A stretch of DNA of 64,000 nt from contig NZ_LSIF01000073.1 in assembly GCF_001556105.1 (NCBI RefSeq), positions 1 through 64,000 on the forward strand, read 5' to 3'. The notes under the pieces were generated by a model. The model was not told where the DNA came from. It ran no database searches and saw only the letters and a program-made list of their open reading frames with translations. Source of the stretch: Pseudoxanthomonas mexicana (lineage in GTDB: Bacteria > Pseudomonadota > Gammaproteobacteria > Xanthomonadales > Xanthomonadaceae). The position numbers were made by a program, and so were the translations under genes. Positions 1 through 64,000 of this stretch are shown piece by piece. Position 1 is the first letter of the stretch. Each line of letters begins with the position of its first letter.

Positions 1-1
1 C

Positions 2-916
2 TTCCTGCGAGGGTGCGAACGCCGGGGTGCGGTGTTCGCCGAACTGCAGTGCGGGGACGCCGATCGCGGTGATGTCGCCCTCGCCGCGGCCCTGCGCGCA
101 TTCCGGGGCAAGGCAGCCGGCCTGCCCATGGCCGACTGGCCGGTGCGCTTCTGGGCGCTGCTCGTGGCGACGCCGCAACTGCGCGTCGATGGTCCCGCCG
201 CCCGTTGGCCCGATGCCTTCGCGGCCCTGGCCCGGCCCGCCACCGCCGATCGCGCGGCGCTGCTGCTCCGGCTCGCCGGTGGCCTGCAGGAAGCGGAGGC
301 CGCCGAGGTCCTTGCGCTGGACGGTGCGGCCTACCGCGACGCGCTGGCCCGCGCCTGCCCGCGCGACGCGCTGGGTCATCCGGACGCCGCCGGCTGGCGT
401 GCGGTGGCCGACGCCATCCAGCAGCATCTCCGCGAATTGCCTGCCGATCGCCTGGCCACGCTGGCGCGCCTGCGCGAGGACGCCTTGGCCGGCACGCGCT
501 TGCCGCCCACGGCACCGACTACTTTCGCCGCTGCCGGTGAAACGCCGCGGCGGGGCCGCTGGATCGTCGTGGCGTTCGTGCTGTTGCTGGTCGCGATAGC
601 GGCGGCCGCAGCCCTCTGGTGGTGGCGCTCGTCATCCGGTCCGTCGGTGCCGGTGCAGGCGGCGGAGTCGTCCGGTGACGAAGCCACGCTGGCATTGCCA
701 CCGGATCCCGAAATCATCGTGGCAGCGCTGCCGCCCGCCGAGGCGCCCGCAGCGCGCGTCGATGCCACCAATCCCGTCGATCCCGATCCGGACGACGCCC
801 TGCTCGCGGATGCGGATGAGCCCCGCGCCCGCGAGGCGGATTTCCTGGCGTGGTACGTCGCCGGCGGCAGTGCGGCACAGGCGACTGCGACGGAGGTGGC
901 CAATGGGGATCGCTGA
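2..916 (+). CDS. sigma-factor-like membrane-anchored protein (5' truncated)
   Basis: The reading frame is open to the window edge, so the true start is upstream; an internal GTG at 32 is only the first start codon visible. From that GTG about 294 residues remain. The N-terminal ~155 residues are helical and Ala/Leu/Arg-rich. A segment near residues 75-110 looks like the region-4 helices of ECF sigma factors (inference only). A hydrophobic stretch ending in three Trp lies near residues 177-198 and is a likely single membrane span. The remaining ~95 residues are acidic and Pro-rich and probably periplasmic. The stop overlaps the start of the DUF3106 gene by 14 bases, so the two are probably co-translated. 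A degenerate sigma factor acting as a membrane partner of the DUF3106 protein is possible but unproven. Confidence 0.6.
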   Translation, partial: FLRGCERRGAVFAELQCGDADRGDVALAAALRAFRGKAAGLPMADWPVRFWALLVATPQLRVDGPAARWPDAFAALARPATADRAALLLRLAGGLQEAEAAEVLALDGAAYRDALARACPRDALGHPDAAGWRAVADAIQQHLRELPADRLATLARLREDALAGTRLPPTAPTTFAAAGETPRRGRWIVVAFVLLLVAIAAAAALWWWRSSSGPSVPVQAAESSGDEATLALPPDPEIIVAALPPAEAPAARVDATNPVDPDPDDALLADADEPRAREADFLAWYVAGGSAAQATATEVANGDR

Positions 917-1496
917 GCGTCGCACCACCATTCTCGGCGTGTGCTTGGCGATGGCGGGGATGGTCGGCATCGCAGTGTCGTTCGCGCAGGACGCGTCGCC
1001 GCCGGCACGTGTCGGCACACTGCCGCCTGCGATGCAGGAAGCCGCATCGTCACCGCGCCACGCGTGGGATGCACTGACCTCGCGTGAACGCGAGGATCGT
1101 CGTGCCCGTTACGCGGCATGGCGCGCGCTGGACGACGTGCAGCGCGCACGCTTGCGTGGTGCCGCCAACGAGATCGCGGCGTTGCCGCCGGAACACCAGG
1201 CCGCGCTGCGCACCCAGTTCGCCGTGCTGGATGCGATGCAGCGGCGTGGCTGGCGGTTGGGTCCGGAACTCGGCGCCGACTGGCCACGCCTGCAGCCGCT
1301 GTTCGCCTACGTGCCGCCCGGCGAGCGCGATGGCCTGCTGTCGTTGCTGCGCCGGCTGGACGCGGAACAGCGTGACGACCTCGCCGCGCTGGCGCAGCGC
1401 CTGCCGCCGCAGGATCGCGATGGATTCCGTCGCGAACTGCTGGCCGTGCCCGAGGCGCAACGTCGCGCGTGGCTGCGGCAGCGGCGGGACCGCTAG
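903..1496 (+). CDS. DUF3106 domain protein
   Basis: A 197-residue secreted or membrane-anchored protein. Residues ~8-28 form an N-terminal signal or anchor segment. The rest is charged and helical, with repeated Leu-Pro-Pro-Glu-His/Gln-Arg units such as LPPEHQAALR and LPPQDRDGFR, the pattern of DUF3106 proteins in Xanthomonadaceae. I chose ATG 903, which overlaps the upstream gene by 14 bases; reading frame exists further upstream but would remove the signal segment. Molecular function is unknown for the family. The stop overlaps by four bases (CTAG, 1493-1496) with the stop of the convergent DUF3667 gene. There is no room for a separate terminator between them. Confidence 0.75.
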   Translation: MGIAERRTTILGVCLAMAGMVGIAVSFAQDASPPARVGTLPPAMQEAASSPRHAWDALTSREREDRRARYAAWRALDDVQRARLRGAANEIAALPPEHQAALRTQFAVLDAMQRRGWRLGPELGADWPRLQPLFAYVPPGERDGLLSLLRRLDAEQRDDLAALAQRLPPQDRDGFRRELLAVPEAQRRAWLRQRRDR

Positions 1497-2704
1497 ACGT
1501 TCACCCACGTCGTCAGCGTCAGGAAGATCAGCGCCATCACCAGCATCATGAAATACAGCGCGCCGAGCACCGAGAACTTGAGCAGGGTGACGATCCGGTG
1601 CTGCCGGTACACGCGCTGTTGCATCTTCAGCAGGTAGATCGGCATCCACACCAGGATCGCGGCCAGCACCGTCCAGTAGGGGATCTTCCACCAGTAACTG
1701 TCGGCCGTGACCAGGCTGCCGAACGCCTGGGTCAGGCAGAGCGCCAGGACGCACAGGCACAGGTAGGCATGGCTGTACAACGCCACCACCAGGTGTTCCA
1801 GGTAGACGCGCCCTGTGCCGATGTACGCCAGCTTCAGCAGCAGCGCGAACACCGGCACCAGCACGAACAGGGCCGACGGCACCGAGCCGATCAGGCGTGT
1901 GACGAAGTAGTTCGGATCCTGCGCCACGCGCGGGACGTTCTCTTCCGCCCGCGCCAGCTTCCTGTTGAACCAGCGATTGGCGAAGTCGGGCAGCCAGCCC
2001 ACGCGCACCGGGTTGGTCTCGGCATCGAACGGCTTGTCGCCGACGGTGATCAGGGTGCGCATGGGCATCTCGGGCAACGATGACCCTTCCGGATAGCGAT
2101 CAGGCAGTGCCAGCGAGGGATGATCGGGCTGCAACTGGGTGATGCGTTGGCGCGCAAGGCGCTGGGTGGCGTAGATGTTGGGTTCGACGCGCTCGCGCAT
2201 GAAACCCAGGCCGCGCGGCATGCCGGCACGCGCCGAGACCAGGCCATCCAGCGTCTCGTCGCGCTGCCTGAGGACGCCCTCGACGGTTGTCTGTTTCGAG
2301 AAGTCGATGCCCGATTCTTCCTGGGCCGCGACCAGGTTGGTCTTGCCGTCCGCCGTGGGCGGTGGCGGCGGTAACGACACTTCGCCGATATGCAGGGTCA
2401 GCTTCGCCACGAAGAACGTCAGTACGCTGAGGATGACGAACAGCCGCAGCGGCGCCACGAACGGCGCGCGGTGGCCGGCCAGGTAGGCGTTGGCCAGCGT
2501 GCCGGGCGAGAGCAGGGTGCGCAGGGTGCGGAAGATGCGCCCGTCCAGGTGCCAGAACGACTCGAACACCTCTTCCACCGCATGCCCGAAGCTGCGCAGC
2601 GGGTTGTGCGCGTTCTGCCCGCAGACGTGGCAGAACCCGCCCTGCAGCGGCGTCCTGCAGTTCTCGCACGCCGCAGCGTGCACCTCGTCGTGCGATGGGG
2701 TCAT
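1493..2704 (-). CDS. DUF3667 family membrane protein
   Basis: A 403-residue protein. The N-terminus carries a small zinc-ribbon-like pair, CENC near residue 13 and CHVC near residue 26, followed by the typical DUF3667 sequence FGHAVEEVFESFWHLDGRIFRTL. Multiple membrane segments follow: one near residues 85-110 and a cluster in the C-terminal third (about residues 275-400). A ~150-residue loop between them is probably extracytoplasmic. The start ATG at 2704 is where the family N-terminus begins; the frame stays open far upstream but that part has no protein character. The gene is divergent from the MATE gene (start 2807), leaving about 100 bases for both promoters. Family function is unknown. 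Confidence 0.8.
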   Translation of the reverse strand: MTPSHDEVHAAACENCRTPLQGGFCHVCGQNAHNPLRSFGHAVEEVFESFWHLDGRIFRTLRTLLSPGTLANAYLAGHRAPFVAPLRLFVILSVLTFFVAKLTLHIGEVSLPPPPPTADGKTNLVAAQEESGIDFSKQTTVEGVLRQRDETLDGLVSARAGMPRGLGFMRERVEPNIYATQRLARQRITQLQPDHPSLALPDRYPEGSSLPEMPMRTLITVGDKPFDAETNPVRVGWLPDFANRWFNRKLARAEENVPRVAQDPNYFVTRLIGSVPSALFVLVPVFALLLKLAYIGTGRVYLEHLVVALYSHAYLCLCVLALCLTQAFGSLVTADSYWWKIPYWTVLAAILVWMPIYLLKMQQRVYRQHRIVTLLKFSVLGALYFMMLVMALIFLTLTTWVNV

Positions 2705-2806
2705 GGGGCGTTCGGGCGGCGCGGGAAGCGAGCGGGTAAGATACCGGCCTCCCGTGACCCGGTGCCAGCGCGACGCCGCGCGACCGCAGTCCGGCGGTTG
2801 ATCCTC

Positions 2807-4204
2807 ATGTCCGTCTCCCTCTCCCCGACCCCGCGCTTCGGCCAGGAAGTGCGCGCCACGGGCACGCTCGCCCTGCCGCTGGTGCTGGGCCATGTTTCCA
2901 CTGGCCTGATCGGCTTCGTCGACAACGTCATCGCCGGCCACCACGCGACCGCGACGCTGGCGGCGGTGACCGTGGGCACCGCGCTGCTGTGGCTGCCGAT
3001 GATGGTGCCGATCGGCACGCTGATCTCGCTGACCGCCTCGGTCTCGCAACTCGATGGCGCCAACCGGCGTGCCGAGATCGGCCCGCTGTTCCGGCAGGCG
3101 CTGTGGCTGTCGCTGGGCCTGGGCCTGCTGATGTTCGCCTTCCTCAGCGTGGCGCCGTACGCGCTGGCGGCGTTCGGCATCGCGCACGACATCATTCCCG
3201 GCGCCACCGCCTTCCTGCATGGCATCCGCTGGGGCGTGCCGGCGCTGACGTTCTACTTCTGCATGCGCTACCTCAGCGAAGGCACGCATTGGACGCTGCC
3301 GACCATGATCCTCGGCTTCGGCGGCCTGCTGGTGCTGGCGCCGGTCGGCTACGTGCTGGCCTTCGGCAAGTTCGGGTTCCCGGAGATGGGCGCGGGCGGG
3401 CTGGGTATCGCGTCGGCGCTGACCATGTGGGTGCAGGCGATCGCCTTCGCGATCTACCTGTCGCGCACGCACCGCTTCGCCGACCTGCGGCTGTTCGCGC
3501 AATTCGATCCGCCGCGCGCTGCCCCGATGATGCAGCTGCTGCGCACCGGCCTGCCGATCGGCATCACCGTGTTGATGGAAGGCAGCCTCTTCATCGTCAC
3601 CGCGCTGCTGATCGCGCGCCTCGGCACCACGCCCGCCGCCGCGCACCAGATCGCGATCAACGTGTCGGCGCTGTGCTTCATGATCCCGATGGGCGTGGCC
3701 GAAGCCACCACCGTGCGCGTGGGCCATGCGGTGGGCGCAGGCAACACGCTGGGCATCCGCCGCGCCGCGCATGCCGGCTACGTCATCGTGCTGGCGACGC
3801 AGGCGATCTCGGCGCTGTTCCTGCTGCTGGGCCACGACCTGGTGGTGTCGCTGTATACCGACGACCTCGCCGTCGCCGCACTGGCCGGCACGCTGCTGCT
3901 GTTCGCTGCGGCGTTCCAGTTCCCCGACGGTATCCAGGTGCTGTCGGCCGGTGCGCTGCGCGGGTTGAAGGACACGCGCGTGCCGATGTGGCTGGCGGTG
4001 GTGTCGTACTGGGGCCTGGGCATGCCGCTGGGCGCCGGGCTCGGCCTGGGGCTCGGCTGGGGGCCGCAGGGCATGTGGCTGGGCCTGATCGTCGGCCTGA
4101 CCGCCGCCGCCGTGCTGCTGGGCTGGCGCTTCGAGCGCAGCAGCCGGCGCTGGCAGGCCGCTGCGGCGTCTCCCGCCCCGGTCACGGTGACCAACGGGGC
4201 ATGA
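2807..4204 (+). CDS. MATE family multidrug efflux transporter
   Basis: A 465-residue polytopic inner-membrane protein. It has the twelve-helix layout and internal two-fold repeat of MATE exporters, and its length is normal for the family. It opens with the MATE-like stretch TLALPLVLGHVSTGLIGFVDNVI, and later shows AAAHQIAINVSALCFMIPMGVAEATTVRVGHAVGAG, the typical helix 7-8 region. These transporters expel cationic drugs or metabolites in exchange for sodium or protons; it is nearest the NorM-like branch by eye. The ATG at 2807 is the first in frame that gives a normal N-terminus. sppA follows after 50 bases on the same strand. Substrate cannot be read from the sequence. Confidence 0.88.
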   Translation: MSVSLSPTPRFGQEVRATGTLALPLVLGHVSTGLIGFVDNVIAGHHATATLAAVTVGTALLWLPMMVPIGTLISLTASVSQLDGANRRAEIGPLFRQALWLSLGLGLLMFAFLSVAPYALAAFGIAHDIIPGATAFLHGIRWGVPALTFYFCMRYLSEGTHWTLPTMILGFGGLLVLAPVGYVLAFGKFGFPEMGAGGLGIASALTMWVQAIAFAIYLSRTHRFADLRLFAQFDPPRAAPMMQLLRTGLPIGITVLMEGSLFIVTALLIARLGTTPAAAHQIAINVSALCFMIPMGVAEATTVRVGHAVGAGNTLGIRRAAHAGYVIVLATQAISALFLLLGHDLVVSLYTDDLAVAALAGTLLLFAAAFQFPDGIQVLSAGALRGLKDTRVPMWLAVVSYWGLGMPLGAGLGLGLGWGPQGMWLGLIVGLTAAAVLLGWRFERSSRRWQAAAASPAPVTVTNGA

Positions 4205-4254
4205 AAGCCTCACCCACGACACGCTACAGTGATCCCAGTTTCCCGGAGTTCCCC

Positions 4255-6159
4255 ATGAACCAAGTCGCACCTGCACCCCGTCGCAGCCCGGTCGTCGCCT
4301 TCTTCGTCGGCCTGTGGGACGTGATGAATTTCACCCGCAAGCTGGTCCTCAACCTGATCTTCTTCGGGCTGCTGTTCCTGATCTTCATCGTGTTCGTCAT
4401 TGCCGCCGGCAGTGGCGGGGTGAAGCCGCTGATGGAGCGCACCACCTTCGTACTGGCGCCGGAAGGCCGCCTGGTGGAGCAGTTCACCGCCGATCCCGCC
4501 ACCCGCGCGCTGGCCAAGGCGCTGGGCGACAAGAGCGCCGAGGAAGTGCAGTTGCGCGACCTGCTGCGCGCCATCGAGACGGCGCAGAAGGACGAGAAGA
4601 TCGAACGCATGCTGCTGCGCGTGGACCAGTTGCAGCCGACCGGTTACGCCTCGCTGCGTGAAGTCGCCGCCGCGCTGGCCAAGTTCCGCGCCTCCGGCAA
4701 GCAGATCGTCGCCTTCGGCGAGAACATCAGCCAGACGCAGTACCTGCTGGCGGCGCAGGCCAACGAGGTCTACCTCGATCCGATGGGCAGCCTGATGCTC
4801 GAGGGCCTGGGCCGCTATCGCCAGTACTACCGCCAGGGCCTGCAGGAGAAGCTCGGCGTGGACGTGCACCTGTTCAAGGTGGGCGAGTACAAGTCCGCCG
4901 CCGAGCCCTACGTGCTCGACGCCGCCTCGAAGGAAGCCAAGGAAGCCGACCTGTTCTGGATGAACGATGTGTGGCAGCGCCTGCTGGCCGACATCGCCAA
5001 GGTCCGCAAGACCACGCCGGAAGCGCTGGCCGCCGGCATCGACACGCTGCCCGAAGGCATCGCCGCCGCCGGTGGCGACCTGGCCAAGTACGCCCTGCAG
5101 CAGAAGCTGGTCGATGGCCTGAAGACGCAGGAAGAGGTCGAGAACCTGCTGATCGAGCGCGGCGTGGCCGACGAGGATTCCGAGACCGGCTTCCGCGCCA
5201 TTGGCCTGACCGGTTACCTGACCCAGGTCGACGCCAGGACGAACCCGCTCGACAAGCGTCCGCAGATCGCGGTGGTCGTGGCCGAAGGCGAGATCACCGA
5301 CGGCGACCAGCCGGCCGGCCGCATCGGTGGCCTGTCCACCTCGGCGCTGCTGCGCGAGGCACGCGACGACGACGACGTGAAGGCCGTGGTGCTGCGCGTG
5401 GATTCGCCCGGCGGCGGCGTGTACGCCTCCGAGCAGATCCGCCGCGAAGTGGCCGCGCTGAAGAAAGCCGGCAAGCCCGTCGTGGTGTCGATGGGCGACC
5501 TGGCCGCCTCCGGTGGCTACTGGATCAGCATGAATGCCGACCGCATCTACGCCGACCCATCCACGATCACCGGCTCCATCGGCATCTTCGGCATGATCCC
5601 CACCGTGCCGCGCACGCTGGAGAAGATCGGCGTGCGCACCGACGGCGTGGGCACCACCCGCTTCGCCGGCGCGTTCGACATCACCCGCCCGCTGGACCCG
5701 GCCGTGGGCCAGGTGATCCAGTCGGTCATCGACAAGGGCTACGCCGACTTCACCGGCAAGGTCGCGGAAGCGCGCAAGAAGCCGGTGGAAGAGGTCGACG
5801 CCGTCGCCCGCGGTCGCGTGTGGAGCGGTGCGCAGGCGAAGGAGCGTGGCCTGGTGGACGAACTCGCCGGTTTCGACGCGGCGGTCGCCGATGCCGCCAA
5901 GCGCGCCAAGCTGGGCGAGGCCGATGCCTACCGCGTGCGCTACATCGAGAAGATGTCCTCGCCGTTCTCGCAGTTCATGGGCGGCTTCGCCGGCAGCCGG
6001 ATCGGTTCGGCCTGGCTGAAGGATTCCGACTTCGCCCGCGCGCTGCTGGCGCGCAGCCTGCCGGAGATGGAGGCGCAGCTGCGCTTCGTCGACGAGGCGG
6101 TGAACGACCGCAACGGCGCCCCGGTGAAGAGCCTGGCGTACTGCTTCTGCGGGTTCTGA
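4255..6159 (+). CDS. sppA: signal peptide peptidase SppA (67K type)
   Basis: A 634-residue membrane-bound serine protease that degrades cleaved signal peptides in the periplasm. One membrane anchor lies near residues 35-60. Two homologous S49 domains follow, as in the long E. coli form. The catalytic dyad is visible: Lys213 in the N-terminal domain (FKVGEYKSAAEP) and Ser419 in the C-terminal domain (DLAASGGYW). The start ATG at 4255 leaves an N-terminal Pro/Arg stretch before the anchor, normal for the family. A strong GC-rich hairpin 23 bases after the stop probably ends the transcript. Confidence 0.95.
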   Translation: MNQVAPAPRRSPVVAFFVGLWDVMNFTRKLVLNLIFFGLLFLIFIVFVIAAGSGGVKPLMERTTFVLAPEGRLVEQFTADPATRALAKALGDKSAEEVQLRDLLRAIETAQKDEKIERMLLRVDQLQPTGYASLREVAAALAKFRASGKQIVAFGENISQTQYLLAAQANEVYLDPMGSLMLEGLGRYRQYYRQGLQEKLGVDVHLFKVGEYKSAAEPYVLDAASKEAKEADLFWMNDVWQRLLADIAKVRKTTPEALAAGIDTLPEGIAAAGGDLAKYALQQKLVDGLKTQEEVENLLIERGVADEDSETGFRAIGLTGYLTQVDARTNPLDKRPQIAVVVAEGEITDGDQPAGRIGGLSTSALLREARDDDDVKAVVLRVDSPGGGVYASEQIRREVAALKKAGKPVVVSMGDLAASGGYWISMNADRIYADPSTITGSIGIFGMIPTVPRTLEKIGVRTDGVGTTRFAGAFDITRPLDPAVGQVIQSVIDKGYADFTGKVAEARKKPVEEVDAVARGRVWSGAQAKERGLVDELAGFDAAVADAAKRAKLGEADAYRVRYIEKMSSPFSQFMGGFAGSRIGSAWLKDSDFARALLARSLPEMEAQLRFVDEAVNDRNGAPVKSLAYCFCGF

Positions 6160-6182
6160 GTTCTTCCTACATAGTGTGATCG

Positions 6183-6212
6183 ACGGGCCGCGCGGGCAAC
6201 TGCGCGGCCCGT
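6183..6212 (+). terminator. hairpin terminator after sppA
   Basis: A perfect 11-base-pair stem (6183-6193 with 6202-6212) and an 8-base loop lie just after the sppA stop. The following bases (TGCGTTTG) contain only a short T run, so it may be a weak or Rho-assisted terminator. It also insulates sppA from the ParD-like/map promoter. Confidence 0.65.
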
Positions 6213-6236
6213 TGCGTTTGTGGGCATCCGTGGATA

Positions 6237-6272
6237 CGGGATATACGAATCATATATGATACGCATATCCCG
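6237..6272. promoter_or_regulatory. 36-bp palindrome, candidate operator of the ParD-like/map pair
   Basis: The outer arms CGGGATAT and ATATCCCG are perfect inverted repeats. The full 14-base arms match at 12 of 14 positions around a self-complementary CATATATG centre. The element is A/T-rich in a very GC-rich chromosome and ends 16 bases before the ATG of the ParD-like gene, so it must overlap the promoter or 5' leader. Ribbon-helix-helix antitoxins usually bind such repeats in their own promoters. That the ParD-like protein binds here is inference. Confidence 0.6.
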
Positions 6273-6288
6273 CTTTCGAGATTCCCCC

Positions 6289-6501
6289 ATGGGCATCGTC
6301 AACATCGACGACGCGCTGCACGACCAGCTGCGTCGTGCCTGCACGGTCAGCCACCGCTCGATCAACGCGCAGGCCAACTTCTGGATCAAGGTCGGCATGC
6401 TCTGCGAGATGCATCCGGAGCTGAGCTTCCAGGACATCGTGGCCAACGAACTGCGTGCGGCCGGCGTGCAACCGGCACCGCTGCTCGCGGGGCACACGTG
6501 A
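6289..6501 (+). CDS. ParD-like family protein
   Basis: A 70-residue protein resembling the ParD-like family, a ribbon-helix-helix type related to type II antitoxins. It starts with a short beta strand (GIVNIDDALH) followed by helices, with SINAQANFWIKVGMLCE as the most recognisable part. ATG 6289 is preferred to the upstream ATG at 6220, which lies before the palindrome and would add an implausible N-terminus. The stop overlaps the GTG start of map by four bases (GTGA), so the two are translationally coupled. No ParE-type toxin is next to it. The likely role is autoregulation of this two-gene operon, but this is inferred. Confidence 0.75.
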   Translation: MGIVNIDDALHDQLRRACTVSHRSINAQANFWIKVGMLCEMHPELSFQDIVANELRAAGVQPAPLLAGHT

Positions 6502-7274
6502 TCAAGACGGCCGACGAACTGGCGCGCATGGCGGAGGCCGGCGCGCTGCTGGCGTCCGTGTTCGACCGCCTCGACCGGCTCACACTGGAAGGCATGAGCA
6601 CGATGGCGATCAACGACCTGGTCGAACGCATGATCGTCGACGAGCTGCACGCGCGCCCCGCGAGCAAGGGGCAGTACGACTTTCCGTACGTGCTCAACGC
6701 CTCCATCGACGACGTGGTCTGCCACGGCATGCCCTCGCACGACGACGTGCTGCGCAGCGGGCAGATCGTCAACCTCGACATCACGCTCGAGAAGAACGGA
6801 TACATCGCCGACTCCAGCACCACCTACCTGATCGGCGACGTCGCCTATCCCGCGCGCCGGCTGGTGCAGGCCACCTACCAGGCGATGTGGAAAGGCATCG
6901 CCGCCGTGCGTCCGGGTGCGCGCCTCGGCGATGTCGGCCACGCCATCACGCAGTACGCGCGCGAGCAGGGCTACAGCGTGGTGAAGGAATACGGCGGCCA
7001 CGGCATCGGCCGCGAGATGCACGAAGCGCCGCACGTGCATCACTACGGCAAGCCGGGCACGGGCCTGGTGCTGGCGGAAGGCATGGTCTTCACCATCGAG
7101 CCGATGGTGAACCAGGGCCGCGCCGCGATCCGCTCGCAGCCCGACGTATGGCCGGTGCATACGCGCGACGGCAAACTGTCCGCGCAGTTCGAGCACACCG
7201 TCGCCGTGACGCGCACCGGTGCACGCGTACTGACGCTGCGGCCGAACGAAGTGCCGCTGTGCAAGGTCGCGTGA
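6498..7274 (+). CDS. map: type I methionine aminopeptidase
   Basis: A 258-residue cytoplasmic metalloprotease removing the N-terminal methionine from nascent proteins. All five metal ligands of the pita-bread fold are present: Asp94, Asp105, His168, Glu201 and Glu232. The substrate-contact His76 lies in VVCHG. Length is close to the E. coli enzyme. It starts with GTG overlapping the ParD-like stop. Many Xanthomonadaceae have a second map next to rpsB; this copy linked to a ParD-like gene may be the accessory one, which the window cannot settle. Confidence 0.95.
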   Translation: MIKTADELARMAEAGALLASVFDRLDRLTLEGMSTMAINDLVERMIVDELHARPASKGQYDFPYVLNASIDDVVCHGMPSHDDVLRSGQIVNLDITLEKNGYIADSSTTYLIGDVAYPARRLVQATYQAMWKGIAAVRPGARLGDVGHAITQYAREQGYSVVKEYGGHGIGREMHEAPHVHHYGKPGTGLVLAEGMVFTIEPMVNQGRAAIRSQPDVWPVHTRDGKLSAQFEHTVAVTRTGARVLTLRPNEVPLCKVA

Positions 7275-7325
7275 GCGATCAGCGCGGATGCGTGCGGCGC
7301 GTTGCCGCCGCTTGAACACGATCGA

Positions 7326-7355
7326 CCTCCGGCCCGCGCGGACGCGGACCGGAGG
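7326..7355. terminator. bidirectional hairpin between map and the S9 peptidase gene
   Basis: CCTCCGG (7326-7332) pairs with CCGGAGG (7349-7355), with an inner CCGCG/CGCGG stem. It lies between the convergent ends of map and the S9 peptidase gene. No long T run flanks it on either strand, so termination efficiency is uncertain. Confidence 0.5.
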
Positions 7356-7363
7356 CAGTGCAC

Positions 7364-9517
7364 TCAGTGCGTGCCGGCGTGGGCCGGGATCAGCGTGTCG
7401 ATCAGGAAGGTCATGCGCAGCGCCATCAGTTCTGGATTGCGGAACGCATCGCTGACGCCGTGGCCGCCTTCCTCGTCCTCGAGGAAGTAGACCGGCGCAC
7501 CGGCGTCGAACAGGCGCGAAGCCAGCTTGCGCGCGTGGCCGGGGCCGACGCGGTTGTCTTCCGTCGAGATGGTGACCAGGAACGGCGGGTACGTGGTGCC
7601 CTTTCGCACGTTCTGCATCGGCGAGTACGCGAGCATCGCCTTCGCTTCATCGGGCTTGTCGGGATCGCCGTACTCGTTGATCCACGCCGCGCCCATGCCC
7701 ATGTGACGCATGCGGATCAGGTCGGTCAGCGGTACATCGCTGACCACCGCGCCGAACAGGTCCGGGCGCTGCGTGCCCAGCGTCGCCGACAGCAGGCCGC
7801 CGTTGGACATGCCGAACACACCGATGTGCTTCGGCGTGGTGTAGCCGCTCGACACCAGCTGCTCGGCGACGGCGATGAAGTCGTCGTACGAGCGTTGGCG
7901 ATCCTTGCGGATGGCCGCCTGGTGCCAGGCTTCGCCACGCTCGCCGCCCCCGCGGATCGCGGGGATCGCCAGCGAACCACCGCGGTCCAGCCACAGCTTG
8001 AACGCAGGTCCGCCCACCGTGTAGTCGAAGTAACCGGGACGGTAGGAAATGCCGAACGCGCCGTAGCCGGTCATGAAGAGCGGCTGTGGGCCGGCGGCCG
8101 GCGTCTTCGGATGCAGCAGGTAGTAGTCCACCGACGTGCCGTCGCGCGAGGTCGCCGTGCGGATCTCGGTGACGTAGCGGCCTTCTTCGAACAGCGCACG
8201 GTCCTTCGCCAGCAGGCGCAACGGTTGGCCGGGGCGGAACAGTTCCTGCCGGCGCGGATTGACGAAGCCGTTGGTGGCGACGATCAGGTCGTCATCGGAA
8301 CTGCCGCCGCCGCGCACCGAGATGTTGTCGCCCGGTTGCCCGGCCAGCGCTTCGTCGACGGTCCAGCCATCGGCACCGGGACGCGCGAGCAGCACGCGCG
8401 GCACCAGCCGGCGATTGACCACGAACGCGAGTTTGCCCTGCGCGCTGGCGATGTCGCTGCGTCCACCGAGGTAGTCGCCGTCCGCCGGGGTGTAGATGCG
8501 GGTGACCTTCTTGCCGGCGGGCACGGCCGGATCGCTGTTCCAGGCCAGCAGGGTCTCGGCCGGATACGCCGTGCCTTCGACCACTTCATCGGTGCCGAGC
8601 TGCACCACCACCTGGTCGCCAACGAGGGCCTGCACGGCCATCGGCTTCAGCGAGCGCGGCAATGCGGCCTGTTCGATGCGGCCGTCCTGGGTCACCGCGA
8701 ACACGTCGAAGGTGGAGTAGTTGATCGCGCGCACGATGACGCCGCGACGCTGCGCGCCGTCGCCGACCGCGAACAGCTGCACGATCGCGTCCGACGGTTC
8801 GGCCTTGTACACCTCGCGCGCGCTGGCGAGTGGTTGCCCGCGCTGCCACAGGCGTACCGACGCGGGCCAGCCGGCCATCGTCTTCGGCGCGCCATCGGCG
8901 GTGTGTTCGACCATGATCTGGTCCGGCCCCAGCCATTCGGCGAACGCGCGCGCCTTCGGCGTGCGGAAGCCGCCCTCGACGAAGCGGGCCTGGTCGAGAT
9001 CGAATTCGCGGATCTCGACTTCATCGCCACCGGCCGGCGACAGGCGCAGCAGGCAGCGGCTGAAGCTGGGCGCCAGGCAGGCGCTGGACAGGTCGTAGGC
9101 CTGCAGTTCGAGCGGTGCGTTCTCGGTCTTGCGTAGCTGTCCGACGTCCAGCACGGTGCGCCACGCGCCCGGCAGGCCGTCGTCGCCACGACGCGCGAGT
9201 TGCAGCAGGCCGTAGGGGTGTTCGGCATCGCGCAGGAAGCGCACGGCGCGCTGGCCCATCAGCGTGATGTCCGGCTCCGCCGCGCCGGTGGCCAGCGCGG
9301 AGGCGAGTTCGGCCTTGACCGTCGCGTACGTGGGCATGGCGCGGATCTTGGTCTGTGAAGCGGCGGTCTTCGCGCGTGCCCATTCCAGCGCCTGCGTGCC
9401 GTGTGGCGCTTCCAGCCACTGGTCGTCAGTGGCTTGTGCCATCGCCGGTGCGGCGGCGGCCAGTGCGACGAGCGCCAGCGCACGCATGCGCGCGGGCGTC
9501 TTGATATCGATATGCAT
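7364..9517 (-). CDS. secreted prolyl oligopeptidase family (S9) serine peptidase
   Basis: A 717-residue protein with a Sec signal peptide (cleavage probably after AMAQA near residue 28). A beta-propeller-type N-terminal region and a C-terminal alpha/beta-hydrolase domain follow. The catalytic triad is in S9 order: Ser571 in GMSNGG, Asp654 in TEDNR and His686 in GGHG. It is predicted to be periplasmic or secreted and to cleave short peptides, often after proline. It lies 56 bases downstream of a TonB receptor in the same orientation. Paired uptake receptor and peptidase suggests use of an imported peptide or cyclic peptide; the substrate is unknown. Confidence 0.9.
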   Translation of the reverse strand: MHIDIKTPARMRALALVALAAAAPAMAQATDDQWLEAPHGTQALEWARAKTAASQTKIRAMPTYATVKAELASALATGAAEPDITLMGQRAVRFLRDAEHPYGLLQLARRGDDGLPGAWRTVLDVGQLRKTENAPLELQAYDLSSACLAPSFSRCLLRLSPAGGDEVEIREFDLDQARFVEGGFRTPKARAFAEWLGPDQIMVEHTADGAPKTMAGWPASVRLWQRGQPLASAREVYKAEPSDAIVQLFAVGDGAQRRGVIVRAINYSTFDVFAVTQDGRIEQAALPRSLKPMAVQALVGDQVVVQLGTDEVVEGTAYPAETLLAWNSDPAVPAGKKVTRIYTPADGDYLGGRSDIASAQGKLAFVVNRRLVPRVLLARPGADGWTVDEALAGQPGDNISVRGGGSSDDDLIVATNGFVNPRRQELFRPGQPLRLLAKDRALFEEGRYVTEIRTATSRDGTSVDYYLLHPKTPAAGPQPLFMTGYGAFGISYRPGYFDYTVGGPAFKLWLDRGGSLAIPAIRGGGERGEAWHQAAIRKDRQRSYDDFIAVAEQLVSSGYTTPKHIGVFGMSNGGLLSATLGTQRPDLFGAVVSDVPLTDLIRMRHMGMGAAWINEYGDPDKPDEAKAMLAYSPMQNVRKGTTYPPFLVTISTEDNRVGPGHARKLASRLFDAGAPVYFLEDEEGGHGVSDAFRNPELMALRMTFLIDTLIPAHAGTH

Positions 9518-9573
9518 GTGATCGTTCCCGTTGGAAGGCCGGCATCCGCGAGGCGGACGCCGGCCGGGGTGGA

Positions 9574-11688
9574 TTAGAAGCTGTAGCGGAAGACCACGCC
9601 GTAGGTGCGCGGGCGCAGGCGGTTGGCGACACCCAGGGTGGTGCGTGCGTTGAGCGCACCGTCTTCGTTGGTCAGGTTGTTGCCGTACAGGAAGGCCGAC
9701 CAGCCGTTGTCGGATTCCACGCCGATGCGCGCATCGAGCATGGTGATCGCGTCACCCGGCGAACCGGCGGTGAGCGCCGTTTCGCGCGCCGAGTCGTACA
9801 CCACACCGGTGCGCACCACGCCGCGCAGGTCGGCGGCGACGTCCCAGCTGTAGGCCGCCGACGCGGTGAAGCTGTTGCGCGGCACGTTGTAGACGTCGGT
9901 GCCCTTGTTGAGCGGCGTGCCCGGCACGTCGGCCACGTAGGTCGCATCGATGATCGAACCGCCGACCTGCAGCATCAGCGAGGCGCTGGGCGTGTACACC
10001 ACGTTGACTTCGACGCCCTTGTTCTCGGTGCCCTTGGAGTTGGTCAGGCCGTTGATGGTCGAGGTGATCGGCACGCGCACGGCGACGCCTTCCCAGTCGC
10101 TGTAGAACACCGCACCTTCGACCAGCAGGCTGCCGTCGAGGAACAGCGACTTCGCGCCGAGTTCGTAAGTGGTGATCGAGTCCGGATCGATCGTCGACGG
10201 CAGTTCGACGCCGTTGGCTTCGGCCAGCAGGATCGAGGAGATCGGCTGCAACTGACCGGAGCGGAAGCCGCGTGCGGCGCTGGCGTACAGGGTGGTGTCG
10301 TTGGCCGGCTTGAAGGACAGCGACACGCGCGGGTTCCAGCTGTCGAAGGTGGCGTTGAGCGTCGACACGCGCGTGGTCGAGACGGAGATGGCGTCCACGT
10401 CATCGCTGAAGTAGCGGATGCCACCGGTCAGGGCCCAGCGCGGGTCGGGCAGCTTGACGGTCACTTCGCCGAACACGGCGTAGGCGTCGTTGGTCTGGCT
10501 GGAGCTGCTGGGGGCCGCGGTGCCCACTTGCGAGGCATCGTTGCGCTCGGCTTCGCGCAGGTAGTAGCCCACCGTCCAGTCCAGCGTGCGGTCGCCGGTC
10601 GAGGACCAGCGCAGTTCCTGCGTGCGCACCTGCAGGTTGATGTTGCTGACGTAGGTCGTGGTCGGATTGAGCATGCCGTCGTTGGCGTAGTCGAGTTCCG
10701 CGTCAGCGAACGAGTAGAACAGTTCCGAACCGCCGAAGTCGTAGGTGCTGACGAAGCTCGCGGTGCGCCACTCGTCGTCGTTGCTGTAGAACGAGTTGGT
10801 GGTCAGGTCGTCCAGCGCGCCGTTGCCGCCGCCGGGGGCTTCGGACTTGTAGGTCCAGTAGGCAAGATCCATCGTCCACTGGTCGGTGGGTGCGAAGCGG
10901 ACCTTCACGCGGCCGGTCTTGACGCGCTGTTCGTTGATGTCCTTGTTGCCGGTGGTGTTGTCGTCGGTCCAGCCCGACAGCTTCTCGTCGGTGACGGCGA
11001 CGCGCGCGGCCAGGCGGTCGTCGATCAGCGGGATGTTGACCACGGCCTTGCCGCCCCAGCCGTCGCTGCCGCCCTGGGTGGTGGAGGCCGAGGCTTCGAT
11101 GGCGCCGCCGAATTCGTTGAAGTCCGGCTTGCGGGTCAGGATGCGCACCGTGCCGCCCATCGAGCCTTCGCCGAACAGCGTGCCCTGCGGGCCCTTGAGG
11201 ATCTCGACGCGGTCGATGTCCCACGAACGCGCTTCGGGATACCACGGCACGCTGACGCCGGTGAACGGAATCTCGTCGAGGTAGTAGCCGTTGTCGTTGC
11301 CGCCGAGCGAGCTGGATACGCCGCGGATCTGCACCTGGGTGAAGCCGCCGCCGTTGTCGACCGAGCCGGCGCCGGGGGTCATGCTGATGATCTCGGCGAT
11401 GTTGCTGATGCCGAACGCATCGATCTGTTCGCCGGTCACCGCGGTCATCGCGATCGGCACGTCGATCTGCCGCTCGCTGCGCTTGCGTGCGGTGACGGTC
11501 ACCGAGCCGAGTTCCTTCACCTCGCCCGACGTCGCCTGCGTCTCCGTCGTGGTCGGTGTGCTGGCCTCGCTGTCCTGGGCATGGACGTTGCCCGCGAACA
11601 GCAACGCGGTGGCGACCCCCAGGCACAAGGCCCTGCGGGAAGGAAGCACGCTGGCGGGAACGGACGAAGAACGGGCGATGCGATTCAC
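9574..11688 (-). CDS. TonB-dependent receptor without signalling domain
   Basis: A 704-residue outer-membrane transporter. A signal peptide ends near VHAQ (residue ~37). A short linker, a plug domain (VTVTARKRSERQIDVP, then IRGVSSSLGG and LKGPQGTLFGEGSMGG) and a 22-strand barrel ending in a terminal aromatic residue (RYSF) follow. It lacks the N-terminal STN domain of its upstream neighbour at 11827-14196. The two share near-identical plug motifs and similar C-termini (NARTTLGVANRLRPRT against DARTTRGVATRLRPRT), so they look like a tandem duplication. The plug resembles receptors of the FecA/catecholate type or those taking up complex organics; the ligand is unknown. Confidence 0.92.
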   Translation of the reverse strand: MNRIARSSSVPASVLPSRRALCLGVATALLFAGNVHAQDSEASTPTTTETQATSGEVKELGSVTVTARKRSERQIDVPIAMTAVTGEQIDAFGISNIAEIISMTPGAGSVDNGGGFTQVQIRGVSSSLGGNDNGYYLDEIPFTGVSVPWYPEARSWDIDRVEILKGPQGTLFGEGSMGGTVRILTRKPDFNEFGGAIEASASTTQGGSDGWGGKAVVNIPLIDDRLAARVAVTDEKLSGWTDDNTTGNKDINEQRVKTGRVKVRFAPTDQWTMDLAYWTYKSEAPGGGNGALDDLTTNSFYSNDDEWRTASFVSTYDFGGSELFYSFADAELDYANDGMLNPTTTYVSNINLQVRTQELRWSSTGDRTLDWTVGYYLREAERNDASQVGTAAPSSSSQTNDAYAVFGEVTVKLPDPRWALTGGIRYFSDDVDAISVSTTRVSTLNATFDSWNPRVSLSFKPANDTTLYASAARGFRSGQLQPISSILLAEANGVELPSTIDPDSITTYELGAKSLFLDGSLLVEGAVFYSDWEGVAVRVPITSTINGLTNSKGTENKGVEVNVVYTPSASLMLQVGGSIIDATYVADVPGTPLNKGTDVYNVPRNSFTASAAYSWDVAADLRGVVRTGVVYDSARETALTAGSPGDAITMLDARIGVESDNGWSAFLYGNNLTNEDGALNARTTLGVANRLRPRTYGVVFRYSF

Positions 11689-11786
11689 GTGAACTCTCCT
11701 GGCTCTCGATGGGGGCGCGGATGCGCGATCGAGGGCCAGGCGACGGACGTCGTGCGGCCCTCTCAGAAAGCCGTGACGATCCGGTG

Positions 11787-11823
11787 AACCAAAAATGAAA
11801 TTTTCGCTACAGAATTTTTGGTT
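11787..11823. repeat. AT-rich 10-bp inverted repeat between the two TonB receptors
   Basis: AACCAAAAAT (11787-11796) is exactly complementary to ATTTTTGGTT (11814-11823), with a 17-base A/T-rich spacer. It begins four bases past the stop of the upstream receptor and about 100 bases before the start of the downstream one. It could be an operator for the second receptor or an AU-rich terminator after the first. Confidence 0.55.
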
Positions 11824-11826
11824 GCA

Positions 11827-14196
11827 TCAGTAACGGACCTGCAGCTCGACGCCGAGCGTGCGTGGCCGCAGTCGTGTCGCGACGCCGCGCGTGGTGCGCG
11901 CGTCGTCCGCGCCCTGTTCGTTGGTCAGGTTGTCGCCGTACACCGCCAGACTCCATCCCGCCGCCGTCTCCACGCCCAGCCGCACGTGTGCCGAGAGGAT
12001 GTCGTCGCCCGGCGATCCCTGCGTCAGCGAGGCCTGCCGCGCGCTGTGGTAGCGCACGCCGGCACGCGCGATGCCCTGCATGCCGCGGGCGATCGTGCGG
12101 TGGTATTCACCGGCGGCGCCCCAGGTGAGGCGTGGCGTGTTGTAGACCGGCGAGCCGCGCGTGATCGGCGTGCCGGCGACGTCGGCGGTGTAGGCCGCAT
12201 CGACCCATGCCGACTCCAACTGGAAGGACAGGCTGTCGCGTGGCTTCCACGTCAGTCCGATCTCCGCGCCGCGGATCTTCGCACCGTCGGAATTGACCAG
12301 GCCGTTGAACACGTCCGTCACCGGCACGCGCACCGGCACGTCGCGCCAGCGGCTTTGGAAGACGGCAGCTTCCACCAGCACGCGGCCCTCGCGCGCCAAT
12401 GCCTTCGCACCGAGTTCGGCGGTGATGATGCGGTCGGCGGCAATGCGCGTCGGCAGCTCGATGCCGGCGGCCTGTGCCAGCAGGAATGACGTGATCGGTT
12501 GCAGCTGGCCCGAGCGGAAGCCTTTCGCCAGGCTGGCGTAGACCGTGGTGTCGTCGGCCGGCGTCCACGACAGGCCCAGGCGCGGATTCCAGCTGTGGAA
12601 TTGCTCGTCGAGCATGGTCTGCGCGTCGCCGGTCAGCGACACGCCCTGCACTTGATCCTCGAAGTAGCGCAGGCCGAGGTTGACGCTCCATGCCGGGTTC
12701 GGCAGCTGCACGGTGGCATCGCCGAACAGCGCGCCGCCGTCGTTCTCCTGGCGTGCGCGGCTCGGTGCGACCTCGCCGATGGCGCTGGCATCCAGGCGCC
12801 GCGCCTGGCGGCGGTACGCGCCCACGGTCCACGCGACGGTGCGTTGGCCGGTCGAACTCCAGCGCAGTTCGTGGGTGCGCACGCCGATGTCGATCGCGCT
12901 GTCGTACGCGGTGTCCGGCAGGATCTCGCCCTGCTGGCGCTGCGCGAGGTCGGCTTCCGCATAGGTGTAGGTGAGCGCGGACGTGTCGCCTTCGTAGGTG
13001 CTCACCAGGTTCGACGTGGTCCAGTCCGCATCGCGCCCGTAGTAGTACGCGACCTGCATGGCGTCGTCGGCGGCATAGCCGCCACCGGGTGCGCTGGAGC
13101 GGTAGGACCAGTGCGCGGCATCCAGTCGCCAGCGTTCCGTCGGCAGGAACGTGGCGCGGAGGCGACGGGTGCGCACGCGCTGGGTGTTGATGTCGCGGCG
13201 ACCGTCGGTGGCGTCGTCCACCCAGCCAGGCAGCGATTCGTCCGTCGCCACCACGCGCACGGCCAGGCGGTCTTCGAACACGGGCAGGTTGGCCATCAGC
13301 TTCGCCGACCAACCGCTGCCGCCGCCGCTCGCGGTCGACCAACCGCCTTGCGCGAGCAGCGAGAGGCGGTCCAGCTCGGGCTTGCGGGTCAGGATGCGCA
13401 CGGTGCCGCCCATCGAGCCTTCGCCGAACAATGTGCCCTGCGGCCCCCTGAGCACTTCGACACGATCGAGGTCGAACGCGCGCGCATCCGGATGCCACGG
13501 CACCGTCACGCCGGTGAAGGGAATGTCGTCCAGGTAGTAGCCGTTGTCGTTGCCGCCGAGCGAACTCGACACGCCGCGGATCTGCACCTGGGTGAAGCCG
13601 CCGCCGATGTCGACGGACGACGCGCCCGGTACCGAATCGATCGCGAGCGCGGCATTGGCGATGCCCATGCCATCGAGCTGCTGGCCGTCGAGGGCGGTGA
13701 CCGCAAGCGGCACATCGATGCTGCGCTCCGTGCGGCGCCGGGCCGTTACCTGCACGCCTGCCAGTTCGATGGGCGCCGGGGCCGACGCGGTCGCCGGGGT
13801 GGCGGGCAATGGACCCCGGACCGGCAGGTCGCGCGATATCGTGACCACGCCGCTGGCGCGGAAGGTGTAGCCGAAGCCGCTGCCGGCGAGCAGGCGACGC
13901 AGCGCTTCTTCGTTGTCCAGCACGCCGCGCACGGTGGGCGTGCGGGTGGCGGTCTTCAGGTCGCCGATCGCGACGAACTGGATGCCGGACTGTTCCGAGA
14001 ACGCGATGAGCGCGTCCTCCAGCGACTGCGGCGCAATGGCGAACGACGACGGGCGCGCCGCCCGATCCTGGGCATGCGACAGGGCGATGCAGGACGCGAG
14101 ACCGAGCAGCAGCGGGAGGCGCAGCCAACAGGAACCCCGTCCCCGGCGCTCAGCGCGGGGAGGCGTGGCTCCCGGTCGGACTGCAGCTGCGCTCAA
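11827..14196 (-). CDS. TonB-dependent receptor with STN signalling domain (FecA-type transducer)
   Basis: A 789-residue outer-membrane receptor. After the signal peptide (ending near residue 42) comes an STN domain (SFAIAPQSLEDALIAFSEQSGIQFVAI, about residues 50-120) that contacts a FecR-like anti-sigma factor in the periplasm. A proline-rich linker, plug (VTARRRTERSIDVP, VQIRGVSSSLGG, LRGPQGTLFGEGSMGG) and barrel ending in an aromatic residue (VRY) follow. fecR- and fecI-like genes lie immediately upstream (18-base gap), so this receptor probably signals ligand binding to switch on its own operon and perhaps the downstream paralogue. The ligand could be a chelate or an organic compound. Confidence 0.93.
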   Translation of the reverse strand: MSAAAVRPGATPPRAERRGRGSCWLRLPLLLGLASCIALSHAQDRAARPSSFAIAPQSLEDALIAFSEQSGIQFVAIGDLKTATRTPTVRGVLDNEEALRRLLAGSGFGYTFRASGVVTISRDLPVRGPLPATPATASAPAPIELAGVQVTARRRTERSIDVPLAVTALDGQQLDGMGIANAALAIDSVPGASSVDIGGGFTQVQIRGVSSSLGGNDNGYYLDDIPFTGVTVPWHPDARAFDLDRVEVLRGPQGTLFGEGSMGGTVRILTRKPELDRLSLLAQGGWSTASGGGSGWSAKLMANLPVFEDRLAVRVVATDESLPGWVDDATDGRRDINTQRVRTRRLRATFLPTERWRLDAAHWSYRSSAPGGGYAADDAMQVAYYYGRDADWTTSNLVSTYEGDTSALTYTYAEADLAQRQQGEILPDTAYDSAIDIGVRTHELRWSSTGQRTVAWTVGAYRRQARRLDASAIGEVAPSRARQENDGGALFGDATVQLPNPAWSVNLGLRYFEDQVQGVSLTGDAQTMLDEQFHSWNPRLGLSWTPADDTTVYASLAKGFRSGQLQPITSFLLAQAAGIELPTRIAADRIITAELGAKALAREGRVLVEAAVFQSRWRDVPVRVPVTDVFNGLVNSDGAKIRGAEIGLTWKPRDSLSFQLESAWVDAAYTADVAGTPITRGSPVYNTPRLTWGAAGEYHRTIARGMQGIARAGVRYHSARQASLTQGSPGDDILSAHVRLGVETAAGWSLAVYGDNLTNEQGADDARTTRGVATRLRPRTLGVELQVRY

Positions 14197-14214
14197 GGTT
14201 CCCGATGGTCTCCC

Positions 14215-15375
14215 TTATCTCCGGACGGTCGCGGCGCCCGGCGATGCCGCGGATTTTCCGCCGGGCAGGCGGGTGCTTGGTACGGGCGACACCAGCAGGA
14301 TCTCGTCCTGCCGCCGCACGACCGACAGCGAGAGCGCCTGCGCGACGCTGTCGAGCCAGACGTCGAGGTCGGTGGTGCTCCAGCGTCCCGTCACCCGCAT
14401 CTGCGCCAGCGTCGCGTCCTGCAGGATGATCGGCCGCCGCGAGTAGCGGTTGAGGTCGGCCACGACATTGCCGAGCGTCTCGCTGCGGTAGGTGACCTTC
14501 CCCTGCAGCCAGGCCAGGGTCGATTCTGCGTCGAGGTCGACGGGGCCGTCGAGCGGGCCACCCTCCTGCAGCGTCGCACTCTGGTTGGCGGCGAGCTGCA
14601 CGACATGGTTGGCGATGCCGCCGCCATGCGCGCGCAGATCGCTGACCTGCACGCGCCCTTCGGTGACGATGACGCGGATGCCCTCGTTCCGCTTGGCGAC
14701 GCTGAAGTGCGTGCCCAGCGCCTGCGCCAGCGCGCCGTCCGCACGGACTTCGAACGGGCGGGCGGCATCCTTGGCGACGGCGAAATAGGCCTGGCCGCGC
14801 ACCAGTTCCACCTGGCGGCGCTGGCTGCTGAACTGCACGACCACTTCGCTGCCGGCATCCAGGTCGATGCGCGAACCGTCGGGCAGATCGGCCTGGCGCG
14901 GGGTGCCGATCTCGGCAGCGAGGCGCATCCCGGTCGGCGCGGTGGTGCGGCTGAACTTCAGCGCGCCCACCAGCACGGCCAGCATCGCGACGCTGGCCGC
15001 CAGCGCGATCCAGCGGCGCGGGCGGGTGCGCGTCGCCGTACGCGGCACGGGCGCCGTCGTCGGGCGGGGCTGGAAGGACGCGTGGGTGACGGCCGGCGGC
15101 GACATCGCCACGCGGTCGGTGGTCGCGGCGGTCGCCACCTCATCGGCGGCGCGTGCCTGCTGCGCGGCGATGACCTGTCCGGGGTCGACGCCGGCGGCGG
15201 CATCCCAGAGCAGGTGGACGTCCTCGAACGCCTGCGCATGCAGCGGCGAGGCTTCCATCCACGCATTCCACGCGTCGATGTCGGCGTCCTGCAGGTCGTG
15301 GTCGCCCAGGCGGATCAACCAGTCCGAGGCTTCCTGGAGCGCCTGCGCCCGGGTCGTGCGGGGGTGGTCACGCAT
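14215..15375 (-). CDS. FecR family anti-sigma factor / sigma regulator
   Basis: A 386-residue inner-membrane protein. A cytoplasmic N-terminal DUF4880-like part (ASDWLIRLGDHDLQDADIDAWNAWMEASPLHAQAF, residues ~13-47) binds the sigma factor. A membrane span lies near residues 120-140. The periplasmic FecR domain (RLAAEIGTPRQADLPDGSRIDLDAGSEV onward) follows, with a C-terminal secretin/STN-like segment. ATG 15375 overlaps the end of the sigma gene by eight bases. The longer in-frame start at 15447 lies inside the sigma gene and is unlikely. It relays the receptor's signal to the sigma factor. Confidence 0.9.
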   Translation of the reverse strand: MRDHPRTTRAQALQEASDWLIRLGDHDLQDADIDAWNAWMEASPLHAQAFEDVHLLWDAAAGVDPGQVIAAQQARAADEVATAATTDRVAMSPPAVTHASFQPRPTTAPVPRTATRTRPRRWIALAASVAMLAVLVGALKFSRTTAPTGMRLAAEIGTPRQADLPDGSRIDLDAGSEVVVQFSSQRRQVELVRGQAYFAVAKDAARPFEVRADGALAQALGTHFSVAKRNEGIRVIVTEGRVQVSDLRAHGGGIANHVVQLAANQSATLQEGGPLDGPVDLDAESTLAWLQGKVTYRSETLGNVVADLNRYSRRPIILQDATLAQMRVTGRWSTTDLDVWLDSVAQALSLSVVRRQDEILLVSPVPSTRLPGGKSAASPGAATVRR

Positions 15376-15973
15376 GGTCGGCGCCTTCCTGTTCGTCCGT
15401 GAGTTCATCGAAGCGCAGCTGGCAGAAAGCCAGCGCCCGTGCGACATGGATCCGCACCATCCTGTCCGTCAGCGCCAGGCGTTCGGCGGCTTCCTTGAAG
15501 CTGCACTGCTCCATGCGGACCAGCCGGAAGGCGTCGGCGCATTTCGGTGGCAGCTCGGCCAGTACCGCCGGCAGGCGTTCGACGACCCACCGGGCCCGGG
15601 CGGAGCGTTCCGGGTCGGCCCCGGGATCGGGCCAGAGGTCCAGGCCGTCGGGTTCGGGCAGTTCGGTGTAGGCCCGTCGCCGCAGCAGGTCGGTGGCCAG
15701 GTTCTGGGCGATCTTGAACAGCAACGCGCGCTGGAAACTGACGACCTGGTCGTTGCCCAGGTTGAGCAGGCGCGCGTAGGCCTCCTGCGCGACCTCGCGG
15801 GCGTCCTCGTACGAGCCGAGCCGCAACTGCAGCGACCGGATCAGGGTCGCGTTGAGGTTACGTACCAGCTCGGCGGCCTGGTTGGCCCCGGCTTCCGATG
15901 GCGCAGGGCGGGAAGGCACCGCGGATCCTGTCGGATCGGCGGCCTCGTCGGCAGGATGGCGGGCGGGCTCCAT
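15368..15973 (-). CDS. ECF RNA polymerase sigma factor (FecI type)
   Basis: A 201-residue sigma factor with region 2 (residues ~40-105, including YEDAREVAQEAYARLLNL and LFKIAQNLATDLLRRRA) and region 4 (~135-185, LAELPPKCADAFRLVRMEQCSFKEAAERLALTDRMVRIHVARAL). No region 3 is present, as expected for the ECF class. I chose ATG 15973 over a TTG two codons upstream. It forms a sigma/anti-sigma/receptor cassette with the following fecR-like and STN receptor genes. It likely directs transcription of the receptor operon when the ligand is bound. Confidence 0.92.
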   Translation of the reverse strand: MEPARHPADEAADPTGSAVPSRPAPSEAGANQAAELVRNLNATLIRSLQLRLGSYEDAREVAQEAYARLLNLGNDQVVSFQRALLFKIAQNLATDLLRRRAYTELPEPDGLDLWPDPGADPERSARARWVVERLPAVLAELPPKCADAFRLVRMEQCSFKEAAERLALTDRMVRIHVARALAFCQLRFDELTDEQEGADHA

Positions 15974-16049
15974 AGACAACTAGACGAAGGACGGCGGGGA
16001 AAGTGAAACAGCCCGCCGCGCCTGCAGGTGAGGGTGGTGGAGGCGACGC

Positions 16050-16080
16050 AGTGTAGTCACAGCATTGTGCGTCGCGTCAA
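16050..16080 (-). promoter_or_regulatory. possible sigma-70 promoter of the ECF sigma gene
   Basis: Reading leftward, TTGACG (16080-16075) and TACACT (16055-16050) are separated by 19 bases, about 77 bases before the sigma ATG. The spacing is long, so this is only a candidate. Confidence 0.35.
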
Positions 16081-16082
16081 AC

Positions 16083-16109
16083 CAGGCGGCGGCATCCCGT
16101 TGCCGCCTG
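16083..16109 (-). terminator. hairpin after the RidA gene
   Basis: CAGGCGGC (16083-16090) pairs with GCCGCCTG (16102-16109), starting about a dozen bases past the RidA stop in the leftward direction. The T run after it is short. Confidence 0.4.
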
Positions 16110-16120
16110 CCGCACCTCCG

Positions 16121-16513
16121 TCAGCCCGGAATACGCGCGATCACCTTGATCTCGAAGTCGAAGCCAGCGAGCCAGTTCACACCGATCGCGGTCCAGTTCG
16201 GGTAGGGCGCAGCCGGGAAGACGTCGCGCTTGACGGCCAGCACGGTCTCGAACTGCTGCTCGGGGTCGGTGTGGAAGGTCGTCACGTCGACGATGTCGTC
16301 CAGCCCGCAGCCGCCGGCTTTGAGGGTGGCTTCGAGGTTGGCGAAGGCCAGGCGCACCTGCGTTTCGAAGTCCGGCTCGGGCGAGCCGTCGGTGCGGCTG
16401 CCGACCTGGCCGGACACGAACAGCAGGTCGCCCGAGCGGATCGCGGCGGAATACGCGTGGGTGGCGTACAGCTCGTGTCGGCCGGCGGGGAAGACAGCGT
16501 CACGGATGGTCAT
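16121..16513 (-). CDS. RidA/YjgF/UK114 family protein
   Basis: A 130-residue small trimeric-type protein. RidA members hydrolyse reactive enamine/imine intermediates from PLP enzymes or act in small-molecule catabolism. Visible family signatures are SGDLLFVSGQVG (about residues 26-37), FANLEATLKAGGCGLDDIVDVTTF and the C-terminal PNWTAIGVNWLAG. In classical RidA an Arg sits near the end of the active site (R105 in E. coli); here the corresponding stretch reads NWTAIGVNWL without that Arg. It is therefore more likely one of the Rid subfamilies (Rid4-7 type) than the canonical housekeeping RidA. It is transcribed divergently from the LysR regulator 135 bases away, which probably controls it. Confidence 0.85.
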   Translation of the reverse strand: MTIRDAVFPAGRHELYATHAYSAAIRSGDLLFVSGQVGSRTDGSPEPDFETQVRLAFANLEATLKAGGCGLDDIVDVTTFHTDPEQQFETVLAVKRDVFPAAPYPNWTAIGVNWLAGFDFEIKVIARIPG

Positions 16514-16648
16514 CGGATTCTCCTTGGGGGGCGGGGTGCCCCGTTACATGGCGGCCACGCTAGGCAGCCGCGCGGACCGGATAAACACGCCAGGCGCGGG
16601 ATCACTATTTGTAGAATCCAAACAATCCCCTCACGCCGGAGTGCCCGC

Positions 16649-17572
16649 ATGGACCGTATCGACGCGATGCAGGCGTTCGTCCGCGTGGTCGACACCGGCA
16701 GCTTCACCAAGGCTGCCGACACCCTGCAGGCCAGCAGGACGCGGGTGACGCAGCTGGTTCAGCACCTGGAAGCGCACCTGCGGGTGAAGCTGCTCCACCG
16801 GACCACGCGCAAGGTCAACGTCACCGCCGACGGCGCGGCGTACTACGACCGCGTGGTGCGCCTGCTGGCCGACCTGGACGACGCCGAGACCAGCCTGTCG
16901 GCGGCCTCCACGTCGCCGCGCGGGCGCTTGCGCGTAGACGTGCCCGCGCCGCTGGCCAGTCTGGTGCTGATGCCGGCGCTGCCCGATTTCCACGCGCGCT
17001 ATCCCGACATCCAGCTGGACATCGGCGCCAGCGACCGCAAGGTGGACCTGATCGACGAGAACGTGGACTGCGTGGTGCGCGGTGGCGATATCGCCGAGCC
17101 GTCGCTGCGCGCGCGCCACGTGGCGGACCTGCCGCTGGGCGTGTACGCCGCGCCGGGTTACCTCGCGCGTGCGGGGACGCCGGCGCATCCGCACGCGCTG
17201 GAAGCCAGCCATCACCGCATCGTCGGCTATCGCGGCGCGCGGACCGGCGCACCGCTGGCCTACGCGATGCATCGCGGCGGCGAGCCGCTGCGCGTGCAGG
17301 GTCGCCACGTGCTGACCGTGGACGATGGCAATGCGTACCTCGCCGCCGGCATCGCCGGCCTGGGCGTGCTGTGGCTGCCTCGGTACATGGCGCGCGCACC
17401 GCTGGCGCGGGGCGAGCTGGTGCCGTTGTTCGAGGACTGGCAGCTCGATGCGATGCCGCTGTACGTGGCGTTCCCGCCCAGCCGGCACGTCAGCCGCAAG
17501 CTGCGGGTGTTCATCGACTGGATCGTCGAGCTGATGGCGCAGCACGCACCGGCCATCCAGCCGCCGCGCTAG
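16649..17572 (+). CDS. LysR family transcriptional regulator
   Basis: A 307-residue regulator. The N-terminal winged helix-turn-helix spans residues ~1-60 ([44 protein letters not shown]), followed by a two-lobed effector domain ([24 protein letters not shown] onward). It belongs to the large CrgA/DsdC-like group starting MDRIDAMQ. The start ATG 16649 matches the family N-terminus. It is divergent from the RidA-family gene. The intergenic region contains A/T-rich sequence around 16600-16625 where a T-N11-A site would be expected. The effector is unknown. Confidence 0.92.
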
Positions 17573-17602
17573 TCCTTCCACGCGCGCGTTGCGGCGTGTG
17601 GA

Positions 17603-17731
17603 TCAGGCGGCGACGCTGTCCGCGTTCGCCTGCGGTTCGGGTGCTTCGTCGGTGGGCGGTGGCTCGGGCGCGCGACAGGCGGCGCAGGCCAGCAACAGTG
17701 CGGCAAGCAGGGTGAGGCGGATCCGGGTCAT
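17603..17731 (-). CDS. small lipoprotein
   Basis: A 42-residue protein on the minus strand between LysR and the SDR gene. It has an N-terminal Arg-rich start, a hydrophobic segment and a lipobox-like LLAC at residues 13-16, followed by a Pro/Glu-rich tail. A near-perfect Shine-Dalgarno AGGAGG lies nine bases before the ATG at 17731, which is the main support that it is real. It is too short for domain assignment. It resembles the small proline-rich lipoproteins common in Xanthomonadaceae; function unknown. Confidence 0.6.
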
Positions 17732-17789
17732 GGCGACGGTCCTCCTGTGGCGTGGCGCTATGCTACGCCCATCGATGAAGGAGGCGCAT

Positions 17790-18566
17790 GTGGCGGCGAA
17801 CCGGTGGCGACTGGAAGGACAACTGGCGCTGGTAACGGGCGCCAGCGCGGGCATCGGGCTGGCGATCGCACGCGAACTGCTCGGCTTCGGCGCGGACGTG
17901 CTGATGGTGGCGCGCGACATGGATGCGCTGCAGGACGCGCGCACCGAACTCGGTGACGAATTCCCCGAGCGCGAGATCGGCACGCTCGCCGCCGACGTGG
18001 CCGATGACGAAGACCGCCGCGCCATCCTCGACTGGGTGGAAGACCACGACGACGGCCTCAACATCCTGATCAACAATGCGGGCGGCAACGTCACCCGTGC
18101 CGCGGTGGACTACACCGAAGACGAATGGCGCGGGATCTTCGAGACCAATCTTTTCTCCGCGTTCGAACTCTCGCGCTATGCGCATCCGCTGCTGACGCGG
18201 CATGCGGCGTCGAGCATCGTCAACGTCGGCAGCGTCTCCGGCATCACCGCCGTGCGCAGCGGCGCGCCCTACGGCATGACCAAGGCCGCGCTGCACCAGC
18301 TGACCCGCAACCTGGCTGCGGAATGGGCCGAGGACGGCGTGCGCGTAAACGCGGTGGCGCCGTGGTACATCCGCACGCGCCGCACCTCCGGTCCGCTGGC
18401 GGACGCGGATTACTACGAAGAAGTCGTCGCGCGCACGCCGATGCGCCGCATCGGCGAGCCCGAGGAAGTCGCCGCTGCCGTTGTCTTCCTGTGCCTGCCT
18501 GCATCGAGCTATGTCACCGGCGAATGCATCGCGGTGGACGGCGGTTTCCTGCGCTACGGGTTCTGA
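17790..18566 (+). CDS. short-chain dehydrogenase/reductase (tropinone-reductase-like SDR)
   Basis: A 258-residue cytoplasmic NAD(P)-dependent oxidoreductase. Classical SDR motifs are in order: cofactor glycine motif TGASAGIG (~residues 16-23), the NNAG motif (~residue 94), catalytic Ser near SVSG and the YxxxK pair in YGMTK. The C-terminal DGGFLRYGF ending is typical of tropinone-reductase-like SDRs. I chose GTG 17790 because AAGGAGG ends five bases before it; in-frame ATGs at 17760 and 17775 have no such site and add a non-conserved extension. The substrate is unknown. Confidence 0.88.
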
Positions 18567-18774
18567 GTGGAGGTCCGCTGGCACCGTTGACGGCGCGGTT
18601 CACCGCAGGCGGTTGCAGCTCTTGCCGCTGGCATCGGCCAGCAGGATATCGACGTCGTTGCGTTCGTTCCGGATGGCGATGTCGGTGCCTGGCCTGCGTG
18701 GCTGCGTCCGGTGCCTTCCGGCCAGGAAACGACCTGGCGGATCTGAAGGCCGCTGCCACGCAGTCGAGCGCGGC

Positions 18775-19434
18775 TTACTGCCCGCAGCGGCTCTCGGCGA
18801 CGATGCGTGCGACGCGCTCGTAGTCGGCGCGGTTCTTCTCGGCATTCTCCGGGCGCGCGAAGCGGAAAGCGACTTCGGTTTCATCGCGGCGCTTCTTCCA
18901 CGCCTCGCACAACGCGCCGTCGGGCACGCGCGCGCAGGTATCGCGCACCACCTCGCAGGCCTGGCCGGCGCCGGATTGCGGGTTGCCGTCCAGGCCTACC
19001 GTGCGCAACGTCACGCAGCGCGAGGCGGGCAGGACGTCCTCGGTGACGTAGCTGTCCTTGTCGTACGTGGTGCACTGGAACAGCACCGGCGGCGGCAGCC
19101 GATGGGCGTCAGAGGTGGGTGACGCGGGATCGGTCGTCGGCGTCGCCCTGGAGGGTGCGGTGGCCGCAGGCGCCTGTGCGGGCGCGACCGCGGGTGTCGT
19201 GGCGGGTGCAGTGGCTTGCCCCGGCACCATCGGCACGGTGTTCACGCCCTGCATCGTGCGCGTTTCCTGTTTCATGCCCTTGGGACAGGGCGAGTTCTGC
19301 AGGGTCAGCGCGCCGCTGGCGTCGGTGCAGCGGTAGATGGTCACGTCGGCCGCAGCGGCGACGGCGATACCGAGGCTGCCGCACGACAAGGCGAGCAACA
19401 GGCGTGCGAAGGAGCGTGCGATGGGGGTCATCAT
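18775..19434 (-). CDS. DUF4124 domain periplasmic protein
   Basis: A 219-residue secreted protein. The signal peptide ends near AVAAAAD (residue ~29). A DUF4124 motif follows immediately (VTIYRCTDASGALTLQNSPCPKGMKQETRTM). A long Ala/Pro/Thr linker (residues ~75-110) leads to a Cys-containing C-terminal domain. Its ATG overlaps the TAA of the upstream paralogue by one base (TAATG), so the pair is translationally coupled. DUF4124 proteins are common in Xanthomonadaceae; function is unknown. A further in-frame ATG one codon later is possible. Confidence 0.8.
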   Translation of the reverse strand: MMTPIARSFARLLLALSCGSLGIAVAAAADVTIYRCTDASGALTLQNSPCPKGMKQETRTMQGVNTVPMVPGQATAPATTPAVAPAQAPAATAPSRATPTTDPASPTSDAHRLPPPVLFQCTTYDKDSYVTEDVLPASRCVTLRTVGLDGNPQSGAGQACEVVRDTCARVPDGALCEAWKKRRDETEVAFRFARPENAEKNRADYERVARIVAESRCGQ

Positions 19435-20153
19435 TACCTGCAATCGTTGGCGATGCGCGCATCGATGCCGCGCTGTTCCAAGTCTAGCGCGCGCTGCTCG
19501 CTCGACATCGCAGCGCCGTAGCGGCGCAGGATGTCGTAGCGGCGGTCGGACAGGCGTGCGCAGACTTCCTGCTGCGGCAGTGGATGGCAGGGATCGCGTA
19601 CCCAGGTGCCCCCCGGCATGATCACCGGGCCGGGATGATGGCCGCCGGCAGGCGGGCGAGGCAGGTGGCCACCACCGCTCTGGAGCGCCAGGTTGCCGTT
19701 GCCGATCGAGACGTTGCCCGACACGCTGCCGCCATGCCCGCGCGGCCATAACGTATGCGCGGGATACGCCGCACCGTAGGACACCCAGCGCGGATTGCCC
19801 TGGTCGGTGTCGCTGGCATAGGTCTGCCCGTCCGGCGCGATGCACTCGTACATCGGCCTGGGCGGAGTGAGGTAGACCACGCGCGTTGGTGGCGCGGCGG
19901 GAGGTGGCGGTGCAGGCGCGGGCGCGGTGGCGGCGCGCGGCGGTGGCCGTGCCGGGTCCTGTGGACGTTGCATCGCGCGCACTTCCTGCTTTTCGCCTTT
20001 CAGGCATGGCGAGTCACGCAACGCGACGCGGCCGTCGGCGGCCACGCAGCGGTAGATAGTCACCTGCGTGCCTGCCGCGGGCACTTGAGCGTGCGCCATC
20101 GATGGCGTGGTCAGCAGCAGGACCGACAGCAGCGGCGGGACGAGGCGCGACAT
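19434..20153 (-). CDS. DUF4124 domain periplasmic protein
   Basis: A 239-residue secreted protein with a signal peptide ending near AHAQ (residue ~23). The same DUF4124 core follows (VTIYRCVAADGRVALRDSPCLKGEKQEVRAMQ), then a Pro/Ala-rich spacer. The middle region contains a second YECIAPDGQTY-type motif and Gly/His-rich sequence. The C-terminus carries two Cys likely in disulfides. It is a paralogue of the gene just downstream, with which it is coupled, and lies 60 bases after tsaC on the same strand. Function unknown. Confidence 0.8.
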   Translation of the reverse strand: MSRLVPPLLSVLLLTTPSMAHAQVPAAGTQVTIYRCVAADGRVALRDSPCLKGEKQEVRAMQRPQDPARPPPRAATAPAPAPPPPAAPPTRVVYLTPPRPMYECIAPDGQTYASDTDQGNPRWVSYGAAYPAHTLWPRGHGGSVSGNVSIGNGNLALQSGGGHLPRPPAGGHHPGPVIMPGGTWVRDPCHPLPQQEVCARLSDRRYDILRRYGAAMSSEQRALDLEQRGIDARIANDCR

Positions 20154-20213
20154 GCGGCCATGGTGCGCGCCGGGCGGGAGGATGGAAAGCCGATGGCGCG
20201 GCCCGTATGGCCG

Positions 20214-20768
20214 TCAGTCACGCAGCGAGTGGCCCGTGAGCGCGTCGCGGATGGCGGTGGGGCGGTCGAGGCCGCCCGTGGCACCCGGCACGACGGCGTC
20301 GACGCGCGCCAGCAGGGCGGGATCCAGTGCCGCCTGCTCGCTGACCGGCGGTTGCCCAGTGAGGTTGGCGCTGGTGGATACCAGCGCGCCGCCATAGGCC
20401 TGGCACAGGCCGATCACGACCGGATGCTGGCTGACCCGAACGGCGATGCCGCGGTGCGCACCGGTCACCCAGCGCGGCGCCTGCGGCGTGGCGGGCATGA
20501 TCCACGTATGCGGCCCGGGCCAGCTGGACAGCACCTCGGTGAGGCGGTCGGTCGGCACGGCGGCCACGTCGATCAGCGGCTTGAGCGTGGCAGCGATCAG
20601 GATCAGGCCCTTCTCGACCGGCCGCTGCTTGATCGCCAGCAGCCGGTGCACCGCGCCCTCATCGAACGGGTCGCAGCCCAGTCCCCACACGGCTTCGGTG
20701 GGGTAGGCGACAACGCCGCCGCTGCGGATCGTTTCCGCCGCTTCCTCGATGGTCCTTTCGATCGGCAT
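20214..20768 (-). CDS. tsaC: threonylcarbamoyl-AMP synthase
   Basis: A 184-residue YrdC/Sua5-domain enzyme. It makes threonylcarbamoyl-AMP from threonine, bicarbonate and ATP for the t6A37 modification of ANN-decoding tRNAs. Visible motifs are GGVVAYPTEAVWGLGCDP, the nucleotide-binding KQRPVEKGLILI (residues ~47-58), and STSANLTGQPP near residue 132. Length equals the short TsaC form. It lies 31 bases behind topA, the usual arrangement in gammaproteobacteria, where yrdC belongs to the smg/topA/dprA neighbourhood. Confidence 0.93.
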   Translation of the reverse strand: MPIERTIEEAAETIRSGGVVAYPTEAVWGLGCDPFDEGAVHRLLAIKQRPVEKGLILIAATLKPLIDVAAVPTDRLTEVLSSWPGPHTWIMPATPQAPRWVTGAHRGIAVRVSQHPVVIGLCQAYGGALVSTSANLTGQPPVSEQAALDPALLARVDAVVPGATGGLDRPTAIRDALTGHSLRD

Positions 20769-20799
20769 GGCGTCGGCTCGGGTCCTTCGAGCGGTGGGA

Positions 20800-23307
<2,508 letters not shown>

Positions 23308-23422
23308 GTCAGGGGTTCAGGGGAGTTCGGGTGGGCCGTCCGGGGGCCGGCAAGGGTGGCCCAGATGCGGGCGCCAGAGAAGCGGACGCCCGGAGCGGGG
23401 GCCCCGGGCGTTCAGATTTCCC

Positions 23423-23458
23423 ATTTATAGTGGTGTCACGGCCGTCCCGGCCTGTCAA
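23423..23458 (-). promoter_or_regulatory. possible topA promoter with hairpin in the leader
   Basis: Reading leftward, TTGACA (23458-23453) and TATAAAT (23429-23423) are both near consensus but separated by 23 bases, longer than the usual 17. The -10 element may work with a different, weaker -35. A GC-rich hairpin (23386-23393 with 23404-23411) would lie at the very 5' end of the transcript. Confidence 0.35.
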
Positions 23459-23516
23459 GCCACAGCGCCCGGCCAGACCTCGGGGCCGCGACCCCGGTCA
23501 CGCCAGGTGAGTCGGC

Positions 23517-24488
23517 TCAGCGGCCCATCGAGGCCAGGGCGGCGACCCCGACGATGGCCAGGATGACCAGGCCCACCAGCAGCAGGCCGAACAACGCCAG
23601 GATCACGATGGTCACGGTGCCGAGTTCCTCGCGCTGCCGCTCCGGCTGGGAGGTGAAGGCCCACTTGTCCACCACCAGCGTGTCGCACATCAGGTCGTGC
23701 AGACCCTGCTTGCGCTCGGTGAAGGCGGCCATGATCAGGCCGATGCACAGCAGCAGCGAGCTGAGGAGGTAGGCCCAGTACCGGCCGAAGCCACGCAGGA
23801 ACGTGATCTTGTCGCCGTCGGTGCGCACCACCTTGATGCCGATGGCCAGCTTGCCGGGGGTGGCCAGCAGTCCAGCGCTGGAGTGGAACCAGGCGAACGC
23901 GATGGCACCCAGCAAGTAGGAACTCAGCGTCTGCACCGCGTTGAACCTTTCGAGACTGCTGAAGCCGCCGCCGGCCAGGCCCCCGAGAATGGCCGCGATG
24001 ATGCCTACCGGGATGCCGATGGCGAGCGAGTCGATGACGCTGGCCGCCACGCGCTTCCAGAAGCCGGCATAGACCACGTGGCCATGCGCGACCGGCCTTC
24101 CGTAGGCACCGATGCCGATGTCCGCACGCGGCGCGGCGTAGGGAGAGTCGCCGGGTGATACGGCGGGCTCGGCACGCGGGATGGCCTCGGGTTGGGCGTA
24201 ACTCGGTTCGCTGGCCGTAAACACCGCGCGACCGGTCAACGGACGCTCGACCTCCACCTCGGTGGCGACCGGCGTGTCCGCCGTCTCGGGCGCGGGCGGG
24301 GAAGGCGGCGTCATGTCCAGCCGCAGTTCCGGCGCGACATTGACCAGCGCGGTCCACTGCTGCATGCCTTCGCGCCAGACCAGCGAGGTACGGGTGAGCG
24401 TGCCGTCACGAAACAGGGCGGCCATCGCATCGCCGTCCACCGGGCCGTGGCGCTGCTGTTGGGTATCGACGTAATACCAGACGGTCAT
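23517..24488 (-). CDS. GYF_2 domain plus RDD membrane protein
   Basis: A 323-residue protein. Residues ~1-60 form a GYF_2-type domain (MTVWYYVDTQQQRHGPVDGDAMAALFRDGTLTRTSLVWREGMQQWTAL). A ~70-residue Pro/Glu/Thr-rich linker leads to an RDD domain (AGFWKRVAASVIDSLAIGIPVG ... PGKLAIGIKVVRTDG ... LHDLMCDTLVV) with several membrane spans and a final span at the C-terminus. GYF_2 domains are thought to bind proline-rich or other peptides; RDD proteins are possible transporters. The start overlaps the stop of the upstream paralogue by four bases (ATGA). The substrate and function are unknown. Confidence 0.85.
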   Translation of the reverse strand: MTVWYYVDTQQQRHGPVDGDAMAALFRDGTLTRTSLVWREGMQQWTALVNVAPELRLDMTPPSPPAPETADTPVATEVEVERPLTGRAVFTASEPSYAQPEAIPRAEPAVSPGDSPYAAPRADIGIGAYGRPVAHGHVVYAGFWKRVAASVIDSLAIGIPVGIIAAILGGLAGGGFSSLERFNAVQTLSSYLLGAIAFAWFHSSAGLLATPGKLAIGIKVVRTDGDKITFLRGFGRYWAYLLSSLLLCIGLIMAAFTERKQGLHDLMCDTLVVDKWAFTSQPERQREELGTVTIVILALFGLLLVGLVILAIVGVAALASMGR

Positions 24489-25375
24489 GCGAGATCCTTC
24501 ATCAGCATCGCGCCCATCACCGCGTAGATGGCGATGCTGCCGATGATCGCCAGTCCAGCCAGCACCAGGATCACGATGGTGACCACGCCCAGTTCGTCGC
24601 GCTGGCGTTCGGGGAAGGACGTGAACGCCCACTTGTCCACCACCAGCGTGTCGCACAGCATGTCGTGCAGCGCCTGCTTGCGCTCGGTGAACGCCACCAT
24701 CAGGCCCGAGATCAGCACGCCCAGGCCGCAGGTGACCATGGTGAAGACCAGGTAGCCGAGCGAGCGCAGGAAGCCGCGCCAGAAGCTCATCCGCTGGCCG
24801 TCGGTACGCGCGACCTTGATGCCGACCGCGAGCTTGCCGAGGCTGGCCTGCAACGACGAGGACTGCATCCACCCGAAGTAGATGCACGGTGCGAGGAACA
24901 GGATCGGATAGATCGCCAGCATCGAGGCGACGCCCGCACCGGTGGCGAACGGATTGTCGGAGCCGCCGGCACCCATCACGCCGACGCCGATCAGCATCAG
25001 CGGAATCATCAGCGCGTAGCTGATGACCGTGGTGACGATGCTGTCAATGAAGCTGGCCGCGAAGCGCTTCCACAGGCCCGCCTGCACGACGTGGCCGGCG
25101 ACGACGGGCTGGAAGGTCGCCAGGTCCGCGGTCGGCGGCGTGTAGGGCGCATCGGCGTCCGGCACTGCTATGTCCACGGCCGGCGTGGCGATGGCATCGA
25201 GCTGCAGGTCGAATTCCGCGGCGAAGTTCTTCAGCGGCTGCCAGTCGTGCAGCCCTTCCCGCCACACGAGCGATGCGGCATCGAGGCGCCCGTGGCGCAC
25301 ATGGCTTTCCAGTTCCTCGGCCGAGAACGGCCCCTGCCGCTGCCCGCTGGCGTCGGCGTAGTACCACTGCGTCAT
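24485..25375 (-). CDS. GYF_2 domain plus RDD membrane protein
   Basis: A 296-residue paralogue of the following gene. The N-terminal GYF_2 domain (MTQWYYADASGQRQGPFSAEELESHVRHGRLDAASLVWREGLHDWQPL) is followed by a short linker, an RDD domain (AGLWKRFAASFIDSIVTTV, GKLAVGIKVARTDG, ALHDMLCDTLVVDKWAF) and a final membrane span. The C-terminal part is nearly the same in both proteins (TERKQ, DTLVVDKWAFTS, PERQR, ELG, VTIVIL), pointing to recent tandem duplication. It is translationally coupled to the next gene. Function unknown. Confidence 0.85.
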   Translation of the reverse strand: MTQWYYADASGQRQGPFSAEELESHVRHGRLDAASLVWREGLHDWQPLKNFAAEFDLQLDAIATPAVDIAVPDADAPYTPPTADLATFQPVVAGHVVQAGLWKRFAASFIDSIVTTVISYALMIPLMLIGVGVMGAGGSDNPFATGAGVASMLAIYPILFLAPCIYFGWMQSSSLQASLGKLAVGIKVARTDGQRMSFWRGFLRSLGYLVFTMVTCGLGVLISGLMVAFTERKQALHDMLCDTLVVDKWAFTSFPERQRDELGVVTIVILVLAGLAIIGSIAIYAVMGAMLMKDLA

Positions 25376-25426
25376 CGTGTCATTCCCCGGTAAAAAGCGC
25401 GGTTGGTGTCGCCACGCTCGCGTTGC

Positions 25427-26164
25427 TCAGTCGCGGCAGTCCAGCGGCAGCCACTTGTTGTCGATTTCCGACGAACAGTTCCACGTGCTGTTGTCGCTGC
25501 CCATATCCCACCACAGCTTGCGTCCGTCGATCTCGGTGTTGCCGGTATTGCCGAACTCAAGCTCGAACCCGCAGGTGCCATCGTCGAATTCACCGACGAT
25601 CGCACGCGTGACGTAGGTGCCGGCGTAACTCTCAGGGGTGCCGATGTCACCTTCACCATTGCCCGGGCAGCGCGCTTCACCGGTGCGTATCGCTTCCACC
25701 TGTTGCTTCAGTGGCTGGCTCTCGGCGATGGCCTGCGACACCTTGGCGCGCAGCGTGTAGTCGTTGTAGGCGGGAATGGAGATCGCGGCGAGGATCGCGC
25801 CGATGCCCAGGCACGGCACCAGCAGCACCGCCGCGACGATCAATGCGATCTTGCCGCCGGACATGCCCGGCTTTGCGGGTGGCGCGACGGGTGCGCGCAG
25901 CAAGCGGTCCTGTGGGTCGGCATTCGTCGCGTGAGCGGGAGTGGCCTGTGGTACCGGTGGCGGCGCGCTTCCGATCTCGACCGGCGCAGGATTCAAGCCG
26001 AGTTCGTCGGCGACATCGCGCAGGGGCTGCCATTGCGCCATGCCTTCGCGCCAGACCAGGCTGTCCAGCGCAAGACGTCCGAAACGGTAATGGGTGACCA
26101 GTTCATCCGACGAGACCGGACCGTGCTGCTCACGGTTCCGGTCGGCGTAATACCAACCCGACAT
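25427..26164 (-). CDS. GYF_2 domain fused to a type IV pilin-like domain
   Basis: A 245-residue protein. Residues ~1-55 are a GYF_2 domain (MSGWYYADRNREQHGPVSSDELVTHYRFGRLALDSLVWREGMAQWQPL). A Pro/Ala linker leads to a membrane span (~residues 105-130) running into AISIPAYNDYTLRAKVSQAIAES, which closely matches the N-terminal helix of PilA-type pilins. The C-terminal part has pilin-like Cys pairs and ends with a NCSSEIDNKWLPLDC loop. The canonical prepilin peptidase site (Gly-Phe-Thr-Leu-Ile-Glu) is absent, so it is probably a membrane-anchored pilin-like protein rather than an assembled pilin. It lies 26 bases downstream of smg. Confidence 0.8.
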   Translation of the reverse strand: MSGWYYADRNREQHGPVSSDELVTHYRFGRLALDSLVWREGMAQWQPLRDVADELGLNPAPVEIGSAPPPVPQATPAHATNADPQDRLLRAPVAPPAKPGMSGGKIALIVAAVLLVPCLGIGAILAAISIPAYNDYTLRAKVSQAIAESQPLKQQVEAIRTGEARCPGNGEGDIGTPESYAGTYVTRAIVGEFDDGTCGFELEFGNTGNTEIDGRKLWWDMGSDNSTWNCSSEIDNKWLPLDCRD

Positions 26165-26190
26165 GCTTCCCCCTGAAGCGGATCAACGCC

Positions 26191-26664
26191 TCAGTGTACC
26201 GGCTCGGGCTCGTCGGCAAACATCTGCGTTTCCATCCACGCGTAGGCGGCTTCGGAACCCGGCTGGTTGAACAGCACCATCAGCACGACCCACTTCAGGT
26301 CGTCCAGGTCCAGCTCGTCCTGGTCCAGTGCCATGGCGCGGTCCAGCACCAGCTCGCGCTGGTCCGCGTCGAGGACGCCGTGCTGTTCCAGGAACAACAG
26401 GAAGCCGCGGCATTCGACATCCAGCTTCTCGAGTTCCGGGCCATGGAAGACGCGGGTCGGACCACCGACGCGCGGCGTGGACGCCGCAGGACGCTGGTCG
26501 GCCAGGGCATCCAGCCAGTCAAAGGCCTTGCTGATTTCGGTGGGGCTGAAGCCGGCCTGGATCAGGCCGTTCTGGAGAGAGTCGCGGTCGCGGACAGGGT
26601 CCGCATCTTCAGTGAAATAGTGTTCGAACAGGTACAGCAGTACATCCAGGATGCTCTCTTTCAT
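26191..26664 (-). CDS. smg: Smg family protein (DUF494)
   Basis: A 157-residue acidic cytoplasmic protein of the DUF494/Smg family. The N-terminus [17 protein letters not shown] and the C-terminal [27 protein letters not shown] are the family hallmarks. Function is unknown, but smg sits next to dprA and topA in many gammaproteobacteria. Its ATG overlaps the dprA stop by four bases. Three GYF-domain genes separate it from topA here. Confidence 0.93.
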
Positions 26665-27839
26665 TGCCCCTCGGCCTGCGTCGTCGACGCTGTGGAGGTG
26701 AAGAAACCGGTCTTTCTCTGGTATCGGCCGTGTTCCGCCGTTACTAAGCCATCCAGTTCCATGACCAGCAGCATGGAGGACAGTTCCGCGGCCGTCAATC
26801 CAGCCCGTGAGACGAGCTGATCCATACCTGTGGGGTCATGGCCCAGTGCTTCCCACAACCGCTGGTAGTCCGGGTCCAGTCGCGGAGGCGTCCCGCCGGT
26901 TCCTGCCATGGCGCCCGATTCCGTCTCGCCGAGCCGGCCACGCAGGGCATTGGCGAGGTCGGTGGCCAGCGGCGCGAGGGCATCGATGATCTCCTGTGCC
27001 TGTTCCACCAGACCGGCCCCGTCCCGGATCAGGCGATGGCAACCGCGCGCCATCGGGTTGTGGATGGAGCCGGGGATGGCGAAGACCTCGCGTCCTGCCT
27101 CGCCTGCCTGGCGGGCAGTGATCAGCGCACCGGAACGTTCGGCGGCTTCGATGACCAGTGTGCCCAGCGTCAATCCGGCGAGGATGCGGTTGCGGGCGGG
27201 GAAATGGCTGCGCAGCGCCGGCGTGCCCGGCGGATGCTCGCTGACGACCGCACCCTGTATGGCGAGGCGTTCGCGCAGCCGCTCATGCCCGGGCGGATAC
27301 GTGATGTCGGGGCCGGTGCCGACGACCGCGATGGTGGTGCCTTCCCCGAAAGCGAGGGCGGCCTCATGCGCGATCGCATCGATGCCGCGTGCCATGCCGC
27401 TGGCCACGACGATGCCAGCCGATGCCAGCGAACGCGCGAAGGCATGGGCATTGTCGCGGCCGCCGCTGGTGGGTGTCCGGCTACCGACGACCGCGACCGC
27501 GGGGCGCCACAGCAGGCTCGGGTCGCCGTCGACGAACAGCGCGAGCGGCGGGCTGGCGATGTTCCGCAAGGGGGCGGGATAGTCGGCATCATGCCAGCCG
27601 ATCAGATGGTGATCCGGTGCGTCCAGCCATGCCAGTGTGCAAGGCAACGCCTCGTCGTCTGCCCTTCCTTGAAGAGAGGCAATCTGAGCGTCGTCCAGTC
27701 CGCCTGCGCGCCATGCATTGATGCCCGCCTGCAGGACGGCGCCGGGGGTGTCGTACCGTTCCAGCAGCCGCCGGCGACACAGGACGGGGCCGCCGGCCAG
27801 GACGAGGCGGGCCAGGGCAATCAGGTCATCGGTAGGCAT
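26661..27839 (-). CDS. dprA: DNA-processing protein DprA (Smf)
   Basis: A 392-residue cytoplasmic protein that binds incoming single-stranded DNA and loads RecA during natural transformation. The central Rossmann-like domain shows [46 protein letters not shown], then [18 protein letters not shown] and [46 protein letters not shown]-terminal SAM-like helices and a C-terminal winged-helix segment ([30 protein letters not shown]) flank it. All expected parts are intact, so a competence role is plausible. It is coupled to smg. Confidence 0.95.
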
Positions 27840-27917
27840 GTGACGAGCGTAGGGGTGAAACGACGACGGCGCCCTCGGGCGCCGTCGCTGTCTTGCGTAG
27901 GATTTGCCTGACGCGAA

Positions 27918-29042
27918 TCAGTACGTCGCGTCGGGATGCTTCAGCTCGTAACCGACACGCGTGGCTTCCACGCCTTCCATGACCAGCGCGTAGCTGACCT
28001 TGTCGAAGGTGCGGAACACCATCGCATGGCTGGCGTACTCGTCCGGCAGGCTGACGCGACCGGCGCCGGACTTCGTCGATTCGCTGATGCGGGAGGATTC
28101 CGGATGGGCCATGCGGTTGGCCGTGTGGCTGCCGTTGCGCCAGATCGAAAACACGGTGCCGTTGTCGATGCCATCCAGGCGGCCACCGGTGATCGCGATC
28201 ACGTCGCGCGTTCCGCCAGCGCTGAACGCATCGGCCACGGCCAGTACGCGCAGCTTGCCGGCCGGATCGGTGGCGGGCGGGTGCGGGAAGAAGTGCAGGT
28301 CGTAAGGCTGGGCGTCCACCGGAATCAAACGGTCGCCGACGCGCACTTCATGTCCGCCGATATCGGCCACCAGCGTGCTCACCTCGCTACCCGGCACCAC
28401 GCCACGGCTGAACGTGGCGACGTTCATCTTGACCAGTTCATAGCCAAGGAACGCACCTTTGCCGCTCTGCTCGACGATGTCCTTCCACCGGTCGACTTCC
28501 CCGCGGATGCTCTTGCCACGGAAGTCCAGGTCCTGCGCGCGGGGACTGTCGGTGAAGCGGGCCAGCGGGCGTACGACCAGGTAGCGCTGGCCGACCTGAC
28601 CGCCGTCGAGGCCTCGCACGTAGATGTTGTGGCCACCGGAGCCGCGCAGGCGGTCTTCGTCCAAGCCGGCCACGTGCGGCAGACCCTCGAAGCTGTCGAC
28701 CACCCGACGGTCCTTCAGGTAGGCCTCGATGTCGGACAGCGGGATCGCATTGAGCGGCGCTTCCTGGCGAGGACCCTGCTGTACCGCCACGCGGTCCAGA
28801 TAGGCGAGGCTGATGACGTCGCCCGGATAGATCAGGTGCGGGTTCTGGATCTGCGGATTGGCCTGCCAGATCTCGGGCCACAGCCACGGCTTCTTGAGGA
28901 AGCGCGCGGAAATGTCCCACAGCGTGTCGCCACGCTTGACCACGTAGGTATCAGGATGGCTTCCCGCCATCTCGGCGGCAGCCGCATAGGTGCCGACGGT
29001 CAGCACCGCGACGGCGAAAACCGTACGAAAACATTTAAACAT
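27918..29042 (-). CDS. LysM-domain periplasmic protein
   Basis: A 374-residue exported protein. After a signal peptide (ending near AAAAE, residue ~24) comes one LysM domain ([47 protein letters not shown], ~residues 33-80). A long C-terminal region without a recognised catalytic domain follows. LysM modules bind peptidoglycan. The family is the usual partner upstream of dprA in Xanthomonadaceae and pseudomonads. ATG 29042 gives a proper signal peptide. It is divergent from def with 132 bases between the start codons. Confidence 0.9.
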
Positions 29043-29174
29043 GGCGGTATCTACCTGATTCCCCGACAGGTGGTCAGCACTATAGTCCAGAAAACCCGGC
29101 GCAACGCAAGCGCCCGCGTTAGAATTCGTGAGGGCTTGCCGGATTCCACTGGCGCCCTTATCACGAGACGTACC

Positions 29175-29687
29175 ATGGCCCTGCTTCCCATCCTCGAATT
29201 CCCCGATCCGCGCCTGCGCACCAAGGCCGTGCCGGTCGACGCCGGGCATGTGACGACGCCCGGGTTCCAGCGTCTGCTCGACGACATGTTCGAGACCATG
29301 TACGACGCGCCCGGGATCGGCCTGGCCGCCAGCCAGGTGGACGTGCACCAGCGTTTCATGGTCATCGACATCAGCGAAGAGAAGAACCAGCCGCAGGTCT
29401 TCATCAACCCCGAGCTGAGCGACACGGTCGGCGAGCAGGTCTACCAGGAAGGTTGCCTGTCGGTGCCCGGCATCTTCGCCGACGTCACGCGCGCCGACGA
29501 AATCACGGTGCGCTTCCTTGATCGCCAGGGGCAGCCGCAGGAACTACGTGCCGACGGCCTGCTGGCCGTGTGCATCCAGCACGAAATGGATCACCTGGAC
29601 GGCAAGCTGTTCGTCGATTACCTCTCGCCGCTGAAGCGCGAAATGGTGCGCAAGAAGCTGGCCAAGCAGCGCAAGCACGTCGCCTGA
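29175..29687 (+). CDS. def: peptide deformylase
   Basis: A 170-residue metalloenzyme removing the formyl group from N-terminal formyl-methionine. All three motifs are intact: [15 protein letters not shown] with metal ligand Cys94, and QHEMDHLDG with His136, Glu137 and His140. The length matches E. coli Def. It heads the def-fmt-rsmB cluster, with 75 bases to fmt. Start ATG 29175 gives [15 protein letters not shown], the family N-terminus; upstream frame is non-coding. Confidence 0.97.
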
Positions 29688-29762
29688 CGTGCACGCGCGG
29701 CGGGATCGGGTGACCGCGGTGTCCCCGCCCGTTCCGTTCCCCTTTCCTGAAGCCGCCTACCC

Positions 29763-30683
29763 ATGAGAATCGTTTTCGCCGGCACGCCGGCGTTCGCCGT
29801 GCCCTGCCTGCGTGCAGCGCACGCCCACCATGAAGTCGTTGCGGTCTACACGCAGCCCGATCGGCCGGCGGGCCGTGGACGCGGCCTGACGCCGTCGCCG
29901 GTGAAGCTGGAGGCGATCCAGCGCGGCATCCCGGTGCTGCAGCCGCTATCGCTGAAGAAGAAGTCCACCCAGGACGCGCTGCGCGAGATGCAGCCGGACG
30001 TGATGGTCGTGGTGGCGTATGGCCTGATCCTGCCGCAGGCCGTGCTGGACATCCCGCAATACGGCTGCTGGAACGTGCATGCCTCGCTGCTGCCGCGCTG
30101 GCGCGGTGCGGCACCGATCCAGCGTGCCATCGAAGCCGGCGATGACGAGACTGGCGTCTGTCTGATGCAGATGGAAGCGGGTCTGGACACCGGACCGGTA
30201 TTGCTGGCGCAGAACCTGCCGATCGGGCCTGAGGACACCGGCGGGCAATTGCACGACCGTCTGTCGGACCTGGGCGCGCAGGTGCTGCGCGATGCACTGG
30301 GATTGCTGCGGGCCGGTGTCAGGCTGCCGCCGCATCCGCAGCCTGACGAAGGCGTGGCCTACGCGCACAAACTGGACAAGTCAGAGGCGAAGCTGGATTG
30401 GACGCAGCCGGCCAGGGTGCTGGCGCGCAAGGTGCGCGCCTTCAGTCCGTGGCCGGTCGCCGAGGCGCAGGTTGCCGGCGAACGCTTGCGCATCCACGGC
30501 GCCGTAGTGGTCGATCAGACGCATGCAGCGGCGCCGGGCACCTTGCTGGCCGCCAGCCGGCAGGGCCTGGATATCGCCTGCGGCACGGGCGTGCTGCGGT
30601 TGCGCGTGATCCAGCGCGAAGGCGGCAAGGCGATCACCGCGGCGGACTACCTCAACGCACGGCGCGACCTGGTGCTGCCATGA
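29763..30683 (+). CDS. fmt: methionyl-tRNA formyltransferase
   Basis: A 306-residue cytoplasmic enzyme transferring a formyl group from 10-formyltetrahydrofolate to initiator Met-tRNA. The catalytic trio is present: Asn104, His106 ([17 protein letters not shown]) and Asp142 ([11 protein letters not shown]). The C-terminal tRNA-binding domain is complete. The stop overlaps the rsmB start by four bases (ATGA), so translation is coupled. Confidence 0.97.
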
Positions 30684-31984
30684 CCACCCAGGCCGGCGTC
30701 GCGGTACGGGTGCTCGCGACCCGCGTCGTCGATGCGGTGATGCACCGCGGCCGCTCCCTCAAAGCCGAACTCGCGACGAACCTGCCCCGCATCGAGGACG
30801 TGCGCGACCGTGCGCTGCTGGAAGCGATGTGCTTCGCGGTGCTGCGTTCCCGCGCGCGCAGCGAGGCGGCGCTGGCAGCGTGGATGGCGAAGCCCTTGGG
30901 GCATGCAGACAATGAGCTGCGCGCGCTATTGCACGTGGGGTTCGCACAGTTGGTGGTGATGGAGTTGCCGCCTCACGCCGCGCTGTCGGCGACCGTCGAA
31001 GCCGTGCGTGCGCTCGGACGCCCCCACCAGGACAAATTGGTGAATGCCCTGTTGAGGCGTGCACAGCGGGAAGGATTGCCCGCAGTGTCTGCCGATGCCC
31101 TGTGGCCGGCATGGCTGCGGAAGCAGGTGCGGGAGGATTGGCCCGAACAGGCGGACGCGATCTTTGCCGCCAGCCAGCGTGAAGCCCCGCTGTGGCTGAG
31201 GGTGAACCAGCGACGGGGTACGCGCGATGCCTACCGTCAGCGACTGGCGGACGTCGGCATCGCGGCTGAGCCGGTGGATGGCATGGCCGACGCCCTGGTG
31301 CTCGATGCGCCCGTGGCGACTGCGCTCCTGCCTGGCTTCGCCGAGGGCGATGTCTCGATCCAGGACGGCGCGGCGCAACGGGTGGCTGACCTCTTCCGGG
31401 ATCTGCCCCCAGGCGCACGCGTACTCGACATGTGCGCCGCACCCGGCGGCAAGACGGCACACTTGCTGGAACGCGATCCCTCGCTGCAGGTACTCGCGCT
31501 GGACGTCGACGAGCGTCGCCTGCAGCGCGTGCGCGAGACGCTCGAACGCGTCGGCCTGGGAGCGCAGATGCGCGCTGCCGATGCGACCGATGCTGCATCG
31601 TGGTGGGATGGGCGGCTCTTCGATGCGGTGCTGCTGGACGCGCCGTGTTCGGCCACGGGCATCGTGCGCCGGCAGCCGGACGTGCTGTTGCATCGGCGCA
31701 GCGAGGACGTCGCCGCCCTCGCCGCATTGCAGGCGAGGATGCTCGATGCCGCCTGGCGCGTGCTGCGGCCGGGTGGTCTGCTGGTCTATACGACGTGCTC
31801 GATCCTGCGCGTCGAGAACGCGTTGCAGGTGGAAACATTCTTCCGGCGGCACGCCGATGCGGAGCCGGTGCCGGCCGCGCAGGCATGGGGCCTCCGCGAT
31901 AGTGCGGGTGCGCAGCGTTTTCCCGGCGAAGCGATGATGGACGGCTTCTTTTACGCGGGACTGCGCAAGCGCGCGAGCGCCTGA
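30680..31984 (+). CDS. rsmB: 16S rRNA (cytosine-967-C5)-methyltransferase
   Basis: A 434-residue enzyme methylating C967 of 16S rRNA with S-adenosylmethionine. An N-terminal NusB-like RNA-binding domain (~residues 1-140) is followed by a Rossmann methyltransferase domain with the SAM motif [17 protein letters not shown]. The two catalytic cysteines are Cys323 (DAPCSATG) and Cys373 (YTTCSI). Start ATG 30680 overlaps the fmt stop. It ends the def-fmt-rsmB cluster; trkA/trkH, often next in relatives, are absent here. Confidence 0.96.
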
Positions 31985-32119
31985 TGGGCAAGGGCATCTG
32001 CGCGCTGTGACGTCCAGCGACGCGATCGGCGCAGCCGTCATCACCGCAAACTGTGACGCAATGACGCACACGTTGACGCGATGGTGATGAACCGCGAGTC
32101 ACGCTGCGCGCGCCTGTCA

Positions 32120-32147
32120 TTGCGCAGGCATGCGCGCTCGTTAATAT
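32120..32147 (+). promoter_or_regulatory. candidate promoter of the surface-glycan genes
   Basis: TTGCGC (32120-32125) and TAATAT (32142-32147) are 16 bases apart, about 28 bases before the chosen ATG of the O-antigen-ligase-like gene. The in-frame ATG at 32146 would lie within the -10 element and is therefore unlikely to be the start. Three TGACGC hexamers lie upstream at 32054, 32062 and 32074. Confidence 0.45.
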
Positions 32148-32175
32148 GGTTGCAGCTTCTTCAGGAACGCAAGTG

Positions 32176-33465
32176 ATGGACTCAAGGATGGGACATGGGG
32201 CCATTGTGCGCCGCCTGGTCTGGATGGCCGGTTTTTCTGCCGCTGCCTTCGTGGTGTTGCCGAACGGATTGGCGCCGTTCGGCATCCTGCTTGCCGTGGC
32301 GACTTGCCTGATGCCGCTCGTGTCCGGGGCGCATGCGGTCGGCGATCGCCGCGTTCTTCCGCATGCGCTGGGGGCTCTGGGGGCGGTGCCCGTCCTTGTG
32401 CTGCTGGTGTGCGCCGTGTCGATGCTCCGCAGCGGCCAGGGATGGGATGTGCTGGACAATCCGGCGCGGTTGCTGCTGTTGCCGTGGTGTGCGTGGCTGA
32501 CGTGGTCAAGCGGCGTCGGCCGTGGCGGCGTGTGGGCGGGTGCGATGGTCGGGCTGGCGCTGGCATGCGCGCTGGCGGTGCAGGAACACTTGCTGGGCGC
32601 GGAGCGTGCGGGTGGCCATGTCAATCCGCTGGTCTTCGCGCATTCGGTGATGGTGCTGCTAGCGGCTGCCCTGTTCTGCCGCCCCGCAATGAAGGCGCCG
32701 GTATGGGTGATGTTGTGGACGGCCTCGGTAGTGATGGCGGTCGTGGCGGTCGTACTCAGTGGTAGCCGCGGAGTGGTCCCAGGCCTCGTCGTGGTGGTGA
32801 TCGCTTCCCTGATCGGCGAAGCGACCGGGCGCCTGCTGTGGTTGAGGCTGGGCGTAGCGGCGGGTGTCGCGCTCGCCGTGGCCATTGCGTCAGCGGGCGT
32901 GCCGTGGCTGGCCGAACAGTCGCGCATGGACCAGGTGTGGCCCGACGTCGCCGCCAACCGGCATGGGCAGGTGGACACGCCGATCGGCGCACGCCTGGAG
33001 CTGCTAGCGGTCGCCGCCCGGGAATTCGGCGATGCACCGTTCACCGGTACCGGCATTGAGCGCTTTGGCGCCAGTATCGACGCCAGCGACCATTGCCGGC
33101 GCGGCGAGCAGCGGCACTTCTGCGATCTCAGGCATGCGCACAACGATATCGCGCAATGGGGTGCGACCATGGGCATTCCCGGTATCGTCGCGATCATCGC
33201 GGTGTACTGGGTGCCGCTGGCGATCGCCCTGCGCGGTTTCCGCCGCAGCAGGTACGCCTCCACCCGTCGCCTGTATGTAGGCTGTGCCGCCTTGGTCATC
33301 GCCTGCTTGTTGGCCGGCATGAGCCAGTCGACGTTCTCGCACGCGATTACCGCCAGTTCCTATGCCATCTTGGTCGGCACCATGCTGGGCTTGGCGTTGC
33401 GCGCGCGGGACGGAGAGCCGTACATGGACGCTGCGAGCCCAGGCGTGCAGCGTATGGATGCGTAA
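32176..33465 (+). CDS. O-antigen ligase family membrane protein (WaaL/RfaL-like)
   Basis: A 429-residue polytopic inner-membrane protein with about ten to twelve spans. A large periplasmic loop (roughly residues 250-330) carries the conserved-looking HAHNDIAQWGATMG, the position of the catalytic His in Wzy_C/WaaL-type ligases. These enzymes transfer undecaprenyl-linked O-antigen to lipid A-core. ATG 32176 is preferred because AGGAA lies eight bases upstream and a promoter covers the earlier ATG. The cluster around it contains glycosyltransferases, supporting a role in LPS. A Wzy-type polymerase is also possible. Confidence 0.8.
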   Translation: MDSRMGHGAIVRRLVWMAGFSAAAFVVLPNGLAPFGILLAVATCLMPLVSGAHAVGDRRVLPHALGALGAVPVLVLLVCAVSMLRSGQGWDVLDNPARLLLLPWCAWLTWSSGVGRGGVWAGAMVGLALACALAVQEHLLGAERAGGHVNPLVFAHSVMVLLAAALFCRPAMKAPVWVMLWTASVVMAVVAVVLSGSRGVVPGLVVVVIASLIGEATGRLLWLRLGVAAGVALAVAIASAGVPWLAEQSRMDQVWPDVAANRHGQVDTPIGARLELLAVAAREFGDAPFTGTGIERFGASIDASDHCRRGEQRHFCDLRHAHNDIAQWGATMGIPGIVAIIAVYWVPLAIALRGFRRSRYASTRRLYVGCAALVIACLLAGMSQSTFSHAITASSYAILVGTMLGLALRARDGEPYMDAASPGVQRMDA

Positions 33466-33883
33466 CGGCGCAGGCTGGCTCGCCGGCCTTGGCGCTCGCG
33501 TGCAATGCGGCTGGCCCTATTGGCACGTGCCCGCCGGGTGAGCTAAATATGAATATTTCCGGAGTGCCTGTTCGTTGCTCCCGCATCTTCATTTCGACGC
33601 GACCCTAGAATCCGCCACCTCCTTCCGGCCGGTGTACGGGCCTTTGCTGCAACGCTGACGGGGCGCGGGGAAAATGATCCTGGATCACCGTGACGGGGTG
33701 CAGTGGCGTGGCGCGGAGGCGGATGGTGTGCTGGCGAACAACCGGGGTTTGTGGATGATGAGGAAGTATCGATGGGCCAGCGCCGAGCGTCGCCGGCCTT
33801 GCTTGCACGGCCAGCCACATGGATCGCCTGGCCTGATGTATTCATTCCAGTAATGAGCTGCGGTGTGTGGGAGGCGCCGATGC
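33466..33883. other. 418-base stretch with no convincing gene
   Basis: Between the ligase-like gene and the GT25 gene. It contains an A/T-rich perfect palindrome AAATATGAATATTT at 33545-33558 and a 59-codon open frame (33674-33853) opening with ATG and ending in TAA. The latter has weak codon bias and no good ribosome site. I see no RNA gene or mobile element. It may be a degraded gene or a regulatory leader for the GT25 gene. Confidence 0.5.
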
Positions 33884-34633
33884 ATGAGTGAGTTACCCCT
33901 GTATGTCGTCAACCTGCCCGGCTCGACCGATCGCAGGGCTTCCATGGACGCCCAAGCCGCTGCACTCGGGCTATCACTGACGTTCTTCGAGGCCGTGAAC
34001 GGCCGCGTGCGGCATCCCCTCTTCGATCATGTCAACGCGACCAAGCGGCAGGCATGCAAGGGCAGGCCCTTCCGGCCGGGTGAGATCGGTTGCTGGGCCA
34101 GTCACTACCTGCTCTGGCAGCGGTGCGTGGAGAGCGGGCGTCCCATGATCGTGCTGGAAGACGACGTCGCGCTGGCACCCGCCTTGCTGGATGTACTGGG
34201 GGCCCTGCCGTTGCTGCCGGAAGACGTGGGTTATTTCCGGCTGCATGCGGCAGACCGGCCGAGCATGCCGTGGCTGCGCTTCGGCGACTGCGTCCTGCAC
34301 CGCTATTGGCGCAGCCCCCAGTGCACGTTCGGCTATTATCTGGCGCCCGCCGCCGCCGCGCGTTTCCTGCGCCATGCCGATGAGTGGGTCGTGCCGGTGG
34401 ACGACTACATGGACCTGGGTTGGCTGCATGGAGTGCAATGCTTGGGGCTCAAGCCGGGCGTGATGAGCAGCGGCACGTTCGATTCGACCATCCGCGGCGA
34501 TGCCAGCCAGAAACCGAGCGTGGGCGCACTGGGCTGGCTGACCCGGGAAGCGTACCGGGCTTGGTTTGGTTTGCGCCGTTCCTTCCACAACCTGCCGGCA
34601 CGGTTGGGACAGGGAAGCGCGGTCAGGGGGTGA
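33884..34633 (+). CDS. glycosyltransferase family 25 protein
   Basis: A 249-residue protein with the GT25 pattern of LPS galactosyltransferases. It has the N-terminal YVVNLPGSTDRRASM, then GEIGCWASHYLLWQRCVESGRPMIVLEDDVAL with the metal-binding EDD (~residue 90), and a later VDDYMDLGWLHGV. It would add a sugar to the LPS core or O-chain in the cytoplasm. ATG 33884 has a GGGAGG site upstream. It is convergent with the AsnB-type gene, 24 bases away. Confidence 0.87.
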   Translation: MSELPLYVVNLPGSTDRRASMDAQAAALGLSLTFFEAVNGRVRHPLFDHVNATKRQACKGRPFRPGEIGCWASHYLLWQRCVESGRPMIVLEDDVALAPALLDVLGALPLLPEDVGYFRLHAADRPSMPWLRFGDCVLHRYWRSPQCTFGYYLAPAAAARFLRHADEWVVPVDDYMDLGWLHGVQCLGLKPGVMSSGTFDSTIRGDASQKPSVGALGWLTREAYRAWFGLRRSFHNLPARLGQGSAVRG

Positions 34634-34657
34634 CCGTGTGTGCAGGGCGGGTGGGCA

Positions 34658-36553
34658 TCAGAGCCACCGCTCCCGCCACGCCTGGAACATCAGCACGCCC
34701 CACAGATGGGTATGCCACTTGCGCTGGCCGCCAAGGAATTCGCGCCACAGCGCGCGCACCGGCAGCGGGTCGAAGTGGCCTTCCTCGCGCAGTCTTCGCT
34801 CTTCCAGCAAGGCTTCGGCCCAGTCGCGCAACGGTCCCCTGAGCCAATCCCCCACTGGCGCGCCGAAGCCGGACTTGCTCCGGTACACCAGGCTGTGCGG
34901 CAAGTAACGGCCGAGCAGTTTCTTGGGCAGGTACTTCAGCTCGCCGTCGCGGTACTTCATCGACAACGGCAGCGACCACGCCAGTTCCGCCACCCTCCAG
35001 TCCAGCAGCGGAGCACGCGCTTCCAGTGCGGCGGCCATGCTGGCGCGGTCGACCTTGGTCAGGATGTCCTCTGACAGGTAGCAGGCGAAGTCCATCGCCA
35101 TCAGCTGGTCTGCGTCGCTGCCGGCGACGAGCAGGGCGGCGGGATCGTCGTATGCGGTGGCCAGGCGGTGCGCGCCCCTGACTATGCGTTCGGGATGGCG
35201 CCAGCGGCCGACGCGCTGTCGTGCGATGCCCTGCAGTCCATCGGCCGCCAACTCGGCGCGCAGCGCCGCCAGGCCACCCAGCCGCGCGTGTTCTCCGGGT
35301 TCGCCGGCCAGCCGCGCCAGCAGGCGCCGCGGCAGGCGGCGCAGCCGCGCCTGGTTGCGCAACGCTCGCACGTACCTGCCGTAGCCGAAGAAGAGTTCAT
35401 CGCCGCCGTCGCCGGACAGCGCAACGGTGACGTGCCGGCGGGCCAACCGGCACAGCAGTGCAGTCGGCAACTGCGAAGAATCCGCAAAAGGCTCGTCGTA
35501 GATGTCGGCGATGCCGGGGACCAGTTCCAGCGCCGCATGGCCGTCCGCGCGCAGTTCGGTGTGGTCGGTGCGCAGATGGCGCGCCACCGCCGCGGCGTGC
35601 GCACTCTCGTCGTGCACGGCATTGTCGAACCCGATCGAGAAGCTGCGCACCGGCCGCGCCGACTGCGCCTGCATCAGCGCGGTGACCAGGGAGGAATCGG
35701 TGCCGCCGGAGAGGAACGCGCCGAGCGGCACGTCGGCATCCATGCGCAGCGCGACGGCGTCCCGCAGCAGAGCATCGAGCGCGTCCAGCGCGGCGGCCTC
35801 GTTGCCGTCGAAGCCGCAGGCGATGGCCGCTTCCTGGCGCGTGCGCGCATCCCACCAGCGGCGCACGTCAGCCGCTTGCGGCGCGCCTGCGCGGTCGGCG
35901 TCCAGCCGCAGCAGCGCACCGGCCGGCAGTTTGCGTATGCCCTTCAGGATGCAGTGCGGTGCGGGGATGTAGTCCAGCCGCAGCAGCAGCGCCAGCGCGT
36001 CCGGATCGACCTCGGCGCGCAGCCGGGGACAGGCGCGCAGGGCGGCCAGCTCGCTGCCGAACAGGAACGTCCCGTCGCCGGTCCAGCCGTAGTACAGCGG
36101 CTTCTTGCCCACGCGGTCGCGTGCCAGCCACAGTGTTCGCTCCACCCGGTCCCAGGCCGCCAGCGCCAGCATGCCGTTGCCGCGCGTCAGTGCCGCCTCG
36201 ACGCCCCACTGCGCGATGGCCGCCAGCAGCACCTCGGTGTCGGAGCGGCCGCGGAACGCATGGCCCAATGCCGACAGTTCCGCGCGCAGTGCGGCATGGT
36301 TGTAGATTTCACCATTGAAGGCCATGGTCCAGCGGCCGTCCGCCGAGGTCATCGGCTGGTGGCCTTCCGGGCTCAGGTCGAGGATCGACAGCCGGCGGTG
36401 CGACAGCACCACGCCCGCTGTCGCATCGGCCCAGGTACCAGCGTCGTCGGGGCCGCGATGGGCGATGGCGTCGCCCATGCTGCGGCCCAGCGCGTGCAGC
36501 GCGGCTTCGTCATGCCGTAGCCCGGGCGCGATGGCGCCTGCGATTCCGCACAT
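34658..36553 (-). CDS. asnB: asparagine synthase-type glutamine amidotransferase
   Basis: A 631-residue protein. The N-terminal class II glutaminase domain starts with catalytic Cys2 (MCGIAGAI). The C-terminal ATP-pyrophosphatase domain has the SGGTDSS loop and later LSGDGGDELFFGYGRY. Length and order match AsnB. It either makes asparagine or, as do several AsnB-like proteins in polysaccharide clusters, amidates a sugar carboxyl group. The position among glycosyltransferases favours the second role but does not prove it. A GT2 gene precedes it by nine bases. Confidence 0.9.
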   Translation of the reverse strand: MCGIAGAIAPGLRHDEAALHALGRSMGDAIAHRGPDDAGTWADATAGVVLSHRRLSILDLSPEGHQPMTSADGRWTMAFNGEIYNHAALRAELSALGHAFRGRSDTEVLLAAIAQWGVEAALTRGNGMLALAAWDRVERTLWLARDRVGKKPLYYGWTGDGTFLFGSELAALRACPRLRAEVDPDALALLLRLDYIPAPHCILKGIRKLPAGALLRLDADRAGAPQAADVRRWWDARTRQEAAIACGFDGNEAAALDALDALLRDAVALRMDADVPLGAFLSGGTDSSLVTALMQAQSARPVRSFSIGFDNAVHDESAHAAAVARHLRTDHTELRADGHAALELVPGIADIYDEPFADSSQLPTALLCRLARRHVTVALSGDGGDELFFGYGRYVRALRNQARLRRLPRRLLARLAGEPGEHARLGGLAALRAELAADGLQGIARQRVGRWRHPERIVRGAHRLATAYDDPAALLVAGSDADQLMAMDFACYLSEDILTKVDRASMAAALEARAPLLDWRVAELAWSLPLSMKYRDGELKYLPKKLLGRYLPHSLVYRSKSGFGAPVGDWLRGPLRDWAEALLEERRLREEGHFDPLPVRALWREFLGGQRKWHTHLWGVLMFQAWRERWL

Positions 36554-36562
36554 GGCCGGCCC

Positions 36563-37342
36563 TCAGCCGTCGCCGGACGCGGGCGGCGTGGCGATCGGTT
36601 GCCCGCGCTCGAGCATCCACAGCATGATCGTCTTCTGCCTGACGTAGTTGGCGCGCACGTAGGCGTAGACCAGTCCGTGCCATCCGTCGAGGAAGCCGCC
36701 GCGCAGCAGGTAGCCGCGCCAGAAGCGCCATGCGGGCGACAGGATCAGGCCGGTCAGCGTCGCCCTCCGGCCGTGCGCATGGTCGTACTCGGCCATCATC
36801 CGCGCGTAGCGCTGGGTTTTCGCCAACTGCTGGTCCAGTGAGCGGTAGGGGTAGTGGATCAGGTCGCCGGCCAGCGTTTCCAGGGGGCCGTCCACGGAAG
36901 CCGCTTCGTGCACTTCGCGTTTGCCGCGCCAGCCGCCGCGGCGGCGGTCGAACAGGCGCAGCACCCGGTCCGGATAGGCGTTGCCATGGCGCAGGAAACG
37001 CCCGAAATAGTCCGAAAGGCGGGCGAAACGGTAGCCGGCCGCCGCGCCGAAGCCGGCATCGCGGGCTTGCAGGATGGAGGCGCGGAGCGCGTCGCCGATG
37101 CGTTCGTCGGCGTCCAGGCACAGTACCCAGTCGTGGCGTGCCTGATCCACCGCGTACTGCTTCTGGCTGCGGAACCCGTCGAATGGGCGCTGCATCACGC
37201 GCGCGCCCATCGACCGGGCGATCCCGGCCGTGTCGTCACCGGAATACGAATCCACCACGAGGATGTCGTCGCAGAAATCCAGCGACGCCAGGCACGCTCC
37301 GATACGATCCGCCTCGTTGAACGCGATAATGCACGCCGAGAT
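36563..37342 (-). CDS. glycosyltransferase family 2 protein (start uncertain, no ATG/GTG/TTG)
   Basis: The GT-A fold can be read from ISACIIAFNEADRIGACLASLDFCDDILVVDSYSGDD, through VLCLDADERIG, to PYRSLDQQLAKTQRYARMMAEYD, as in WaaE/KdtX-like LPS core transferases. The coding signal clearly begins by 37342. Between the in-frame TAG (37381-37379) and the GTG at 37258 there is no ATG, GTG or TTG. Only ATC (37372, 37342) and ATT (37330) are available. Starting at GTG 37258 would remove the first nucleotide-binding strand. A rare start or a base error are both possible. The 5' end overlaps the leader of the divergent gene at 37371. Confidence 0.75.
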   Translation of the reverse strand: MSACIIAFNEADRIGACLASLDFCDDILVVDSYSGDDTAGIARSMGARVMQRPFDGFRSQKQYAVDQARHDWVLCLDADERIGDALRASILQARDAGFGAAAGYRFARLSDYFGRFLRHGNAYPDRVLRLFDRRRGGWRGKREVHEAASVDGPLETLAGDLIHYPYRSLDQQLAKTQRYARMMAEYDHAHGRRATLTGLILSPAWRFWRGYLLRGGFLDGWHGLVYAYVRANYVRQKTIMLWMLERGQPIATPPASGDG

Positions 37343-37370
37343 GGCGGGCCGATGGAGCGAGGAAACGTTG

Positions 37371-38423
37371 ATGGCGGACTACCTGTTGTTCGGGACCGAA
37401 CGCTATGCGTTGCCCATCTTGCAACCCCTGGCCGATGCCCTGCAAGCCGCCGGGCATGGCGTGCACGCCTGGTTCGTCGCGGGCGCGCAGGGTGCCACGC
37501 TGCGCGGTCCGGTACGGCCCGTCGCCGATGCGCGCGAAGCGGTGGCGCTGCGGCCGCGCGCGGTCTTCAGCGCGGCCAATGGAGTCCCCACGTTCGTGCA
37601 GGGGGCCAAAGTGCAGCTGTTCCACGGGTTCAACGTCGAGAAGCGCGACGCCCCCCGTGGGCATTTCCGCGTGCGAGGCATGTTCGATCTTTATTGCACG
37701 CAGGGGCCGGCGACCACCGCGCCTTTCGCCGCACTCGCCGCGCGCGAGGGCCACTTCAAGGTGGTGGAAACCGGCTGGCCCAAGCTGGACCCGTTGTTCC
37801 GCGGCGATGACCCGCTCGCCGATGCGTGGCGGGGCGAGGCCGGCGGGCGACCGGTGGTGATGTTCGCTTCCACGTTCACCGAGCGTTTGAGCGCGGCGCC
37901 GCATCTGTTCGACGCCATCGCCGCACAGGTGGCGGGGGGAGAGCGGTTCTGGCTGCTGACGCTGCACCCGAAATGCCCGGAGGCGCTGTTCCAGCGCTAC
38001 CGCGCCCTGTGTGGGCAGAACGCGGCGTTCGTGGACACGGTCGACCTGGTCAGCGCGCAGCGTGCTGCCGACGTGCTGGTCGCCGACACGACGTCCGTCG
38101 TCAGCGAGTTCGTGGTGCAGCGCAAACCGGTGGTGACGTTCCGCAACCGCGCGCCCAAGCCGCACATGCTGGACTTCGACGACCCGTCGGACTTGGCAGG
38201 CCTGCTGGCACAGGCATTCGACCCGCCGGCCCCGCTGCTCGCTGCGCTTGCCGCGTATGCCGACGACATTCATCCCCGCCGCGACGGACTTTCCTCGCAG
38301 CGGGTGATGGCGGCGACCGACGCGCTGCTGGCGGGCAGGCTGGGGTCGTTGCGGCGCAAGCCGTGGGGTAGCGCGCTGCGGCGGTTGCAGAATCGCCATG
38401 AGCTAGGTTACTGGGGGCGTTGA
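37371..38423 (+). CDS. CDP-glycerol glycerophosphotransferase-like protein
   Basis: A 350-residue protein with features of the TagB/TagF-like family (Glyphos_transf). These include LFHGFNVEKRD near residue 84, VETGWPKLDPLF, LLTLHPKCP and ADTTSVVSEFVVQRKPVVTFRN near residue 245. In Gram-negatives these enzymes are proposed to add glycerol phosphate or another polyol phosphate to surface glycans. ATG 37371 is the first in frame. It overlaps the following GT2 open frame only at the TTG; the preferred GT2 start is 53 bases downstream. The donor is not certain. Confidence 0.78.
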   Translation: MADYLLFGTERYALPILQPLADALQAAGHGVHAWFVAGAQGATLRGPVRPVADAREAVALRPRAVFSAANGVPTFVQGAKVQLFHGFNVEKRDAPRGHFRVRGMFDLYCTQGPATTAPFAALAAREGHFKVVETGWPKLDPLFRGDDPLADAWRGEAGGRPVVMFASTFTERLSAAPHLFDAIAAQVAGGERFWLLTLHPKCPEALFQRYRALCGQNAAFVDTVDLVSAQRAADVLVADTTSVVSEFVVQRKPVVTFRNRAPKPHMLDFDDPSDLAGLLAQAFDPPAPLLAALAAYADDIHPRRDGLSSQRVMAATDALLAGRLGSLRRKPWGSALRRLQNRHELGYWGR

Positions 38424-38476
38424 GGAACACGGTCGCACGGCGCGCGGGGGCGACGTTCGACGACGCGGGGGAGGCC

Positions 38477-39307
38477 ATGAGGATCAGCGTCATCGTCAGC
38501 ACCTACAACGCGGAAGAATGGCTGGAAAAGGTGCTGCAGGGGTACCGCGTCCAGGCATGGCGCGACTTCGAGCTGATTGTCGCCGACGATGGCTCGCGCG
38601 AGGCGACCCGGCGGCTGGTGGAACGCGAGGCCTCGGACTATCCGGTACCGCTGCGGCATGTCTGGCACGAGGACGACGGCTATCGCCGGCAGCGGATCCT
38701 CAACCTCGCCATCCTCGCGGCGCGTCACGACTATGTCCTCTTCTCCGACGGAGACTGCGTTCCGCGCGGCGATTTCGTGCGGGTGCACGCCGAGCAGGCC
38801 GAGCCGGGGCGCTTCCTGTCCGGCGGCTATTGCAAGCTGAGCATGAAGGCGAGCAAGGCGATCACGAGCGAGGACATCCGCGACGGACGCTGTTTCCGGC
38901 TCGACTGGCTCCGCAGGCTGGACCGTGTCGGCTTCTCGCCCGTACTCAAGCTGGCGGCCGGTCCCCGGGCCGGTCCGTTGCTGGACGCCATCACCACCGC
39001 GCGCGCGACGTTCAACAACTGCAATTCGTCCGCATGGAAGGAGGATCTGCTGGCGATCAACGGGTACGACGAGCGCATGAAATACGGCGGCCCCGACCGC
39101 GAACTCGGTGAACGGCTGGAAAACCACGGCATCCGTGGCAAGCAGATCCGCCACCGGGCCGTGTGCGTGCATCTCGATCACGCGCGCGGCTACAAGACCC
39201 TTGAATCGCTCAGGCGCAACCTTGCGATCCGTGCGCAGACGCGCGCGGACCGTGCTACCTGGACGCCCTACGGCATCGACAAGTCCGGGCACTTCGCGAC
39301 GGGGTGA
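38477..39307 (+). CDS. glycosyltransferase family 2 protein
   Basis: A 276-residue GT-A enzyme. It shows VIVSTYNAEEWLEKVLQGYRVQAWRDFELIVADDGSREAT at the N-terminus, FSDGDCVPRGDFV for the DxD-type motif (~residues 92-105) and YGGPDRELGERLENHGI late in the protein, a galactosyltransferase-like C-terminal element. ATG 38477 follows a GGGGGAGG stretch. A TTG at 38420 overlapping the previous stop is a less likely start. It probably acts on LPS or another surface glycan; acceptor and donor unknown. Confidence 0.88.
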   Translation: MRISVIVSTYNAEEWLEKVLQGYRVQAWRDFELIVADDGSREATRRLVEREASDYPVPLRHVWHEDDGYRRQRILNLAILAARHDYVLFSDGDCVPRGDFVRVHAEQAEPGRFLSGGYCKLSMKASKAITSEDIRDGRCFRLDWLRRLDRVGFSPVLKLAAGPRAGPLLDAITTARATFNNCNSSAWKEDLLAINGYDERMKYGGPDRELGERLENHGIRGKQIRHRAVCVHLDHARGYKTLESLRRNLAIRAQTRADRATWTPYGIDKSGHFATG

Positions 39308-39379
39308 GGCGGGTGCTTCGCCCGCACAGGCGGGCTGTGTCGGGACCGACCTGCATGCAGGCAGGCGGATCCCTGTCGC

Positions 39380-40156
39380 TCATCGCCTCTTGCCCAGCGC
39401 ATGAAGATGGCGGTACTTGTCGACGACGGCACGCGCATGGCTGGCATGGAACCACCAACCCCGGCGTCCGTCACGCCACGCGCCGCGCAACAGATACATC
39501 TTGAGCCAGTAGGCGGCCGCATGCGTCCATGGACTGCTCGCGGAGCAGCGCTTGCCGTCCGCGTGCCGTTGTTCGGCCCACAGGCGGGCATAGCGGTCAT
39601 TCTTGGCGCGATGCGCCTCCAGCGTGCGTGCGGTGTTGTGCTCGATGACGATGTCGCAGTCTTCCACCCGTTTGCCGGCAAGATCGGGCTTCTCGTGGAC
39701 GCGCATCGGCAGGTAGCGGTGGTCCGGTCGTACCAGCCGTTCGGTGCGCTCGAATCCCCGAAGCAAGCGACCGAGGAACCAGTTGCATCGCTTCAGTCGC
39801 CACACGTCCGCTCGTTCGACCTCGCCTGTGGCGAACAGCGCGCGCAGCTGCGCCGCGCTGCCATCGGCCAGCCATTCGTCGGCATCCAGCAGCAGCAACC
39901 AAGGTCGTTCCGCACGGCGGATGGCCTCGTTCTTCTGCCCGGCGAAGCCCAGCCAGTCCTGATGCTCGACGCGTGCGCCGAACGACCGTGCCAGTGCGAC
40001 CGTGCCATCGTCCGATCCGCAATCCAGCACCAGGATCTCGCTGCACAGGCCTTGCACCGATGCGAGGCAGCGGCCCAGCCGGTCGACTTCGTTCTTCGTG
40101 ATGATGACGGCAGAGAGCAGGAGCGGTGGCGTCCTTGTGGCCGAGGCATCGGTCAC
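39380..40156 (-). CDS. glycosyltransferase family 2 protein (WaaE/KdtX-like)
   Basis: A 258-residue GT-A enzyme. It has SAVIITKNEVDRLGRCLASVQGLCSEILVLDCGSDDGT, LLLLDADEWLADG (DxD, ~residue 92), then HEKPDLAG and HNTARTLEAHRAKNDRYARLWAEQRHADG. It is a paralogue of the gene at 36563-37342 with the same layout. Homologues such as WaaE add glucose to heptose in the LPS inner core. Its position after the PH-domain pair and before convergent GT2 genes fits an LPS role. Confidence 0.88.
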   Translation of the reverse strand: MTDASATRTPPLLLSAVIITKNEVDRLGRCLASVQGLCSEILVLDCGSDDGTVALARSFGARVEHQDWLGFAGQKNEAIRRAERPWLLLLDADEWLADGSAAQLRALFATGEVERADVWRLKRCNWFLGRLLRGFERTERLVRPDHRYLPMRVHEKPDLAGKRVEDCDIVIEHNTARTLEAHRAKNDRYARLWAEQRHADGKRCSASSPWTHAAAYWLKMYLLRGAWRDGRRGWWFHASHARAVVDKYRHLHALGKRR

Positions 40157-40163
40157 CGTCGCG

Positions 40164-41693
40164 TCACCAGTGCAGGCGTCGTCGAGCCAGTGCCGCGGTC
40201 AAGCGCTCATGGACCGCGCGGGCATCGGCCTCTGGCACGAAGCGCAGCGCCAACGGCGCAGCGATGCCACTCGCGCCCGCGGTGTCCAGCCAGAGCGTTG
40301 ACGTCCCGAGGCGTTGGTCCAGCGGTGAGCGCGACAGGCGCAGCGCCTGCAGCTTGTCGATTTCGGCGAAGCGCCAGTAGCGCGACCACCAGCCACTGCG
40401 CACGGCCACGACGTGGTCGTCCAGCGTCCAGCCCATCCGCTGCGCCTGCCGGCGCGCGGCATAGGCGGCGAACAGCATCCATGCCGCTCCCAGCCATCCC
40501 CACACGCCCAGTTGCCATACCGCCAGCCCCGTGACGGGCAGCAGCCATGCAAGTGACGGCAGCCACAGGCGCCAGCGTGCGGACGCATGCACGGCCTGCC
40601 AATCCTCACGCGGCCATGTCACATGCGGCAGCAGGTGGCCGATCAGTGCGTCACAGGCATCGGGAGCTGCAATCGGGGCCAGATCCTTCAGGGCGCGGTT
40701 GTCCTGCTGGCCGGATTTTTCGGCGACAGCGGTATCGATGCGCAGCGAGCGCCGGTTGAAGAGGCGGTGCAGCACGCCTTCGTGCAGCGTCCATGCCTGG
40801 ATGCGCCGGCGTGCGACGCTCGTGCGCAGGCGTGCGAACAAGCCGCGTTCGACCATCAGCCGGCGCGGCTCTTCCGTCAGCCGGAACCCATGGAACTGCG
40901 ACAACGCCAGCGCGACGGACAACAGGCGCACCAGCGCCAGCGCGATGCCGATCAGGGCAACGCCACCGATCGCACCGGTGAGCCAGCCCAGATGCAGGCC
41001 TTCGGCATAGCCGTACGCCTGCCTGGCGCCCTGGCGAAAGACCTGTTCCATCATCCGATCCGGCAGGATCTGCCACGCCGCGCCGAAGCCCGCCGCCACC
41101 ACGATCATGCCGCGATTGGAGATCAGGCCCAGCCGGATGACTTCGCGCGTGGACAGGGACAACAGGGTGCTGCCGGCGTCGCGCGTCACGGTCCCGGATT
41201 CGGACGCGACGGGCGCGGTTCCGTGCGCCTGGTGCCGCACCAGGTCTTCCAGCGCCAGTGCCTCATGCAGGCCAAGCACGCGCATCTGCGCCTCGGGCTT
41301 CGTGCCGCCGGCGGACTCGAGCCTCACTTCGGCCACGCCGAACACCCGATGCAGCAGCGACTGGTGCACCACCACGTTGTGGATGCGCGAGAAGGGGATC
41401 TCCCGGAGCGAGCGGTGCAGCAGGCCCTCGCGCACCGTCAAGCCGTCGCGCCCGATCGTGTAGCGGTAGGTGAAGTACTGCAGGATCGCCAGCACCACCA
41501 ACACGGTGATGCCGATGACGGGTGCAAGCGAGGCCCACAGCTCTCCATCGCTACTGCTCTTGCGGGCCCCGAACACCACCAGCGCGACCAGCGGAAAGAT
41601 GAACTGCTTGAGCTGTTGCAACAGCACGAACAGCCACGACCAGGGATGCAGGCGGCGTTCGTCCGGTGGTGTGCTCGGTACGACGTCTTCCAT
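40164..41693 (-). CDS. bacterial PH-domain membrane protein (YdbT-like)
   Basis: A 509-residue membrane protein with two paired spans per repeat. At least two bPH2 domains follow the spans (TYRYTIGRDGLTVREGLLHRSLREIPFSRIHNVVVHQSLLHRVFGVAEVRLESAGG; FRLTEEPRRLMVERGLFARLRTSVARRRIQAWTLHEGVLHRLF; WTLDDHVVAVRSGWWSRYWRFAEIDKLQALRLSRSPLDQRLG). It is paired with a smaller PH-domain protein, an arrangement known as YdbS-YdbT. Function is uncertain; a role in membrane stress or transport is suspected for the family. ATG 41693 overlaps the previous stop by one base; GTG 41696 is an alternative. Confidence 0.8.
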   Translation of the reverse strand: MEDVVPSTPPDERRLHPWSWLFVLLQQLKQFIFPLVALVVFGARKSSSDGELWASLAPVIGITVLVVLAILQYFTYRYTIGRDGLTVREGLLHRSLREIPFSRIHNVVVHQSLLHRVFGVAEVRLESAGGTKPEAQMRVLGLHEALALEDLVRHQAHGTAPVASESGTVTRDAGSTLLSLSTREVIRLGLISNRGMIVVAAGFGAAWQILPDRMMEQVFRQGARQAYGYAEGLHLGWLTGAIGGVALIGIALALVRLLSVALALSQFHGFRLTEEPRRLMVERGLFARLRTSVARRRIQAWTLHEGVLHRLFNRRSLRIDTAVAEKSGQQDNRALKDLAPIAAPDACDALIGHLLPHVTWPREDWQAVHASARWRLWLPSLAWLLPVTGLAVWQLGVWGWLGAAWMLFAAYAARRQAQRMGWTLDDHVVAVRSGWWSRYWRFAEIDKLQALRLSRSPLDQRLGTSTLWLDTAGASGIAAPLALRFVPEADARAVHERLTAALARRRLHW

Positions 41694-42199
41694 CACAGCG
41701 CGTCGTCGTGGTCGACCTGCGTCGCCAGGCGCTCGCGCAGGCGCTCCGCGTCATCCGCATCCAGCCCCGACACCGAGACCGCTGCCATTCGCGTGCCTGC
41801 CGTGTGCACCACCAGCGTGGAAAGGCCGGCCTTGCGTTCCAGCGGGCCCCGTTTCAGGTCGAGATGCTGCACGCGGGAAATAGGCACATGGGTCTCGCTC
41901 TGCCACCAGTTGCCGCGGCGGACCGCGAAACCCTGGTCATCCAGGCGCCAGCGCGTGCGCCGGTGGTATCTGACGGCGATCCAAGCGCCGACGGCCGCTC
42001 CGGCCATCGCGGCGATCGGCACGGCCAGCCAAGGCGACAGCACATCCGTGGCGCGTGCGATGAAGAAGACCGGGAATCCCACCGGAAACACCAGCATGGC
42101 TCCACCCAGTGCGGCCAGCCAGGCGCCGCGGGATGGCAGGGCGTGCCAATCAGCTGGCGGCATGTCATCAACCGCGAGGGTGTCCGTGTTGTCGCTCAT
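41693..42199 (-). CDS. bacterial PH-domain membrane protein (YdbS-like)
   Basis: A 168-residue protein. Two membrane spans (~residues 28-70) are followed by one bPH2 domain (WRLDDQGFAVRRGNWWQSETHVPISRVQHLDLKRGPLERKAGLSTLVVHTAGTR). It forms the small half of a YdbS-YdbT pair with the downstream gene, to which it is translationally coupled. Start ATG 42199 gives the hydrophilic N-terminus MSDNTD; the upstream open frame lacks protein character. Function unknown. Confidence 0.82.
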   Translation of the reverse strand: MSDNTDTLAVDDMPPADWHALPSRGAWLAALGGAMLVFPVGFPVFFIARATDVLSPWLAVPIAAMAGAAVGAWIAVRYHRRTRWRLDDQGFAVRRGNWWQSETHVPISRVQHLDLKRGPLERKAGLSTLVVHTAGTRMAAVSVSGLDADDAERLRERLATQVDHDDAL

Positions 42200-42278
42200 T
42201 GCGGCTGGCGCGTCCTGGATGCGTGGAAAGCGTTGCGGGAACGTCGTCGTGGCGCCGTGCTCCCATCCCCTGCCGGAA

Positions 42279-43178
42279 TCAGCGGTAAGGAGTGTCCTCG
42301 CCGCTGCCCGGAGGCCGCAGCGTATAGCGTTTGTACGTCCACTGGTACTGCGCGGGATCGCGACGCGCGATCCGTTCGACTGTGTTGTTGAGTGCGGTGA
42401 CCGCAACCACGGGATCCGCGTCGGCGATCGCCGGTGGTGCGGGCTGGACATGCAATGCGAACTCCGGGCCGGGTCCGATCCGCTCGCACCAGGCGAATAG
42501 CACGGTCGCGCCGGAGCGCGCGGCGAGCCGGGATACCAGTGTCATCGTCAATGCCTGCTTGCCGAAGAACGGCGCGAACTCCCCATCGCCCGCCTTGGGT
42601 TGCTGGTCAGGCAGGATGCCCACCGAGCCGCCTTCCTTCAGGACCTTCCACAGTTGCCGCACGGCCGGGCCTTCGGCACGCACCTGGCGGATGTTGTCGG
42701 CGCCGCGCACGCGCAACAGGAAGGCGTCGCCGGCAGAAGAGGCAGGCGGGCGGTAGACGATGGCGAGCGGGCCGCGCGACGCCAGCCACTGGTTGAGTAG
42801 CTCCCAGTTGCCGAAGTGCGGCGCAGCGACGATCACCCCCTTGCCACTCGCGAGTGCCGCGTCGTACAGCGCCTCGCCGTGGCGCTCGCGCAGGCAGGCG
42901 AGGTTCTCCGCTGGCGGTCGGGTCCAGAAGCGCAGGGTTTCCAGTGCCTGGCGGGCGGTCGTGCGCAGGATGGCGTGGTGGAGGTCCTTGCGCTGCGCCG
43001 GCAGCAGGTCGGGGTAGGCGATGTCGAGGTTGCGGCGAGCCACGCGGCTTTCGCGCGCGTCCATACGCAGCCAGAGCCAGGCCATGAAGTCCCCAAGGGT
43101 GCGCAGCCAGGGCCAGGGAAGGCGCCCGACCAGGGCGGCGGCGTGGTAGCCGAGGGCGGCGAGGGTGTCCGGTTTCAT
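42279..43178 (-). CDS. lipid A biosynthesis acyltransferase (LpxL/HtrB family)
   Basis: A 299-residue inner-membrane acyltransferase adding a secondary acyl chain to lipid A. The catalytic HX4E motif is seen as HFGNWE (~residue 122). A following segment contains AIVYRPPASSAGDAFLLRVRG and the GSVGILPDQQPKAGDGEFAPFFGKQA element, the usual LpxL/LpxM signature. An N-terminal hydrophobic segment anchors it. ATG 43178 fits the family N-terminus. It is divergent from dtd, with 90 bases between the start codons. Whether it is LpxL, LpxM or a phage-like variant is not decided by sequence. Confidence 0.88.
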   Translation of the reverse strand: MKPDTLAALGYHAAALVGRLPWPWLRTLGDFMAWLWLRMDARESRVARRNLDIAYPDLLPAQRKDLHHAILRTTARQALETLRFWTRPPAENLACLRERHGEALYDAALASGKGVIVAAPHFGNWELLNQWLASRGPLAIVYRPPASSAGDAFLLRVRGADNIRQVRAEGPAVRQLWKVLKEGGSVGILPDQQPKAGDGEFAPFFGKQALTMTLVSRLAARSGATVLFAWCERIGPGPEFALHVQPAPPAIADADPVVAVTALNNTVERIARRDPAQYQWTYKRYTLRPPGSGEDTPYR

Positions 43179-43268
43179 CCGGCGAGTGTAGCCAACCCGC
43201 ATGACCCCCTTCCTGCCCATGCCGTGCCTGGCCGCTATCCTGTCGTCCCCCCGTCTGGACGTCCGCCC

Positions 43269-43709
43269 ATGCTTTCCCTGATCCAGCGCGTGACCCGGGC
43301 TTCCGTGGCTGTCGATGACATGGTGATCGGGACCATCGACGGCGGGCTGCTCGCGCTGGTCGCCGTGGAGCCGGGGGACAGCGACGCGCAGATTGCGCGC
43401 ATGGCCGAGCGGTTGCTGGGCTACCGCGTGTTCGCCGACGAGGCCGGTCGCATGAACCGCTCGCTGGCCGATACAGGTGGCGGACTGCTCCTGGTCAGTC
43501 AGTTCACATTGGCGGCGGATACCCGGTCAGGCATGCGGCCCAGCTTCACGACGGCGGCCCCGCCCGCCGAGGCTGAACAGGGCTTCAACCGGCTGGTCGA
43601 TATCTGCCGTGGACGGCACGCCGGAAGGGTGGAAACGGGCCGTTTCGGTGCCCATATGGTGATCAGCCTCGTCAACGACGGGCCGGTGACCTTCCTGCTT
43701 CGCCCCTGA
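43269..43709 (+). CDS. dtd: D-aminoacyl-tRNA deacylase
   Basis: A 146-residue homodimeric enzyme that removes D-amino acids from mischarged tRNAs. The two signature motifs are present: SQFTL (~residue 78) and the Gly-cisPro NDGPVTF (~residue 137). The N-terminus [16 protein letters not shown] is the family start. rpoD follows after 100 bases with its own extended -10 promoter in between. Confidence 0.96.
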
Positions 43710-43760
43710 CGTTTCACCCTCGTCTGGAGTCAGGCTGCAGGAACCCAAGCCGGCCCGGGC

Positions 43761-43769
43761 TGGTATAAT
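43761..43769 (+). promoter_or_regulatory. extended -10 promoter of rpoD
   Basis: A perfect TATAAT (43764-43769) is preceded by TGG, forming a TGN extended -10 element. No good -35 is present at the proper distance, which the extended -10 can replace. It lies 40 bases before the rpoD ATG. Confidence 0.7.
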
Positions 43770-43809
43770 ACGGGGTTCTCCCTTCCTTACTCCCGGTGGC
43801 GCAACCTCC

Positions 43810-45663
<1,854 letters not shown>

Positions 45664-45692
45664 CGCCGCCAGGCGCGGTACGCACCAGAGAA

Positions 45693-45722
45693 GCGCGGCC
45701 CTGACGGGCCGCGTTTCTTTTT
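45693..45722 (+). terminator. intrinsic terminator of rpoD
   Basis: An 8-base-pair stem CGCGGCCC/GGGCCGCG (45694-45701, 45706-45713) with a four-base loop is followed by TTTCTTTTT. It begins about 30 bases after the rpoD stop and is the strongest intrinsic terminator in the window. Confidence 0.88.
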
Positions 45723-45816
45723 GGTGCAAGGCGTGCGACCCCCCGCCGCGGGCCTTCCCATCTTCATCACGCGTTCTTGCCTACACTGCCGTTCACCCCA
45801 CGAGTCAGACTTCCGC

Positions 45817-47364
45817 GTGCAGCGACGGGATGCAGTGAAATCCGTCCTCGCCATCGCTTTGCTGGGCGGTATACCCCGCGCGATGGCACAGGCCTCGACG
45901 ACAGCGGATAGCGCGAACGCGTCCACGCGGTTCACCTTGGAAACGGTTCCACGTCTCGCGCAAGCCATGGCGAGGCAGCCCTACCGTGCGCCGAATGAGC
46001 CGTTGCCTGCCGTGCTGGAGGCCACCGGGTACGACGCCTATCGCGATCTGCGCTTTGATCCGACGCAGGCGATCTGGCGCAAGGAGGGCCTGCCGTTCCA
46101 ACTGCAGATGTTCCATCGCGGCTTCCTGTTCAAGCAGCGGGTCGAAATGTACGGCGTGGAGAACGGCCGCGCCACGCCGATCGCCTACACGCCGGAACTT
46201 TTTTCATTCCCGGCTGGCGCGAGGCCCGACCTCGGCAGCGACCTCGGCTTCGCTGGTTTCCGTGTGCACACGCCGCTCAACCAGCCGCAGGTCTACGACG
46301 AACTGATCGCCTTCCTGGGCGCGAGCTATTTCCGCGCGCTGGGCAAAGGGCACGCCTATGGATTGTCGGCACGCGGTCTGGCGCTGGGCAGCGGCGATGT
46401 CGGCGCCGAGGAGTTTCCGATCTTCCGCGCGTTCTGGATCGAGCGGCCTGCACCCGGTGCCGATCATCTGGTCGTGCACGCGCTGCTCGACAGCCCGAGC
46501 GTCGCCGGCGCGTTCCGGTTCGACATGAAGCCCGGCGCGGAAACGCTGATCGATGTGCAGTCCAGGTTGTACCCGCGGGTGGACCTGGCTCGCGCCGGTA
46601 TCGCGCCATTGACCAGCATGTTCGAGTTCGACGCCGGCGACCGCGTCGGCACCGACGACTACCGGCCCGCGGTGCACGACTCGGATGGACTGGCGATCCT
46701 CAACGGCCACGGCGACCAGATATGGCGACCATTGAGCAATCCGCCGCGCGTACAAGTCAGTGCATTCGCTGATACACGGCCGCGTGGCTTCGGTTTGATG
46801 CAGCGGAAGCGCAGTTTTTCCGATTACGTCGATATCGAGGCGCGCTACCACCAGCGGCCAAGTTTGTGGATTGAGCCAAAGGGCGATTGGGGCAAGGGCG
46901 CGGTGACGCTCGTGGAGATACCCACCAGCGACGAGTACCACGACAACATCGTCGCGTTCTGGCGGCCGGAGCGGCCGCTGCGCGCTGGACGGGAACACCG
47001 CTTCGACTACCGCATGCATTGGTGCGACACGCATCGCTGGAAGGCTGATCTTGCGACCGTCACCGACACGCGCATTGGCGCGGCGCCGGATCCGGCCAAG
47101 CGCCTGGTGGTGATCGACCTGGATGGCGGGCGCCTCGCCTCGATGGGCAAGGACGCGACGCTCGCGCCGGATGTCTGGGCTACACGGGGCGACGTCACCG
47201 GTGCGGTGGTGTATCCGATCCCGGAGACGCAGGGGTGGCGCCTGAGCTTCGAGTTCCGACCACACGCAGACGGTGCGGATAGTCGTGATGTCGAGCTGCA
47301 TGCGCGCGTGCTGGAGGGACACGTGCCGCTCTCCGAAACCTGGTTGTATCGTTGGAGCCTCTGA
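45817..47364 (+). CDS. opgD: glucan biosynthesis protein D
   Basis: A 515-residue periplasmic protein needed to shape osmoregulated periplasmic glucans. The start is GTG 45817, giving a Tat-type twin-arginine leader ([23 protein letters not shown], cleavage near residue 25). This leader separates OpgD from Sec-exported OpgG. The MdoG-type domain covers the rest ([26 protein letters not shown] ... [19 protein letters not shown] ... [14 protein letters not shown]). No clear Shine-Dalgarno is near the GTG. opgH follows after two bases. Confidence 0.9.
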
Positions 47365-47366
47365 CC

Positions 47367-49337
47367 ATGAGCAAGGACCGTCCCACTTCCTCATCGCAGC
47401 CATCATGGTTGCCGCAGGAGTCTCCGCTGACCATGCCGGTGCAGAATCTGCGGACGGGCGATTTGTCGTCGCGACCGCTGCCTACCTCGCCGCCGAGGAT
47501 TGGCCTGCGGCGCGCGCTGGTGATGGGCAACGCGATGCTGCTGACGTTGTTCGCCACCTACCAGATCTGGTGGGTGCTTCGCGGCGATGGCATCGATGTG
47601 CTGGAAGGAGTGCTGCTCGTGTTGTTCGTTGCACTGTTCGCGTGGGTCGCGCTGTCGTTCTCCAGCGCGCTTGCCGGCTTCGTGCAGATGCTGTCGACGC
47701 GGGTACAGGCGCTTGGCATCGACGAGCACGCGCCATTGCCATCGCTGACTGCGCGCACGGCCTTGCTGGTGCCGACCTACAACGAAGACCCGTGGCGCGT
47801 GCTTGCCGGCGTGCAGGCGATGCATGAATCGCTGGAAGCTACCGGACGGCGGGACCACTTCGACTTCTTCATTCTCAGCGACACCACGCGTAAAGATATT
47901 CACCAGGAAGAGGTCGCGGCCGTTCGCGAACTGCTGCGCCGCCTGGGTGACGACGCACGCGTGTTCTATCGCCGACGTGACAAGAATACCGAACGCAAGG
48001 CCGGCAATATCGCCGATTGGGTCCGGCGCTTTGGCGGCGCTTATCCGCACCTGCTGATCCTGGACGCCGATAGCCTGATGACCGGCGACACGCTGGTGAG
48101 GCTCGCGGCAGCGATGGAACGACAACCCACGATCGGGCTGATCCAGACGCTGCCGATGATCGTCAACGGCCGCACGTTCTTCGCGCGCATGCAGCAGTTC
48201 GCTGGCCGCGTCTACGGTCCGGTGGTTGCGCACGGCATTGCATGGTGGCATGGCGCCGAAGGCAACTACTGGGGACATAATGCCATCATCCGCACCGCGG
48301 CTTTCGCGCGGCATGCGGGGCTGCCCCATCTTGGCGGCGGCAAGCCATTCGAGGGTGCCGTGCTGAGTCATGACTTCGTCGAAGCCGCGCTGCTTCGTCG
48401 TGGCGGCTGGGCGGTGCACATGGCGCCCGGTCTCGTTGGCAGCTATGAAGAGGGCCCACCTTCGCTGACCGACATGCTGGTCCGGGACCGACGCTGGTGC
48501 CAGGGCAACCTGCAGCACGGCGCGGTGTTGCCAGCGCGCGGCCTCCACGTGCTAAGCCGACTGCACCTGCTGATCGGCATCGGGCACTATTTCACCGCAC
48601 CGATGTGGGCAATGCTGATGCTGGCAGGTCTCGCGATTCCGCTGCAGCAGGCCGGTTTCAATGTGGGTCAGCTGCACATGGAGGGCTTTACGCCGACGCT
48701 GTACTGGCGGGGCGGAGATCCCGAGCGTTTCCTCTGGGTCTTCTATTTCACGATGACGGTATTGCTGGCGCCGAAGGTGATGGGCTGCATCGTCACGCTG
48801 CTTGATCCGTCGCTGCGCCGGCAATGCGGGGGTACGTTGCGCATCGCCGGCAGCGCCTTGCTGGAGACGGTGATGGCGGCGCTGATGGCGCCGGTCACCA
48901 TGTACGTGCAGTCGCGTGGCGTGGCCGAGGTGCTGGCGGGGCGCGATTCGGGCTGGGAAACGCAGCGCCGCGACGATGGCAGCGTGCCGCTCTCCAGCCT
49001 GGTGCGGCGTTACGCAGGACTCACCATCTTCGGTGTATTCACGGGCGCGCTTGCCTATCTTGTTTCCCCGGCGCTCGCAGCATGGATGGCGCCGGTGGTA
49101 TTGGGCATGGCGCTGTCCGTGCCCATCAATGTACTGACGGCATCGCCCATGGTCGGCCGATACCTGCGCACCAAGGGATGGCTGCGGACGCCAGAAGAAA
49201 TCATGCCGCCTGAGGTCCTGTCGCGTGCGTTGGAGTTTCGTGCGACGTCACCCTGCACGTCATCCGTCCCCGTAGGCTCCGGTACAATTCCGGCGCTGGG
49301 GGCCTATAGCTCAATGGTTAGAGCAGAGGACTCATAA
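47367..49337 (+). CDS. opgH: glucan biosynthesis glucosyltransferase H
   Basis: A 656-residue inner-membrane GT2 enzyme making the beta-glucan backbone from UDP-glucose. It has two N-terminal spans. The catalytic domain shows [32 protein letters not shown] (DxD, ~residue 233), [15 protein letters not shown] and [12 protein letters not shown] (the Q-x-x-R-W-like motif, ~residue 375), and six or more C-terminal spans follow. Start ATG 47367 lies just after opgD; TTG 47352 is an unlikely start. In Xanthomonas the homologue is known as hrpM. The frame does not stop before the tRNA: its TAA is in the tRNA anticodon loop (49335-49337). Confidence 0.9.
49283..49288 (+). promoter_or_regulatory. possible -10 element of the tRNA gene inside opgH
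   Basis: TACAAT (49283-49288) lies 11 bases before the mature tRNA 5' end, within the opgH coding sequence. No good -35 was found. Independent transcription of the tRNA is expected but not proved. Confidence 0.4.
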
Positions 49338-49375
49338 TCCTTTGGTTCCAGGTTCGAGTCCTGGTGGGCCCACCA
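49300..49375 (+). tRNA. tRNA with CAT anticodon, probably tRNA-Ile2
   Basis: A 76-nucleotide cloverleaf with encoded CCA. The acceptor stem (49300-49306 with 49365-49371) has one G-T pair. D-arm GCTC/GAGC has a short 8-base loop. The anticodon stem is GAGGA/TCCTT with loop CTCATAA, anticodon CAT. The T-arm is CCAGG/CCTGG. The short D-loop is as in E. coli ileX, favouring Ile2 (lysidine-modified CAT) over elongator Met, but identity elements were not tested. It overlaps the opgH coding sequence by 38 bases. Confidence 0.92.
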
Positions 49376-49393
49376 ACGAATTTTCTCGTTTTT
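49375..49393 (+). terminator. possible terminator after the tRNA
   Basis: A short AACGA/TCGTT stem directly after the CCA is followed by a T run. The stem is weak, but placement at the tRNA end supports it. Confidence 0.4.
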
Positions 49394-49433
49394 CCCTCCG
49401 TGCTCAGGTGACGGGGCATACGTCTCGAGGCGG

Positions 49434-50153
49434 TTACATCGCCGCCTTGGCCGCACGCGATACCCTCGGTAGCGCATTGAGCTGGACGGCGACGTAGTCC
49501 ATGTGGCCGCCGGCGGCGAGGCGGGCGCGGTCGGGGTCGCGTTGCAGGATGGCGGCGAGCAGGGCGTCGTGCTGTCGGCGCAGCTGCTGCGAGACCGGCG
49601 ACTGCGGCGACAGGCCGGCGAGGCTGACCTGCACGTGGTCGTGCAGCAGCGCCAGCAATGAGGCGATGAGATAGGAGAACACCGGGTTGTGCGTCGCATC
49701 GGCGATGGCGCGATGGAAGGCCACGTCGCTGCGGATCTGCGCCTGCCTATCGCTGCCGTTGTAGGCCGCATCGACGGCGGCGTGCGCCGACCGCAGCCGC
49801 TCGCGATCCCCGTCGTCGTGCCGCAGCGCCGCCAGTTCCGCGGTGCGGCCTTCCAGCATCGCGCGGAACTCCACCAGGTCCGCCTGCAGCATCGGATGGT
49901 TGCGCGCCATGTCCTGCCAGATTTCCGCCATCCGCCGCTCGGTCGCGGCGACGACATACGTGCCGTCGCCCTGCCGGCGCTCCAGCACCCCTCGCGCGAC
50001 CAGCAGGCCGATCGCCTCGCGGGCCGTCGCGCGCGACACCTGCAACTGGTCGGCGAGGGTGCGTTCGGCAGGCAGCCGTCGGCCGGCGACGTAGCGTCCG
50101 TCGGCGATGGCCTGTTCGAGGTGGCGGGTGACCTGGGCGACCTGGGTGGACAT
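49434..50153 (-). CDS. lldR: GntR/FadR-family regulator of lactate utilisation (LldR-like)
   Basis: A 239-residue regulator. The N-terminal winged helix (RRLPAERTLADQLQVSRATAREAIGLLVARGVLERRQGDGTYV, ~residues 25-68) is followed by an FCD effector domain (FRAMLEGRTAELAALR ... SDVAFHRAIADATHNPVFSYLIASL). It is transcribed divergently from lutA, and the space between holds a perfect 15-base palindrome. The pattern matches LldR/LutR proteins that repress lactate genes until lactate binds. ATG 50153 matches the family start. Confidence 0.87.
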   Translation of the reverse strand: MSTQVAQVTRHLEQAIADGRYVAGRRLPAERTLADQLQVSRATAREAIGLLVARGVLERRQGDGTYVVAATERRMAEIWQDMARNHPMLQADLVEFRAMLEGRTAELAALRHDDGDRERLRSAHAAVDAAYNGSDRQAQIRSDVAFHRAIADATHNPVFSYLIASLLALLHDHVQVSLAGLSPQSPVSQQLRRQHDALLAAILQRDPDRARLAAGGHMDYVAVQLNALPRVSRAAKAAM

Positions 50154-50169
50154 GACGGCCTGCGCTCGG

Positions 50170-50184
50170 ATTGGTCGGACCAAT
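50170..50184. promoter_or_regulatory. LldR-type operator palindrome
   Basis: ATTGGTCGGACCAAT is a perfect inverted repeat with one central base. It contains TGGT-N3-ACCA, the pattern of FadR/LldR-family operators. It lies between divergent lldR (start 50153) and lutA (start 50243) and abuts TATA-like hexamers on both strands, so it could control both genes. Confidence 0.75.
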
Positions 50185-50242
50185 ATACCGCCCGCCGGAG
50201 GCCGGCACATGCTCCGACCCGGACAAGACGGACCCGCCCGCC

Positions 50243-51031
50243 ATGCGCTCGCCAGATCCTGCCGGCTCCTCCACCCTTCGGGACGTGTACGTGTTCGCCA
50301 CCTGCGTGGTGGACCTGTTCATGCCCGACGCCGGCCTGGACGCGATCGCCGTGCTGGAACGGATCGGTTGCCGCGTGCACCTGCCCGAGGCGCAGACCTG
50401 CTGCGGACAGCCCGCCTACACCAGCGGCTTTCCGGAGGAGTCGCGCAAGGTCGCGCGTGCGCAGCTCGATCTGTTTCCGCAGCGCTGGCCGATCGTGGTG
50501 CCGTCGGGATCCTGCGCGGGGATGATGCGGCACCACTGGCCGCGGCTGTTCGCGGACGACCCCGTGCTGCTGGCGCGCGTGCGCGATATCGGCGCACGGG
50601 TGGTGGAGTTCTCCGACTTCCTGGCCGCGACCGACCTGCCGATGCCCGCAGCCGCCACCGCCGATCCGGTGTCCGTTTGCCTGCATACCTCGTGCAGTGC
50701 GCGCCGCGAAACCGGCGCATTGGCCAGCGGGCGCCGGTTGCTGGAGGCGCTGCCCGGTGTCGAGCTGAAGATCCAGGCCTACGAATCCGAATGCTGCGGC
50801 TTCGGCGGCACGTTCGCGGTCAAGCAGCCCGACATCTCCGCCGCGATGGCCGGCGACAAGGTGGATGCGCTGGCCGAAAGCGGTTGCGATGCCTTCGTCA
50901 GCGGCGACTGCGGCTGTCTGCTCAACCTCAACGGCTCGCTGGCGCGTCGCGAGGTGCCGCTGCAGGGCCGGCATATCGCCAGCTTCCTGCGCGAGCGCTG
51001 GGGCCTGCCCGCACCGGATGCCGGCGCATGA
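50243..51031 (+). CDS. lutA: lactate utilisation protein A, Fe-S cluster-binding
   Basis: A 262-residue cytoplasmic protein (also LldE) with two CCG domains: TCCGQPAYTSGF near residue 53 and ECCGFGGTFAVKQPD near residue 187. It is a subunit of the LutABC L-lactate oxidase complex that converts lactate to pyruvate. ATG 50243 is the first that gives the hydrophobic YVFATCVVDLF strand close to the N-terminus. The stop overlaps the lutC start by four bases (ATGA). Confidence 0.93.
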   Translation: MRSPDPAGSSTLRDVYVFATCVVDLFMPDAGLDAIAVLERIGCRVHLPEAQTCCGQPAYTSGFPEESRKVARAQLDLFPQRWPIVVPSGSCAGMMRHHWPRLFADDPVLLARVRDIGARVVEFSDFLAATDLPMPAAATADPVSVCLHTSCSARRETGALASGRRLLEALPGVELKIQAYESECCGFGGTFAVKQPDISAAMAGDKVDALAESGCDAFVSGDCGCLLNLNGSLARREVPLQGRHIASFLRERWGLPAPDAGA

Positions 51032-51711
51032 GCCTGCCCGCTGCGTCAGCCCGCGCGCGCTCCGCGATCCTGTCGCGGCTGCGCGCCGCCGCGCCGGTCG
51101 AACTGCCGGCGCCGGATGTCGCCGCGTACTACGCCGATGCCGGCATGCCGTCGTCGGCCGCGATGCGCGAGCGTTTCATCGCGCAGGCGCGCGGCTGGCG
51201 TGCCGAGGTGATCGAGACCGATGCCGCTTCGTGGCCAAGCGCGCTCGCCGCGGTGCTGGCGGACAAGGGCGTGCGCCGGCTGATGGCGGGCCGCAACACG
51301 GCGCTGGTCGACGGCCTGCACGCCGCCACGCAGGCGGTGACGCTGGACTGGTACGACGCGCCCATCGAAACGCTCAAGCCGGTGCTGTTCGACACCGTCG
51401 ATGCCGGCATCACCACCACGCTGGGCGGCATCGCGGAAACCGGCAGCCTGATCCTGTGGCCGGACGTGCGCGAGCCGCGCACGCTGTCGCTGCTGCCGCC
51501 ACTGCACATCGCGGTGCTGCGCGAAGACGACCTGCTGCCCACGCTGTACGCGGCCATGCGGCACCGTCAATGGGCGGCGGGCCTGCCCACCAATGCGCTG
51601 CTGGTCACCGGGCCGTCCAAGACCGCCGACATCCAGCGCCTGCTGGTGTACGGCGCGCACGGTCCGCGCGAACTCGTCATCCTGCTGCTGCGCGCGGAGG
51701 CCACGGCATGA
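51028..51711 (+). CDS. lutC: lactate utilisation protein C (LUD domain)
   Basis: A 227-residue protein consisting of one LUD domain (VLFDTVDAGITTTLGGIAETGSLILWPD, then LPTNALLVTGPSKTADIQRLLVYGAHGPRELVILLL). It is the small subunit of the LutABC complex. It sits between lutA and lutB and overlaps both by four bases. In Bacillus the order is lutA-lutB-lutC, so the order here is changed. Confidence 0.93.
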   Translation: MSLPAASARARSAILSRLRAAAPVELPAPDVAAYYADAGMPSSAAMRERFIAQARGWRAEVIETDAASWPSALAAVLADKGVRRLMAGRNTALVDGLHAATQAVTLDWYDAPIETLKPVLFDTVDAGITTTLGGIAETGSLILWPDVREPRTLSLLPPLHIAVLREDDLLPTLYAAMRHRQWAAGLPTNALLVTGPSKTADIQRLLVYGAHGPRELVILLLRAEATA

Positions 51712-53183
51712 GCGCGGTGCGGCCCGCCGCCGATCCGGTCGCGTTCAAGGACAACGCGCGCCTGGTGCTGGCCGATCCGGTGCTGCGGCGTGGTTTCCGC
51801 GGCGCGATGGACTACCTGGCCGACAAGCGTGCCGCGCAGTTCCCCGAGCACGACGCGTTCGAGCGCCTGCGCTCGCTGGGCGAACACCTGCGCAAGCGTG
51901 CGCTGTCGCGGCTGCCGGACCTGCTGGAACAGCTGGAGCAGGCGCTGCACGCACGCGGCGTGCAGGTGCACTGGGCGGAGGATGCGGCCGATGCGAACCG
52001 CATCTTCCAGGAGATCGCCGCACGCCACGACGCCACGATGATGGTGAAAGGAAAGTCGATGGTCAGCGAGGAGATCGAGCTGAACCACCGTATGCAGGAG
52101 CATGGCATCGCCTGTGTCGAGACCGACATGGGCGAGTACATCCTGCAGCTCGACAACGACCGGCCCAGCCACATCATCATGCCGGCGATCCACAAGACCA
52201 AGGAAGACGTGGCGAAGATCTTCGCCGAGCACATCCCCGGTGCGGGTTACACCGAGGACGTGGACGAACTGATCGCGATCGGCCGCGTGGCGCTGCGCGA
52301 CAAGTTCCGACAGGCGAAGATCGGGGTATCCGGCGTCAACTTCATGGTGGCCGAGACCGGCTCGCTGGCACTGGTGGAGAACGAAGGCAACGGACGGCTG
52401 TCGACGACGGTGCCGGACGTGCACATCGCCATCACCGGCATCGAGAAGGTCATCGAGAAGCTCGAACACGTGCCGCCGCTGTTCACCCTGCTGACGCGCT
52501 CTGCCACCGGCCAGGCCGTGACCACCTACCTCAACGTCATCAGTGGTCCGCGCCGCGAGGGCGAGAAGGACGGGCCGCGCGAAGTGCACCTGGTGCTGCT
52601 GGACAACGGCCGCAGCCAGGCCTTCGCCGAGGAACGCTTCCGCGCGACACTGCAGTGCATCCGCTGCGGCGCGTGCATGAACCACTGTCCCGTCTATGCG
52701 CGCATCGGCGGCCTGTCGTACGGCACAACTTACCCGGGACCGATCGGCGCGATCATCTCGCCGCACCTGCTGGGGCTGGAGTCGACCCGCGATCTGCCGA
52801 CCGCGTCCAGCCTGTGCGGTGCCTGCGGCGACGTCTGCCCGGTGGGCATTCCCATCCCCGAGCTGCTGATGCACCTGCGCGAAGCCGGACGGCACCATCG
52901 TCCCGCAGTGCAGCAGCGCGACGCATTGAAGGGGCAGGGAGCAGTGCGTAGCATCCCGGAGGTCATCGCCTGGAAGGCGTGGCGACTGCTGTATTCCAAC
53001 GGGATGCGCTATCGCCTGTTCACCTGGATCGCCTCCCGGCTGCGCGGCCTCACGCCTGCGCACCAGGGCGGCTGGACCCGATCACGTACGCCGCTGACGC
53101 CCGCGCCGCGCTCGCTGCGCGAGCGATGGCGGACGTCGCGCACCCACAGCATCACCGATACGCACAGCACGCAGGAGAAGTAG
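51708..53183 (+). CDS. lutB: lactate utilisation protein B, iron-sulfur
   Basis: A 491-residue protein. An N-terminal LUD-like domain is followed by two 4Fe-4S motifs (CIRCGACMNHCPVY and CGACGDVCPVGI, residues ~322-385) and a C-terminal domain. It is the iron-sulfur subunit of LutABC. The last ~50 residues are Arg/Thr/Ser-rich and probably not conserved. The operon ends here, since the next gene is 101 bases downstream with its own ribosome site. No lactate permease (lldP) is present in the window. Confidence 0.93.
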   Translation: MSAVRPAADPVAFKDNARLVLADPVLRRGFRGAMDYLADKRAAQFPEHDAFERLRSLGEHLRKRALSRLPDLLEQLEQALHARGVQVHWAEDAADANRIFQEIAARHDATMMVKGKSMVSEEIELNHRMQEHGIACVETDMGEYILQLDNDRPSHIIMPAIHKTKEDVAKIFAEHIPGAGYTEDVDELIAIGRVALRDKFRQAKIGVSGVNFMVAETGSLALVENEGNGRLSTTVPDVHIAITGIEKVIEKLEHVPPLFTLLTRSATGQAVTTYLNVISGPRREGEKDGPREVHLVLLDNGRSQAFAEERFRATLQCIRCGACMNHCPVYARIGGLSYGTTYPGPIGAIISPHLLGLESTRDLPTASSLCGACGDVCPVGIPIPELLMHLREAGRHHRPAVQQRDALKGQGAVRSIPEVIAWKAWRLLYSNGMRYRLFTWIASRLRGLTPAHQGGWTRSRTPLTPAPRSLRERWRTSRTHSITDTHSTQEK

Positions 53184-53284
53184 GGAACACGCTGGAAACG
53201 ACCGCGGACCGGGAGCATCCGCAGTCCATACACACGAACGGCACGCAAGCGGGAGCGTCTTGGGCCGGCCTTGGGAGGGGTGGC

Positions 53285-55273
53285 ATGGCAACTGTCCAAC
53301 AGCACGTCGAAACGGTGTTGCGGGTGATCCATTCGGGATCGCCCAGCATCGGAAGCAACGCCAATACCGATCTGATCCACCGCTCGTGGCGCCGCTGCGC
53401 CACCGAGCATGCCCTCGATCCGGCGATGCGCCCGGACGTGCGCATCGAAACCAATTCGCGCCTGCGCGAATGCCGGCAGCAGGTGGAAGAACACCTGCAC
53501 GTCGCGCGCGCCGGCATGGAGCAGCTGTACAAGCACGTCTCCGACCTCGGTTATGTGCTGCTGCTGACCGATGCGGAAGGCGTCACGCTCGACTTCATCG
53601 GCAACGACACCTGGGATGCGCCGCTGCGCCGCGCCGGCCTGGCGCTGGGTGCCAACTGGAACGAGGTCCATGCCGGCACCAACGGCATCGGCACGTGCAT
53701 CGCCGAGCAGTCGACGGTGATCTGCGACCGCGAGGACCACTTCTACATCGGCCATATCGGCCTCAGCTGCACCAGCACGCCGCTGTACGATCCCGATGGC
53801 GCCTTCATGGGCGCGCTGGACGTGTCCGCGCTGTCGTCGCCGGACCGGCGCGAGAGCCTGCACCTGGCGCGCCACCTGACCGTGCTGCACGCGCGGATGA
53901 TCGAGGACGCCAACTTCATCCGCCAGTTCCGCGCGCACTGGATCCTGCGCCTCGGCACGGTCGGACCGCTGGTCGATGTCTGTGGCGAACTGATGCTGGC
54001 GGTGGACCGCGACGGCCGCATCGTCGGCGCCAACAGCGGTGCGCGCCAACAGCTGCGCCTGCTGGAATCGCTGCATACGCGCGACGCCGCGCGCGCACAA
54101 CTGGTCGGCAACCACCTGACCGGCGTGTTCGGCACGCGCATCGACGACATCTGGCGTCTGACCAAGGGCACCTCGCACGATTCGCGCGGCGTGGTGACCA
54201 CGTGGGACGGACAGGGCTACCACGCCTCGATGATCGCGCCGAAGACCGCGCCGCGCCTGCACGTGCCGGACGCCGGTGAAGCGCCGCGCAATCCCGTGCA
54301 GGACAGCGTGCTGTCGCGGCTGTCCGGTGGCGATCCGCGCATGGACCAGCTGCTGGAACGTGCGGCGCGCCTGGTCGACAAGCCGGTCAGCATCTTCCTG
54401 CAGGGCGAGACCGGCACCGGCAAGGAAGTGTTGGCTCGCGCGCTGCACGATGCGAGCCGCCGCGCGGAGCGTTCGTTCGTGGCGGTCAACTGCGCGGCCA
54501 TCCCGGAGTCGCTGATCGAGAGCGAGCTGTTCGGCTACGCACCGGGTACGTTCACCGGTGCGCGCAGCAAGGGCATGAAGGGACTGATCCAGCGTTCCGA
54601 CGGCGGCACGCTGTTCCTCGACGAAATCGGCGATATGCCGCTGCCGTTGCAGACGCGCCTGCTGCGCGTGCTGGCGGAACGAGAGGTGTTGCCGCTGGGT
54701 GCGGACGAACCGGTACGCGTGGATCTCAATGTGGTCGCCGCCTCGCACCGCGACCTGCGCCGGCAGATCGTCGCGGGCACGTTCCGCGAGGACCTGTACT
54801 ACCGGCTGTGCGGCGCCACGCTGGCGTTGCCGGCGCTGCGCGAACGCGGCGACAAGGCGTTCCTGATCGAGCGCATCCTGGAGATGGAAGCGCAGGCGAT
54901 GGGCGTGCGGGCCGAGATCGACCCGCGTGCCGTGGCGGTGCTGCTGCGCCACGAATGGCCCGGCAACATCCGCGAACTGCGCAATGCCCTGTGCTACGCG
55001 CTGTCGATCGCCGATGGCGCCACGGTCCGCGTCGACCACCTGCCCCAGGAGGTCTTCGAGGCCGACGGCGCCGCCGTGCCCGCGACGGCGACGGTCATCC
55101 CGTTCCCGCGCGAGCCTGCGGCCGGCACCGATGAACGCGGCGAGCTGCTGGAGGTGCTGCGCCGCAATCGCTGGAACATCAGCGAGGCCGCGCGCGATCT
55201 GGGCGCATGCCGCGCCACCGTCTACCGGCGGATGAAGCGGCTGGACATCGTGTCGCCGACGCAGACCGACTAG
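53285..55273 (+). CDS. sigma-54-dependent Fis family regulator (AcoR-type)
   Basis: A 662-residue enhancer-binding protein. The N-terminal region contains a GAF-like sensor (~residues 80-190, LTDAEGVTLDFIGNDTWD ... NGIGTCIAEQSTVIC). A central AAA+ domain has Walker A GETGTGKE (~residue 375), the sigma-54-contact loop GTFTGA (usual form GAFTGA), Walker B GGTLFLDEIGD and the R-finger region. A C-terminal Fis-type helix-turn-helix (ELLEVLRRNRWNISEAARDLGACRATVYRRMKRL) closes it. The AcoR type usually controls alcohol, acetoin or aldehyde catabolism. It directly precedes a clear sigma-54 promoter. GGGAGGGG lies before ATG 53285. Confidence 0.92.
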   Translation: MATVQQHVETVLRVIHSGSPSIGSNANTDLIHRSWRRCATEHALDPAMRPDVRIETNSRLRECRQQVEEHLHVARAGMEQLYKHVSDLGYVLLLTDAEGVTLDFIGNDTWDAPLRRAGLALGANWNEVHAGTNGIGTCIAEQSTVICDREDHFYIGHIGLSCTSTPLYDPDGAFMGALDVSALSSPDRRESLHLARHLTVLHARMIEDANFIRQFRAHWILRLGTVGPLVDVCGELMLAVDRDGRIVGANSGARQQLRLLESLHTRDAARAQLVGNHLTGVFGTRIDDIWRLTKGTSHDSRGVVTTWDGQGYHASMIAPKTAPRLHVPDAGEAPRNPVQDSVLSRLSGGDPRMDQLLERAARLVDKPVSIFLQGETGTGKEVLARALHDASRRAERSFVAVNCAAIPESLIESELFGYAPGTFTGARSKGMKGLIQRSDGGTLFLDEIGDMPLPLQTRLLRVLAEREVLPLGADEPVRVDLNVVAASHRDLRRQIVAGTFREDLYYRLCGATLALPALRERGDKAFLIERILEMEAQAMGVRAEIDPRAVAVLLRHEWPGNIRELRNALCYALSIADGATVRVDHLPQEVFEADGAAVPATATVIPFPREPAAGTDERGELLEVLRRNRWNISEAARDLGACRATVYRRMKRLDIVSPTQTD

Positions 55274-55314
55274 CACCGTTCTCCTGCAGTGCGCATGGCG
55301 TGACCATGCGACCC

Positions 55315-55348
55315 GACGGCCCGTCCTTGCGACGGGCCGTCTTCGTTT
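55315..55348 (+). terminator. terminator of the AcoR-type regulator
   Basis: A perfect 11-base stem (55315-55325 with 55331-55341), CTTGC loop, then TTCGTTT. It isolates the regulator from the sigma-54 operon behind it. Confidence 0.75.
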
Positions 55349-55380
55349 GCATCGCCATCGCATCGCCGCGCGCCAGTGGG

Positions 55381-55432
55381 TGCGACACCTGTCGCAGGCG
55401 ACTGCGACAGCTGGTCGCATGCAGGTGTCGCA
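55381..55432 (+). promoter_or_regulatory. tandem upstream activator sites for the AcoR-type regulator
   Basis: Site 1 is TGCGACACCTGTCGCA (55381-55396). Site 2 is TGCGACAGCTGGTCGCA (55403-55419). A half-site GCAGGTGTCGCA ends at 55432. The core TGCGACA/TGTCGCA is repeated in inverted form. The centre is about 135 bases upstream of the -24 element, typical for sigma-54 enhancers. Binding by the adjacent regulator is inferred. Confidence 0.7.
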
Positions 55433-55482
55433 TGTTCATTGCACTGCCGCATGGATTCGACGGCATGCGCCAATGCCATCGG

Positions 55483-55495
55483 CATCAAGTCATTG
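55483..55495 (+). promoter_or_regulatory. IHF-like site between activator sites and promoter
   Basis: CATCAAGTCATTG matches the IHF consensus WATCAANNNNTTR at 12 of 13 positions. IHF bends DNA to bring the enhancer to the sigma-54 polymerase, and it lies where such a site is expected. Confidence 0.55.
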
Positions 55496-55524
55496 ATTCC
55501 ACACGCATGCACGCGCATGGCTCC

Positions 55525-55537
55525 GTTGCACTGCAAC
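55525..55537. repeat. 13-bp palindrome abutting the -24 element
   Basis: GTTGCACTGCAAC is a perfect inverted repeat with one central base, ending two bases before the -24 element. It could be an operator for a second regulator. A chance match is possible. Confidence 0.4.
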
Positions 55538-55538
55538 G

Positions 55539-55554
55539 TGGCACGCGGCTTGCG
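55539..55554 (+). promoter_or_regulatory. sigma-54 (-24/-12) promoter
   Basis: TGGCACGCGGCTTGCG matches TGGCACG-N4-TTGCW closely, with correct spacing between the GG and GC doublets. It lies 115 bases before the first gene of the alcohol-oxidation set and downstream of activator and IHF-like sites. Confidence 0.88.
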
Positions 55555-55669
55555 CTATCTCCTGCGTGGACCTGATGCGCCTGCGCACCGGTGTCCCGGA
55601 ACCACCATCGCCGCGCGGACAACGATCCGCTGACCGGCCGGTCCATTCACTCGGGAGGGAAGCACCACC

Positions 55670-56530
55670 ATGAAGAGAGAGACGATGCCGTCGCTGCCGC
55701 GCCTGTTGCCGCTGGCCCTGTTGCCGCTGCTGGCGATCGCGGGCACGGCCAGCGCGCAGACCACGTTCGACGTGATCGGTCCGCGCGAGTACGAGCTGCC
55801 GGTCGGCTTCGAGCCGTTCAACGTGTTCGTGCAGTACGCCACGTACCAGGACAACGGGCGCATCTTCAATGCCGATGGCGACCGCGTCGACGGCTCGGGC
55901 AGCAAGGCGCTGACCGGCCTGTCCAAGTACGTGCGCTTCTGGACACCGGAATCGAACAAGAAGATCGGCGTGGCCTGGGAAGTGATCGTGCCCGAAGTCT
56001 CCATCCGCAACACGTCCGCCGCGCCGGGCGACCGCTACATCAGCGGCATCGGCGACCCGATGACCGGCTTCGCCATCTGGTACAAGCCCAGCGAGAAGGC
56101 CACGCTCGGCTTCCAGTCGTTCGTGCAGGTGCCGGTGGGCACCGAGCGTGTCAGCGACACCAACTGGAAGAACCTGTCCAGCTTCTTCTGGGACTGGCGC
56201 ATGGGCGACAAGTTCGGCTGGACGGGCGATGCCGGCTTCGTCTGGCAGAGCCACCGCGACAACGGCATCCAGCCCGGCGTGACGCTGCACACCAACAACC
56301 GTTTCGCCTACCGCGCGTCGCAACGGTTGGAACCGTTCCTGGCGCTCGACGCCGAGCGCACGGATTCGAACGATGGCCTGCCGACCGGCTGGGCGATCGA
56401 TGGCGGCGCCGGCCTGATGGTGCACACGTTCGACAACCAGTCGATCACGGTGCGCTATTCGACTTCGCTCGATGGCAAGAACCACAGCGTCAACGACAGC
56501 TTCAACCTGAAATACGCCTACGTGTGGTGA
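55670..56530 (+). CDS. outer-membrane transporter-like protein (Phenol_MetA_deg type)
   Basis: A 286-residue exported protein. The signal peptide ends near ASAQ (residue ~30). The rest has alternating aromatic beta-strand sequence ending in YAYVW, as in outer-membrane proteins of the phenol/MetA-pathway family. Motifs include VQYATYQDNGRIFNADGDRV and IGDPMTGFAIWYKPSEKATLGFQSFVQVPVGTERV. Such proteins probably let alcohols or aromatic compounds through the outer membrane. It is the first gene after the sigma-54 promoter, about 115 bases away. GGGAGGG precedes the ATG at 55670; ATG 55685 is an alternative. Confidence 0.75.
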   Translation: MKRETMPSLPRLLPLALLPLLAIAGTASAQTTFDVIGPREYELPVGFEPFNVFVQYATYQDNGRIFNADGDRVDGSGSKALTGLSKYVRFWTPESNKKIGVAWEVIVPEVSIRNTSAAPGDRYISGIGDPMTGFAIWYKPSEKATLGFQSFVQVPVGTERVSDTNWKNLSSFFWDWRMGDKFGWTGDAGFVWQSHRDNGIQPGVTLHTNNRFAYRASQRLEPFLALDAERTDSNDGLPTGWAIDGGAGLMVHTFDNQSITVRYSTSLDGKNHSVNDSFNLKYAYVW

Positions 56531-56600
56531 TCGCCGCCGGTGGCGCGCCGCTCCCCGTGGACGACGCGCCTGCAAGGACAACACAAGCAAAGGAAACCCC

Positions 56601-58037
56601 ATGACACAGACTTACCAGAACTACATCGATGGCGCGTTCGTCGCCGGCGGCAGTGCGACCATCGACGTGACCAACCCCGCCGACGGTGCATTGCTCGCGT
56701 GCATCCCCGACAGCGACGCCGCGACGGTCGACGCCGCCGTGTCCGCCGCGCGGCGTGCGCAGCCGGCGTGGGAGAAGCTCGCGCCGATCGAACGCGCCGG
56801 CTGCCTGCGCAAGATCTCCGCCAAGCTGCGCGAACATCGCAAGGACCTTGCCGGCGTGATCGTGCGCGAGCAGGGCAAGATCCAGCAGCTGGCGCAGGTC
56901 GAAGTCGACTTCACCGCCGACTACATCGACTACATGGCCGAGTGGGCGCGCCGGCTGGAAGGCGAGATCCTCACCAGCGACCGCGCCAACGAGAACATCT
57001 TCCTGTTCCGCAAGCCGATCGGCGTGGTCGCCGGTATCCTGCCGTGGAACTTCCCGTTCTTCCTGATCGCCCGCAAGCTGGCGCCCGCGCTGATCACCGG
57101 CAACACCATCGTGATCAAGCCGAGCGAAGAGACGCCGATCAACGCCTACGAGTTCGCGAAACTCGTCGCCGAGACCGACCTGCCGAAGGGCGTGTTCAAC
57201 CTCGTTGGCGGCCTCGGGCGCAGCACCGGCCAGGCGCTGGTCGAGCATCCTCAGGTCGACCTGATCACCTTCACCGGCAGCGTCGCCACCGGCAGTCGCA
57301 TCATGCAGACGGCCGGTCGCAATCTGACCCGGGTGAACCTGGAACTCGGCGGCAAGGCACCGGCGATCGTGCTGGCCGATGCCGACCTCGACCTGGCGGC
57401 GGAGGCGATCTACGACTCGCGCGTCATCAACACGGGGCAGGTCTGCAACTGCGCCGAGCGCGTCTATGTCGAACGCGGTGCGCATGAAGCGCTGGTCGAG
57501 CGGCTGGTGAAGCTGTTCCGCGACACGAAGTACGGCGATCCATCCGAGCGCGACGACCTGCAGATGGGGCCGCTGGTGAACCAGGCCGGCCTGGACAAGG
57601 TGTCGGCGGCGGTGGAGCAGGCCAAGCGCGACGGCGCCACCATCGTCACCGGCGGCAAGCCGGCCGACCTGGGCAAGGGCTTCCACTACGAGCCGACGCT
57701 GATCGTCGATGCGCGCGCCGACATGGCGATCATGCGCGAGGAGACGTTCGGCCCGGTGCTGCCGATCCAGGTGGTCGACAGCCTGGACGAGGCCATCGCG
57801 CTGGCCAACGACTCCGAGTACGGACTGACGTCGTCGATCTTCACCCGCGACATCAACGCGGCGATGAAGGCCGCGCGCGAGCTGCGCTTCGGCGAGACCT
57901 ACATCAACCGTGAGCATTTCGAAGCCATGCAGGGCTTCCATGCGGGCCGGCGCAAGTCCGGCATCGGCGGCGCCGACGGCAAGCACGGCCTGCTCGAATT
58001 CACCGAGACCCACGTGGTCTACCTGCAGACGCCCTGA
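56601..58037 (+). CDS. aldA: aldehyde dehydrogenase (AldA, lactaldehyde/glycolaldehyde type)
   Basis: A 478-residue NAD-dependent cytoplasmic enzyme. The catalytic residues are Asn150, Glu248 (NLELGGK) and Cys282 (GQVCNC). It resembles E. coli AldA along its length, including YIDYMAEWARR, ILPWNFPFFLIARK, MGPLVNQAGL and the C-terminal FHAGRRKSGIGGADGKHG. It would oxidise lactaldehyde, glycolaldehyde or simple aldehydes from the PQQ dehydrogenase. Lactate from lactaldehyde would suit the nearby lut genes. It lies 70 bases after the outer-membrane gene. Confidence 0.92.
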   Translation: MTQTYQNYIDGAFVAGGSATIDVTNPADGALLACIPDSDAATVDAAVSAARRAQPAWEKLAPIERAGCLRKISAKLREHRKDLAGVIVREQGKIQQLAQVEVDFTADYIDYMAEWARRLEGEILTSDRANENIFLFRKPIGVVAGILPWNFPFFLIARKLAPALITGNTIVIKPSEETPINAYEFAKLVAETDLPKGVFNLVGGLGRSTGQALVEHPQVDLITFTGSVATGSRIMQTAGRNLTRVNLELGGKAPAIVLADADLDLAAEAIYDSRVINTGQVCNCAERVYVERGAHEALVERLVKLFRDTKYGDPSERDDLQMGPLVNQAGLDKVSAAVEQAKRDGATIVTGGKPADLGKGFHYEPTLIVDARADMAIMREETFGPVLPIQVVDSLDEAIALANDSEYGLTSSIFTRDINAAMKAARELRFGETYINREHFEAMQGFHAGRRKSGIGGADGKHGLLEFTETHVVYLQTP

Positions 58038-58054
58038 AGAAGAGAACAGCCACG

Positions 58055-58687
58055 ATGAGCGAAGCGAAAGAACAGGGCGGTTGCGCGTGCGCGTGCGCCG
58101 GACATCCCGACGACAGCGGACGACGTAGCATGCTGACAGGCGCACTCGCGCTGGCGGCATTGGCGCCGTTGGCCGCCGTCAGCGGTGGTGCGCAGGCGCA
58201 GGCATCCGCCCCGGCTGCCACGCGCAGCCCGAAGCCGGAGCCGGGCGACAAGCTGGCTTTCATGATCGGGCCGAAGGCAGGCAAGGAAGTGAAGCCCGCC
58301 GACATCGAAGTCGGCAAGCCGCCGGTGCTCGCGTATCCGATGGATCCGGCGACCGGCAAGGTGCTGATCTCGAAAGCCAACCTGCTGACCGTGGTGCGGC
58401 TGAAGCCGGCCGACCTGAAACCGACCAGCGCCCGCAACGCCGCCGACGGCATCGTCGCGTTCTCGTCGCTGTGCACGCACTACGGCTGTCCCATCACCAC
58501 GCTGCATCCGAGCCAGACGCAGATCGTCTGCAACTGCCATGGCTCGGTGTTCGACGCGGCCAACCGCGGCGCCGTCACCACGGGACCGGCCACGCGCCGG
58601 CTCGCGATGCTGCCGGTGACGATCAAGGACGGCGCGCTGGTGGTCAGCGGCAAGTTCGACGGACCGCTCGGCCCGCCGACCACCTGA
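58055..58687 (+). CDS. Tat-exported Rieske [2Fe-2S] protein
   Basis: A 210-residue electron-transfer protein. The Rieske ligands are Cys140 and His142 (CTHYGC) and Cys159 and His162 (CNCHGS), with Cys145 and Cys161 placed for the disulfide. A Tat-like SGRRSMLTGALALAALAPL leader lies at residues ~21-40. An unusual Cys-rich GGCACACAG (residues 8-16) precedes it. It is a single-domain Rieske protein with no partner cytochrome b, so its partner is unclear; the neighbouring PQQ dehydrogenase or azurin are candidates. It lies 17 bases behind aldA. Confidence 0.88.
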   Translation: MSEAKEQGGCACACAGHPDDSGRRSMLTGALALAALAPLAAVSGGAQAQASAPAATRSPKPEPGDKLAFMIGPKAGKEVKPADIEVGKPPVLAYPMDPATGKVLISKANLLTVVRLKPADLKPTSARNAADGIVAFSSLCTHYGCPITTLHPSQTQIVCNCHGSVFDAANRGAVTTGPATRRLAMLPVTIKDGALVVSGKFDGPLGPPTT

Positions 58688-58758
58688 CCTGCGTGCCGTT
58701 CCACGTCCACGTTCCCTTTTGCACCACACACACCAACGCTTCACCCGGGAGGAGACCC

Positions 58759-60486
58759 ATGCACCTGAAACTGATCACGGCCGCGCTCGTCGCGTCCCTC
58801 GCTTCGGCCCCGCTCGCCGCGGCCGATTATCAACCCGTCACCGATGCGCGCCTGGCCAAGCAGGAGCCCGCGAACTGGCTGCTGACCAAGGGCAACTACG
58901 CCGGCTGGAGCTACAGCGAACTGGACCAGGTCACCACCGCCAACGTCGCCAAGCTGCGGCCGGTGTGGTCTGCGGCCACCGGCGTGAACTCGGGCCATGA
59001 AGCGCCCGCGATCGTCAACGGCGACTACATGTTCGTGGCCACGCCGCATAACCAGGTGATCGCCTACGACACGCGCACCGGCAAGGTCCGCTGGAAGTTC
59101 GTGCGCGAGGTGCCGGAAGGCCTGGGCGCGCTCCATCGCACCAACCGCGGTGTGTCGCTGTACGGCGACAAGGTGTACGTGGGCAGCATCGACTGCATGC
59201 TCAGCGCGCTGGACGCCAAGACCGGCACGCTGGTGTGGGAAGCGCAGGTCTGCGACTGGGAACAGGACAGCGCCTACATCACGTCCGCGCCGCTGGTGGT
59301 CAAGGGCAAGGTGCTGATCGGCCCGTCCGGTGGCGAGTTCGGCGTGCGCGGCTTCCTCAAGGCGTTCGATGCCGAAACCGGCAAGCTCGCGTGGACGCGC
59401 TACAGCGTGCCGGCGCCGGGCGAGAAAGGCTTCGAGACGTGGCCGCAGGACGGCGAGTGGAAGGACGCGTGGAAGAACGGTGGCGGCACCATGTGGATGC
59501 CGGGCAACTACGACGCCACCAACAACGTCATCTACTGGGGCGTCGGCAACGGCGCGCCGTGGCTGGGCGACCAGCGCCCGGGCGACAACCTCTATCTGGC
59601 CTCGGTGCTTGCGCTGGATCCGGAGAGCGGCGACATCGTCAGCCACTTCCAGTACCACTGGAACGATTCGTGGGACTGGGCGGGCATGAACGCACCGACG
59701 CTGGTCGAGTTCAACCGCAATGGCAAGAAGGTATCGGGCCTGATCAGCGCGCAGCGCAACGGCCGCCTGTACTGGCTGGACCGCGACGACAAGGGCCAGA
59801 TCACCTACAACAAGTCCGAGCCGTACGTGCACAACACGGTGTTCACCAGCATCGATCCGAAGACCGGCCGCCCGACCTACAACGAAGAAGCGAAGCCGGC
59901 GACCGGCAAGACGCGTACCTACTGCCCCAGCCTGTGGGGTGGCAAGGACTGGCCGTACGAGGCGTACAACCCGAAGACGGGCATGCTGTACATCCCGTAC
60001 AACGACAACCATTGCCTCACGCTGACCGGCATGATCCAGCCGCGCATCCCGGGCCAGTGGTCGGCGGGCGTGGACATCAACCGCCTCGACCTGTCGGTGA
60101 AGAAGGGCTTCGACCACATCGGTGGTATCCAGGCGTGGAGCGTGGATGGCGGCAAGGAAGTGTGGCGCGAGAAGTATCCGCACTCGTGGAACTGGGGCTC
60201 GATCATGACCACGGCCGGCGGCGTGCTGTTCGCCGGTGGCACCAACGACCGCATGTTCCGTGCGTATGACGCCAAGACGGGCAAGCTGTTGTGGGAGTTC
60301 CCCACGCCGTCCGGCATCATCGCGCCGCCCAGCACCTTCACCGTCGATGGCAAGCAGTACATCGCCGTGGTGTCCGGCTGGGGCGTGGACGCGCAATGGA
60401 TCCAGGGCAAGATGCACGGCCTGGCGGGATGGGAGAAGGCGGTGCCTGAAGGCGGCTCGGTGTGGGTGTTCGCACTCGGCGACTGA
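58759..60486 (+). CDS. PQQ-dependent alcohol dehydrogenase (quinoprotein, single-domain)
   Basis: A 575-residue periplasmic enzyme with a Sec signal peptide (ending near AAAD, residue ~23) and an eight-bladed propeller with repeated W-motifs (DTRTGKVRWKF, DAKTGTLVWEA, DAETGKLAWTR, DAKTGKLLWEF). PQQ/metal residues seen: Glu193 (GPSGGEFGVRG), Asn264 (GVGNGAPW), Trp246 (TMWMPG) and catalytic Asp306 (SWDWAGMN). The residue two after Asp306 is Ala308, so it is of the calcium rather than the lanthanide type. It lacks the vicinal Cys-Cys pair near the active site; the stretch is GLGALHRTNRG. There is no C-terminal cytochrome c domain. GGGAGGAG precedes ATG 58759. Confidence 0.92.
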   Translation: MHLKLITAALVASLASAPLAAADYQPVTDARLAKQEPANWLLTKGNYAGWSYSELDQVTTANVAKLRPVWSAATGVNSGHEAPAIVNGDYMFVATPHNQVIAYDTRTGKVRWKFVREVPEGLGALHRTNRGVSLYGDKVYVGSIDCMLSALDAKTGTLVWEAQVCDWEQDSAYITSAPLVVKGKVLIGPSGGEFGVRGFLKAFDAETGKLAWTRYSVPAPGEKGFETWPQDGEWKDAWKNGGGTMWMPGNYDATNNVIYWGVGNGAPWLGDQRPGDNLYLASVLALDPESGDIVSHFQYHWNDSWDWAGMNAPTLVEFNRNGKKVSGLISAQRNGRLYWLDRDDKGQITYNKSEPYVHNTVFTSIDPKTGRPTYNEEAKPATGKTRTYCPSLWGGKDWPYEAYNPKTGMLYIPYNDNHCLTLTGMIQPRIPGQWSAGVDINRLDLSVKKGFDHIGGIQAWSVDGGKEVWREKYPHSWNWGSIMTTAGGVLFAGGTNDRMFRAYDAKTGKLLWEFPTPSGIIAPPSTFTVDGKQYIAVVSGWGVDAQWIQGKMHGLAGWEKAVPEGGSVWVFALGD

Positions 60487-60569
60487 TCCACGTCTTCGCT
60501 CTCTCTGCCTGCGCGGCCCCGGTGACGGGGCAGCGCAGCGCAGTCACCACGATTCACAGGAACTCCCCC

Positions 60570-61028
60570 ATGCCATCGAAATCCGTACTTTCCTCTCTCG
60601 TCGTGGCCGTGCTTGCGTTGCTTCCTTTGCACGCGGCGGCCAAGACCTGCAACGTCGCCATCGGCAGCAACGATGCGATGCAGTTCGACACGCAGGAGAT
60701 CCGCATCGCCGCCGACTGCACGCAGGTGAAACTGACGCTGCGGCATACTGGCGCCCTTCCCGCCGAGGTGATGGGCCACAACTGGGTGTTGACGACCACG
60801 GCAAACCTGGAGGCGCTCGCGACGGCCGCCGGAAAACTTCCCGCCAGCAGCGATCACGTGCCCAAGGGCGACGCACGCGTGCTGGCGGCCAGCAAGGTGG
60901 TGGGCGGTGGACAGTCGACCACCTTCACCTTCTCCTCGTCGGTGCTACGCAAGGGTGGCGACTACACGTTCTTCTGCTCGGTGCCGGGCCATTGGATGAT
61001 GATGAAAGGCAAGTTGGTGTTCGGATGA
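60570..61028 (+). CDS. azurin
   Basis: A 152-residue periplasmic blue-copper electron carrier. The signal peptide is followed by the mature start near residue 25. The copper ligands are His70 (GHNWV), Cys136, His141 and Met145 (CSVPGHWMMM). The disulfide pair is Cys27 and Cys50. It lies between the PQQ dehydrogenase and the TonB receptor. No cytochrome c gene is present, so azurin is a good candidate electron acceptor, as for some quinoprotein systems. Confidence 0.92.
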   Translation: MPSKSVLSSLVVAVLALLPLHAAAKTCNVAIGSNDAMQFDTQEIRIAADCTQVKLTLRHTGALPAEVMGHNWVLTTTANLEALATAAGKLPASSDHVPKGDARVLAASKVVGGGQSTTFTFSSSVLRKGGDYTFFCSVPGHWMMMKGKLVFG

Positions 61029-61035
61029 TCCAGGC

Positions 61036-63171
61036 ATGCGCATGAGATCGCGCGTGTCGCCGCTGCTGGGCGCCGTGCTGTTGGCGCCGGGCGCGATCGC
61101 CGCGCCTGCGGGCGAGCCGGCGGCGCCGATGGAAACGCTGGACCGCGTGGTCGTGACTGCGACGCGGCTGGAGACGGTGACCGCCTTCGACGCACCGGCA
61201 TCGACCAGCGTGGTCGCGCTCGGCGATGGTGGTGCGCGTCCTCAGGCGGCGTTGTCGGAAGTCCTTGACGGGATTCCCGGCCTGCTGGCGCGCGAGCGGC
61301 AGAACCTCGCGCAGGACACGCAGCTGTCGATCCGCGGCTTCGGTGCGCGTTCGACGTTCGGCGTGCGCGGCCTGCGGCTGTACGCCGACGGCGTGCCGGC
61401 GACGATGCCGGACGGGCAGGGGCAGGTCTCGCACGTCACCATGCTCGCGGCGGATCGCGTCGAAGTGCTGCGCGGTCCGTTCTCGGCGCTGCACGGCAAC
61501 TCGTCCGGCGGCGTGATCCAGGTCTGGAGCGACATCCCCGACGAGGGGCACGAAGCGCGCGTGCAGGCCAGCGTGGCCAGCCACGACAGCACCGTCATCG
61601 GCGCACGCCTGCGCGGTGCGGGCGAGGTACTGGGCTACAGCGTGGCGGCGTCCGTGCTGGATACGCAGGGCTATCGTGACCACAGTGCGGCGCGGCGCGA
61701 GTCGCTGAACGCCAAGCTGCGTTTCCGTCCCGGTGCCGGCACGCTGGATCTGTTGCTCAATCATTTCAATGCGCCCGATGCGAAGGATCCGCTGGGTCTG
61801 ACGCGCATGCAGGCGTGGACGGATCCGAGCCAGGCATCGCCGGTCGCGACCCAGTACGACACGCGCAAGTCGGTCCGCCAGGACCAGCTGGGTGTTGTCT
61901 ACGAATGGCCCTTCGCGGAAGGCCATCGCCTGCGCGCGATGGCCTATGGCGGACGACGCGAAGTGGAGCAGTACCTGGCGCTGCCGATCGCGGCACAGGC
62001 GAACCGGCTGAACTCCGGTGGCGTGATTGATCTGGACAACGACTACGGCGGCGCCGACCTGCGCTGGTCGTGGGCCGGCGATCTCGCCGGGCGGCCGTTC
62101 GAGCTGAGTGCAGGCGCCAATGCGGATCGCCAGCGCCAGCATCGCCGCGGCTACGAGAACTTCGTCGGCACGACCCTGGGGGTGCGCGGCGCGCTGCGCC
62201 GCGACGAGCGCAACCAGGTGTGGAACGTGGACCAGTATGCGCAGGCGTGGTGGCGTGTCGCGCCGCGCTGGTCGCTGCTGATGGGCGCGCGGCACAGCCG
62301 GGTCGGTTTCCGCTCGGACGACGACTACATCGCGACCGGCAATCCCGACGACAGCGGTCGCGTGGTCTACGAGCGCACGACGCCGGTGGCCGGCGTCGTG
62401 CTCACGCCGGCGGACGCGTGGCGTGTGTATGCGTCGGTCGGACGCGGCTTCGAAACGCCGACCTTCAACGAGGTCGGCTACCGCGCGGACGGTGGCGCCG
62501 GACTGGCGTTCGACCTGCGACCGGCGACCACGCGCAATGCCGAGCTGGGCATGAAGTGGCGCGGTGAGCACGGCGCGCGCGTCGAAGCCGCGCTGTTCCG
62601 CGCCGATACCGACGACGAACTGGCGGTCGCGCGCAATGTCGGCGGCCGCAGCAGCTTCCGCAATGTCGGCGCCGCCCGCCGGCAGGGTGTGGAGATGCAG
62701 GCGGACCTGCCGTTGTCGGAAGCCTGGCAACTTCAAGCCGCCTATACCTGGCTGGATGCGACCTTCCGCGACAGCTTCCCGATCTGTACGGCGAGCGGTT
62801 GCACCTCGCCCGTCGTGCAGGTGGCGGCTGGCACGCGCATTCCCGGCGTCGCACGGCAGCAGGCGTCGTTGCGGCTACGCTGGCAGGGCAAACAGTGGAA
62901 TGCTGCGGCGCAGCTGCTGGGCGTCGGCGATGTCACGGTGAACGACACCGGCAGCGAACGCGCACCTGGCTACGGCCTGCTCAACCTCGAAGTGGTGCGC
63001 GACTGGTCGGCGGGCAGCGGGCGCCTGCAGGGCTTCGCGCGCATCGACAACGCGCTGGACCGCTTCCACATCGGCTCCGTCATCGTCAACGAAGGCAACG
63101 GGCGCTTCTACGAGCCCGGCGCGGACCGCACGTTCACCGTCGGCCTGCGCTGGCTGTGGGCGGACGGCTGA
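61036..63171 (+). CDS. TonB-dependent receptor of the YncD/PqqU type (PQQ uptake)
   Basis: A 711-residue outer-membrane receptor. A signal peptide is followed by the TonB box region (DRVVVTATR), plug (QDTQLSIRGFGARSTFGVRG, LYADGVPATMPDGQGQ, LRGPFSALHGNSSGG) and barrel ending near LRWLWADG. It matches E. coli YncD/PqqU motif for motif (GYRDHS, QYDTRK, GRGFETPT, TDTDDE, GSVIVNEGNGRFYEPG). YncD has been reported to be the PQQ receptor in E. coli. A TonB receptor for PQQ next to a PQQ enzyme makes functional sense. The ATG lies seven bases past the azurin stop. Confidence 0.85.
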   Translation: MRMRSRVSPLLGAVLLAPGAIAAPAGEPAAPMETLDRVVVTATRLETVTAFDAPASTSVVALGDGGARPQAALSEVLDGIPGLLARERQNLAQDTQLSIRGFGARSTFGVRGLRLYADGVPATMPDGQGQVSHVTMLAADRVEVLRGPFSALHGNSSGGVIQVWSDIPDEGHEARVQASVASHDSTVIGARLRGAGEVLGYSVAASVLDTQGYRDHSAARRESLNAKLRFRPGAGTLDLLLNHFNAPDAKDPLGLTRMQAWTDPSQASPVATQYDTRKSVRQDQLGVVYEWPFAEGHRLRAMAYGGRREVEQYLALPIAAQANRLNSGGVIDLDNDYGGADLRWSWAGDLAGRPFELSAGANADRQRQHRRGYENFVGTTLGVRGALRRDERNQVWNVDQYAQAWWRVAPRWSLLMGARHSRVGFRSDDDYIATGNPDDSGRVVYERTTPVAGVVLTPADAWRVYASVGRGFETPTFNEVGYRADGGAGLAFDLRPATTRNAELGMKWRGEHGARVEAALFRADTDDELAVARNVGGRSSFRNVGAARRQGVEMQADLPLSEAWQLQAAYTWLDATFRDSFPICTASGCTSPVVQVAAGTRIPGVARQQASLRLRWQGKQWNAAAQLLGVGDVTVNDTGSERAPGYGLLNLEVVRDWSAGSGRLQGFARIDNALDRFHIGSVIVNEGNGRFYEPGADRTFTVGLRWLWADG

Positions 63172-63183
63172 AGCGCACGTGCC

Positions 63184-64000
63184 TCAGGGTGGCGCCGCGC
63201 CTTTTGCAGGGCGTTGCGAGGCGACGTACTGCATGATGTCGATGAAGGGCGCCACCCAGTAGACATCCGGGTGCGCGGCGAGATGGCGCAGCAGCTGTTC
63301 GTGCGCCTCGTTGGACACCGCCAGGTGGTCGCCGCCGATGCCGTGGAAGGTGAAGCTGACCATCGTGCCGCGGCGAGCGGCCTCTTCCACGCGCGCGATC
63401 AGCTGCTCGCCGGTGACGTCCACCGGCACGTCGACCGGTACCGCCGCGGGATCGAGCGTCGCCATGTCGTCGATCACGCCGCCCTGGCCGAGTTTGATGG
63501 CGACGAACTCCGAGGCGATGGCATCGATGTAGTTGCCGTCACGCGCCTGGGTATCGCCGCAGGGCACCGTCATCGTCCGCTCACGCCTGCCATCGATCGC
63601 CGTCAGCATGACGTTCGCCAGCAGCACCTGGTCGCGCAACTGCGCCACGGTCGTGGTGTCCAGATCGCGATGCGCAGGAACCCACTGCCTGTCGGGGAGC
63701 GATGAAGAACAGGCATGGAACAGGGTGTGGTTGCCGAGTTCATGGCCGTTGCGCGCCGCCGCCGCCCATTCCCGTTGGCGCGTGCGCAGGGTGTCCGAGG
63801 CCAGCGTCAGGTAGAAGCTGCCCTTCAGGCCGTGGCGGTCGAGCGCGGGAATCGCGTTGTCGAGTTGCGACGGCGCCGCATCGTCATAGGCGAGGCTGAC
63901 GGCGGCCTTCCTGCCACCGGGCCATGGAAACGGCTCGGCAGCCTGCGTCGTCCCGGCGACGGTCGCCAGGACCAGCAGCGCGAACCGCCGTGCGCCGCGC
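63184..64000 (-). CDS. polysaccharide deacetylase family protein (5' truncated)
   Basis: The frame is open from 63186 to the right window edge, so the start lies outside; the GTG at 63648 is internal. The edge part is a signal peptide (FALLVLATVAGTTQAAEPF). The NodB-like motifs follow: SLAYDDAAPSQL (motif 1) and GHELGNHTLFH (motif 2, HxxxH-type). The rest of the domain reaches the C-terminus. These enzymes remove acetyl groups from chitin, peptidoglycan or exopolysaccharide. It is convergent with the PqqU-like gene, 12 bases away. Confidence 0.8.
   Translation of the reverse strand, partial: RGARRFALLVLATVAGTTQAAEPFPWPGGRKAAVSLAYDDAAPSQLDNAIPALDRHGLKGSFYLTLASDTLRTRQREWAAAARNGHELGNHTLFHACSSSLPDRQWVPAHRDLDTTTVAQLRDQVLLANVMLTAIDGRRERTMTVPCGDTQARDGNYIDAIASEFVAIKLGQGGVIDDMATLDPAAVPVDVPVDVTGEQLIARVEEAARRGTMVSFTFHGIGGDHLAVSNEAHEQLLRHLAAHPDVYWVAPFIDIMQYVASQRPAKGAAPP

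Follow-up and report, generated by a model that had tools for sequence, protein, structure and literature searches.

A predicted sigma-54-controlled module of Pseudoxanthomonas joins a Rieske-paired PQQ-dependent dehydrogenase to a PqqU-like receptor

Seven genes (53285-63171, +) in the window, the 64,000-nucleotide stretch of Pseudoxanthomonas mexicana DNA analysed here, are read, on balance, as a catabolic module induced by its substrate, a short 1,2-diol that is most likely 1,2-propanediol; the module would combine a sigma-54 switch, a Rieske electron route and imported PQQ. The conserved core of the module is the pair formed by a Rieske protein and a PQQ-dependent dehydrogenase. All seven reading frames are open and each product has a profile or structure match, which bears out the seven co-oriented genes claimed by the initial annotation. 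From the outer-membrane protein gene onward, the intergenic gaps are 70, 17, 68 (71 from the Met), 83 and 7 bp, and the dehydrogenase is 97-99% identical in four closely related Pseudoxanthomonas genomes. The same annotation had described the module as periplasmic; this does not hold for all of it, as AldA-type enzymes are NAD-linked and cytoplasmic.

The dehydrogenase (58759-60486, +; query sequences began at 58756, one codon earlier) scored 518.8 bits against TIGR03075 (PQQ-dependent dehydrogenase, methanol/ethanol family; cut-off 480.05), and its best match among solved structures was PedH (6zcw; TM 0.83-0.85, 34% identity). It belongs to a monophyletic group (support 0.999) in which the PQQ- and metal-site residues are kept throughout, with Arg131, Glu194, Trp247, Asn265, Asp307 and Arg334 invariant in all 83 rows (82 distinct) of the group alignment. 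The vicinal Cys-Cys next to PQQ is missing from 82/82 distinct members, the window enzyme included, and present in 37/40 other PQQ-dehydrogenases (93/104 others in a wider set); group members carry LHxT[NS]RG at this position. For lack of this Cys-Cys, assignment to the classical quinoprotein alcohol and methanol dehydrogenases (ExaA, MxaF, XoxF) was rejected. A lanthanide-dependent alcohol dehydrogenase was also rejected, since the window enzyme reads WDWA, the calcium type, without the extra Asp of WDxD; across the group, 44 of the 83 rows have Asp at the lanthanide position, two residues after the catalytic Asp. Altogether, the enzyme shares the PQQ beta-propeller fold and the PQQ and metal residues with ExaA, PedE, PedH and MxaF-XoxF (TIGR03075), whereas it lacks the vicinal Cys-Cys, has a Rieske gene alongside and has no cytochrome c among the seven genes.

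The Rieske [2Fe-2S] protein (58055-58687, +; PF00355) has a twin-arginine N-terminus (GRRSML) and the cluster motif CTHYGC...CNCHGS. In sequence it is nearer to the Thermus bc1 Rieske protein, with a score of 114 bits, AioB giving only 41; identification as a bc1-type subunit was rejected on the equivalog cut-offs (TIGR01416, 31.7 of 97.4; QcrA, 102.7 of 275). Among 130 of the 131 dehydrogenase matches from 22 genomes, a Rieske gene adjoins 24/26 dehydrogenases of the group and 0/104 other PQQ-dehydrogenases. Furthermore, it was found by profile in all 80 related loci (L001-L080), and in 79 of them by a stricter tblastn search. A search of the available literature found no paper pairing a Rieske protein with a PQQ-dehydrogenase. 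The electron exit from PQQ enzymes and the purpose of the vicinal disulphide, which in classical enzymes is thought to serve that exit, are an old question in quinoprotein biochemistry. In this group, electrons would reasonably be expected to leave the dehydrogenase through the dedicated Rieske protein, in place of the classical cytochrome c, and in the window they may then pass to azurin and a terminal oxidase. Arsenite oxidase AioBA offers a partial analogy, as a periplasmic oxidase that works with a Rieske protein and an azurin-like carrier; its catalytic subunit contains molybdenum rather than PQQ, and the Rieske protein described here is closer to that of Thermus bc1. A reading that we favour slightly is that of a widespread quinoprotein class, found in several phyla, without the vicinal disulphide and in predicted calcium and lanthanide forms, with a dedicated Rieske protein replacing cytochrome c; some Pseudoxanthomonas and Tahibacter would add azurin and a PQQ importer and so be PQQ-auxotrophic alcohol oxidisers. 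If true, this would add a new path for electrons from calcium and lanthanide enzymes alike, and a natural group without the disulphide and with a co-encoded Rieske protein provides a direct test of the disulphide's purpose.

The last gene encodes a TonB-dependent receptor (61036-63171, +) that scored 656.4 bits against the PqqU model NF041535 and 136.5 against the next model; the NF041535 cut-off of 1200 was reached by the E. coli control, not by this receptor, and in 0/38 Pseudoxanthomonas genomes. The receptor shares 279 of 670 aligned residues with E. coli PqqU (YncD) and keeps all five PQQ contacts tested (F108, K278, R308, R370, R538), which are also present in 50/50 receptor rows from the loci (43 distinct genes). 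The PqqU signature given in the excerpted source text, Tyr/Phe/Trp99, Arg304 and Arg365, corresponds to F108, R308 and R370, with Tyr99 replaced by the accepted Phe (PMC12124388). E. coli PqqU thus has all of the tested contact residues in common with the window receptor, which differs in being encoded in a predicted catabolic operon, where its gene starts 7 bp after that of azurin; the same excerpt discusses linkage of PqqU to PQQ biosynthesis genes, not to a dehydrogenase operon (PMC12124388). With these contact residues intact, the proposal that the module has a PQQ receptor of its own is strengthened, and import of PQQ by the protein is predicted with high confidence. PqqU lies within 7 kb of a TIGR03075 enzyme in 11/11 Pseudoxanthomonas genomes with such an enzyme over cut-off. 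It was found in 34/38 genomes of the genus, only these 11 of them with the enzyme, and therefore serves more than this operon. As PqqU is part of the predicted operon, importer production is proposed to be coupled to enzyme production. Such an arrangement would link a shared cofactor to one catabolic pathway, with the importer under the same substrate switch, and makes the Pseudoxanthomonas operon a clean system in which to measure cofactor cross-feeding.

The source of the cofactor was approached through the PQQ synthesis genes. None was found among the window proteins scanned by profile, a subset of the open reading frames, in agreement with the earlier statement that pqqABCDE are missing from the window. 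In addition, the four closest genomes yielded no pqqB, pqqC or pqqE, and pqqE was over cut-off in 0/38 Pseudoxanthomonas genomes, whose completeness is not stated. A first scan included four Pseudoxanthomonas genomes, two of Dokdonella and one of Tahibacter; pqqC, pqqB and pqqE were over cut-off in none of these seven, and PqqU was present in all. Since these genes were not found in close relatives, nor pqqE over cut-off in the 38 genomes, the dependence on outside PQQ that the initial annotation had raised is supported; judging from its relatives, the strain of the window very probably makes no PQQ and would rely on the imported cofactor. Possession of the receptor does not preclude PQQ synthesis, because both occur in a relative of the same order (G092), where the module stands alongside pqqC and pqqE, and in a Rhodanobacter MAG (G012) with an adjacent receptor plus pqqC and pqqE.

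Azurin (60570-61028, +) scored 157.3 bits against TIGR02695 (cut-off 105.1), and its GHN and FFCSxPGHW..M segments, which presumably hold the copper ligands, are aligned. It is a local addition to the Rieske/dehydrogenase core: azurin and receptor both stand beside the dehydrogenase in only 5 of the 80 related loci, and genome G055 has the module without an adjacent azurin, PqqU or lut gene. In genome G047 (L118), which has no TIGR03075 enzyme over cut-off, an azurin-like gene adjoins PqqU, so azurin and PqqU may be a unit of their own.

Three other readings of this gene set were weighed. The genes might be neighbours by chance, with azurin and receptor outside the transcript, as would fit the pairing in L118 and the lack of both genes in most related loci and in another Pseudoxanthomonas locus (L309) that has the module; yet these two genes are only 7 bp apart, the terminator scan placed no site between dehydrogenase and receptor, and the order of the window recurs in Tahibacter (L006), where azurin is 57% and the receptor 64% identical to the window proteins; this makes the reading very improbable. 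Hardly more credible is an empty quinoprotein without PQQ, with a receptor that carries something else. The second-best NCBIfam model of the dehydrogenase, acido-empty-quinoprotein group A (327.1 bits, cut-off 650), and the missing disulphide point that way, against which stand the TIGR03075 score, the invariant PQQ- and metal-site residues, the intact PQQ signature of the receptor and the presence of both pqqB and pqqC over cut-off in 19/27 genomes carrying the group. Quinohaemoprotein dehydrogenases use azurin, and an azurin gene belongs to the present set; electrons might thus go straight to azurin or to a cytochrome c, leaving the Rieske protein a structural, regulatory or assembly role. 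We consider this unlikely, as azurin occurs in 5/80 loci against 80/80 for the Rieske gene, and the Rieske proteins of the loci retain their cluster ligands, as a redox protein would.

Control of the module is predicted with high confidence to be exerted by sigma-54 and its own activator. The activator (53285-55273, +; Sigma54_activat 211 bits, HTH_8), which we take to be of the AcoR type, has a GTFTGA variant in its AAA+ loop and a Fis-type HTH. It is followed by the intrinsic terminator (55315-55341, +) that had been noted earlier, with an 11-bp stem that recurs in close relatives; the scan gave three such candidate sites, where shuffled sequence would be expected to give 5.5, a count that is by itself no evidence. 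The sigma-54 -24/-12 element (TGGCACgcggcTTGC, 55539-55553, +), conserved in orthologous loci, is one of two perfect matches in the 64 kb, where 0.27 are expected. Comparison of loci revealed a putative palindromic upstream activator site (TGCGACAccTGTCGCA, 55381-55396, no strand assigned; consensus TGCGACA-N2-TGTCGCA), with one copy in the window against none in 100 shuffles, and two extra half sites at 55403 and 55426. The palindrome occurs in 13 of 83 sequences (about 1.6 Mb; the 80 loci, the window, L206 and L309), once in each, at a conserved spacing of 133-167 bp upstream of the sigma-54 element (158 bp in the window). The sequence therefore contains an activator gene, a -24/-12 element and an upstream site at conserved spacing, and conservation of both sites supports the sigma-54 control claimed at the outset. 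The activator would bind the palindrome and, with sigma-54 RNA polymerase, turn on the genes from the outer-membrane protein through aldA, the Rieske protein, the dehydrogenase and azurin to pqqU. AcoR-type catabolic operons likewise have an AAA+ activator, a -24/-12 promoter and an upstream palindrome; here the target is a quinoprotein operon, and the palindrome came from locus comparison. The conserved site and promoter provide ready reporter constructs.

The substrate was approached through the remaining genes and the lut neighbours. The outer-membrane protein (55670-56530, +) has no Pfam match itself; many homologues carry PF13557, and its predicted fold is nearest to the COG4313 channel 4rl8 of Pseudomonas putida F1 (TM 0.75-0.80, 15% sequence identity), of the COG4313/MetA-pathway type. 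This modelled barrel probably lets the substrate in. The AldA-type lactaldehyde/glycolaldehyde dehydrogenase (56601-58037, +) scored 760.7 bits against PRK10090 (cut-off 500) and 649.6 bits against E. coli AldA (2opx); AldA was also found in 20 of the 33 nearer loci (L001-L033). Directly upstream of the activator lies a lut operon: a LutA-like lactate-oxidation subunit (50171-51031, +; start uncertain, frame overlapping the GntR gene), which aligns, below cut-off in every case, with the C-terminal region of LdhH and GlcF-type proteins and is linked with LutB in relatives; a protein without an NCBIfam match (51037-51711, +; approximate start), which from its position between LutA and LutB, kept in relatives, we take to be LutC-like; and the LutB/LldF L-lactate oxidation iron-sulphur protein (51708-53183, +; TIGR00273 473.0 bits, cut-off 444.8; LutB_C). 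Divergent from these is a GntR/FCD regulator (49434-50210, -; both domains above Pfam cut-offs) resembling PdhR, LldR and GlcC (PdhR 158.7 and LldR 152.9 bits, each under its equivalog cut-off). Because AldA is accompanied by this operon, a route from 1,2-propanediol through lactaldehyde and lactate to pyruvate is suggested, in which the calcium-type dehydrogenase would form the aldehyde in the periplasm, AldA would yield lactate in the cytoplasm and the Lut proteins pyruvate. We give 1,2-propanediol an even chance of being the substrate.

Somewhat short of that, the same module may act on ethylene glycol (via glycolaldehyde to glycolate), acetol or methylglyoxal, ethanol or another short alcohol, with lut adjacent for its own reasons. 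AldA-type enzymes also accept glycolaldehyde and methylglyoxal. LutB is missing from the fetched flank in 18 of the 33 nearer loci (L001-L033), several of which end at contig ends, and from all 47 more distant loci; four Azoarcus and Zoogloea loci (L018, L019, L021, L022) with activator, outer-membrane protein, AldA, Rieske protein and dehydrogenase have no lut match, nor does L309 of the same genus. Against such a substrate, no glycolate-oxidase equivalog was over cut-off among the window proteins scanned with NCBIfam, and LutB lies within 10 kb of the pair, in either orientation, in 15 of the 33 nearer loci. Furthermore, aceE, for pyruvate dehydrogenase E1, is found downstream of the Rieske/dehydrogenase pair in Hyphomicrobium (L013).

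The pairing of a Rieske protein with the PQQ-dehydrogenase is a more surprising finding than the reading in the initial annotation, which stands: a sigma-54-controlled alcohol-oxidation module with its own PQQ receptor. No description of this pairing was found in the literature searched, which covered few subscription papers and included passages of PMC11102522, PMC4013037, PMC11996626, PMC5023235 and PMC10715153. In an alignment with PedH and ADH-IIB, the window dehydrogenase keeps the PQQ pocket, whereas Ala-Leu-His replaces the Cys-Cys-Asp of ADH-IIB; the fold was confirmed by its structure. Its Met start lies at 58759 and the query began one codon earlier, at 58756, so that the residue numbers used here are one too high relative to Met. 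Arg131, Glu194, Trp247, Asn265, Asp307 and Arg334 are invariant across 83 aligned rows of related enzymes, hereafter the group (82 distinct, the window being contained twice; locus rows drawn from the best 80 of 411 stretches). His127 is present in 82 of these rows and is replaced by Asn in one locus (L032). A vicinal Cys-Cys occurs in none of the 83 rows and in 37 of 40 other PQQ-dehydrogenases. Two peptide patterns, of which one includes the His of the LHxTNRG motif, served to retrieve the related loci (L001–L080, the best 80 of 411 stretches), and the missing Cys-Cys is therefore partly built into this set. Alignment A1, which was assembled from protein-search hits independently of the retrieval pattern, also shows His127 in every one of its 28 rows. 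The group was found to be monophyletic (support 0.999, no intruder; FastTree, 123 rows), with members in Proteobacteria and in MAGs labelled Terriglobia, Acidobacteria and Rokubacteria. It comprises 39 calcium-type (Ala) and 44 lanthanide-type (Asp) rows, and the lanthanide-type WDWD motif appears in many distant members (L034–L080: Bradyrhizobium, Acetobacteraceae, Rokubacteria/Terriglobia MAGs), so the group includes predicted lanthanide as well as calcium enzymes.

A Rieske gene was detected by profile in all 80 loci, again the best 80 of 411 stretches. The nearest same-strand Rieske frame lies directly upstream in 71 of 82 dehydrogenase rows (within roughly 200 bp) and downstream, within 825 bp, in 10, while the remaining row is the second copy in a tandem pair; these distances are rough, being taken from reading-frame ends. 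Because one retrieval pattern contained the motif, a less biased test was run without it, on 130 of 131 matches to the methanol/ethanol-family profile TIGR03075 (E up to 1e-100; partial row G008:C443 omitted) from 22 genomes chosen for carrying the group. Membership was assigned by an LHxT[NS]RG or FHxTNRG motif, and members were 49–99% identical to the window enzyme. A Rieske gene was found within about 1.5 kb of 24 of 26 group members versus none of 104 other TIGR03075 loci. The two members without one are L279, a tandem copy next to L295, which does have a Rieske gene, and L257, located 254 bases from its contig start. Among the 104 non-group enzymes, 93 carry Cys-Cys and 11 do not; as these 11 (27–35% identity) lack a Rieske gene, the missing Cys-Cys alone was rejected as the cause of the link.

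The cluster motif CTHxGC...CxCHGS is retained in the Rieske proteins, and a simple pattern recognized a twin-arginine N-terminus in 64 of 80 sequences (the window and 79 loci). The solved structures closest to the window protein are Thermus bc1 Rieske proteins (114 bits), followed by QcrA-type bc1 subunits (up to 66 bits) and AioB (41 bits). We infer that the Rieske protein is the probable acceptor of electrons from reduced PQQ. The window copy (58055–58687) also bears a Cys-rich stretch, GGCACACAGH, before the twin-arginine motif, at positions that are not conserved across the group. Azurins are an established type of electron carrier; azurin was rejected as the conserved acceptor, being present in only five of the 80 loci (best 80 of 411), four from Pseudoxanthomonas and one from Tahibacter.

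Judged by its sequence, the window belongs in Pseudoxanthomonas: its dehydrogenase is 97–99% identical to those of P. japonensis DSM 17109 (L001), PXM01 (L002), PXM02 (L003) and Root630 (L024), and genome-level statements rest on the genomes of such relatives rather than its own. The seven-gene order proposed initially, all in one direction, was confirmed, as was the terminator behind the activator gene. The activator gene (53285–55273, + strand) is followed by the terminator (55315–55341) and then, on the + strand, by the genes for the outer-membrane protein (OMP), AldA, the Rieske protein, the dehydrogenase, azurin and the PqqU-like receptor, separated by 70, 17, 68, 83 and 7 bp. Upstream of the module, a GntR-type regulator faces the L-lactate oxidation operon lutA-lutC-lutB; past the receptor, the opposite strand carries the next long gene-like frame (63184 on). 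The OMP–AldA spacing is roughly 550–600 bp in four other loci (L018, L021, L071, L072) versus 70 bp in the window, and a small gene may occupy that gap. Elsewhere in the window, 7364–15447 holds two TonB-dependent receptors, a FecR-type regulator and an S9 peptidase with no relation to the module.

The sigma-54 promoter called initially also held up. In 64 kb, the consensus is matched perfectly at two places (0.27 expected), one of them the element TGGCACgcggcTTGC at 55539. A site agreeing with the consensus at 9 or 10 of its 10 positions precedes the first operon gene in 16 of the 17 related loci examined, L004 being the one among them with no such site. Upstream of the element, the palindrome TGCGACA-CC-TGTCGCA (55381–55396) occurs once in the window and in none of 100 shuffles. 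It was found, in one copy each and 133–167 bp upstream of the sigma-54 element, in 12 of 82 sequences (the best 80 of 411 stretches, the window and L206), from Pseudoxanthomonas, Tahibacter, Dokdonella, Steroidobacter, Nevskia, a gammaproteobacterial MAG, a Lysobacteraceae and genome G092. A thirteenth carrier, L309 (G055:C6:349000-368000), has a spacing of 137 bp by its coordinates. In the individually inspected loci of Azoarcus (L018), Zoogloea (L021) and Hydrocarboniphaga (L011), the promoter is present and the palindrome was not found; their activators are 41–57% identical to that of the window. The palindrome is present in L007 and L009, whose activators are 53–55% identical, and the range of the site is thus not fixed by overall identity alone. 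A perfect sigma-54 string was rejected as sufficient proof, since the second match (34173–34187), probably a chance match, sits within a glycosyltransferase-25-type gene with no palindrome nearby. What exceeds chance is the palindrome together with its spacing to the sigma-54 element.

The gene content points to a route in which an alcohol would be converted via aldehyde, lactate and pyruvate to acetyl-CoA, for which 1,2-propanediol fits best as substrate; ethylene glycol or acetol is a possible alternative. The window AldA scores over the curated cut-off and matches the lactaldehyde dehydrogenase of E. coli at 650 bits. Within the fetched flanks of the 33 near loci (L001–L033), AldA was found in 20, OMP in 21, activator in 22, LutB in 15 and PqqU in 9; among the 47 distant loci (L034–L080, likewise from the best 80 of 411), AldA was found in 11 and LutB in none of the fetched flanks. 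In Hyphomicrobium (L013), two genes follow the Rieske/dehydrogenase pair: one resembling molybdenum oxidoreductases (no model over cut-off), with homologues in L014, L015 and L020, and aceE (1466 bits, cut-off 859.9), with homologues in L014, L015 and L023. The OMP is predicted (pLDDT 86.7) to be a barrel, the nearest fold to this predicted structure being the COG4313 channel.

PQQ import as such is already known, and the residues reported to matter for import by E. coli PqqU include Tyr99, Lys274, Arg304, Arg365 and Arg536, with Phe accepted at the Tyr99 position (PMC12124388). The receptor initially described as YncD/PqqU-like proved to be identical to PqqU at 279 of 670 aligned positions and to match these residues with Phe108, Lys278, Arg308, Arg370 and Arg538. 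This F-K-R-R-R set is kept in all 50 aligned receptor rows (43 distinct genes); among the 53 loci given, no receptor match was obtained in L018, L021 and L022. PqqU is present at 640 bits or more in 34 of 38 Pseudoxanthomonas genomes, 11 of which have a TIGR03075 enzyme over cut-off. In all 11, one such enzyme, of the Cys-Cys type in seven, has a PqqU no more than 7 kb away, which provides independent evidence that the receptor serves PQQ enzymes.

Among 27 group-carrying genomes (that of L005 not included), pqqC is over cut-off in 20 and pqqB in 19. Neither gene was found over cut-off in the same seven (four Pseudoxanthomonas, two Dokdonella and Tahibacter; completeness not stated), and pqqB is also not over cut-off in the Rhodanobacter MAG G012. 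Furthermore, pqqE is over cut-off in seven of 14 genomes tested, absent from the same seven, and in none of the 38 Pseudoxanthomonas genomes (completeness not stated); 37 of the 38 give matches below the threshold, none above 69 bits, and matches below the cut-off also arise in all 14 controls. PqqU is found in all seven group carriers without pqqB/C/E and in 11 of the 20 others. A sample of 398 genomes from the order yielded pqqC in 34 and a match to the window dehydrogenase (E up to 1e-150) in five. That an adjacent receptor strictly marks auxotrophy was rejected: in G012, an enzyme-adjacent PqqU occurs with pqqC and pqqE near a contig end; L007–L009 have module-adjacent receptors, and of the genomes of these loci, the two searched (G006, G007) have pqqB and pqqC; and in both Dokdonella genomes without pqqB/C/E, PqqU is sited elsewhere. 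In the counter-example G092 (module locus L206), the module co-occurs with pqqC and pqqE, and PqqU is unlinked. In G021, the receptor adjoins pqqB, pqqC and pqqE.

Several arrangements in further Pseudoxanthomonas genomes were also recorded. In a fifth one, L309 has the activator, palindrome, promoter, OMP, AldA, Rieske and dehydrogenase; azurin, PqqU and lut were not found in the 19 kb fetched. In L118, from a genome (G047) without a TIGR03075 enzyme over cut-off, PqqU has an azurin-like gene (46% identical) as its immediate neighbour. In addition, a second TonB receptor, 26–30% identical to PqqU, flanks the Cys-Cys-type PQQ-dehydrogenase in L128–L133, L099, L100, L104, L107, L108 and L112, with a PqqU 2–5 kb from the dehydrogenase; a lanthanide or a second cofactor is a possible cargo of this second receptor.
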